Source of the DNA: Candidatus Aquidulcis sp.
GTDB taxonomy: Bacteria > Chloroflexota > Anaerolineae > UBA4142
DNA: 34,890 bases
Direction of reading: 5' to 3'
Assembly (NCBI GenBank): GCA_020723345.1
Contig: DYJA01000045.1
Coordinates: forward strand, 1-34,890
In this document: positions 1 to 34,890 of the stretch, one piece after another
Position numbering within the stretch: position 1 is the first letter of the stretch
Layout: the number at the start of each line of letters is the position of its first letter
Translations under genes and position numbers: made by a program
The notes under the pieces: model-generated
What the model saw: the letters and a program-made list of their open reading frames with translations, nothing else
Database searches by the model: none
What the model was told of the DNA's origin: nothing

Positions 1-194
1 CCGTTGCGCGAGCGGCTCGCTCGCAAGTGCGGACGAGCCGTCCGCACCACAACCAGATGGGATACGTTCTTGCTGAAAGAATCCGGTCTGCCGGGACCGC
101 GCGGCAACATCATTTTGATTCGCTGAACATAGACGAAAACCGTTGCGCGAGCGGCTCGCTCGCAAGTGCGGACGAGCCGTCCGCACCACAACCA
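1..194. repeat. Duplicated REP-like palindromic element (two copies)
   Basis: Positions 1-55 and 140-194 are identical. The unit begins with the palindrome-rich core GTTGCGCGAGCGGCTCGCTC and continues into GGACGAGCCGTCC. A relative of the same core occurs at 23161-23210. Between the copies, 58-111 repeats codons of the gene that follows. No coding function is seen in 1-210. Confidence 0.85.
58..111 (+). pseudogene. Duplicated 5' fragment of the downstream HEAT-repeat gene
   Basis: These 54 bases are identical to 259-312, which encode about residues 17-34 of the following gene. The fragment directly follows the first REP copy, lacks a start codon and then diverges at 112. It is a non-coding remnant of a small duplication, or a local assembly error. 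Confidence 0.75.
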
Positions 195-210
195 CAACCA
201 GAGTGGCAAC

Positions 211-963
211 ATGCACAAAACTGAAACCTACCGCGCAAAACTACGCGCGCTGAAAGACTGGGATACGTTCTTGCTGAAAGAATCCGGTCTGCCGGGACCG
301 CGCGGCAACATCGAATTGGCGCAGGCAGTCGCCGACGAAGGCGACGCGGCGTTGTACACGCGCTACATCGCCTACGACGCGGCGCGTGCGCCCACCAACT
401 CGCCGTACGAGTTCCTGGCGTTCTGTGGCGTCGTCGGCTTGGGACGCTTGGTCGCCGAGGGTCACGCGCACGCGCAGCGTCTCGCTGCCCTGCGCGCGTG
501 CGCGTCCGATTCGCGCTGGCGAATCCGCGAAGGCGTCGCGATGGCGCTGCAACGCGTCGGCGATCGGGATATGGATTTGCTGTTGCGCGAAATGAAACGA
601 TGGAGCGCGGGAAATATGCTGGAACAACGCGCCGCGGCTGCCGCGCTGTGCGAGCCGCGCCTTCTCCGCGACCGCAAGCAAGTCGAACAAGTGTTCGTAG
701 TGCTCGATAAGATTACCGCGTCCATCGCGCGCGTCGAGAATCGCAAAAGCGATGAGTTTGTCACGCTGAAAAAAGGACTCGGCTATTGTTGGAGCGTCGC
801 GGTTGCCGCGCTGCCGGAGCTCGGCAAGCAGAAAATGGAGCAATGGTTCGCGAGCAAGGATCGCGATGTGATTTGGATCATGCGCGAGAACCTTAAAAAG
901 AATCGGCTCGCGCGCGCCGATGCGTCTTGGGTAACCAAGTGGCAAGCGCGATTGAAAATATAG
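211..963 (+). CDS. HEAT-repeat (DNA alkylation repeat-like) protein
   Basis: This predicted protein of 250 residues is soluble, helical and rich in Arg and Ala. Segments such as DSRWRIREGVAMALQRVGDR (about residues 109-128) have the paired-helix pattern of HEAT/ALK repeats, which are usually protein- or nucleic acid-binding scaffolds. No enzyme motif, signal peptide or membrane segment is seen. The start at 211 (MHKTETYRAK) was chosen because the longer frame from 166 would translate the REP element as an Arg/His-rich tail. The ribosome-binding site (GAGTGG) is weak. The gene stands alone on the plus strand before the dipeptidase gene. The specific role is unknown; a DNA alkylation repeat relationship is possible but not shown. 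Confidence 0.65.
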   Translation: MHKTETYRAKLRALKDWDTFLLKESGLPGPRGNIELAQAVADEGDAALYTRYIAYDAARAPTNSPYEFLAFCGVVGLGRLVAEGHAHAQRLAALRACASDSRWRIREGVAMALQRVGDRDMDLLLREMKRWSAGNMLEQRAAAAALCEPRLLRDRKQVEQVFVVLDKITASIARVENRKSDEFVTLKKGLGYCWSVAVAALPELGKQKMEQWFASKDRDVIWIMRENLKKNRLARADASWVTKWQARLKI

Positions 964-1026
964 TTGCCCACGAAAGGTCTCTATAGTATTCCTTCGCAGA
1001 AACTATCACGACCGCGAAGATTCTTG

Positions 1027-1092
1027 GGACACAGATGAACACAGATAAACACAGATAGAAAAATCAGTGTTCATCAGTGTTTATCAGTGTCC
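1027..1092. repeat. Imperfect inverted repeat, ACAGATGAACACAGATAAAC family
   Basis: The left arm is an ACAGAT/AACACAGAT array at 1027-1056. The right arm is its near reverse complement (ATCAGTGTTCATCAGTGTTT) ending at 1092. A second copy lies at 2819-2886. It fills most of the gap before the dipeptidase gene, and a GTG inside it is unlikely to be the real start. Confidence 0.8.
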
Positions 1093-1121
1093 AAAAGATT
1101 TGGTTGCGGCTATGCTGCGCT

Positions 1122-2291
1122 ATGATTCTCGTCGTCGAAATCGTTTTGGTCGTTCTGATCGCTCTTGTTCTTCTCGCACTGGGCACGGTGCGGATTCTGC
1201 CGCCGATGGCGGAAAAGCGCATGAATCGCGTTCACGCCAAACCGCCCTACCCTGTTTCGTCGGACGCGCGATCGTTGCATCAACGTTTGTTCATCGCCGA
1301 CCTGCACGCCGATTCGCTCTTGTGGAATCGCGATTTATTGAAGCGCGAGTCGTACGGGCATATTGATTTGCCGCGCCTGCAAGAAGCAAATGTCGCGCTC
1401 CAGGTTTTTGCGTCCGTAACCAAAGTTCCGATGGGCTTGAACTTTGAACGCAACGAGCCCAAGCGCGACCTTATCACGATCCTTGCGCTCGCGCAGGCGT
1501 GGCGCCCGCGCACGTGGCGGAGTCTGCTTCAGCGCGCGCTGTACGCGTCGGAGAAATTGCGTCGCGTTGCCGCGCGCTCGAATGGGCAAATCTTGTTGAT
1601 CGAACGTACGCGCGATCTCGCCGAACTCGCCGCGCGGCGACAGCGCGATCCCAGAGTGATCGGCGCGCTGCTTGCGCTCGAAGGCGTCCACGCCTTGCAA
1701 GGTCGGCTCGAAAATCTCGACGTGTTGTACGACGCGGGATTTCGGATGATCGGCTTGCACCACTTTTTCGACAACGAGGCGGGTGGGTCGGCACACGGCG
1801 TCGAGTGCGGCGGCTTGACGCAATTCGGACGCGAGTTGGTTCAATGTATCCAACAAAAAAAGATGGCGCTCGATCTCGCGCACTCCTCGCCTGCTGTCGT
1901 TGCCGATGCGCTCGCGCTCGCGACCGCGCCGGTGTTTGTTTCGCATGTGGGCTTGCGCGGCACGCGCGACAATTCGCGCAACCTCTCCGACGAGCAAGCG
2001 CGCGGCGTGGCGGCGACCGGCGGCGTGATGGGCATTGCAATGTTCGAGCACGCGGTCGGCGGCAAGACGCTGGACGCTACTGCGCGCGCGATGCGGTACG
2101 GCGCGGACTTGGTTGGCGTGGATCACATCGCCATCGGCTCCGATTTCGACGGCTCGATTGTGGCACCCATCGACGTCACCGGTATTCCGCGCCTGACTGA
2201 GAGTTTAATGCGGCACGGTTTCGCCGCGAACGAGATCGAAAAGATCATGGGGGGAAATGTGTTGCGCGTGCTCAAGCAAATCCTGCCGTGA
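1122..2291 (+). CDS. Membrane-anchored M19 (renal dipeptidase family) dipeptidase
   Basis: The protein has 389 residues. Residues 1-25 (starting MILVVEIVLVVLIALVLLAL) form one uncleaved membrane anchor, so the catalytic domain probably lies outside the membrane. The M19 zinc-site motifs appear in order: LHADSLLW (His/Asp pair), EGVHAL (bridging Glu), DLAHSS (His), FVSHVG (His) and IAIGSDFDG (Asp). Family members hydrolyse dipeptides, including D-amino-acid and some beta-lactam substrates, with two zinc ions; the substrate here is not predictable. The ATG at 1122 was preferred to the GTG at 1077, which lies in the repeat element and would put polar residues before the anchor. The gene converges with the RidA-like gene. 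Family assignment is firm; substrate is unknown. Confidence 0.88.
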   Translation: MILVVEIVLVVLIALVLLALGTVRILPPMAEKRMNRVHAKPPYPVSSDARSLHQRLFIADLHADSLLWNRDLLKRESYGHIDLPRLQEANVALQVFASVTKVPMGLNFERNEPKRDLITILALAQAWRPRTWRSLLQRALYASEKLRRVAARSNGQILLIERTRDLAELAARRQRDPRVIGALLALEGVHALQGRLENLDVLYDAGFRMIGLHHFFDNEAGGSAHGVECGGLTQFGRELVQCIQQKKMALDLAHSSPAVVADALALATAPVFVSHVGLRGTRDNSRNLSDEQARGVAATGGVMGIAMFEHAVGGKTLDATARAMRYGADLVGVDHIAIGSDFDGSIVAPIDVTGIPRLTESLMRHGFAANEIEKIMGGNVLRVLKQILP

Positions 2292-2296
2292 TTTTC

Positions 2297-2336
2297 ATCC
2301 TTCCGCCTTCATCCTTCATCCTTCGATTTCCACTTC
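2297..2336. repeat. Short tandem repeat TTCATCCTTCCGCC/TTCATCC
   Basis: TTCATCC is repeated several times between the convergent stop codons of the dipeptidase and the RidA-like gene. The following TTCCACTTCCGCTTCCACTT encodes the acidic EVEAEVEIEG tail of the RidA-like protein. It provides the stop codon of that gene. Confidence 0.6.
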
Positions 2337-2801
2337 CGCTTCCACTTCCACCGGAATATCCACCGGCAGTCCCGCCATGCCGACCGCCGAACGCGCGTGC
2401 GCGCCCGCGTCAGGTCCCCACAAGTCGAGAATCAAATCGGAAAAGCCGTTGATGACCGACGGCTGTTGATTGAACCCCGGCGCGGAGTTGACCATCCCAA
2501 ACACGCGCAGCCACGCGGTCACGCGATCCAAATCGCCGAGTTCGCGCTTGAGCACACCCAGCATATTCAGCGCGACGAGTCGCGCCGCGGCGTACCCCTG
2601 CTCCGCCGTCAAGTCACTTCCAACTTTACCGCGCGGTTCCGCAAGCGAGCCGTCCGCGTCGATCGGTCCCAGCCCGGAGACGAACGCGCGATTGCCGCGC
2701 ACGCGCACCATCGCAAAGGGCAATCGCATTCCTGGCGGAGTTTTCATCGGTGCGGGAATTTGCAGCCCCATCGCTTGCAGTTTCGCTTCGATTTTTGCCA
2801 T
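2316..2801 (-). CDS. RidA/YjgF/YER057c/UK114-family protein
   Basis: This 161-residue protein matches the RidA-like fold. It has the early strand MVRVRGNRAFVSGLGPID, the helix AEQGYAAARLVALNMLGVLK and the strand VTAWLRVFGMVNSAPGFNQQ, followed by SAVGMAGLPVDIPVEVEA, where canonical RidA has its Arg-containing R-S-A-V segment. True RidA deaminates reactive enamines and imines. This longer subgroup has no assigned reaction, so an imine deaminase role is only inferred. The start has a good AAAGGAAG ribosome-binding site just upstream. The acidic C-terminal tail is encoded by a short tandem repeat and may be longer than in relatives. The gene follows hflX on the same strand, separated by a repeat element. 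Confidence 0.85.
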   Translation of the reverse strand: MAKIEAKLQAMGLQIPAPMKTPPGMRLPFAMVRVRGNRAFVSGLGPIDADGSLAEPRGKVGSDLTAEQGYAAARLVALNMLGVLKRELGDLDRVTAWLRVFGMVNSAPGFNQQPSVINGFSDLILDLWGPDAGAHARSAVGMAGLPVDIPVEVEAEVEIEG

Positions 2802-2818
2802 TGTCTTCCTTTATGCTA

Positions 2819-2886
2819 GGACACAGATGAACGCAGATAAACACTGATCGGAAAAATCAGTGTTCGTCAGTGTCAATCTGCGTCCC
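2819..2886. repeat. Inverted repeat, second copy of the ACAGATGAACRCAGATAAAC family
   Basis: This is the same family as 1027-1092, with terminal arms GGACACAGAT and ATCTGCGTCC. Its right half is read by the hflX gene and supplies that gene's last residues and stop codon. Confidence 0.8.
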
Positions 2887-4209
2887 ATACCGCGCGAATC
2901 GCTTGATCAAACTCGCCGCAATTTTGCCTTCGATGATCGTCCCCTGCTCTGTAAATTCTTCGCGTTCGACGATGCCGCGCTGATGGAACAACGCCGCGAG
3001 TTCGTTCGCGCTGTACGGGATTCGCACGCGCAGTTCGATCATTTCTTCCGCAATCGCTTGCTCGATCAGCGCGAGCAGCGCATCTAGCCCCTGCCCTTTC
3101 AGCGCGGAGATCCGCGCCGCGTTGCCGTCGCGCTCAAAATCGTCTTGGGTAACTATCCACTTGTCTACTTGTCTCCTTGTTTCCTTGTCTACTTTATTCA
3201 ACGCCATCACCACCGGCTTGCCGCCCGCGCCGATTTCCTCCAGCGTCTCTTCGACCGCGCGCGCTTGCTCACGCGCGTTCGGATGTGACGCGTCGAGCAC
3301 GTGCAGCAACACATCGGCTTCGGTGATTTCTTCGAGCGTCGCGCGGAACGCGGCGACGAGTTGCGTCGGCAGTTTCTGGATGAAACCAACCGTGTCGGTG
3401 AACAACGCCTCGGAGCCGCTCGGCAGTTTCACGCGCCGCGTCGTTGGATCGAGCGTGGCGAACAATTCATCCGCGACGTAGACACCACGACCTTGTCCAT
3501 GGCGTGCACCATCCTTCGACTCCGCTTCGCTCCGCTCAGGATGACTGATTCCTGTCAACGCGTTCAACAGCGTGGACTTGCCCGCATTCGTGTAACCGAC
3601 AATCGCAACGACCGGCAGCCCTTCCCGCTTGCGTTTGCGCCGGTGCTCGCCGCGCTGCTTGCGGATTTCTTCGATCTGGCGTTTGAGGTGCGCGATGCGC
3701 GCGCGAATCTCGCGGCGATCCAATTCGAGTTGGCGTTCGCCGGGACCGCGCAAGCCGACGCCGCCCGTGCCGCCGCGCCCAGACGCGCCGCCTGCCTGTC
3801 GCGCGAGGTGCGTCCACATGCGCGTCAGGCGCGGCAAACGATACTCGTACTGCGCGAGTTCGACTTGGAGCGCGCCTTCTTTCGTGCGCGCGTGCTGCGC
3901 GAAAATATCGAGGATGAGCGCGGTGCGGTCGAGCACTTTGATGTCCGCACCTTCAAACGCGGTCTCGATTTCGCGTTGCTGATTCGGGTGCAGCTCCTCG
4001 TCGAACAGCACGACGTCAAACGGCGTGTCCGCGCGCGACGCGATGATCTCGTTCAGTTTGCCCTTGCCGATGAGCGTCGCGGGGTTGATGCGCTCGACGT
4101 GCTGCACCGCGCGCCCAACGACGGCGAGTCCCGCCGTTTCCGCGAGCCGTTCGAGTTCATCGAGCGAATCGTCAATTGGGAACTCGTTGCGCGGGCGCTT
4201 GAGTTCCAC
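2857..4209 (-). CDS. hflX: GTPase HflX
   Basis: HflX is a translational GTPase-like protein that splits stalled ribosomes under stress. The N-terminal domain and its Arg/Lys-rich linker (GGTGGVGLRGPGERQLELD) precede a G domain with GYTNAGKS (G1), LFATLDPTT (G2), DTVGF (G3), NKVD (G4) and SALKGQG (G5). From the first usual start codon, a GTG, there are 450 residues. However, the conserved N-terminal segment EHAFLVGVEL lies partly upstream of it (about 4204-4275), where no in-frame ATG, GTG or TTG exists, so the real start is uncertain. Two insertions are unusual. One of about 20 residues (HPERSEAESKDG) lies between G1 and G2, and one (KETRRQVDKWIVTQ) follows G4. Both are encoded by repeat elements, as is the C-terminal tail. 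All catalytic motifs are intact, so the protein is probably functional. Confidence 0.93.
   Translation of the reverse strand: MELKRPRNEFPIDDSLDELERLAETAGLAVVGRAVQHVERINPATLIGKGKLNEIIASRADTPFDVVLFDEELHPNQQREIETAFEGADIKVLDRTALILDIFAQHARTKEGALQVELAQYEYRLPRLTRMWTHLARQAGGASGRGGTGGVGLRGPGERQLELDRREIRARIAHLKRQIEEIRKQRGEHRRKRKREGLPVVAIVGYTNAGKSTLLNALTGISHPERSEAESKDGARHGQGRGVYVADELFATLDPTTRRVKLPSGSEALFTDTVGFIQKLPTQLVAAFRATLEEITEADVLLHVLDASHPNAREQARAVEETLEEIGAGGKPVVMALNKVDKETRRQVDKWIVTQDDFERDGNAARISALKGQGLDALLALIEQAIAEEMIELRVRIPYSANELAALFHQRGIVEREEFTEQGTIIEGKIAASLIKRFARYGTQIDTDEH
3144..3194. repeat. Tandem repeat (CTTGTCTA/CCTTGT) inside hflX
   Basis: The units ACTTGTCTACTTGTCTCCTT and TTCCTTGTCTACTT form a low-complexity array read in frame as KETRRQVDKWIVTQ. 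It lies immediately after the G4 NKVD motif, a surface loop in related GTPases. Confidence 0.65.
3511..3542. repeat. Palindromic element (ATCCTTCGACTCCG...CTCAGGAT) inside hflX
   Basis: The 32-base unit starts ATCCTTCGACTCCGCTTCGC and ends CCGCTCAGGAT. It is read in frame on the minus strand as HPERSEAESKDG. A shorter relative in the other orientation lies at 33417-33436 in the VIT/vWA gene. Confidence 0.8.
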
Positions 4210-4282
4210 GCCGACGAGGAATGCGTGTTCAGTTGGTGGTGCGGATGGGAAGGTGGTTGGTTTTGGGATGGTGCCTCCGATG
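4204..4282 (-). repeat. hflX 5' region, copy A (joined to the intact gene)
   Basis: Read on the minus strand, this encodes TIPKPTTFPSAPPTEHAFLV followed by GVEL and then the rest of HflX. About three quarters of its bases match 5261-5334. A GGAGG sits just before CACCATC, at the place where initiation would be expected. Confidence 0.75.
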
Positions 4283-4365
4283 ATTACAACGGACTTGATC
4301 GGATTGAACGGACGGAACCTTATAGACGTGCGTGTCCGTTCAATCCCATATCGTCCGTTGTCATC
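4282..4365. repeat. Palindrome bracketing the GxxExxY gene (3' copy)
   Basis: The left arm 4282-4313 (GATTACAACGGACTTGATCG...) and the right arm 4334-4365 (...GTCCGTTGTCATC) are imperfect reverse complements of about 32 bases. The right arm supplies the stop codon and last residues of the GxxExxY gene. A sister copy is at 5175-5260. Confidence 0.85.
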
Positions 4366-5161
4366 TTTTTATCGTCTCAATTTCCAAACTGGGTTTGTAG
4401 AAATTTGCAAGGAGTCCAATTTTCAGATCGAGCCAGCGCAGATAACGCGCCAGTTTCTGCCGATGCGCGCTCGTGATTTCTTTGAGCGCAACTGGCGCAA
4501 CACCAACGCAATTTTCTGCGACAATCAAACGGCAGTCAATATGCTCCAGCACCTGGCTGCGGAAAACCACAGGAATTTGCTCTTTGAACTCAAACGCTAT
4601 GCCGCGTTCCCGCAACTCGACTTGCGTGGCGCGGCGATAGACATAGTGAATGAATCCAGGTCCCAATTCGCGATGAACCTCGAACAGCGCCGCGCGGATG
4701 GCATACGTTAGTTCGGGATTCGTCAAATCGTTTGCGGGTGCGACGTTCATCTTGGCGGTTTCTTGCTGCGACCGTTCGCCGATGAAATTCGGGACGCGTT
4801 CGATCTCGATGTCTGCCGCGCCAAAGTTCACGAGCAATGCTAGCGGGAACCCTGTAACCTTGAGATACGAGATCGTTTGCGCGACGTTGATTGGTAACAA
4901 ACCTTCAGGCAGAACTTTGAGTTCAAGCAGAATGTTGTCCCAGGCAATCACGTCGGTGTAATATCGTCCAACCTCGACGCCTTTGTAATGCACCGAGAAG
5001 GGCGTCTGCTCTTTGTGCGGAATCTGTTTCTCGTCCAACATAATCGCGAGCGCGTTCTCCCACGCAGCTTCAGAGATACCCGATCCCTTCAGTTCGCGAT
5101 AGACCTGGAAGAGCGCGCCGCGCAGTTTATAGGTTTGGTCTTCAAGGATGAGTTTGGTCAT
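4361..5161 (-). CDS. Tandem double-domain GxxExxY protein (PD-(D/E)XK nuclease-like fold)
   Basis: This protein of 266 residues contains two successive GxxExxY-family domains, a family normally of about 120-130 residues and placed in the PD-(D/E)XK nuclease superfamily; its biological role is not established. Domain 1 (about residues 10-130) has GISEAAW (the GxxExxY signature with Trp for Tyr) and YTDVIAWDNILLELKV, keeping the Asp, Glu and Lys expected at a nuclease-type active site. Domain 2 (about 150-260) has GPGFIHYVY, with His for Glu. Its equivalent of the catalytic segment reads CRLIVAEN...PVALKE, so Asp and Glu appear lost while Lys remains. The gene lies between two related palindromes (4282-4365 and 5175-5260), and its stop codon is inside one of them. 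The ribosome-binding site is weak. Probably a mobile or formerly mobile cassette. Confidence 0.8.
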   Translation of the reverse strand: MTKLILEDQTYKLRGALFQVYRELKGSGISEAAWENALAIMLDEKQIPHKEQTPFSVHYKGVEVGRYYTDVIAWDNILLELKVLPEGLLPINVAQTISYLKVTGFPLALLVNFGAADIEIERVPNFIGERSQQETAKMNVAPANDLTNPELTYAIRAALFEVHRELGPGFIHYVYRRATQVELRERGIAFEFKEQIPVVFRSQVLEHIDCRLIVAENCVGVAPVALKEITSAHRQKLARYLRWLDLKIGLLANFYKPSLEIETIKR

Positions 5162-5174
5162 GGTTGTCTCGAAC

Positions 5175-5260
5175 GATTACAGCGGACTTGATTGGATTGA
5201 ACGGACAAAGCCCGATTGCCTACCCACTGTCCGTTGAATCCCATCCAGTCCGTTGTCATC
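5175..5260. repeat. Palindrome bracketing the GxxExxY gene (5' copy)
   Basis: The arms 5175-5206 (GATTACAGCGGACTTGATTG...) and 5229-5260 (...AGTCCGTTGTCATC) match those at 4282-4365. It starts about 14 bases before the GxxExxY start codon and abuts the stray hflX fragment at 5261. Confidence 0.85.
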
Positions 5261-5334
5261 TTCCACGCCGACGAGAAATGCGCGCTCGATGGGTGCTTGG
5301 GCTGGGATGGTGAGTGGTTTTGGGATGGTGATTA
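5261..5334 (-). pseudogene. Orphan hflX 5' fragment, copy B
   Basis: Read on the minus strand, this encodes TIPKPLTIPAQAPIERAFLV followed by GVE, the conserved HflX N-terminus. It then breaks off exactly at the palindrome 5229-5260. The true hflX continues only beyond the GxxExxY gene, with its own copy at 4204-4282. AGAGGAG, at the NACHT gene's last codons, would be its ribosome-binding site. It is the remains of an hflX start separated from the gene body. Confidence 0.75.
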
Positions 5335-8300
5335 CTCCTCTTCGTTTTCTTCATCTTCAATATCGTCAATTGATTTTCCTTGCTCAATTGCGTTTGCCAG
5401 TTTCTTTGCACGTTTGCGCAACCAAGGTGTCGGATCCTTCATGGCACGTTCATGCAACAAAGGTAAAGTGTCAGGATGCGTAGGCCAGTATTTGACCAAG
5501 GCTTCTATGACATCCCCACGGACGGCACCCTCTCCCCAGAATTCATTCGTGGCACCTCTCTTGGGTGCCTCATCTTTCACGGCACGCTCTCGCAAGAATG
5601 GCAAGGTCTCGGGATTATCGCGGTAGTATTCCGCAAGTGCCGATACTGCGGCACCGCGCACAAATTCACTTAGATCACCGACAGCACGGTCGCGTAGGAG
5701 CGGCAAAGTCTGGGCATCGTCATGAAAATATCGCGCAATTGACCAGAGCAATCTTAGGCGTACAAGCGAGCTTCGATCATTCATCACACAAGTACGCAAA
5801 AGTGCCGAAGTTTCGTCGCTAGGAAAATATTTCGCTAAAGAATATGTAGCAGCAGATCGAACCGACTCACTAATGTCGTTGATTGCTCGATTACGTATAA
5901 ACGACAAGATATCTGCTCGGTTTTGATAATGCGCTGCTAAGGCGACTACAGTATCAGAGCGAACCCATTCATGCTCATCATTTGCTGCTAGGTCAAGTAA
6001 TAGTAGCAATATTTGACGATCGCTTCGCCAACCATGTGCTAGTGCAAACGGAGCAAGAATTCGGAAATTTTTGTCATCACTTCTAGCGAACTCAAAGAGA
6101 ATGTGCTTTATTTCTTCCAAGCCCTGACCTACCGAGCCAACCAAAGTTCCAAATAGCTTATCATATGTCTTGGCATCATCAGATGGTTTTTGTCTTCTAA
6201 GCCAGTTTCGGAGAATACGAGAACGGTGCGGCCACGCAGAACCTATTGTTTCAGCAGGTAACAATATTTGATCTGAAAGAAACGATCCCAGGGAGGATCG
6301 TCGTGGGATACCTTTATCGATAAGTGAACATATCGCAAACAACAAGGATTCTGCTGATTTGCTAACTGCGTTTAAATGTCGCACCTCAGCTAAACACTGG
6401 ACAGCCAGTGCGATATTCCAAGGCGGTCGATTGCTCTGCACTTTAGTCCATCGGCGGTTGACCCGAGTCGCTAAATAGGTGATTAGTTCCCCCGCGCATA
6501 TCTCATCAATCATCCCGCAAATCAGCCGCAACACTTCGTGCCAACTCTGGTCTTCCCAGTGTTTGCCGTAAACATCAGTCTTGAGTTGCTCAATCGTCAA
6601 CTCTTTCGTCTTTTCAAATTTCCACACAAACGCAGACGCGCAAAAATATTCGAGGAACGCGCGATGAACAAAGCCGTAGAGATTCGCGCCGTAAAGCGAA
6701 AGGATAAAATTGCGTTCGTGGAATTGCTGAATCATCGCCTCGGCAATTACCTTCGCGCGGTCGGGCGTCTGCGCGTATCGTTCCCTTAGGTAACCCTCAA
6801 ACTCGGCTTGCAGTTGCTCGCGGTGGATATAGTTGCCCGCCAGTCCGCCATCGCCGCCCTGCATTCGGAACGCCAAGCGGCGCAGCAATTCCTTCTTGTC
6901 ATCCTCGCCAATGAAATCGGCGTCAATGCGCGCGTCTTTCAGATGCTTGTTCACGTCCCAGTGCTGAATCAGCACACTCGCCGCGTGGTCGTACAGTTTC
7001 CAGCGCTCGCGCGGCAGTTCCTGATGCTTGCCGATGATCGCCATAATCGTCAGCAGCATCGGGTTGCCCGCCAGTTGGCGGATGGACGCGGATTCTTTGA
7101 ACGATTTCAGAATCCGCTCGCGCCGCTCTTTCGCTTCGTCAGGACGGTCGCTCATCGCCAAATCGTACCAACGATTCACAAACGTCTCGACTTGCTTTTC
7201 GTCCAAATCTTGAAGCGTGAAATGCGTAAATCCCGCATCCGTCAAAATCTTGCGCCGATAGCCGATGACGCGGCTCGTGACGATGACGCGCGCCTTGGGG
7301 TAATCGTTGCAAAAGCCGACAATCTGGAGCGTGATTTGCTCGCGCTTGTCGGGTTCAAAGATTTCGTCCAATCCGTCAAAGATGACGACTGCGCGCCCAT
7401 CGTTCTTGAGATGATTGTGCAGTGCGGCTTGCGTGAGATGCCACCCTTCCGTCTTGCCGAGGTATTCGAGAAATTCGAGGAACGAATTGCATTTGTTATC
7501 CGCGCACAACCCCGCATAACTCCGCAGTTCGATGAGGAGCGGCAACGCCCCTTCTCCCCCTGCGAAACGGGGGGAGTCAGAGGGGGGTGTGGGGGTTGGA
7601 TCAATCAACGACAACATCACATACCGCGCGAGCGTAGACTTGCCAGACCCAGGATCGCCCAAGATGATCGCGTACTGATAGCGCGAATCGGTCAGCACAT
7701 CCAGTACAGGACGCGACGGCTTTTCGTAGTACGCCTCACGCGCGCGGCGCACATCCTCCAACGTGATGCCAGAGGGCAAATCGTCGGGATGAATTTCCTT
7801 GTCGCGCGAAAGTTTCTCCCACACCTCTTTCGGCAATTCAACAGGCGGTGGATTCTCGCGCACGCTCTGCTCGACAAAGACCGAGCGGAGTTGAATTTGC
7901 AGGTATTCTTCTTTCTGCGGCGGCGTCAGTCCTTCCAGCGCAAGCACGCCGTAGCGTTTGCGGAGTGCGGCGTAGTACGCTTGAACATCAAACGAAACGA
8001 GCGTGCCGCTTGAAATCAAGCCGTGCTCTTTTTCCCACTTGTGAATCGCTTCGGCGACTTTGCGCGCGAGTTCGTCAGGCGTCGTAAACCAATCGGGATT
8101 ATGCTTCGCGCTTGCGGTGTTCCGCAGATTCTTGATTTTCGATTTGTCATCGTCAATGTGCTTGGGCAACCAGGGCGCGTCTTCGTTGAGCAAGAAAATT
8201 AAACACGGCTTGCCCGATTTTTCCGCTTGTCGGAATTCCATTTCGGTGATGGAAAGATTCTCTGGATTGTCGTCTTTCGGCTGCCAACCGTATCGCCACG

Positions 8301-8487
8301 CGAAAATGCCAACGTAAACATCGCACGCGGCGACATCGGCAAGACACTTCGCAACGGGGCGCGTGTCCTCGGCGACGTAATATTCCATCGCCACGTCCGT
8401 GTGCCCCATTCGTCGAATCACGCGCTCGACTTGCGCGCGATACTCTTGCAAATCCAGATACGTTGACGAGACATAGATTTTCGCCAT
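5332..8487 (-). CDS. DUF4062-NACHT-HEAT NLR-like NTPase
   Basis: The protein has 1051 residues. Residues 1-105 (AKIYVSSTYLDLQEYRAQVE..., then CDVYVGIFAWRYGW and SITEMEFRQA) match DUF4062, which is often found at the N-terminus of STAND/NACHT ATPases. The NACHT domain has a Walker A motif GDPGSGKS (277-284), Walker B AVVIFDGLDE (366-375) and VIVTSR (401-406). The C-terminal part, about 800-1010, holds HEAT-like repeats (VRSAATYSLAKYF, VRGAAVSALAEYY) that probably form the sensor. Bacterial NACHT proteins of this layout include anti-phage defence proteins; defence is inferred here. The start at 8487 (MAKIYVSS) was chosen because upstream codons lie in a repeat. Residues about 297-314 (TPTPPSDSPRFAGGEGA) are a repeat-derived insertion after the Walker A helix. 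The DNA for the HEAT region is more AT-rich than its neighbours, suggesting transfer. Confidence 0.88.
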   Translation of the reverse strand: MAKIYVSSTYLDLQEYRAQVERVIRRMGHTDVAMEYYVAEDTRPVAKCLADVAACDVYVGIFAWRYGWQPKDDNPENLSITEMEFRQAEKSGKPCLIFLLNEDAPWLPKHIDDDKSKIKNLRNTASAKHNPDWFTTPDELARKVAEAIHKWEKEHGLISSGTLVSFDVQAYYAALRKRYGVLALEGLTPPQKEEYLQIQLRSVFVEQSVRENPPPVELPKEVWEKLSRDKEIHPDDLPSGITLEDVRRAREAYYEKPSRPVLDVLTDSRYQYAIILGDPGSGKSTLARYVMLSLIDPTPTPPSDSPRFAGGEGALPLLIELRSYAGLCADNKCNSFLEFLEYLGKTEGWHLTQAALHNHLKNDGRAVVIFDGLDEIFEPDKREQITLQIVGFCNDYPKARVIVTSRVIGYRRKILTDAGFTHFTLQDLDEKQVETFVNRWYDLAMSDRPDEAKERRERILKSFKESASIRQLAGNPMLLTIMAIIGKHQELPRERWKLYDHAASVLIQHWDVNKHLKDARIDADFIGEDDKKELLRRLAFRMQGGDGGLAGNYIHREQLQAEFEGYLRERYAQTPDRAKVIAEAMIQQFHERNFILSLYGANLYGFVHRAFLEYFCASAFVWKFEKTKELTIEQLKTDVYGKHWEDQSWHEVLRLICGMIDEICAGELITYLATRVNRRWTKVQSNRPPWNIALAVQCLAEVRHLNAVSKSAESLLFAICSLIDKGIPRRSSLGSFLSDQILLPAETIGSAWPHRSRILRNWLRRQKPSDDAKTYDKLFGTLVGSVGQGLEEIKHILFEFARSDDKNFRILAPFALAHGWRSDRQILLLLLDLAANDEHEWVRSDTVVALAAHYQNRADILSFIRNRAINDISESVRSAATYSLAKYFPSDETSALLRTCVMNDRSSLVRLRLLWSIARYFHDDAQTLPLLRDRAVGDLSEFVRGAAVSALAEYYRDNPETLPFLRERAVKDEAPKRGATNEFWGEGAVRGDVIEALVKYWPTHPDTLPLLHERAMKDPTPWLRKRAKKLANAIEQGKSIDDIEDEENEEE
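7545..7605. repeat. Repeat element inside the NACHT coding sequence
   Basis: The sequence contains CCCCTTCTCCCCCTGCGAAA and GGGGGGAGTCAGAGGGGGGT, arms of a C/G-rich inverted repeat. It is read in frame as TPTPPSDSPRFAGGEGA. A relative (CCCCCACCCAACCCTCCCCC) lies just before the same gene at 8488-8536. Confidence 0.65.
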
Positions 8488-8585
8488 AACCCCCACCCAA
8501 CCCTCCCCCGTTTGCAAAATCCGCAAACAGGAGAGGGAATCAATCGGCATCGGTCTTCCGTCCTTCGTCTTCCGTCGTCCGTCCC
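8488..8585. repeat. Repeat elements upstream of the NACHT gene
   Basis: Positions 8488-8536 are a C-rich inverted repeat (CCCTCCCCCGTTTGC...GCAAACAGGAGAGGG). Positions 8550-8585 are a pyrimidine tandem repeat of GTCTTCCGTCC type. The G-run of the first, read on the minus strand as GGGTGGGGGTT, lies directly before the ATG and is the only visible ribosome-binding site. Confidence 0.6.
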
Positions 8586-8586
8586 T

Positions 8587-8615
8587 ATTCTACCACGCTC
8601 TGCGCTACATCTCAA
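8587..8615 (-). promoter_or_regulatory. Promoter for the NACHT gene
   Basis: On the minus strand, TTGAGA (8615-8610), a 17-base spacer and TAGAAT (8592-8587) preceded by TGG give a near-consensus housekeeping promoter with an extended -10. It overlaps the 3' end of the DUF362 gene and would give a leader of about 90 bases. The NACHT gene can therefore be expressed on its own. Confidence 0.55.
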
Positions 8616-9774
8616 CCCTGCGATAATTGATCCGCGTATAGCCGCTGCCCCACGGATTGCCGCGCTCAAAGACGCCCAGCCCCGCGAGATTCGCGAGCCG
8701 CAAATAATTGTTCGCGCCGGATTTCACCGTCCACTCAGCCGCGACAAAATCGTGCATCACGCTGTCAATTGCCACGGGATCGGTCGCGAAGAAGAGACTG
8801 TTTGGCGTCTTGCCGTCGAACGTCGCCATTGTCAGCGGCGGCGACGACCAAGTAGTACCCGCGAACAATCCGTCGCCGACGATCAGGACGGTCTTAGCGC
8901 GAATGTGTGGATTGCCGTACAGATCGACCAGTGGATTCCAGTCCGTTCTCCAGTACGCTTGATCGGGAAACGCGTTGTTGTGAAATGCCTGCGGATTGTT
9001 CGTCGAGCCGAAATGATTCTTGAAACCGAGTGTCACTTCCGCGCCGCCGATGTGTCCTTTGAGAATCGGTACGTCAATGAGGTACGTCGCGCGAATCAAT
9101 ACGTCGTTCAATTTGGTCGCCGGAGGCATGGGGGTGCCGGACGGCGGTCTGAATTGGATGTACGCGTGCGGATCGGTACTGTTAAATCCGGCTGCGGTGT
9201 GTGTCCCGTTGTCGTAAAAGCGAACGCCGGAGTACAGACAGCCGTTGATGTACCGATCCGGCACAACGCGGATTGCGTCGTAGACCCAGATGTCTTCTTC
9301 GCGCACGCCGATCAATTTCATGCCGCGCACGAGCGCATTGATCGGCTGAATGATCCCGTCGAGTACGCCGCTGCCCGAGTTGTTGAAATTCGCTTTGATC
9401 GCGATGCCTTGACCGGCGATATAGTTGGGCAAAATCTTGCGCCACGCGTCCTGGATCGTCGCGGTCGACGTCAAGTTCTGCAGACCAGCGTCCACCATCG
9501 CGTTCACCACATCCTGGTTCACATAGTTCCAATAATTCGCCTGCCCAGTCCACGTCGTCGCGCTGAGACTGTGAATGTGAACGACGCTTGGCGGGGGCGG
9601 CGGCGGCGAATATGAAATGATCGGAAAATAGTACGCGCGCGTCGGCGACGGATCCTGCGCCAGCGCGGTCGGCGCGCCCAGCCAACGTTCCAACGACGCG
9701 AGCGCCGTCCCGCCGAGAACGAATCCCGCCGCTTTGAGAATCTGCCGTCGAGTCAACAATTGTCGTTTATCCAT
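8605..9774 (-). CDS. Tat-exported DUF362 domain protein
   Basis: This protein has 389 residues. The N-terminus LTRRQILKAAGFVLGGTALA has the twin-arginine motif and hydrophobic stretch of a Tat signal, with likely cleavage after TALA near residue 40, so the protein is exported folded. A proline-rich spacer leads to a DUF362 domain (about 63-389). Conserved-looking motifs are IAIKANFNN, VPILKGHIGGAEVTLGFKNH and NSLFFATDPVAIDSVMHDF. DUF362 has no settled biochemical role; Tat use hints at a cofactor bound before export. The start is backed by AAAGGA eight bases upstream. Its DUF362 domain is a close paralogue of the C-terminal domain of the next protein upstream, so the pair arose by duplication. 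Confidence 0.85.
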   Translation of the reverse strand: MDKRQLLTRRQILKAAGFVLGGTALASLERWLGAPTALAQDPSPTRAYYFPIISYSPPPPPPSVVHIHSLSATTWTGQANYWNYVNQDVVNAMVDAGLQNLTSTATIQDAWRKILPNYIAGQGIAIKANFNNSGSGVLDGIIQPINALVRGMKLIGVREEDIWVYDAIRVVPDRYINGCLYSGVRFYDNGTHTAAGFNSTDPHAYIQFRPPSGTPMPPATKLNDVLIRATYLIDVPILKGHIGGAEVTLGFKNHFGSTNNPQAFHNNAFPDQAYWRTDWNPLVDLYGNPHIRAKTVLIVGDGLFAGTTWSSPPLTMATFDGKTPNSLFFATDPVAIDSVMHDFVAAEWTVKSGANNYLRLANLAGLGVFERGNPWGSGYTRINYRRVEM

Positions 9775-9792
9775 TTCGTCCTTTCTGATTTA

Positions 9793-9822
9793 ATTCTATC
9801 GCGTTGGGCGAGACGAGTCCAA
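9793..9822 (-). promoter_or_regulatory. Promoter for the DUF362 gene
   Basis: On the minus strand, TTGGAC (9822-9817), an 18-base spacer and TAGAAT (9798-9793) lie about 20 bases before the start codon. The -35 match is partial. Confidence 0.45.
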
Positions 9823-9841
9823 TTTGACAAGACGCAAAAAA

Positions 9842-9944
9842 GTAGGGGCGCAACATTCGCACACACTTGCTTGTCAGTCAGCGAGTTGTGTTATACCAGC
9901 CGCGTTTGCGCAACGGCTAGTCTTGGCGAATGTTGCGCCCCTAC
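9842..9944. repeat. MITE-like inverted-repeat element
   Basis: The perfect 19-base terminal inverted repeats GTAGGGGCGCAACATTCGC (9842-9860) and its complement (9926-9944) enclose 65 bases with no open frame. Related ends are seen at 31705-31735 and, partly, at 17083-17123. It fills the gap between the two DUF362 genes. Confidence 0.85.
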
Positions 9945-9962
9945 CGGCACGCGACCACGCGT

Positions 9963-12900
9963 CTAAATTTCGATCTTCCGATACTCGATCCCCGTGTACC
10001 CCGCGCCCCACGGATTGCCGCGCTCGAACACGCCGAGACCTTGCTGACTCGCGAGGCGCAGATAATTGTCTGCGCCCGCTTTGATGTGCCACTCGGCGTC
10101 GAGGAAATCGTACATCACGCAATCAATCGCGACCGGATCGGTTGCGAAGAACAAACTGTTCGGCACTTTGTTCCCGAACGTTACCATCGTCATCACCGGC
10201 GAACCCCACGTGTTCCCCGTGAACAAACCGTCGCCAATCGTCAGCACCGTCTTGCTCTGAACGTTCGGATTGCGGTACAGGTCGACGAGCGAATTGTAGT
10301 AATTGCGAAAATTCGTCTCGCCCGGAAACATGTACGAATGATAGTCCACCGGATTGGGCACCGAGCCAAAATGATTCTTGAACCCAAGCGTCACGCCGGC
10401 GAGATCGGTATGCCCTTTGAAAAGCGGCAGGTTGATGACGTACGCCGCGTTGACCAACACATCGGTCACGCGACTGCCGGGATGCGCCGGCAGATCCGAC
10501 GGCGTCCGGAACGTGATCTGCGCGCTCGGCGCGGTACTTTCAAAACCCGCGCGGCGATGCGTCCCGTCGTCGAAAAAGAGGACGCCGGGGTACTGACACA
10601 TGTTGATGAAACGATCCGGGATGAGTTTGATCGCATCGAAGATCCAAATGTCCTGCTCGCGCACGCCGATCTGTTTCAAACCACGCACGAGCGCGTTGAC
10701 CGTTTGGATCGACGCGTCGAGGTTGCCGTTGCCGTTGTTGTTGAAGTTTACCTTGACCGCGATCCCCTGCCCCGCTTGGTAGCGCGGCAAGATCGCGCGC
10801 CACGCGTCCGCGACCGTCGGCGTGTTCGTCAATTCCATCATCCCGCGATCCAACATCGCGTTCACGGCATCTTGATTCACATAGTTCCAATAGTCCGGCT
10901 GACCGATCCACGTCGTCGCGTTGGTGTTGTAAACGTGAACGACGCGCGGTTTGGTGACCGGCGGCGTGACGACGATTTGCTGCGCGCCTTGCCGATCTTG
11001 CCACCACGCGACGTATTCCTGCACCGCGCCCGCCCAATAATTTTGCGTTTGCGCGCGCGTCAACCGGATCTTGCCCGTGATCGTGCGCGTCTCGCCGGGC
11101 GCAAGCGGCGAACCAAAGCCCCAGCGATACGGATGATCGAGTCCGGTGCGATTGTCGAACTCAATTCCGACGCGATAGTTGCCGCTCGTCGCGGGATAGC
11201 CGCGACTGGCAAACGTATCGCCTTCGACGTACTCGAAACCTGGGTCGGGTCCTTGCGTCGGCAGCGCCATCGCGCCGTCATTGCGAACGGTGATGCTGAT
11301 GTTGAGCAATTGCCCACCCAGAAGTGTCGTCGGCGAAAAAGTGACGCCGGTGATCATGATCGGTTGGCGCACGGTGACGCGTTGGACGCCTTGTCGATCC
11401 TGCCACCACGCGACGGATTCTTGCACCAGCCCCACCCAATAATCGCGCGCCTGAACACTTTTCAGACGAATCGCGCCGGTAATCGTGCGCGTTTCGCCGG
11501 GCGCGAGCGGCGTGCCGAATCCCCAGCGGTACGGATGATCGATTCCCGTGCGATAGTCAAAATCAATTCCGACGCGATAATTGCCGCCGACTTCAGTAAA
11601 GCCGCGGCTGCGGAATGTTTCGCCTTCGTCGTACTCGAATCCCGGATCGGGTCCTTGCGTTGGCGCAACCGCGCTGCCATTATTTCGCACGACGATGCTG
11701 ACGTTGAGCAATTCACCCGCGCCCAGTGTCGTCGGCGAAAATGTCGCGCTGACAATTTGGATGGTCGGCTGCGCGGGTACGACCGTGATCGCTTGCGCGC
11801 CTTGTCGATCCTGAATCCACGCGACGTACTCTTGCACTACGCCCGCCCAGTAGTTTTGCGTTCGCGCATTCTTCATCCGAATCGTGCCGGTGATCGTGCG
11901 CGTTTCGCCGGGCGCAAGCGGCGCGCCGAATCCCCAGCGGTACGGATGATCGACGCCGGAGCGCAAATCGAAATCGACGCCGACGCGATAATTGCCGCTC
12001 GTCGCGGGAAATCCGCGCGAGTCAAACGAATCGCCTTCGTCGTACACAAAACCTGGGTTCGGTCCTTGCGTCGGCAGCGTGATGATGCTGTCGTTGCGAA
12101 CCGTGATGCTAACGGCAAGCGCCTGTCCGACGCTAACGGTCGTCGGCGTGAACGTCACGTTCGTAATTTGCAAACCCGTCTGAACCGTGATCGCCGTTGT
12201 GCCCTGGCGATCCTGCAGCCACGCGACGCGCTCGTTGACCAAGCCCGCCCAGTAATTTCGCGTTTGCGGATTCTTCAAGCGGATCGCGCCGGTGATCGTG
12301 CGCGTCTCGCCCGGCATGAGCGGCGTGCCAAAGCCCCAACGATACGGATGATCGATTCCGGCGCGATTGTCGAAATCAACGCACACGCGATAAGTACCGC
12401 CGACTTCGGCAAAGCCACGAGTGCGAAACGTGTCGCCTTCTTCGTACACAAAACCTGGGTCGGGGCCCTGAGTGGGCAGCGGCGCGTCGCCATTGTTCTT
12501 CACGGTGATGCTCACCTGGAGCAAACCGCCCGCCGCCAGATTCGTCGGCGAGAAGGAAACCCGGGTAATTCCCGCCGCAACGGAATTCGGTTGCCGCGTT
12601 CGATAATCCGCGTCGAGCGCGACGCGCAAATCTTCGGCGAGCGGAGCATTTTCCTGGATACTCCACTCGGGGTGATCCTCAAGTTTTTTCCAGCGAAAGA
12701 GGACGAGCGCCTGAATCGCCTGGTTCGTCGCGACGCTATTCCACTCGTTGATCTCGCGATACGCGGTTTGGATCCAACCGATGTCTTCCTTCAGCCACCC
12801 GGCGATGGGATTGGTCTCGGTAATCAAAACGGGCAACAGGCGAAACTGTCCCGGCAGCGCGTTCATAAAATCGCGGTACATGCGAAACCGAAAATGGCGA

Positions 12901-14324
12901 TCCGTAAACGGCGGCTGCATCATTTCCTCGCTCGCAATTTGCGCGGCGACGTGATCCTGGGTGTAGCAATGCAGCGCCAACGCTTCCACCCGGCTACCGA
13001 TCAAGGCGAGGATGTCGAGCAAATATTTGACCCAATCGCCGCGCTCGTTGCCGGGATACCGCGTGTCGTTGTTGACCGGCGCAACCGCGCCCGCGACGAC
13101 CCAATCGTTGGAATGTCCGGGCAAACTCCGGATCGCCGCGCGGCATTTGGCAAAACACGCGGCGTACTTTTCCGGCGTGATCACTTCGCGCACGCCGCTG
13201 GAAATTTCCGGGCGTTCGTCGTTCAAGTTCATTTCGTTGCCGATCACCCAAATGCGCGCGCCGCGCGAGTTTTGAACGTACGCCGCGCACTTGGCGGCAA
13301 ACGCATCGTACTTGTCCGAGAGGGGAATCGTTCCCGCCGTGCTGATGCCGTTGTGCAATCGGACGATCGGCTCGATCCCGCTTTGCGCGACGGCAGAATA
13401 ATCATATCCCGTGAACAGCGAGAGATCGACGCTATGCACCGCCCACCCCATCCGATCGGCGTCCGTCAACAGGTGCTCGCCGCCGAGATCGTGAATGCCA
13501 TAAATGTTCGTCGGCAGATTCAGCGGTTGTTCGCCGCCGCCGCTTGCGCCGCCGCCTTGCGCGGCGACGTACTGCGCGATCTGGTTTCCCAACGACGCCA
13601 CGTTAAAGGTCGACCAAAGCGCGCCGCCGCCGTACTGAAAGATCGTGCCCCCGATCACATAGCCGTCTTGCAGCATCTGCTTGTCATAGTCTTTGAGAAG
13701 TTGCAAATACGTGTCGGCGGAAACGTGCGCTTGCCAGCCATTGTTGCGCCCATCATCCAAACCGCACTCGGTAATCAGAATCGGTTTGCGCGCGGAATGT
13801 GGAATCCACTGACGAAACGCGCGATAGCGCGCCCAATCGCCCGCGCCGTACGTGGGATGATAATATTCGTGCAGCGCGATATAGTCGCACATGACGATGG
13901 CGGGCATCAGCAGCGGCACCCACTCTAAACGCGGATTGCCGGTCGAGAAAGAAAACGCCGCCACTTTTTCGCCGCGCGTGTGCATCAACTGCGCGAACCG
14001 GACGTACCAATTCGAAACGGCGTGCGCGTCCGCCTCGCTCGTCAAGACCGGCTCGTTCAATCCTTCCCAGATAATACCGCGCCCGCTCAGTTTGTTGAGC
14101 GCGTCGCCGATTTCCGCGACAAACGCGTCGGCGGGATCGTTGAAACTTAGATTCGTGTATGGGCGATAGACGATCAACGTCCGGGGACAGCGGCGCCGAA
14201 TCTCGTCGATGTTCGCGTCGCTCGGAAATTCAAAGATTTTGACGAGCGGCGGTTGCATCTGCTCCAGGAGATTATAGATCCGATCGTCAAAGTCCATGAT
14301 GTGAAACGATAGTTTGGAAGGCAT
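9963..14324 (-). CDS. Giant fusion: two glycosidase-like barrels, four Ig-like repeats, DUF362
   Basis: The protein has 1453 residues. Residues 1-250 resemble a GH5/GH39-type barrel, with WEGLNEP (Glu91) and LITECGLD (Glu186) at the acid/base and nucleophile positions. Residues about 272-575 form a second barrel with IGNEMNL (Glu364) and LITETNP (Glu503). Four repeats of about 130 residues follow (about 586-1110), each with SPTTL, TQGPDPGF, DHPYRWGFG and QNYWAG motifs; the fold is probably Ig/CARDB-like. The C-terminus (about 1115-1453) is a DUF362 domain paralogous to the next gene. The start is firm: AAGGAG lies eight bases upstream and an in-frame TAA lies 36 bases upstream, so there is no signal peptide even though the domains look extracellular. 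Substrate and role are unknown. The gene follows the oxidase operon by 63 bases. Confidence 0.82.
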   Translation of the reverse strand: MPSKLSFHIMDFDDRIYNLLEQMQPPLVKIFEFPSDANIDEIRRRCPRTLIVYRPYTNLSFNDPADAFVAEIGDALNKLSGRGIIWEGLNEPVLTSEADAHAVSNWYVRFAQLMHTRGEKVAAFSFSTGNPRLEWVPLLMPAIVMCDYIALHEYYHPTYGAGDWARYRAFRQWIPHSARKPILITECGLDDGRNNGWQAHVSADTYLQLLKDYDKQMLQDGYVIGGTIFQYGGGALWSTFNVASLGNQIAQYVAAQGGGASGGGEQPLNLPTNIYGIHDLGGEHLLTDADRMGWAVHSVDLSLFTGYDYSAVAQSGIEPIVRLHNGISTAGTIPLSDKYDAFAAKCAAYVQNSRGARIWVIGNEMNLNDERPEISSGVREVITPEKYAACFAKCRAAIRSLPGHSNDWVVAGAVAPVNNDTRYPGNERGDWVKYLLDILALIGSRVEALALHCYTQDHVAAQIASEEMMQPPFTDRHFRFRMYRDFMNALPGQFRLLPVLITETNPIAGWLKEDIGWIQTAYREINEWNSVATNQAIQALVLFRWKKLEDHPEWSIQENAPLAEDLRVALDADYRTRQPNSVAAGITRVSFSPTNLAAGGLLQVSITVKNNGDAPLPTQGPDPGFVYEEGDTFRTRGFAEVGGTYRVCVDFDNRAGIDHPYRWGFGTPLMPGETRTITGAIRLKNPQTRNYWAGLVNERVAWLQDRQGTTAITVQTGLQITNVTFTPTTVSVGQALAVSITVRNDSIITLPTQGPNPGFVYDEGDSFDSRGFPATSGNYRVGVDFDLRSGVDHPYRWGFGAPLAPGETRTITGTIRMKNARTQNYWAGVVQEYVAWIQDRQGAQAITVVPAQPTIQIVSATFSPTTLGAGELLNVSIVVRNNGSAVAPTQGPDPGFEYDEGETFRSRGFTEVGGNYRVGIDFDYRTGIDHPYRWGFGTPLAPGETRTITGAIRLKSVQARDYWVGLVQESVAWWQDRQGVQRVTVRQPIMITGVTFSPTTLLGGQLLNISITVRNDGAMALPTQGPDPGFEYVEGDTFASRGYPATSGNYRVGIEFDNRTGLDHPYRWGFGSPLAPGETRTITGKIRLTRAQTQNYWAGAVQEYVAWWQDRQGAQQIVVTPPVTKPRVVHVYNTNATTWIGQPDYWNYVNQDAVNAMLDRGMMELTNTPTVADAWRAILPRYQAGQGIAVKVNFNNNGNGNLDASIQTVNALVRGLKQIGVREQDIWIFDAIKLIPDRFINMCQYPGVLFFDDGTHRRAGFESTAPSAQITFRTPSDLPAHPGSRVTDVLVNAAYVINLPLFKGHTDLAGVTLGFKNHFGSVPNPVDYHSYMFPGETNFRNYYNSLVDLYRNPNVQSKTVLTIGDGLFTGNTWGSPVMTMVTFGNKVPNSLFFATDPVAIDCVMYDFLDAEWHIKAGADNYLRLASQQGLGVFERGNPWGAGYTGIEYRKIEI

Positions 14325-14387
14325 TGCAGAATCTCCTTGTCGAGCGAATTTCCAAATTTATCGTACCGCACTGCGCGAGGGCTGTGA

Positions 14388-14657
14388 TTATGCCGTGGTC
14401 ATGATCAAAACGAGCGAAACGATCAACGCGAGCGCGCCAAAGATACCGATGGCGAAAATCCCGGCAAACACGCGGCGATCCATTTTCAGGTGCATAAAGT
14501 ACAGCGCGATCAACAACGCTTTGAGTCCGCCAAACAAAACGAGAAATGGCAACGCGGGAATCGGAAGATTGACCGCGAGGACTTCGAGTATTGTGAGCGC
14601 GATGAGCGCCGCGCCAACCGCCAAGTAATTTGTATGTTGTTTGTGTGTAGTTTCCAT
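14388..14657 (-). CDS. ctaF: Cytochrome c oxidase subunit IV (prokaryotic, ctaF-type)
   Basis: The 89-residue protein has three membrane helices (VGAALIALTILEVLAVNL, FLVLFGGLKALLIALYFMHL and a C-terminal one). The LKALLIALYFMHLKMDRRVF segment is typical of the small subunit IV of bacterial caa3/aa3 oxidases, which aids assembly and copper-site stability. It lies nine bases after ctaE as the last gene of the operon. The length is normal for the family. Confidence 0.88.
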   Translation of the reverse strand: METTHKQHTNYLAVGAALIALTILEVLAVNLPIPALPFLVLFGGLKALLIALYFMHLKMDRRVFAGIFAIGIFGALALIVSLVLIMTTA

Positions 14658-14666
14658 ATTGACTCC

Positions 14667-15266
14667 TTACATAAATCGGAGTTGCTCCGTCAAATAAACG
14701 ACCATGAAGATCAACACCCAAACGAGATCGACAAAGTGCCAGTACAAACCGGCGAGCTCGACCGGCAGATAATTGGTTGCCGAAAACGCGCCGCGCCATG
14801 CCTTGGCGACGACTGCGAGAATCCAGACAATGCCGACGATCACGTGCAGCGCGTGCAACCCGGTAACCGTAAAGTACACCGAGCCGAAAATGTTCGAACT
14901 GGGCGTCACGCCTTCCTGAATAAGATGCGCGTATTCGTTTCCTTTCAATCCCAAAAACGCCAATCCCAGGAACGCGGTGGCAAGCAGAAATTGCCACATC
15001 CGCGTCCGGCTGCCTTCTTTGATCGCTTGCAACGCCTGCACCATCGTGACGCTGCTGATCAACAAAACGATCGTCATCACGAGCGGCACGAACAGCGTCA
15101 ACACCTCGCGGGGACCGGGACCGCTAACACTGCGACCGCGATAAATCACGAACGTCGTGATGAACGCGGCAAAGAAAATACTTTCGGAAGCGAGAAAGAC
15201 CCAAATCGCCAATTTGCGATGATCGCGTTCCATCTCATATTCATTTGCCGAGATCGGGGTACTCAT
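14667..15266 (-). CDS. ctaE: Cytochrome c oxidase subunit III
   Basis: This 199-residue membrane protein has about five helices, like the short subunit III of caa3-type oxidases. Typical segments are KLAIWVFLASESIFFAAFIT near the N-terminus, GSVYFTVTGLHALHVIVGI in the middle, and LAGLYWHFVDLVWVLIFMVV at the C-terminus. Subunit III stabilises the catalytic core and proton uptake. It starts twelve bases after ctaD. Nothing is missing compared with relatives. Confidence 0.93.
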   Translation of the reverse strand: MSTPISANEYEMERDHRKLAIWVFLASESIFFAAFITTFVIYRGRSVSGPGPREVLTLFVPLVMTIVLLISSVTMVQALQAIKEGSRTRMWQFLLATAFLGLAFLGLKGNEYAHLIQEGVTPSSNIFGSVYFTVTGLHALHVIVGIVWILAVVAKAWRGAFSATNYLPVELAGLYWHFVDLVWVLIFMVVYLTEQLRFM

Positions 15267-15278
15267 GGCGAAACTCCG

Positions 15279-17081
15279 TTAGGCGGGCTGGTTGATCCAC
15301 CCAAACAACGCGGCGACGAAAATCACTAGACCGATGACGAGCGGAATCAATCCATAGATCAACCCGATCATCATAATTGTCAAACCGACGGCGAGGACCA
15401 AGGGCATAATACTTGGCGCGGGCAAATGAATCCCGTGCGCCTCTTTCGCAGTTTCCAGCGGCTTGCCGCCATGCTTGACGTCCCACAACGGGCGGCGGCT
15501 GGCGACGCTTGGAATTTTCGCAAAGTTGTACACCTGCGGCGGGGACGAAGTTGCCCACTCTAGTGTGTCGCCGTCCCAGGGATCATCGCCAGCGAGTTTC
15601 CCATTTTTCAAACTCACCAGGATGTTGTACAGGAAAACGATCATCGCCGCCGCCAGGATGAACGCACCAACCGTCGCGAGTAAATTCAGCGGGTCCCAAC
15701 CGAGATTCGCGGCATAGGTGTAAATGCGGCGCGGCATCCCCTCCAGTCCGAGGATGTGCATCGGAAAGAACGTCAGATTCGTTCCGATAAACTGCAACGC
15801 AAAATGAACGATGCCGAATCGCTCGTTCAACATGCGACCGGTCATCTTGGGAAACCAATAATAGATCGCGGCGAAAATAGCAAGGATACTTCCGCCGAAC
15901 AATACATAGTGCAAATGCCCGACGACAAAATACGTATCCTGAACTTGGAAATCAATCGGCACCGTCGCGAGAAAGATGCCGCCCAAGCCGCCGATGATAA
16001 AAAGCGCGATGAATCCCACCGCAAACAGCAGCGCGGATGTGACGCGGATCGAACCGCCCCACATCGTCGCGATCCAATTGAAAATCTTGATCGCGGTTGG
16101 CACGGCGATGATCATGCTCGCAAGCGCAAAGACCGCGTTGATCACTGGCGCCATTCCGACGGTGAACATGTGATGCGCCCACACCGCAAAGCCGATGAAA
16201 CCAATCGCGACGGACGAGTACGCGACTGCCGCATAGCCGAAAAGCGGCTTGCGCGAAAAGACCGGCAGCACTTCGGAAATGACGCCCATCGCCGGCAGGA
16301 TCAGAATGTACACTTCGGGATGTCCAAAGAACCAGAACAGGTGCTGCCACAACAGCGGATCGCCGCCGCCAGCCGCATCGAAGAAAAATGTTCCGACGCG
16401 CCGGTCGAGAAAGAGCAAAATCAACGCGGCGGAGATGCTCGGCATCGCAAACAAGATCAAGAACGCCGTGACGAGATTCGTCCAAACGAACATCGGCATT
16501 CGATTCAATTTCATGCCGGGCGCGCGCAGCCACAACGTCGTCACGACAAAGTTGAGCGAAGTCAGGATCGACGAAATGCCGAGCAGTTCCAAGCCCCAGA
16601 TCCAAAAGTCGACGCCGGTCGTCGCCGAATATTGCGCGCTCGTGAGCGGCGCGTAGCCAAACCACCCCGCCGCCGGCGCGCCGCCCGAAAGGAAACTTGA
16701 ATTGAGAAACACGCCCCCCAGAATGAAAATCCACAAACCCAGCGCGTTGAGACGCGGATACGCCATATCGCGCGCGCCGATCAACAGCGGCACCATGTAA
16801 TTCGCCAATCCGATCAGTAATGGCATCACGGCGAGAAAAACCATCGTCGTGCCGTGCATCGTGAAAATTTGATTATACAGTTCCGGGTTGAGCACCTTGA
16901 GATTCGCTTCCGCTAATTGAATGCGAATCAACATCGCCTCCAATCCACCGACGAGCAGAAAAAACATCGAAGCGGCGATGTACATCAACCCGATACGTTT
17001 GTGGTCAACGGTCGTCAGCCAAGCCATTGCGCCGGAGTACTCGCGGCGCGCGGCTGACGCCGAGACTGCCTCAGAAGACAT
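15279..17081 (-). CDS. ctaD: Cytochrome c oxidase subunit I (A-type heme-copper oxidase)
   Basis: Catalytic subunit of 600 residues that reduces oxygen to water and pumps protons in the cytoplasmic membrane. Ligands are visible: MHGT (His76, low-spin heme), GHPEVY (His254 and Tyr258, the CuB His-Tyr pair, with Glu256 marking the A1 type), WAHH (His303/304) and VGHLHY (His389/391). About 12-14 helices are present. The C-terminal extension (about 510-600) with two extra helices is common in Chloroflexota and Bacillota enzymes. The ribosome-binding site GGGGGGAG lies at the edge of a short repeat in the 38-base gap after ctaC. It is transcribed as part of the ctaBCDEF operon. Confidence 0.96.
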   Translation of the reverse strand: MSSEAVSASAARREYSGAMAWLTTVDHKRIGLMYIAASMFFLLVGGLEAMLIRIQLAEANLKVLNPELYNQIFTMHGTTMVFLAVMPLLIGLANYMVPLLIGARDMAYPRLNALGLWIFILGGVFLNSSFLSGGAPAAGWFGYAPLTSAQYSATTGVDFWIWGLELLGISSILTSLNFVVTTLWLRAPGMKLNRMPMFVWTNLVTAFLILFAMPSISAALILLFLDRRVGTFFFDAAGGGDPLLWQHLFWFFGHPEVYILILPAMGVISEVLPVFSRKPLFGYAAVAYSSVAIGFIGFAVWAHHMFTVGMAPVINAVFALASMIIAVPTAIKIFNWIATMWGGSIRVTSALLFAVGFIALFIIGGLGGIFLATVPIDFQVQDTYFVVGHLHYVLFGGSILAIFAAIYYWFPKMTGRMLNERFGIVHFALQFIGTNLTFFPMHILGLEGMPRRIYTYAANLGWDPLNLLATVGAFILAAAMIVFLYNILVSLKNGKLAGDDPWDGDTLEWATSSPPQVYNFAKIPSVASRRPLWDVKHGGKPLETAKEAHGIHLPAPSIMPLVLAVGLTIMMIGLIYGLIPLVIGLVIFVAALFGWINQPA

Positions 17082-17082
17082 A

Positions 17083-17123
17083 GCGCTCCCCCCATGCGGG
17101 CAGGCACACGGCGCTGCCCCTAC
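17083..17123. repeat. Short C/G-rich palindromic repeat between ctaC and ctaD
   Basis: Read on the minus strand it starts GTAGGGGCAGCGCCGTGTGC and continues CTGCCCGCATGGGGGGAG, resembling a degenerate member of the GTAGGGGC family seen at 9842 and 31705. It begins at the ctaC stop codon region and its G-run appears to serve as the ctaD ribosome-binding site. Confidence 0.5.
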
Positions 17124-18130
17124 TTGAGTGTCAGAAGGTAAGCCGTCAGCGCGTCAAGCGTTTTATCATCCAGCGGCACTTTGGGCATTTTCGTTCCGGG
17201 TTTTTCCGCCGCCGGATCGCGAATCCACGCGCGTAGATTTTCCGCGTTGAGCGGAAGCATACCGGCGGCAATCGTCTTGCGACTTGCGATGTGCGTTAAA
17301 TCGGGACCGAGAATGCCCCGCGCCGATGTGCCATTGATCGCGTGACATGCTTGGCAGCCCACCGTCGTCATGAGTTGCAAACCTTGCCGGGTTTGATCCG
17401 TCGTGGGCGCGGGCGCGGGAAGTTTTTGCTGCGCCACCCACGCGTTGAACTGATCGACCGGCGCGACATTCATCGTAAATCGCATCTGCGCGTGCGCGGT
17501 GCCGCAAAACTCGGCGCACTGCCCTTGATAGATCCCAACTTTCGTCGGACGCAACCACAGTCGATTCGTGTGTCCTGGGATCATGTCCATCTTGCCGCCC
17601 AATTCGGGCACCCAAAAACTGTGAATGACGTCGTTTGAATTAAGCGTGAATAATATGTCTTGTCCAGCGGGAACGTAAATTTCGTTCGCGGTGACGATGC
17701 CGAGATCGGGATATTCGACGCGCCACCACCACTGATAGCCAGTTACTTTGACATTCATCGCATTCGGTGGGATCGCCGCCAGCGAGATTAGCGTCTGCCA
17801 GGTCAGCCAGAACACAACTACAAGCACAAGCGCCGGGATTGTCGTCCAAATCATTTCGAGTTTCGGGTTGCCGTGAATTTGCGCCGGCATTTCGTCGGCT
17901 TTTTTGCGCCGAAAGCGAATGACCGAAAAAAATAAGAGCGATTCGACAACGACGAACACGACGAGCGCGATCGCAAAGAGAACGAAGAAAAGATCAGAGA
18001 CGAGCGCGGCGTTCGGCGAAGCGGGCGACAACGCCGCGGGAGCCCCGGCACACCCGGAGAGGGTGAGCGCGCCCAGCGCGACAAAGATCAAGCGAATTGT
18101 GTTTGAGAGAATTGGACGAATTGAGATCAT
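17120..18130 (-). CDS. ctaC: Cytochrome c oxidase subunit II with fused cytochrome c (caa3-type)
   Basis: The protein has 336 residues. A lipobox TLSGC gives a predicted lipidated Cys27. Two membrane helices follow (about 42-70 and 92-115), then the CuA cupredoxin domain with GYQWWW, His170 and the CAEFCGTAHAQM set (Cys205, Glu207, Cys209, His213, Met216). Residues about 245-336 are a class I cytochrome c domain with CQACH (259-263) and Met315 in GTKMPKV as the axial ligand. The fused heme domain defines the caa3 type, so electrons can enter without a separate cytochrome c. All copper and heme ligands are present. It lies 21 bases after ctaB. Confidence 0.96.
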   Translation of the reverse strand: MISIRPILSNTIRLIFVALGALTLSGCAGAPAALSPASPNAALVSDLFFVLFAIALVVFVVVESLLFFSVIRFRRKKADEMPAQIHGNPKLEMIWTTIPALVLVVVFWLTWQTLISLAAIPPNAMNVKVTGYQWWWRVEYPDLGIVTANEIYVPAGQDILFTLNSNDVIHSFWVPELGGKMDMIPGHTNRLWLRPTKVGIYQGQCAEFCGTAHAQMRFTMNVAPVDQFNAWVAQQKLPAPAPTTDQTRQGLQLMTTVGCQACHAINGTSARGILGPDLTHIASRKTIAAGMLPLNAENLRAWIRDPAAEKPGTKMPKVPLDDKTLDALTAYLLTLK

Positions 18131-18151
18131 GACGCATCTCCCTAGAATTGC

Positions 18152-19024
18152 TCAAACGAAGAATTGCAAGATACTCGCGTCGACGATCATCGCGCCAAAC
18201 AACAACGCGAGGTACACATTCGAGTACACGTACAGCCGCCGCGCGGTGCGTTTGGAACCATCGCGCATGAGCCGGAACGACAAGTACACAAACCATCCGC
18301 CCAACAACAGCGCGGCGATCAAGTACAACCCGCCGAGATCGCGCATCGAAAAGGGCAGCAGCGTGATCGCCACCATCAACAGAGAATAGAGCGCGATCTG
18401 ACGACGCGTTTCGGTTTCGCCCAGAACGACCGGCATCATCGGCACGTGTACCTTTGCATAGTCTTTGCTGACCATCAACATCAAAGCCCAGGTGTGTGGC
18501 GGCGTCCAGTAAAAGATGATGAGAAACAAAAAGATCGCGAATAGGTTGACCTCGTCCGTTACGGCTGCCCAACCGACCAGCGGCGGGATCGCGCCTGCCA
18601 CGCCGCCGATCACGACGTTTTGCGGCGTGCGGCGTTTGAGCATCACGGTGTACACGATGACGTAGTAAATCAATCCGAGCAGCGCCAACACCGCGCTCAA
18701 GAAATTCACAAACACGATGAACGCGAGCACGCCCAGCGCGCTGCATACCAATCCAAAGATCAACGCGGCGCGCGGCGCGATTTTTCCGGTCGGAATTGGT
18801 CGGCGCGACGTGCGTCCCATCTGCGGATCGATATCGCGATCGATGTACGAGTTGAGCGCGCTCGCACCGCTCGCCGTCAGCGCGCCGCCGAGCAGCGTGA
18901 AGACGAGGATTTGTGGCTCGGGGAATCCACACGCGGCGACTAGCATCGCGGCGAGTGTGGTTGCGAGCAACAGCGCGACGATCCAGGGTTTGACGAGTGT
19001 GAAATAGTTGTGGATCATTTCCAT
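18152..19024 (-). CDS. ctaB: Protoheme IX farnesyltransferase (heme O synthase)
   Basis: This 290-residue membrane prenyltransferase, with about nine helices, adds a farnesyl group to protoheme to make heme O, the precursor of heme A for the oxidase. The UbiA-family aspartate motif NSYIDRDIDPQMGRTSRRP (58-76) binds the Mg-diphosphate, and TPPHTWALMLMVSKDYAKV carries the second conserved site. The start is at 19024 or at the second ATG six bases on, which is better spaced from GGTGGA. It is the first gene of the operon, as in many ctaBCDEF clusters. No ctaA (heme A synthase) is in the window. Confidence 0.94.
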   Translation of the reverse strand: MEMIHNYFTLVKPWIVALLLATTLAAMLVAACGFPEPQILVFTLLGGALTASGASALNSYIDRDIDPQMGRTSRRPIPTGKIAPRAALIFGLVCSALGVLAFIVFVNFLSAVLALLGLIYYVIVYTVMLKRRTPQNVVIGGVAGAIPPLVGWAAVTDEVNLFAIFLFLIIFYWTPPHTWALMLMVSKDYAKVHVPMMPVVLGETETRRQIALYSLLMVAITLLPFSMRDLGGLYLIAALLLGGWFVYLSFRLMRDGSKRTARRLYVYSNVYLALLFGAMIVDASILQFFV

Positions 19025-19038
19025 TCCACCACGCGTCG

Positions 19039-19068
19039 ATTATACGCCAACACCGACCCTGTTTGCAA
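19039..19068 (-). promoter_or_regulatory. Promoter of the ctaBCDEF operon
   Basis: On the minus strand, TTGCAA (19068-19063), an 18-base spacer and a perfect TATAAT (19044-19039) lie about 15 bases before the ctaB start. It directly follows the terminator of the subtilase gene, so the oxidase operon is transcriptionally separate from it. Confidence 0.6.
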
Positions 19069-19082
19069 GAGGGGGCAAAAAA

Positions 19083-19124
19083 GCAAAAAAGAGGAACAAC
19101 CGAATTGGTCATCCCTCTTTTTGC
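19083..19124 (-). terminator. Intrinsic terminator of the subtilase gene
   Basis: On the minus strand, GCAAAAAGAGG pairs with CCTCTTTTTTGC, followed by a further T-rich run (TTTTTTGCC). It begins about 20 bases after the subtilase stop codon. Confidence 0.65.
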
Positions 19125-19143
19125 ATTCCTCAGTTGCGCGAAC

Positions 19144-21900
19144 TTAGGTAACCGAGATGTTCTGCGTACCTTGCAAATCCTGGACCCACGCGACGTACTC
19201 TTGCACCAAGCCCGCCCAATACTTTTGCGATTGTTGGTTCTTCATCCGGATCGCGCCGGTGATCGTCCGCGTTTCGCCGGGCGCGAGCGGAGTACCAAAG
19301 CCCCAACGATACGGATGATCGAGACCGCTCCGGTTGTCGAAATCGATCCCGACGCGGAAATTGCCGCTGACTGCCGCAAACCCGCGCGAAGCGAACGTCT
19401 CGCCTTCTTCGTACACGAATCCCGGATCGGGTCCTTGCGTCGCGAGCGACTGATCGCTATCGTTCCGCACCGTGATGCTGACGTTGAGCAATCCGCCCAC
19501 GTTGAGCGACGTCGGCGAGAAGGTCACCGCGGTGATCGCCGCGCCGGGCGTCACCTTGATCGGCGTCGTGCCGACGCGATCTTGCAGCCACGCGACGTAC
19601 TCGTTCACCAAGCCCGCCCAATAGTTTTGCGATTGCACTTTGCGAAGGCGAATCATGCCGGTAATCGTGCGCGTCTCGCCCGGTCCCAACGGCGAGCCCA
19701 GTCCCCACCGGTACGGATGATCTTGTCCCGTGCGATTGGCAAAATCGATGCCGACGCGAAAGTTTCCGGTCTGAGATGGGAAACCCCGGCTGATAAACGT
19801 ATCGCCTTCTTCGTACACGAATCCGGGCTCGGGTCCTTGCGTTGGCACAGAACCACCGCCGCTATTTCTCACTGTAATACCGACGACCAAGTATTGCCCC
19901 GAAGGCACCGTCAGCGGAGAAAGCGTTACGTTTGTGATTTCCGCCGAGACCGGCGCGACCGTCACACTCGTCGTGCCGACCTTGTCCTGAATCCACGCGA
20001 CGTACTCTTGTACGAGCCCGCCCCAATACTTTTGTGTCTGCACTTTGTTCAGGTGGATACCGCCGGTGATCGTGACCGACTGCCCCGGTCCGAGTGGCGC
20101 GCCAAAACCCCAACGATACGGATGATCCAAGCCGGTGCGATTATCGAAATCGACGCCCACGCGGAAATTGCTCGCGTCGGCGGGAAAACCGCGGCTCGCG
20201 AACGTGTCGCCTTCCTCGTACACGAATCCGGGTTCGGGTCCCTGAGTGGGCATGGTCGACTCACCGTCGTTGCGAACGGTGATGCTCACGTTCAACACTT
20301 GCCCGGCGTTGAGCGAGGTCGGCGTGAATTCGACCGTCTCGATCACCAAACCCGAAGTGACGGAAATCAATTGGCTGCCGGCTTTGTCTGCCAACCACGC
20401 GGTTTGCTCTTGCACCAAACCCGCCCAATAGTTGCGCGATTGAATCGTCGTGAGTCTGATCGATCCGGTGATCGTCGCCGATTGTCCGGGGGCAAGCGGC
20501 GCGCCAAGCCCCCAGCGATACGGATGATCGATCCCCTTGGTGCCGTCGAAATCTACGCCAACGCGGAACGCGCCTTTCACGTCGGGGAAACCGCGCGTCG
20601 CATACGTGTCCCCTTCTTCGTATGCGAATCCTGGCTCGGGTCCCTGCGTCGACAGGGTTGCCGTACCGCCGTTCTTTACGGTGATGCTCACGTTCAACGT
20701 CTTGCCGACGGCAAGCGTGGTTGGCGAAAAAGTCACATTGGAAATCGAGGACAATTTGAATGCCGCCAAAACATCGCCGCGACCTTTGCCTTGCGTATTC
20801 GCGTCTAGTCCCAAATTCTTCGCCGAATTCATCAACGCGTCTTTGACTTGCTGCGGCGAGTATGTCGGATTGGCTTCGAGGAGCAACGCACACGCGCCGG
20901 CGGCATGTGGCGTCGCCATCGAAGTACCGGACAATATCGAATAGCCCGGCTCGGAGGCAGGCGTACCGATGCGCGCTTCGCGCGCGCGCGCCGCGGTAAT
21001 GTGTACGCCGGGGAAACAAATGTCGGGCTTGACCCGCCCATCCAGCGTCGGACCGCGCGATGAAAAGTTGGCAATGTCGTCGAATTTGTCCGTCGCGCCG
21101 ATCGTCATGACCAAGCGCGCGCATGCGGGCGATCCCAGCGTGCCGGGACCGGGTCCTGAATTACCGGCTGCCACACAAACGCAGACGCCGGCTTGCACGG
21201 CAGCATCGCAAAACACGGCGATCGCGTCGGTCCCGTCACAATTGCTCGAAGTGCCCAACGACAGGTTGATCACCTGGACGCCTTGCTGAACTGCCCAATC
21301 GATCCCGCCCATCACCGCGCTAAACGAACCGGAACCATCGCCGCCCAAAACTTTGGCGATGTAAAACACACACTCGGGGGCGACGCCTTTGTATTTGCCA
21401 TTGCCTCCCGCGCCAGAGCCGCCGATGGTACTCGCGACGTGTGTGCCATGTCCGTTGGTGTCTTCCAAGCCCTCGCCCGAAAAATCTACGCGCGCGATAA
21501 TCCGCCCCGCAAAATCAGGGTGAGTTGCGTCAATGCCGGTATCCACGACGCCAACCTTGATGCCTTTACCAGTCGAACCGAGTTGCCAAACCTGCGGCGC
21601 GTTGATCAGCGGCACCGACCCGTCCAGCATCGTCGTGACTCTTCCGTCCAGCCAGATGATTTCGACGTCGTCGCGATTGCTCAGCGCCTCGATGCCCGCC
21701 GTGGTCGCGCTCAACGCGCTCGCCGGGATGAGTGAGTACGTGCGATGCGTTGCGACCACGCCCGGAATCGGCGCGGCAGCGCGCGGCGTGTTCGCGCGGA
21801 ATTTGACAATGACGCGCAGCGGCGCTTGCGTCGCCGCCACCGTGTGCAAATTGAGCGCGTCGAACAACTGGGGGTGAATCTTGGACATGTTTGTTGTCAT
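19144..21900 (-). CDS. S8 subtilisin-like serine peptidase with four Ig-like repeats
   Basis: The protein has 918 residues. Residues about 25-90 look like an I9-type propeptide (LRVIVKFRAN...VEIIWLDGRV). The peptidase domain has the full triad: Asp120 (VVDTGID), His151 (NGHGTHVAS) and Ser327 (GTSMATPHAAG), with the oxyanion Asn247 in AAGNSG. From about 387 to the end there are four repeats of about 130 residues of the same Ig-like type as in the giant fusion protein at 9963-14324 (SPTTL, TQGPEPGF, DHPYRWG, NYWAG). The start has a strong AAAGGAGG site. No signal peptide is visible, although the family is normally secreted. The gene has its own terminator. It probably degrades extracellular protein; the export route is unclear. 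Confidence 0.92.
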   Translation of the reverse strand: MTTNMSKIHPQLFDALNLHTVAATQAPLRVIVKFRANTPRAAAPIPGVVATHRTYSLIPASALSATTAGIEALSNRDDVEIIWLDGRVTTMLDGSVPLINAPQVWQLGSTGKGIKVGVVDTGIDATHPDFAGRIIARVDFSGEGLEDTNGHGTHVASTIGGSGAGGNGKYKGVAPECVFYIAKVLGGDGSGSFSAVMGGIDWAVQQGVQVINLSLGTSSNCDGTDAIAVFCDAAVQAGVCVCVAAGNSGPGPGTLGSPACARLVMTIGATDKFDDIANFSSRGPTLDGRVKPDICFPGVHITAARAREARIGTPASEPGYSILSGTSMATPHAAGACALLLEANPTYSPQQVKDALMNSAKNLGLDANTQGKGRGDVLAAFKLSSISNVTFSPTTLAVGKTLNVSITVKNGGTATLSTQGPEPGFAYEEGDTYATRGFPDVKGAFRVGVDFDGTKGIDHPYRWGLGAPLAPGQSATITGSIRLTTIQSRNYWAGLVQEQTAWLADKAGSQLISVTSGLVIETVEFTPTSLNAGQVLNVSITVRNDGESTMPTQGPEPGFVYEEGDTFASRGFPADASNFRVGVDFDNRTGLDHPYRWGFGAPLGPGQSVTITGGIHLNKVQTQKYWGGLVQEYVAWIQDKVGTTSVTVAPVSAEITNVTLSPLTVPSGQYLVVGITVRNSGGGSVPTQGPEPGFVYEEGDTFISRGFPSQTGNFRVGIDFANRTGQDHPYRWGLGSPLGPGETRTITGMIRLRKVQSQNYWAGLVNEYVAWLQDRVGTTPIKVTPGAAITAVTFSPTSLNVGGLLNVSITVRNDSDQSLATQGPDPGFVYEEGETFASRGFAAVSGNFRVGIDFDNRSGLDHPYRWGFGTPLAPGETRTITGAIRMKNQQSQKYWAGLVQEYVAWVQDLQGTQNISVT

Positions 21901-21987
21901 GGATCCTCCTTTGGTTATAGTCTGAAGATGAGCGAATCGTTCGTCGCGAGCCAGGGCAGCGTTCCGCTCTCCGCTAAACCTGGGTTG

Positions 21988-21996
21988 ATTTTACCA
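21988..21996 (-). promoter_or_regulatory. Extended -10 promoter candidate for the subtilase gene
   Basis: On the minus strand, TGGTAAAAT lies 88 bases before the start codon. No clear -35 hexamer is seen, so this rests on the extended -10 alone. Confidence 0.35.
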
Positions 21997-22024
21997 CAAT
22001 TGCGCCCAGAATACTAGTCCCGTG

Positions 22025-22936
22025 TCACCGATTCTCCAGCCAAGTCTGCAAGACCTTGCCGACGCGTTCCAGACTGTCGCCGGAAACCTTGTCGGCGGTG
22101 TCTTGCGTTGTGTGCCAGTACGGATAATCGAAATCGATAATGTCGATCGCGCGGATGCCGCGCTGCAAGAACGGCGTGTGATCGTCCGACATCGACCATT
22201 TGGGTTGCGCGATAAACTGCTTGCCGAAACCAAGCCGCGCCGCGATTTCCCATAATTGCTGCTGCAGTTGCGGATCAGAATTTCGCTCGTAATAAATATT
22301 TTGATCCGCGTCGCCGATCATATCGACGACGACGACGAACTCCGGCTTGACCGGCAACTTGGCGGCAAAATATTCCGCGCCGACCGACCAATGCCAGGGC
22401 GCGTTGTCGCAGGGCGGCGGCGCGACGACGCAGCCACTCAAATCGCCGTTGTCCTCCGCGTCGAAAAAGGCGAGCCACACCTCGTTCTTCAATTTCGAAA
22501 CGTCGAGCGTGCGCGCGAGTTCGAGCAAGACTGCGACGCCGCTCGCGCCGTCGTTCGCGCCGGGGACCGGCGCGGTGGGATTCGCCTTGTCCTGATCGGC
22601 GCGTGGACGCGTATCGTAATGCGCGCCGAGAATGATAACTGGTCCCCTGCCCTCGCCGTTCTTGCCAACGACATTTCGCACCGGCACATTGCGAAAAGTA
22701 AATTCCTGTGTTTCAGTTTTCCACTGCGCGTCTTTCAATTGCGCGAGAATATAATCGCCGGTCGCGCGCCCCGCCGCGCTGCCCGCCGGGCGCGCACCCA
22801 GGTTCATCTGCGCTATCAAGTACGTTTGGTACGCGTGCGCACCGTCAAAAGTTTTGGGCGCACTCGACGCGCATGCAACACCGGCGAGCAGCAAACAAAA
22901 AACGCAAACGAAAAATGAGACGCGGAGGATTCGCAT
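22025..22936 (-). CDS. Exported M28 zinc peptidase, glutaminyl-peptide cyclotransferase-like
   Basis: The protein has 303 residues. The N-terminus VSFFVCVFCLLLAGVACA is a signal sequence ending in a possible but poor lipobox. The M28 zinc ligands appear in order: GAHYDTR (His), PGANDGASG (Asp), FFDAEDNGD (Glu), VDMIGD (Asp) and YWHTTQD (His). The segments WSVGAEYFAA and SDDHTPFLQRGIRAIDIID resemble bacterial and animal glutaminyl cyclases, which convert N-terminal Gln to pyroglutamate, more than classic aminopeptidases. Either activity is possible. It lies on the same strand upstream of the subtilase and could act with it on extracellular peptides. The ribosome-binding site AAAGGGAAG is a little distant. 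Confidence 0.82.
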   Translation of the reverse strand: MRILRVSFFVCVFCLLLAGVACASSAPKTFDGAHAYQTYLIAQMNLGARPAGSAAGRATGDYILAQLKDAQWKTETQEFTFRNVPVRNVVGKNGEGRGPVIILGAHYDTRPRADQDKANPTAPVPGANDGASGVAVLLELARTLDVSKLKNEVWLAFFDAEDNGDLSGCVVAPPPCDNAPWHWSVGAEYFAAKLPVKPEFVVVVDMIGDADQNIYYERNSDPQLQQQLWEIAARLGFGKQFIAQPKWSMSDDHTPFLQRGIRAIDIIDFDYPYWHTTQDTADKVSGDSLERVGKVLQTWLENR

Positions 22937-23059
22937 AGTGTTTTCTTCCCTTTGAAATTTTGAGCAAAACGTTTGTTGTATTCACTCGCCTACACGAATA
23001 CAACGAAACTATATCACCACTTGGAACGTTTCGCAAATCCAAGTCGCACGATTTCGCTT

Positions 23060-23087
23060 TTGCATTTTCCACTTTCTCGACTATAAT
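23060..23087 (+). promoter_or_regulatory. Candidate promoter for the polysaccharide cluster
   Basis: TTGCAT (23060-23065), a 16-base spacer and a perfect TATAAT (23082-23087). It would give a leader of about 185 bases containing the palindromic element at 23108-23259. Confidence 0.4.
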
Positions 23088-23107
23088 CATCTCAGCCCTA
23101 TTCAATC

Positions 23108-23259
23108 TGTCATTTCGAGAATACATACCGCCGCGCGGTATGTTTACGGGCAGATCGAATGTTGCGCGGGCGGCTCGCCCGTCGCAGAGCGAGCCAGCGG
23201 CTCGCGCAACGCGGCAACAAAAAGCGTTGCTCTGCTCAGGACGTCTCCTCGAAATGACA
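23108..23259. repeat. Composite nested palindromic element
   Basis: Outer inverted ends TGTCATTTCGAG (23108-23119) and CTCGAAATGACA (23248-23259) enclose a perfect 9-base hairpin ACATACCGC/GCGGTATGT (23123-23143). They also enclose a REP-like unit (23161-23210) with ends GTTGCGCG and CGCGCAAC related to the elements at 1-55 and 140-194. It looks like one repeat nested in another. Confidence 0.8.
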
Positions 23260-23279
23260 TAGCCATCAGGAGTATTTCC

Positions 23280-24389
23280 GTGCGGATTGGCATCGACGCG
23301 CGCTTGGTTTTCTATCACCAAGCCGGAATCGGTCAATATATTCTGCGCCTGACCCAGGCGCTCGCGCAGATCGATCGCGATGACGCGTTCGTGATCTTCA
23401 AAAGTCGCAAAGACAAAACACCCATCGTCGCTCAACCCAATTTCAGGCGACAGGACTTGTGGACGCCCAGCCATCATCGCTTTGAACGTTTGGCCATGGC
23501 GGGCGAACTCGCGCCGTTCGCGCTCGATGTGCTGCACAGTCCCGATTTCATTCCGCCGGCGTGGACGCGTTGTTTCTCTGTGATCACGATGCACGATCTC
23601 GCGTTTATGCTCTATCCACGTTTTCTCACCCGCGACAGCGCGCGCTATTATGGACAGGTTGACCTCGCCGCGCGCCACGCCGATCACATCATCGCCGTGT
23701 CCGAGAGCACCAAGCGCGATACGATTCGTTTGCTCGGCGTGCCCGAATCGAAAATCACGGTCATCCACGAAGCCGCCCACCCGCTTTTCGAGCCGATTGC
23801 GGACAACGGCGCCGGAGAATTTGTCCGCGCGCATTACAATTTGCCTTCGGAATTCATTTTATTCGTCGGCACGATCGAGCCGCGCAAAAATTTGCCGACG
23901 CTCTTGCGCGCGTTTCGACGATTGCGCGACAATTATAAATCGGAAGCCGTGTTGGCAATTGCAGGCAATCGCGGCTGGCTCGTCGAAGATGTGGACAAGG
24001 TGATTGCCGAATTGCAACTCGGCAATGCGGTGCGCTTTCTCGGCAGTGTTCGGAATGAAGAATTAGTATATCTCTACAACGCGGCGAAACTATTCGTCTT
24101 TCCGTCGCTCTACGAAGGATTCGGTTTGCCGCCGCTCGAAGCGATGGCGTGCGGCACGCCGGTGATCGTTTCCAACGTTTCGTCGCTGCCCGAAGTCGTC
24201 GGCGATGCGGGACTGTTGATCGATCCCCAAGACGTGGAAGCGCTGACCGTCGCGATGTGGCGCGTGCTGACCGACGACAAATTGCGCCATGAACTATCGG
24301 AAAAAGGTTTGAAACGCGCGCAAACATTTTCGTGGGAGCGCGCCGCGCATGAGACGCTCGCGGTGTATCGCCAGGTTGCGCAAAAGTAA
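23280..24389 (+). CDS. GT4-family glycosyltransferase
   Basis: The protein has 369 residues and a GT-B fold. The N-terminal half (IDARLVFYHQAGIGQYILRL) is the acceptor side. The C-terminal half has [18 protein letters not shown] and the nucleotide-sugar signature [20 protein letters not shown] with the E-x7-E pattern of retaining GT4 enzymes. The start is GTG with an AGGAG seven bases upstream. It is the first gene of a plus-strand exopolysaccharide cluster and would act in the cytoplasm on a lipid-linked glycan. It resembles mannosyltransferases such as MtfB/WbaZ, but the sugar cannot be told. It is a paralogue of the gene at 26900. Confidence 0.88.
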   Translation: MRIGIDARLVFYHQAGIGQYILRLTQALAQIDRDDAFVIFKSRKDKTPIVAQPNFRRQDLWTPSHHRFERLAMAGELAPFALDVLHSPDFIPPAWTRCFSVITMHDLAFMLYPRFLTRDSARYYGQVDLAARHADHIIAVSESTKRDTIRLLGVPESKITVIHEAAHPLFEPIADNGAGEFVRAHYNLPSEFILFVGTIEPRKNLPTLLRAFRRLRDNYKSEAVLAIAGNRGWLVEDVDKVIAELQLGNAVRFLGSVRNEELVYLYNAAKLFVFPSLYEGFGLPPLEAMACGTPVIVSNVSSLPEVVGDAGLLIDPQDVEALTVAMWRVLTDDKLRHELSEKGLKRAQTFSWERAAHETLAVYRQVAQK

Positions 24390-24424
24390 TCCGCACACAT
24401 TTGAGACTGTAGCACTTGCGCCGG

Positions 24425-24458
24425 TTCACCAACCGCAGAGGCGCAGAGAGCGCAGAGT
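24425..24458. repeat. Intergenic repeat (CCGCAGAGGCGCAGAGAGCG type)
   Basis: AACCGCAGAGGCGCAGAGAG followed by CGCAGAG is a short tandem CGCAGAG array. It lies just before the second glycosyltransferase gene. Confidence 0.6.
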
Positions 24459-24478
24459 TTACTGATGGCACATTTGAA

Positions 24479-25723
24479 ATGAGACTGCTCATCCTCACCC
24501 CACAATTGCCGTACCCGCCGCAACAAGGCACGACGATTCGCAATTTCAACATCATCAAGCACCTCGCGCCGCGCCACGAAATCACGCTTGTCTCTTTTGG
24601 AAGACCGGACGAATTGGAAAACGCCGCGCCACTCCGCGCGCTGTGCCGCCGCATCGAAATCGCGCCGTACCCCGAACGTTCACTCGCGCAGCGCGCGTGG
24701 ACGACGCTCACTTCGCCGCATCCCGACATGGCGCTGCGGCTCAAATCCGATCAGATGCACGCGCTTGTCGATTCGTTGCGCGGCGAGTCATTCGACATCA
24801 TCCAAGTCGAAGGCATCGAAATGGCGCGCTACGTCTTGGATTCAAAATTCAAAATTCAAAATTCAAAATTGGTGTTTGACGAACACAACGCCGAGTACGT
24901 TCTGCAACGCACCGCGTTCGAATCCGACGCGCGCCGCGTAACGCGCTGGCACGCCGCGCTTTACTCGCTAATTCAATGGAAAAAGTTGGAACGGTACGAG
25001 CGCGCGTGTTGTCAACGCGCCAATCACATCGTCGCCTGTTCTGACGCCGACGCGAACGCGATTATCATGTTGCTCAATCACAAATCGAAAATCGAAAATC
25101 GAAAATCGAAAATTACTGTCATTCCCAACGGCGTCGACACTGAATTTTTCGTTCCTTCCGATCAAGTGTGCGCCAAGCCGCTCGCCGATCTCACACTGGT
25201 CTTTGGCGGCAAAATGGATTTTCGCCCGAACATCGACGCGATGACTTGGTTCGCCGCCGAAATTCTGCCGCGCATCCGCGCCGAGATTCCGCACGCGCGC
25301 CTCGTCATCGTCGGACAGAAACCCGCGCCGCGTATCCTCGCGCTGAAACAGCAACCGGGGATCGAGGTGACGGGCTGGGTGGCAGACACGCGCCCGTACA
25401 TCGCCGACGCGGCAGTGTACGTCGTGCCACTGCGAATGGGCAGCGGCACACGGCTCAAAGTACTCGAAGCGATGGCGCTGGGCAAAGCGATTGTCTCGAC
25501 CGCGCGCGGCGTGGAAGGGATCGCGTTGACGCCGGGGCGCGACGCCATGCTTGCGGACACACCCGCGGAATTTGCGCGCGCGGTCGTCACGCTGCTGCGC
25601 GATTCAGATCGTCGCCGCGAATTGGGACGCCACGCGCGCGCGCTAGCGGAAGAAAAATATGACTGGCGCAAGATCGTTCCCAGGTTCGAGCAAGTGTATG
25701 GAAAACAGAGATGCGCGTTGTAA
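24479..25723 (+). CDS. GT4-family glycosyltransferase with two repeat-derived insertions
   Basis: The protein has 414 residues. The start MRLLILTPQLPYPPQQGTTI is typical of sugar transferases of the PEP-CTERM/Stp1 type. A longer frame from 24416 only adds translated repeat. The C-terminal half has VFGGKMDFRPNIDAMTWF, GWVADTRPYIADAAVYVVPL and GSGTRLKVLEAMALGKAIVS. Two short in-frame insertions stand out: SKFKIQNSK (about residues 121-129), from a TTCAAAA array, before VFDEHNAEY, and KSKIENRKSKI (about 202-212), from an AATCGAA array, before TVIPNGVD. Both are surface loops in the GT-B fold, so activity is probably kept. The end overlaps the next gene by 13 bases, implying coupled translation. 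Confidence 0.86.
   Translation: MRLLILTPQLPYPPQQGTTIRNFNIIKHLAPRHEITLVSFGRPDELENAAPLRALCRRIEIAPYPERSLAQRAWTTLTSPHPDMALRLKSDQMHALVDSLRGESFDIIQVEGIEMARYVLDSKFKIQNSKLVFDEHNAEYVLQRTAFESDARRVTRWHAALYSLIQWKKLERYERACCQRANHIVACSDADANAIIMLLNHKSKIENRKSKITVIPNGVDTEFFVPSDQVCAKPLADLTLVFGGKMDFRPNIDAMTWFAAEILPRIRAEIPHARLVIVGQKPAPRILALKQQPGIEVTGWVADTRPYIADAAVYVVPLRMGSGTRLKVLEAMALGKAIVSTARGVEGIALTPGRDAMLADTPAEFARAVVTLLRDSDRRRELGRHARALAEEKYDWRKIVPRFEQVYGKQRCAL
24841..24870. repeat. TTCAAAA tandem array inside a glycosyltransferase gene
   Basis: Four units of TTCAAAA/T are read in frame as SKFKIQNSK. The AT-rich array contrasts sharply with the GC-rich surroundings. Confidence 0.85.
25083..25113. repeat. AATCGAA tandem array inside a glycosyltransferase gene
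   Basis: AATCGAA is repeated four times and read in frame as KSKIENRKSKI between the two GT-B halves. Confidence 0.85.
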
Positions 25724-26829
25724 TGATCAGCAAAGCGTGCGTCGTCGGGCAGTATCAAAAGAAACTCGAAGAACTCGCGAAACATCCCGACCTCGAACTG
25801 ACCGTCGTCGTGCCGCCATTCTGGCGCGACGAGCGCGGCAGCGTGCCGTTGGAACGCATGCACCTGCGCGGCTACACCTTGCTCGTCGAACCGATGCGCT
25901 GGAACGGTCAATTTCACTTTCACTATTATCCCACACTGCCCAAAATTCTCGCGCGCGTTCAGCCCGACCTCGTCCACATCGACGAGGAACCGTACAACTT
26001 GGCGACCTGGCACGCGCTCCGCGCCGCGCAGCGTGTCCGCGCGAAAACACTTTTCTTCACCTGGCAAAATCTCCTACGCCGCTATCCGCCGCCTTTCGCG
26101 TGGATGGAAGCGTACGTTTTGCAGCACAGCGATTACGCGATCGCAGGCAACGCGGAAGCAGTCGATGTCTTGCGCGCAAAAAATTATCACGGCGCGGTCA
26201 GAGTGATCCCGCAGTTCGGCGTCGACCCCGATGTGTTTGCACCGCGCGCAACCAACCAACGCTCCAACCATCCAACCAACAAACCCTTCTGCATCGGCAG
26301 CGGCGTCGGACGCTTGGTCGAAGAAAAAGGGATCGACGTTTTGCTGCGTGCGGTTGCCGGGCTGGACGGCGATTGGGAAATTCGGTTGCTCGGCAGCGGT
26401 CCCGCGCAAACGAGACTTGAAGCGCTCGCGCGCGAACTCGGCATCGCGGCGCGCGTCCATTTCGATTCGCCGCGTCCGTCGGTCGAAATGCCGGAGTATT
26501 ACGCGCAACTCGATTGCTTGGTGATGCCGTCGCGCACGCGACCCAATTGGAAAGAGCAATTCGGGCGCGCGCTCGTCGAAGCGATGGCGTGCGCGGTTCC
26601 GGTTATCGGCTCGACGTGCGGCGAAATCCCAAACGTCATCGGCGACGCGGGCTTGATTTTTCGCGAAGAAGATGCGGACGCGCTGCGCGCGCATCTCATC
26701 GCGTTGCGCGATGGTCCGGCGCTCCGCACGGAATTGGGACAGCGCGGACGCGCGCGCGTTCTCGCGCAATTCACGCAAGCGCGCGTGGCGGCAGAGACGT
26801 ATCAAGTGTATAGTGCGATAGTTCGATAG
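25711..26829 (+). CDS. GT4-family glycosyltransferase
   Basis: The protein has 372 residues. MRVVMISKACVVGQYQKKLE at the start, FTWQNLLRRYPPPFAWMEAY in the middle and RTRPNWKEQFGRALVEAMAC at the nucleotide-sugar site mark a GT4 enzyme. The start at 25711 overlaps the preceding gene by 13 bases; the alternative ATG at 25723 overlaps its stop as TAATG. An insertion ATNQRSNHPTNKPF (about residues 179-193) is encoded by a CCAACCAAC-type array at 26250-26284 and lies at the domain border before the IGSGVGRLVEEKGID segment. The sugar is unknown. It acts in the cytoplasm as part of the polysaccharide cluster. Confidence 0.87.
   Translation: MRVVMISKACVVGQYQKKLEELAKHPDLELTVVVPPFWRDERGSVPLERMHLRGYTLLVEPMRWNGQFHFHYYPTLPKILARVQPDLVHIDEEPYNLATWHALRAAQRVRAKTLFFTWQNLLRRYPPPFAWMEAYVLQHSDYAIAGNAEAVDVLRAKNYHGAVRVIPQFGVDPDVFAPRATNQRSNHPTNKPFCIGSGVGRLVEEKGIDVLLRAVAGLDGDWEIRLLGSGPAQTRLEALARELGIAARVHFDSPRPSVEMPEYYAQLDCLVMPSRTRPNWKEQFGRALVEAMACAVPVIGSTCGEIPNVIGDAGLIFREEDADALRAHLIALRDGPALRTELGQRGRARVLAQFTQARVAAETYQVYSAIVR
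26250..26284. repeat. CCAACCAAC-type array inside a glycosyltransferase gene
   Basis: AACCAACCAACGCTCCAACC is followed by ATCCAACCAACAAA. It is read in frame as ATNQRSNHPTNKP. Confidence 0.7.
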
Positions 26830-26870
26830 TTCGATAGTGCAATAATCGCACTATTGCGCTAACGAACTAT
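26826..26870. repeat. Two-tier hairpin in the gap between glycosyltransferase genes
   Basis: Outer arms ATAGTTCG (26826-26833) and CGAACTAT (26863-26870) enclose inner arms ATAGTGC (26834-26840) and GCACTAT (26848-26854). It begins at the stop codon of the upstream gene. It could fold in RNA or act as a cruciform; there is no T-run for a classic terminator. Confidence 0.65.
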
Positions 26871-26881
26871 TGCACGACTTG

Positions 26882-26890
26882 TGGTATAAT
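26882..26890 (+). promoter_or_regulatory. Extended -10 promoter next to a start codon
   Basis: TGG followed by a perfect TATAAT (26885-26890) lies nine bases before the ATG at 26900. Initiation about seven bases after the -10 would give an almost leaderless mRNA. Confidence 0.45.
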
Positions 26891-26899
26891 GGAAGTGGA

Positions 26900-28072
26900 A
26901 TGAATTCGCCACACCGCATCGGACTCAACGCGCACCTTTTGAATCTCGCGGGAAATTATCGCAGCGCCGGCATCAGTTGGTACATCTATCATCTCATCCG
27001 GCATCTTGAACCCGCGTCCGATTTGCAATACACGCTTTTTCTGAGCGAGCCGCACGCGCGCGAACATTTCATTCTGGGCGCGCTTGCGCTCTCGCGCTTG
27101 CCAACGCACAAACCCATCGCGCGAATTTTCTGGGAACAAATCATCCAGCCGCTGGCTCTCCGCCGCGAACGAATCGACCTCTTGCACGCGCTCGCTTTTG
27201 CAGGACCAAAAATCATTACGATCCCTTGGATCGCCACCATCTACGATTTGAGTTTTATGCGCTATCCACAATCCTTCAACACGTTGAATCGGCTTTATCT
27301 GACTTGGGCAGTGCGCGAATCCGTACGCCGCGCGAATCACCTGATCGCAATCTCGGAATGGACCAAGCGCGATTTGATCGCGCGGTTCGGCGCGCCGCCC
27401 GAACGCGTCAGCGTCATCTATTGCGGCAAAGACGCGGCATTCGCTCCGGCGACCGATCGCGCCGCGCTCGCCGCGTGGCGAAGCGCGCGCGGCGTACCGG
27501 AGAAAATGATCCTCTTTGTCGGCACCATCGAGCCGCGCAAAAACGTCGCGCGACTGGCGCGCGCGTTCGCGCGCGCGAAACGCGCCGCGCGGCTGCCGCA
27601 CAAACTCGCTTTGATCGGCGCGCGCGGCTGGAAGTACGCCGAGATCGACGCGGTGATCGCGCAAGAAGAAATCGCGCACGACGTAATTTTCGCGGGGTAT
27701 GTGCCGCCGGACGAGTTGCCGTGCTGGTACCAAGCCGCCGATCTGTTCGTGTACCCGTCGCTGTACGAAGGATTTGGAATGCCGCCGCTCGAGGCGATGG
27801 CGTGCGGGACGCCGGTCGTCACGTCGAACGCGTCCTCTTTGCCGGAAGTCGTCGGCGACGCGGCGCTTCAAGTCGCGCCGGAAGACGAAGCCGCGTTGAC
27901 CGACGCCATCGTACGCGCGGCGACCGAGCGCGCGTTGCGCGAGCAGATGAGCGCGCGCGGGTTGGCGCAAGCGGCAAAATTTTCGTGGACACGCGCGGCG
28001 CGTGAAACGACGACGCTGTATCGCACGGTGATCGCTGAATCGCTTCGAGGAGATACTCATGCGACACAGTAG
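26900..28072 (+). CDS. GT4-family glycosyltransferase
   Basis: The protein has 390 residues and a GT-B fold. The N-terminal GLNAHLLN...[17 protein letters not shown] and the C-terminal [18 protein letters not shown] and [20 protein letters not shown] show it to be a paralogue of the gene at 23280. The ATG at 26900 was chosen; an upstream TTG would translate the promoter region. A separate internal promoter (26882-26890) may drive this gene and the next. It overlaps the phosphoglycosyltransferase gene by 14 bases, implying coupled translation. The donor sugar is not predictable. Confidence 0.88.
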
Positions 28073-29486
28073 TTGGAGATTGCTTTTTCTGCAACTCCTT
28101 TTGGACGCCGGGATGATCAACCTGGCGACCTGGCTCGCGTGGTACGCGCGCTACGAATTAGAAATCTCCCCCGGCGCCGCCGAAGCGTTTTTCTATCAAC
28201 CGTATCAGGCATACATTCCACTCGCCGTCGTAATGACGATTCTGAGCATTGGCATTTTTCGCTTTGAAGGTTTGTACGCGCCAAACCGCGGGCGCACGTT
28301 TGCGGATGAACTGTACACGCTACTCAATGGCACGACGACCGCGATCCTGCTCGTCATGGCGATCACCTTTTTCCTGCGCCCACTCGTTTATTCGCGCGCG
28401 ATGTACGTCTACGCGGCGATGTTTGCGGTGATCTTGCTGAGCGGCGAACGGATCGCGCGACGCATCGTGTCCGCGCGCCTGCGCCGCCGCGGCATCGGCG
28501 TGGATCGTGTACTGATCGTCGGCGCAGGCGAGGTTGGACGCGCGTTGATGCGGAATATCGTCGCGCAACCCGACCTCGCGTACCAAATCGTCGGCTTTGT
28601 GGACGACGATCCTGAAAAAGGTCAAACCGATATCGGACGCTTTAAGGCGCTCGGTGGCACCGATCAATTACCCAAACTCTTGAAAGATTACGCGGTCGAC
28701 GAAGTGATCATCACCCTGCCCTGGACGGCGCGCGCGAAAATCATCAAACTGATGAACTGGTGTCAACGTTACAACGTCGCCGCGAAAATCGTCCCCGATC
28801 TCTTCCAACTTTCGCTTAGCCGCGTCGCGCTCGACGACGTGGGCGGCATTCCGATCATCGCGATCCGTGAACCCACGATGGGCATGGTGGATGCCGTGAT
28901 CAAACGCATCATGGACTTGGGCTTTGGGTTTATCATGCTGCTCGTTTCCGCAATTCCAATGGCGATCATCGCGATCCTCATTCGTCTCGATTCGCCGGGT
29001 CCCATCGTCTTTACGCAAAAACGGATCGGACGCTATGGATACGAATTCGTCACCTACAAATTCCGCTCGATGCGTCAAGGCGCGGAGGAAGAACAATCCC
29101 AGCTCACTGATCTGAACGAAGCGCAAGGACCGCTCTTTAAGATTCGAAACGATCCGCGGTTGACGCGCGTGGGGCGCTGGATTCGCCGGATGAGTCTGGA
29201 CGAACTGCCGCAACTGCTCAACGTGCTGCGCGGCGAAATGAGCGTCGTCGGTCCGCGCCCGCCGATGCAGTGCGAAGTCGAACAATATCAGGAATGGCAC
29301 AAACGCCGCTTGGAAGTTTGCCCCGGCATCACCGGCTTGTCGCAAGTCAGCGGGCGCAGCGATTTGACTTTCGACGAAACCGCGATGCTCGACATTTACT
29401 ACATCGAGAATTGGTCGCCGTGGATGGACTTGGGCATCATGTTCAAGACGATTCCGACGGTGCTATTGGCGCGCGGAGCGTACTGA
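28059..29486 (+). CDS. WcaJ-type polyprenyl-phosphate phosphoglycosyltransferase
   Basis: This 475-residue membrane enzyme starts exopolysaccharide repeat-unit synthesis by moving a sugar phosphate, often glucose-1-P, to undecaprenyl phosphate. Four N-terminal helices (about 8-130) precede a Rossmann-like domain ([18 protein letters not shown]). The C-terminal catalytic domain (about 275-475) has a re-entrant helix ([20 protein letters not shown]), [42 protein letters not shown] and VGPRPP. The conserved DE pair and arginines are present. GAGGAG lies six bases before the ATG. It is the initiating enzyme for the four glycosyltransferases upstream. No Wzx flippase or Wzy polymerase is in the window. 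Confidence 0.92.
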
Positions 29487-29489
29487 GAA

Positions 29490-29550
29490 AACTCAGTATT
29501 CAGTGTTCAGTATTCAGTATCGACTTGACTGAACACCGAACACTGAACAC
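29490..29550. repeat. Intergenic inverted repeat (CAGTATTCAGTGTTCAG family)
   Basis: The array CTCAGTATTCAGTGTTCAGT (from 29492) pairs with ACTGAACACCGAACACTGAA (29528-29547). It fills the gap between the phosphoglycosyltransferase and the nucleoside phosphorylase gene and could fold as a long hairpin. Confidence 0.7.
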
Positions 29551-29565
29551 AACACTGGGGTTGAT

Positions 29566-30870
29566 ATGCGGGCAGTCGACATCATTGCAAAGAAACGCGA
29601 GGGCGAAACGCTGACGCGCGAGGAAATAAATTTTTTCGTCCAGGGATTTACGCGCGGCGAAATCGCGGATTACCAAGCCGCCGCGTGGGCGATGGCGGTG
29701 TACTTGCGCGGCATGACAAACGAAGAAACGACCGCGCTCACACTCGCGATGGCGCACTCCGGCCAAGTCCTCGATCTGTCTGCGATCGCGCCACGCGTGC
29801 TCGACAAACATTCGAGCGGCGGCGTCGGCGACAAGACGACGCTCGTCGTCGCGCCGCTCGTCGCATCGTTGGGATTGCCGGTCGGCAAAATGTCCGGGCG
29901 CGGCTTGGGTTTTTCAGGCGGCACGCTCGACAAACTCGAAGCCATTCCCGGCTTTCGCGCCGATCTCACGACTGCCGAGTTTACCACCCAACTCGAAAAT
30001 TATGGCATCGTCGTCAGCGGACAAACGCACGACCTCGCGCCCGCCGACGGCAAACTGTACGCGCTGCGCGATGTCACCGCGACGGTCTCATCGCTGCCGT
30101 TGATCGCAAGTTCGATCATGTCGAAAAAAATTGCGGCAGGCGCGAACATCATCGTCCTCGACGTGAAAGTGGGACGCGGCGCGTTTATGAAAACCGAAGC
30201 CGAAGCCACCGCGCTCGCGGAACTGATGGTGAAAATCGGACGCCTCGCCGGACGACGCATCGCGGCGGTCATCAGCGACATGAATCAGCCGCTCGGCAAC
30301 GCGGTCGGCAACGCGCTCGAAGTGATCGAGGCGATTGAAACTTTGAAGGGACACGGTCCCGCCGAATTCGTCGAGCATTGTCTTTCGGTTGCCGCGCAAA
30401 TGCTCTTGCTCGCCGATGCCGCGCGCGCTGAGGCGGACGCGCTCGCACAACTGCGCGCCGCGCTCGCGGACGGACGCGCGCTGAAAAAATTCGGCGCGTG
30501 GATCGACGCGCAAGGCGGCGCGGCGCGGGTGGTCGACGATTACGCGCTTTTGCCGCGCGCCCGCATCGTCGAAGAAATCGTCGCGCCGCAGGATGGATTT
30601 ATCGCGGGAATCAACGCGGAACAAGTCGGCTTGACCGTCGTCGATTTGGGCGGCGGGCGCGCGAAGAAAGGCGACACGATTGATCACGCGGTCGGCGTCG
30701 TGTTCCAGCCCAAAGTCGGCGCGCGCGTCGCGCGCGGGGATCCGCTCTTCACCTTGCACGCGAACGACCGCGCGAAATTCGACGCGGCTAAAGCGCGACT
30801 GCTCGCGGCGTACACGTTCAGTCCGCACGCGCCCGCGCTGGTCGAGCTGATCCACAAAGTAGTTCGGTAG
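29566..30870 (+). CDS. Pyrimidine-nucleoside (thymidine) phosphorylase
   Basis: This 434-residue enzyme cleaves thymidine, uridine or deoxyuridine with phosphate to base and sugar-1-phosphate in nucleoside salvage. The family signature [20 protein letters not shown] (about 110-129) and the phosphate-binding [11 protein letters not shown] are intact. [20 protein letters not shown] and [12 protein letters not shown] match both the DeoA and Pdp subgroups, so the exact specificity is open. The C-terminal alpha/beta domain ([19 protein letters not shown]) is complete. The ribosome-binding site GGGG is weak. It ends at a strong bidirectional terminator shared with the convergent DsbA-like gene. Confidence 0.93.
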
Positions 30871-30871
30871 A

Positions 30872-30908
30872 AAAAACCCGAAGGGTTTCGGAAACCCTTC
30901 GGGTTTTT
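30872..30908. terminator. Bidirectional intrinsic terminator
   Basis: A perfect 17-base stem (AAAAACCCGAAGGGTTT at 30872-30888, complement at 30892-30908) with a CGG loop. The A-run on one side and T-run on the other let it stop both the phosphorylase gene and the convergent selenoprotein gene. Confidence 0.92.
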
Positions 30909-30910
30909 GG

Positions 30911-31639
30911 TTATTTCTTCTTGTTTCGTTCCGCTTCGATGATCTGCCGAAATTGCTCGATCGGTTGTGCGCCGACAAGCGGTTGACCGTTGATCAGGAA
31001 CGCGGGCGTACTCGAAATGCCGAGCGATTGCGCGTACGTCGTATCGTTTTCCACCGTCGAAGAATACTTGCCCGAATCGAGACACGCATTGAATTTCGCC
31101 GCATCCAGTTTCAAATCCGCCGCGAATTTTTTCAAGTTGTCCTTGTTGAACGCGCCCTGATTTTCTCCGGCGTGACTCACGAACAACTTGTCGTGGTATT
31201 CCCAAAACTTGCCTTGTTCGCCCGCACACTCGCTCGCTTCCGCCGCCCACTTTGATTCGGGTCCCAGAAACGCCATGTGAAAATAACCCACGCGCACGAT
31301 TCCCGTCTTGACGTACAATTCCTCAATCTGGCGCGCCGCGCCAGTCGCGAATTTCGCGCAGTACGGTCACTGGAAATCGCTGAACTCGATCAGCGTCACC
31401 GGCGCGTTGGAATTTCCTCTCAAGTGCCGCGTCTTGGAAACGACCGTATCGAACATCGAATTCCCCGACGAACCGCCCGGGGCGATCAGCCAATGCCCGA
31501 CAAAACCAATGATGACGCCTAACACAAGCATAATCAAATTGGCGACCCAGGTGGGCGCGCCTTGCGAACGTTTCGATCTCGATTTGGGCATGGCGGGCTT
31601 GCTTGATTTTTCCGCGCCCTTGACATCTTGATTTTCCAT
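30911..31639 (-). CDS. DsbA-family thiol-disulfide oxidoreductase, probable selenoprotein (Sec91)
   Basis: If TGA at 31367-31369 is read as selenocysteine, the protein has 242 residues. One membrane anchor (about 33-55, ANLIMLVLGVIIGFVGHWLI) leads to a DsbA-like thioredoxin domain. The active site reads TLIEFSDFQ-U-PYCAKFA, with Sec91 at the first Cys of CPYC and Cys94 kept. Further family marks are YFHMAFLGPES, CAGEQGKFWEYHDKLF and the cis-proline segment ISSTPAFLINGQP. The frame is continuous on both sides of the TGA. A 7-base hairpin with a GGC loop starts 22 bases after it, as expected for a bacterial SECIS. GGGGAG lies before the ATG and a near-consensus promoter upstream. The alternative is a pseudogene or sequencing error (TGC to TGA). 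The role would be disulfide exchange outside the membrane. Confidence 0.82.
31328..31344 (-). promoter_or_regulatory. Candidate bacterial SECIS hairpin
   Basis: On the minus strand, CTGGCGC, a GGC loop and GCGCCAG form a perfect 7-base stem. The apical loop begins 29 bases after the in-frame TGA, with a leading G. This fits the general bacterial SECIS layout, where SelB binds a hairpin just after the UGA. A lower TTC/GAA pair may extend it. Confidence 0.55.
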
Positions 31640-31665
31640 TACCTCTCCCCACAAGTGATGGCGCG

Positions 31666-31694
31666 ATTATATCCGACTGCGGGAGAGTTGGCAA
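31666..31694 (-). promoter_or_regulatory. Promoter of the selenoprotein gene
   Basis: On the minus strand, TTGCCA (31694-31689), a 17-base spacer and a perfect TATAAT (31671-31666). The start codon is at 31639, giving a leader of about 20 bases. Confidence 0.65.
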
Positions 31695-31704
31695 ACGCGC
31701 GCAC

Positions 31705-31735
31705 GGTAGGGGCGCAATTGAATTGCGCCCCTACC
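31705..31735. repeat. Perfect palindrome, GGTAGGGGCGCAATT family
   Basis: Two 15-base arms (GGTAGGGGCGCAATT and its complement) around a single central base. It shares GTAGGGGCGCAA with the ends of the element at 9842-9944. It lies four bases beyond the stop of the vWA gene and has no T-run. Confidence 0.85.
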
Positions 31736-31738
31736 ATT

Positions 31739-34339
31739 TCATTTCCGCAACGCGATGAACGCGATCACGCCCGCCGTGATCAGCAAGCCCGCGCCCAACA
31801 ATCCGCCACCGATCAACAAGCGCGTATTTGCGTCGACCTGCTGCGGCAACGCGGGAACGAGGTCGGGTGTCTTCGATGGAACCGCAGGCGTCACGAGTCG
31901 CGCGTATTCAATCGGCGTCGGCGTACTCCCAGCCCCAACTCCGCCCCGGACAGGAGTCGCGAGAGGAGGTGAAGTCGGCGCGGCGCGCGCGTCGGTCGCG
32001 CCCGCGCCGGTGTCCGTGATCTCGTACGCCACGCCGTTGACGACGACGATGACGCGCGAGCCGAGCGCGAGGTACTTGCCCCAATCGGGATTGTTCGCGG
32101 TCAGCGCAAAGTACGCGTCGCTGCCAAATTCGATCTTCTTTGTCGTCATCTTCGACGGATCGAACTGGGTGTCCATCCACACATTGTTTCGCAGCAAGAA
32201 CGTTTTATCGCCGATCGCTTGCACGGGCGCGGTTTCGACTTGCGGCTGCGCCGGCATCCCAGGTGCGGCGGCTTTCGTCGGCATTGGCGCCGCGGTCGGC
32301 GCGGCAAGCGCGCCGCGCAACGCGCTCTGATCCTGGCTTTGTTGCACCGCCGCGGGACCCGACGCGGGTGCGGCGGTTGGCTTGGCAGCTGCTGTCGCGA
32401 CCTGGTTGCGTCCCGATTGCGTGAACACATCTTGCCGCTCGTCAACCAGGAACGACGTGTACGGCGTGACGATTCCATATCGGACTGCGAGTGCGACAAT
32501 TTCGTTGACGATTTCTTTCGATTCGCCGCGCAAACGAATCTCGCTTAACAAGTAGCCGATCTTGCGCGTCGCCCACAAGCGCGGAATCGAATCATCGCCG
32601 CCGGAACTGCGAAACGTCACATCGGAATAGCGGAACGATTGCGGCGCGTTGTTCACATTGCCCTTGAGCGTGATCGATGCCGCGCCGCTGCCGCGATAGC
32701 GCCCCGTGACGATCAACTGCGTCCCCGCGAAAAGATCGGGCAGCGGATACGGATACACGTCGTTCACGGTAACGCCGCCCCAGTCAATCGTCAAATCCGA
32801 AAGCACGGGCGTCGAAACTTTGGCATAGAACGTGGAAATGATCTCGTCAATCTTTTCGTTCGGGCGAACGTAACCGCTCGCGCCGCGCAATTTGTCCGAC
32901 AACGAATCGAGCAGAATCGTGTTCACGTCATCGCCGACGCCAAAGTTGAACAGCCGCACATTTCGCGAAGCGGGCGTCGCGTTCGTCACGTTCGAAAGAA
33001 TCTTGGTCGCGTTCGTTTCACCCGTCGTCGGCAATCCGTCAGTCAAGAAAATAATAATAGTTGGGCGTTCGCGATCCGCCATTCCCATCGCTTCGAGGAG
33101 CGCGCGATTGATGTCGGTCGAACCCTCGGCGCGGATGCGCGAGACGTAATTGCGCGCGTCTTCGCGCGACGACGCGGGACGCAGCGACGACGCGTACCAG
33201 TTCGTGCTCGTGCTGAACGTTTCGATGTTGAAACGGTCGTTCGGGTTGAGTTGATCGAGCACGTAGCCGAGCGCGCGCTTTGCCTGATCGATTTTCGCGC
33301 CTTGCATCGAACCCGACACGTCGAGGACGAGAATCACGTCTTTGGCGATCACCTGCCGCGTGTCCACTTCGACTTTGGGCGCGACGAGCATCACAAAGAA
33401 ACCGTCCCCACTGCCCCCCTGAGCGGAGTCGAAGGGTTTGTACGAAATCAGATTTAGCCCAATGTCGTCTTGGGTAACCGAGTAGTACAGCACAAAATCG
33501 CGATCGGGACGCACGTTCGCATCTTCGTAGCCGACGCGCGCTTCGTACTCGCCGCGCCGCGTGACGCTGACGTTGTGCGACGGCGAATAGATCGCTTTGA
33601 TCGCCGCGTTCGATTTCACGGAAACCGTGACCGAGACATTTTTCAGCGGCTTGGGCGAAAATTTTTCGGTGTTGAGCGGATAGACATAGCGAACGAGTCC
33701 TGCGTCGGCTTTGATGATTTGCGAGTACTCGATCTCGACGCGCTTTTCGGATTGCGGCGGAATCGGAAAGATACGCGCCTGAAACGCGTTCCGTCCGACG
33801 TACTCGAGCAGCGCCGGATCGCGTTGGCTGCGGACGATGCTCTCGTAAATCTGCCGCGCCTCGTTCTTGTCGAGCACCCTGCCCTCTAGTTTCTTGCCGT
33901 CGACCCACATCGAAAAATCGCTGATCGCCGCGTCTTCGGGCAGCGGAAAAATGTACGTCCCTTCGAGCGCGTAGGTGCTGTCGTTGAGAAACGTTTGATC
34001 GACGCGCGTCCGCGCGATCTGGTTGTCAATCGTCACGGTGACGTTGTGATTTTTCACCGCGAGGTACGTGGAACAATCGCGGCGGATGGGCGGCATCGGC
34101 GGGCGCGGTGTGACGGGGGGCCAAATGCCGGGCGCGGGCATCGGAATCACCGTGACGGGCGGCATTGGCATTGGCGGGCAATCCACGACGATGATGCCGT
34201 CGGCGGAGGCGGAAGGCGTTTGGATCGCGAAACTCACGAAAGAAACGAAAACCGCGAAAGCGAGCGCGAGAGAAACGCGCAAGGGGCGCGAAAGCGCGCG
34301 AAAGAACGCGAAAGGGCGCGAAAGTAGTTTGGTTTTCAT
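31739..34339 (-). CDS. Surface protein with VIT and von Willebrand factor A domains
   Basis: The protein has 866 residues. A signal peptide (about 1-47, VSLALAFAVFVSFVSFAIQT...SASA) precedes a proline-rich stretch and a VIT domain (about 90-220, DQTFLNDSTYALEGTYIFPL). A vWA domain follows (about 330-500) with the metal-binding set DVSGSMQG and FLTDGLPTTG. A linker rich in Ala, Pro and Thr leads to a C-terminal membrane helix (LLIGGGLLGAGLLITAGVIA) ending FIALRK, so the protein is probably anchored outside the cell. Such proteins resemble inter-alpha-trypsin inhibitor heavy chains and mediate adhesion or protein binding. AAGGAG lies six bases before the ATG. KPFDSAQGGSG (about 301-309) is a repeat-derived insertion just before the vWA core. 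Confidence 0.9.
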   Translation of the reverse strand: MKTKLLSRPFAFFRALSRPLRVSLALAFAVFVSFVSFAIQTPSASADGIIVVDCPPMPMPPVTVIPMPAPGIWPPVTPRPPMPPIRRDCSTYLAVKNHNVTVTIDNQIARTRVDQTFLNDSTYALEGTYIFPLPEDAAISDFSMWVDGKKLEGRVLDKNEARQIYESIVRSQRDPALLEYVGRNAFQARIFPIPPQSEKRVEIEYSQIIKADAGLVRYVYPLNTEKFSPKPLKNVSVTVSVKSNAAIKAIYSPSHNVSVTRRGEYEARVGYEDANVRPDRDFVLYYSVTQDDIGLNLISYKPFDSAQGGSGDGFFVMLVAPKVEVDTRQVIAKDVILVLDVSGSMQGAKIDQAKRALGYVLDQLNPNDRFNIETFSTSTNWYASSLRPASSREDARNYVSRIRAEGSTDINRALLEAMGMADRERPTIIIFLTDGLPTTGETNATKILSNVTNATPASRNVRLFNFGVGDDVNTILLDSLSDKLRGASGYVRPNEKIDEIISTFYAKVSTPVLSDLTIDWGGVTVNDVYPYPLPDLFAGTQLIVTGRYRGSGAASITLKGNVNNAPQSFRYSDVTFRSSGGDDSIPRLWATRKIGYLLSEIRLRGESKEIVNEIVALAVRYGIVTPYTSFLVDERQDVFTQSGRNQVATAAAKPTAAPASGPAAVQQSQDQSALRGALAAPTAAPMPTKAAAPGMPAQPQVETAPVQAIGDKTFLLRNNVWMDTQFDPSKMTTKKIEFGSDAYFALTANNPDWGKYLALGSRVIVVVNGVAYEITDTGAGATDARAAPTSPPLATPVRGGVGAGSTPTPIEYARLVTPAVPSKTPDLVPALPQQVDANTRLLIGGGLLGAGLLITAGVIAFIALRK
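33417..33436. repeat. Palindromic element inside the VIT/vWA gene
   Basis: CCCTGAGCGGAGTCGAAGGG belongs to the family seen at 3511-3542, here read in the opposite sense and translated as PFDSAQG. Confidence 0.8.
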
Positions 34340-34352
34340 GGGGAACTCCTTG

Positions 34353-34379
34353 GTAGGACAAATTTGAAATTTGTCCTAC
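34353..34379. repeat. Perfect palindrome GTAGGACAAATT...AATTTGTCCTAC
   Basis: Two 12-base arms around TGA. It lies immediately before the ribosome-binding site of the vWA gene and would be in its leader if transcription starts upstream. Confidence 0.8.
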
Positions 34380-34420
34380 GCTTAGTAGACGACGCAAGGG
34401 CAAAAAGAGTTCCAACAAAA

Positions 34421-34454
34421 AGACCTTCGAGGTTTGCAGAAACCTCGAAGGTCT
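34421..34454 (-). terminator. Intrinsic terminator after the TPR gene
   Basis: A perfect 15-base stem (AGACCTTCGAGGTTT and its complement) with a 4-base loop, followed on the minus strand by TTTTTG. It starts 10 bases after the TPR gene's stop codon. Confidence 0.8.
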
Positions 34455-34463
34455 GATGTAGTA

Positions 34464-34890
34464 CTACTTGGCGGCGCGACGATGTCGTTCGGCGTAGTCA
34501 GTCAAACCAATCTGCTCAAACAAATCCGCAGCACGCAAGAGATAAGGACGCGCGCGTTCTGGTCTGCCCAAGCGCAGGAGTTCCCAACCAAAGTTGCCAA
34601 TCTGAGCCGGCACGCCATACCGAGAGCCAATTTGGTTATACAGTTCAATTGCTTGATCGAGCAAACGATCTGCGCGTTTTGGATCAGTTTCCAGATAGAA
34701 CTTGCCTTGAGATGCAAGCACGTTGGCTTCGCCCAAGCGGTCACCGACGGCGCGATACAACTCCAACGCCGCCGCGTAGTTTTGGAGCGCGGCGTCTCGC
34801 TCGTCGCGGAACTGCTGAATGTCGCCCATCGCTTGAAGCACGTTGGCTTCGCCCAAGCGGTCACCGACGGCGCGATACAACTCCAACGCC
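34464..34890 (-). CDS. TPR-repeat protein, C-terminal part (runs off the window)
   Basis: At least 141 residues are visible; the gene continues beyond 34890. It consists of tetratricopeptide repeats of 40 residues (ALELYRAVGDRLGEANVLQA), the length seen in large TPR scaffolds and signalling ATPases of Chloroflexota and cyanobacteria. The repeat is also visible in DNA: 34717-34770 and 34837-34890 are identical, 120 bases apart, implying recent unit duplication. The C-terminus ends ERHRRAAK. The full architecture, for example an NB-ARC or CHAT partner domain, cannot be seen. Confidence 0.8.
   Translation of the reverse strand, partial: ALELYRAVGDRLGEANVLQAMGDIQQFRDERDAALQNYAAALELYRAVGDRLGEANVLASQGKFYLETDPKRADRLLDQAIELYNQIGSRYGVPAQIGNFGWELLRLGRPERARPYLLRAADLFEQIGLTDYAERHRRAAK

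Follow-up and report, generated by a model that had tools for sequence, protein, structure and literature searches.

In clan GH-A, the Asn-Glu acid/base follows strand 4 of the barrel and the Glu nucleophile follows strand 7, and in its retaining glycosidases the two glutamates lie about 5 Å apart. PslG, a GH39-type member of this clan, is part of the Psl exopolysaccharide system. DUF362, a widespread domain without known function, has been published on one chain with carbohydrate-active modules, as DUF362-CBM9-dockerin proteins (PMC5742341), and the LarA/malate racemase superfamily, the fold of which DUF362 resembles in our comparisons, corresponds to Pfam clan CL0471 (PMC11770544). Whereas the DUF362-CBM9-dockerin proteins combine binding and cellulosome modules, the protein described here joins DUF362 to two putative glycosidase barrels and Ig-like repeats, and a Pfam scan of its 1453 residues found neither CBM9 nor dockerin domains.

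The window is a stretch of 34,890 nucleotides from a Candidatus Aquidulcis sp. assembly (Chloroflexota; Anaerolineae). The features considered are as follows, with their evidence in brackets.

9963..14324, minus strand: whole fused gene, a single ORF of 1453 aa, ordered barrel 1, barrel 2, four Ig-like repeats, DUF362
13548..14324, minus strand: barrel 1, residues 1-259, clan GH-A-like, E91/E186 (AlphaFold2; alignment of relatives; hhalign to barrel 2)
12594..13517, minus strand: barrel 2, residues 270-577, clan GH-A-like, E364/E503 (AlphaFold2; VIA; alignment of relatives)
12237..12569, minus strand: Ig-like repeat 1, residues 586-696 (profile)
11832..12170, minus strand: Ig-like repeat 2, residues 719-831 (profile)
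11421..11759, minus strand: Ig-like repeat 3, residues 856-968 (profile)
11019..11354, minus strand: Ig-like repeat 4, residues 991-1102 (profile; AlphaFold2; VIA)
9969..10952, minus strand: DUF362, residues 1125-1452, LarA-like fold (PF04015; VIA; subfamily alignment)
8605..9774, minus strand: free-standing Tat-type DUF362 paralogue, 389 aa (PF04015; 61-62% domain identity to the fused DUF362)
14387..19024, minus strand: ctaB (UbiA)-coxB-coxA-coxC-coxD block, directly upstream of the fused gene
19144..21900, minus strand: S8 subtilase with four Ig-like repeats of the same type and no evident signal peptide (profile)
22025..29486: exopolysaccharide-type block, an M28 peptidase (minus strand) with glycosyltransferases and a sugar transferase running divergently (plus strand)

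The fused gene starts with ATG 63 nt after the coxD-like stop, has an AAGGAG ribosome site, and is preceded by an in-frame stop 10 codons upstream. The one-chain fusion of two barrels, four Ig-like repeats and DUF362 described in the initial annotation is borne out by the ORF, the AlphaFold2 model (mean pLDDT 91.6), the profiles and the PF04015 match; comparison of the protein and of both profiles with PDB sequences gave no significant relative. That the fusion is undescribed holds for the exact four-part order, found in this genome only among 396 genomes of the class, and not for the broader combination, since glycosidase-Ig-DUF362 proteins occur in four genera and DUF362 with CBM and dockerin modules is published (PMC5742341).

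Ig-DUF362 fusions were detected in 5 of the 396 genomes, every one in the source family and representing 5 genera, and in 4 of these 5 the fusion also carries a glycosidase barrel. Three such arrangements exist: barrel 1-barrel 2-Ig4-DUF362 (this protein), barrel 1-SH-Ig3-DUF362 (L054), and Glyco_hydro_cc-Ig4-DUF362 (L052, and L053, which is of the same kind and begins inside the barrel), while L055 has the form Tat-Ig-DUF362. The barrel that takes the place of barrels 1 and 2 in L052 and L064 matches PF11790 (Glyco_hydro_cc, GH128-type), a profile that also matches one barrel-2 relative weakly, whereas barrels 1 and 2 themselves fall below every Pfam cut-off. The fused DUF362 domains form one clade in the tree (100/99), and DUF362 was retained in the fusions while the barrel varied. 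Modules have been shuffled throughout this Anaerolineae-type family, and the fusion is one of a set of putative surface-sugar enzymes. Both the barrel-barrel-Ig and the Ig-DUF362 junctions exceed chance, as judged by their independent recurrence in other genomes.

The initial annotation would have been overturned by structure predictions lacking a barrel. The AlphaFold2 model contains two (beta/alpha)8 barrels of eight strands each, with N90-E91 and N363-E364 at the ends of strand 4 and E186 and E503 at the ends of strand 7 in barrels 1 and 2, respectively, so that both are predicted to have the clan GH-A fold and site residues. The glutamate pairs of retaining type noticed at the outset are also conserved: the Asn-Glu and ITE motifs of barrel 1 are invariant among 17 relatives, and in barrel 2 E364 is present in 17/17 and E503 in 15/17. 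The two barrels are related to each other (hhalign 96%, E 2.5e-9), and barrel 2 resembles GH39-type enzymes including PslG (VIA Z 20-22.5), followed by GH1. PslG, which has the same Glu pair, superimposes with Z 20.8 and rmsd 3.1 over 264 residues at 17% identity; however, barrel 2 has no significant sequence family match and, unlike PslG, belongs to a protein with more than one barrel and no signal peptide. As the VIA rows from the two-barrel model fall mostly on barrel 2, the nearest fold of barrel 1 is judged from AlphaFold2 secondary structure, Foldseek and profile comparisons with barrel 2 and the Glyco_hydro_cc-type barrel. No GH family was reached at E<=0.1 in a Pfam and NCBIfam search of the 1453-aa protein (GH39, GH128, GH5 and GH26 not matched).

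The Ig-like repeat is common in this genome, with 20 strong copies in 7 proteins by profile search. Repeat 4 is predicted to fold like CARDB, Ig/Fn3 domains of glycosidases and the Wzt carbohydrate-binding domain (VIA Z about 9), and the CARDB, DUF11 and BatD cut-offs of Pfam were not reached (BatD best, 23.4 bits against 24.1; CARDB 14.9 against 22.7). The S8 subtilase carrying the same repeats has a counterpart in L030, where it adjoins the closest barrel 1-barrel 2-Ig homologue, and the exopolysaccharide-type block is conserved, with Ig-repeat proteins adjoining it or close by in three further genera (4 with this one). Across the class, barrel-2 relatives have Amidase_2, M23 peptidase or LysM domains on the same chain. 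The proposed link to surface glycans is strengthened by this exopolysaccharide gene context and by the barrel-2 relatives fused to peptidoglycan amidases. Free-standing Tat-DUF362 genes also point this way: their neighbours include AMP-ligase, AsnB, NAD-synthase-like/WbuX or acyltransferase-3 genes in 12/24 loci, compared with 0/18 controls, in a test that took its seeds from the DUF362 loci, which are related by descent. The surroundings of the fused gene lack this ligase/AsnB operon, and the context argument is therefore partly transferred from relatives.

The C-terminal domain matches PF04015 over the whole profile length, scoring 49.2 bits where the cut-off is 24 (E 8.9e-13), and the paralogue next door indeed has the Tat signal claimed for it, with a twin-arginine TRRQILK N-terminus. 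In structural comparison, DUF362 is predicted to fold like LarA and malate racemases (VIA Z 13-15.4), matching the LarA N-domain fold of 6d6z with Z 15.4 and rmsd 3.0 over 211 residues, although the N-domain part is all of LarA that the match covers. Three residues, H1305, K1316 and H1329, are invariant in the subfamily alignment. K1316 aligns with the cofactor Lys of LarA and H1305 with its second catalytic His, so that a Lys and one His fall in the matching motif, but in this weak alignment no His occupies the first catalytic position; H1329, a candidate for the nickel-ligand His, sits 13 residues past K1316, and the profile alignment stops short of it. These equivalences are tentative, because the hhalign match is weak (probability 0.4%). 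LarA homologues with a single catalytic His are known, although the His lost there is the other one (PMC12611868).

Collectively, these results lead us to favour, tentatively and with slightly less than even confidence, a modular surface-glycan glycosidase with a LarA-fold partner. Each N-terminal barrel would be a retaining clan GH-A-type glycosidase, with E91 and E364 as candidate acid/base and E186 and E503 as candidate nucleophile, and the two may cut or rearrange the exopolysaccharide or wall glycan of the cell itself. The four Ig-like repeats would space the modules and probably bind the surface, whereas the C-terminal DUF362 might act on, or bind, a group of the same glycan. On this reading, the protein would be extracellular.

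Several other explanations were weighed. That the four-part order is known from a single genome could suggest an assembly or gene-calling artefact, but with both junctions recurring in other genomes and the frame running without interruption this is scarcely credible. The barrels might instead be glycan-binding scaffolds that have lost catalysis, given that Ala replaces the nucleophile Glu in 2/17 barrel-2 relatives; retention of both glutamates and the Asn-Glu context in all barrel-1 and 15/17 barrel-2 sequences makes this improbable. For DUF362, the initial suggestion of a redox or cofactor domain has gained a specific, LarA-like fold, which, together with the alignment of H1305 and K1316 and the fact that PF04015 also picks up one LarA-family gene in this genome, could be taken to mean that the domain holds the nickel-pincer nucleotide of LarA and isomerises a 2-hydroxy-acid group of the glycan. 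We consider this very improbable: besides the weak profile alignment and the catalytic position without His, DUF362 presence across genomes does not track larC, and this genome (a 95.5% complete assembly) has no PF01969 match for larC and no TIGR00268 match above cut-off for larE, which leaves a nickel cofactor of the LarA type unsupported.

The location of the enzyme gives rise to two further alternatives, both of which build on the missing signal peptide. None was found on the 1453-aa protein or on any barrel-led relative; its N-terminal hydrophobicity is 0.43 against 1.5-2.4 in exported controls, and, as strand 1 of the first barrel begins at residue 5 in the AlphaFold2 model, there is no room for a signal. 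Taken at face value, this may indicate that the enzyme stays in the cytoplasm and trims or recycles glycan precursors there, a possible but unlikely role considering the Tat-type signals on the Ig-DUF362 protein L055 and on the neighbouring paralogue, and the peptidoglycan amidase domains on relatives. Alternatively, the protein may be an endolysin-like wall enzyme, freed by cell lysis and cutting peptidoglycan as its amidase-fused relatives would. The class-wide barrel-2 proteins, with Amidase_2, M23, LysM, F5/8C or NBR1-Ig domains, share the barrel and have no evident signal peptide, with different partner domains and no DUF362; some carry one to three amidase domains, which match phage endolysin families. 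However, the version in the source family lacks an amidase, and the fused gene has cox and exopolysaccharide genes, not phage genes, as its neighbours, leaving the lysis scenario a minor chance. A phage origin was rejected, with no PHROG match for the protein and no phage tblastn match for barrel 2; a viral fold search returned general glycosidase barrels. Export by a contractile injection system was likewise set aside, the sheath PF04984 being absent from this genome and from 12/14 family genomes. That glycosidase/amidase proteins across the class look extracellular, yet have no signal peptide, raises a testable question of export.

Returning to the surface-glycan glycosidase that we favour, a long shot for its partner is that DUF362 is an exported LarA-fold redox/isomerase domain for surface glycans, the cofactor of which does not come from LarB/C/E and is perhaps supplied by the AMP-ligase, AsnB and NAD-synthase-like genes flanking the free-standing form; the fused barrels would then let one chain cut the glycan and alter a sugar or acid substituent. 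A literature search for exosortase-associated ligase/amidotransferase clusters found no match. DUF362 gains a concrete hypothesis, which combines a LarA-like fold, a location given by Tat export or by fusion to enzymes of surface type, and two kinds of partner, namely glycosidase barrels and a ligase/amidotransferase/acyltransferase operon, and the interest of the locus lies chiefly in DUF362 repeatedly adjoining sugar-cutting or sugar-building genes.

Window 9963-14324 (-) is a single open reading frame of 1453 aa that joins two glycosidase-like barrels, four Ig-like repeats and DUF362, just as the initial annotation had described. Profiles made from the protein's own parts set the module borders, and DUF362 is its only Pfam match.

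Modules of the fusion protein (own-part profiles)
Residues 1-259: barrel 1 (B1)
Residues 270-577: barrel 2 (B2)
Residues 586-696, 719-831, 856-968, 991-1102: four Ig-like repeats (Ig4)
Residues 1125-1452: DUF362

The ATG, preceded by AAGGAG, lies 63 nt past the stop of a coxD-like gene, with an in-frame stop 10 codons upstream. Ahead of the gene, on the same strand, runs ctaB-coxB-coxA-coxC-coxD; the next gene after it, 188 nt on, encodes a free-standing DUF362 protein with a twin-arginine (Tat)-type N-terminus. Directly downstream of the latter is a DUF4062-NACHT-HEAT protein (window 5332-8550, -), a STAND-like NTPase of defence-type architecture. A 1332-aa open frame runs antisense to the gene (window 9930-13928, +); as its sequence reflects the gene's own repeats, it is most likely a shadow frame.

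The predicted barrel fold is borne out by an AlphaFold2 model (input alignment of 30 relatives; mean pLDDT 91.6) with two complete (beta/alpha)8 barrels, in which Asn-Glu pairs follow strand 4 (N90-E91 in barrel 1, N363-E364 in barrel 2) and ITE glutamates end strand 7 (E186 and E503, respectively). Asn-Glu after strand 4 with Glu ending strand 7 is the arrangement of clan GH-A. Among 17 barrel-1 sequences, E91 and E186 are invariant; among 17 barrel-2 sequences, E364 is invariant and E503 is replaced by Ala in 2. In structure comparison (VIA), the nearest folds to barrel 2 are GH39-type and GH1 enzymes (Z 18.7-22.5), PslG among them aligning over 264 residues (Z 20.8, rmsd 3.1, 17% identity). 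Profile comparison indicates that the two barrels are homologous to each other (hhalign 96%, E 2.5e-9). Sequence reached no named GH family for either, so neither is filed in one.

The complete order B1-B2-Ig4-DUF362 was seen only in the window; this unusual fusion is one variant in a family whose modules are shuffled. Of 396 genomes of the class, 5 have Ig-DUF362 fusions; they belong to five genera, each within the window's family, and in 4 of them a glycosidase-type barrel comes first.

Architectures of the Ig-DUF362 fusions (L numbers, loci from other genomes; SH, a further module)
Window: B1-B2-Ig4-DUF362
L054: B1-SH-Ig3-DUF362
L052: Glyco_hydro_cc-type barrel-Ig4-DUF362
L053: Glyco_hydro_cc-type barrel-Ig4-DUF362, with its start at a contig edge, within the barrel
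L055: Tat-Ig-DUF362, the fifth fusion, without a barrel

The DUF362 domains of the five fusions and the Tat paralogue form one clade (support 100/99), from which we infer that one DUF362 lineage joined Ig repeats while barrels were exchanged. Further architectures in the family are B1-B2-Ig4-SH-B3-SH, B1-Ig4-B2 and S8-Ig4. The barrel part has its closest homologue (74%) in L030, where the contig ends after the first Ig repeat and any DUF362 would lie beyond it. At L054:8139-15119, two adjacent barrel-1 paralogues, one with a C-terminal DUF362 and the other with a third barrel type, capture domain exchange at the C-terminus. A 2017 paper (PMC5742341) had already described DUF362 attached to CBM9 and dockerins, so the union of DUF362 with carbohydrate-active modules is not new in itself.

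The Ig-like repeat has 20 strong copies in 7 proteins of the window's genome: the fusion protein, the S8 subtilase encoded at 19144-21900 and five others, among them one with DUF2961 and one with a Glyco_hydro_cc-type barrel. Its fold resembles CARDB, Ig/Fn3 domains of glycoside hydrolases and the Wzt carbohydrate-binding domain (VIA Z about 9). As the common denominator of this protein set, the repeats are likely a spacer or surface binder. The subtilase (-) has a propeptide-like N-terminus and four Ig repeats and lacks an evident signal peptide. In L030 its counterpart directly adjoins the closest barrel homologue, whereas in the window the ctaB-cox genes stand between.

Anatomy, fold, key residues, recurrence and gene context are observed. 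As to activity, substrate, location and the DUF362 reaction, we infer, at slightly less than an even chance, that the two retaining barrels would hydrolyse or transglycosylate a glycan at the cell surface, the Ig repeats would space and bind, and DUF362 would act on the same glycan by some LarA-fold chemistry. The main interest lies in the role of DUF362 and in the absent signal peptides.

The DUF362 model (pLDDT 84.8) matches malate and lactate racemases (VIA Z 12.7-15.4), which are the only fold in this section of the hit list; DUF362 and LarA (DUF2088) already share Pfam clan CL0471 (PMC11770544). H1305, K1316 and H1329 are invariant among 11 subfamily members. Low-scoring profile alignments place H1305 on the second catalytic His of LarA and K1316 on its cofactor Lys, with no His opposite the first catalytic His. 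Neither larC nor a true larE, genes for synthesis of the LarA cofactor, nickel-pincer nucleotide (NPN), was found in the window's genome (6.3-Mb assembly, 132 contigs, 95.5% complete); both are present, close together, in three other genomes (G002, G004, G008), and subfamily presence does not track larC across the genomes searched. Given the low alignment scores, the missing larC and larE and the lack of tracking, DUF362 as an NPN enzyme is not supported. The same larC- and larE-less genome carries five Lar_N (LarA-family) genes (C24:60309-60914 and four other places).

The fusion protein shows no signal peptide: strand 1 of barrel 1 starts at residue 5, and the N-terminal hydrophobicity maximum is 0.43 versus 1.5-2.4 for exported neighbours. 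By this simple hydrophobicity check, rather than a trained predictor, no barrel-led relative has an evident signal peptide, and this includes relatives that carry three peptidoglycan amidase domains; the L082 relative reaches 1.6 in a stretch inside its barrel. The same holds across the class for barrel-2 proteins of other families (L074, L075, L076, L077, L078, L079, L080, L082, L087) with N-acetylmuramoyl-L-alanine amidase, M23 or F5/8C domains, even though such domains work extracellularly. Export by contractile injection is unlikely for the window's genome because no sheath gene was found there.

An M28 peptidase gene and, divergent from it, genes for glycosyltransferases and a sugar transferase occupy window 22025-29486. 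This block is conserved in L029, L055 and L060 (66-81% identity), and there too an Ig-repeat protein lies beside or near it. Outside the window's family, at 24 loci where a DUF362 of this subfamily stands free, neighbours included AsnB (8), AMP-ligase (7), acyltransferase-3 (7), NAD-synthase-like (4) and WbuX (2) genes; at least one occurred at 12 of the 24 loci versus 0 of 18 control loci taken within those genomes, a comparison whose seeds came from the DUF362 loci themselves, which share descent. The fused gene itself has none of them beside it. Among the nearest NCBIfam names of these neighbours are exosortase-A-associated ligase and amidotransferase, below their cut-offs. Several loci show the co-directional order ligase-AsnB-NAD-synthase-like-DUF362-acyltransferase; at L192, L194, L197, L198, L205 and L091, some without every gene, AMP-ligase, AsnB-type amidotransferase, NAD-synthase-like or WbuX, Tat-DUF362 and acyltransferase 3 form a conserved set that runs co-directionally. 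The LarA cofactor is made from NaAD, an NAD precursor, which an NAD synthase beside a LarA-fold protein recalls.
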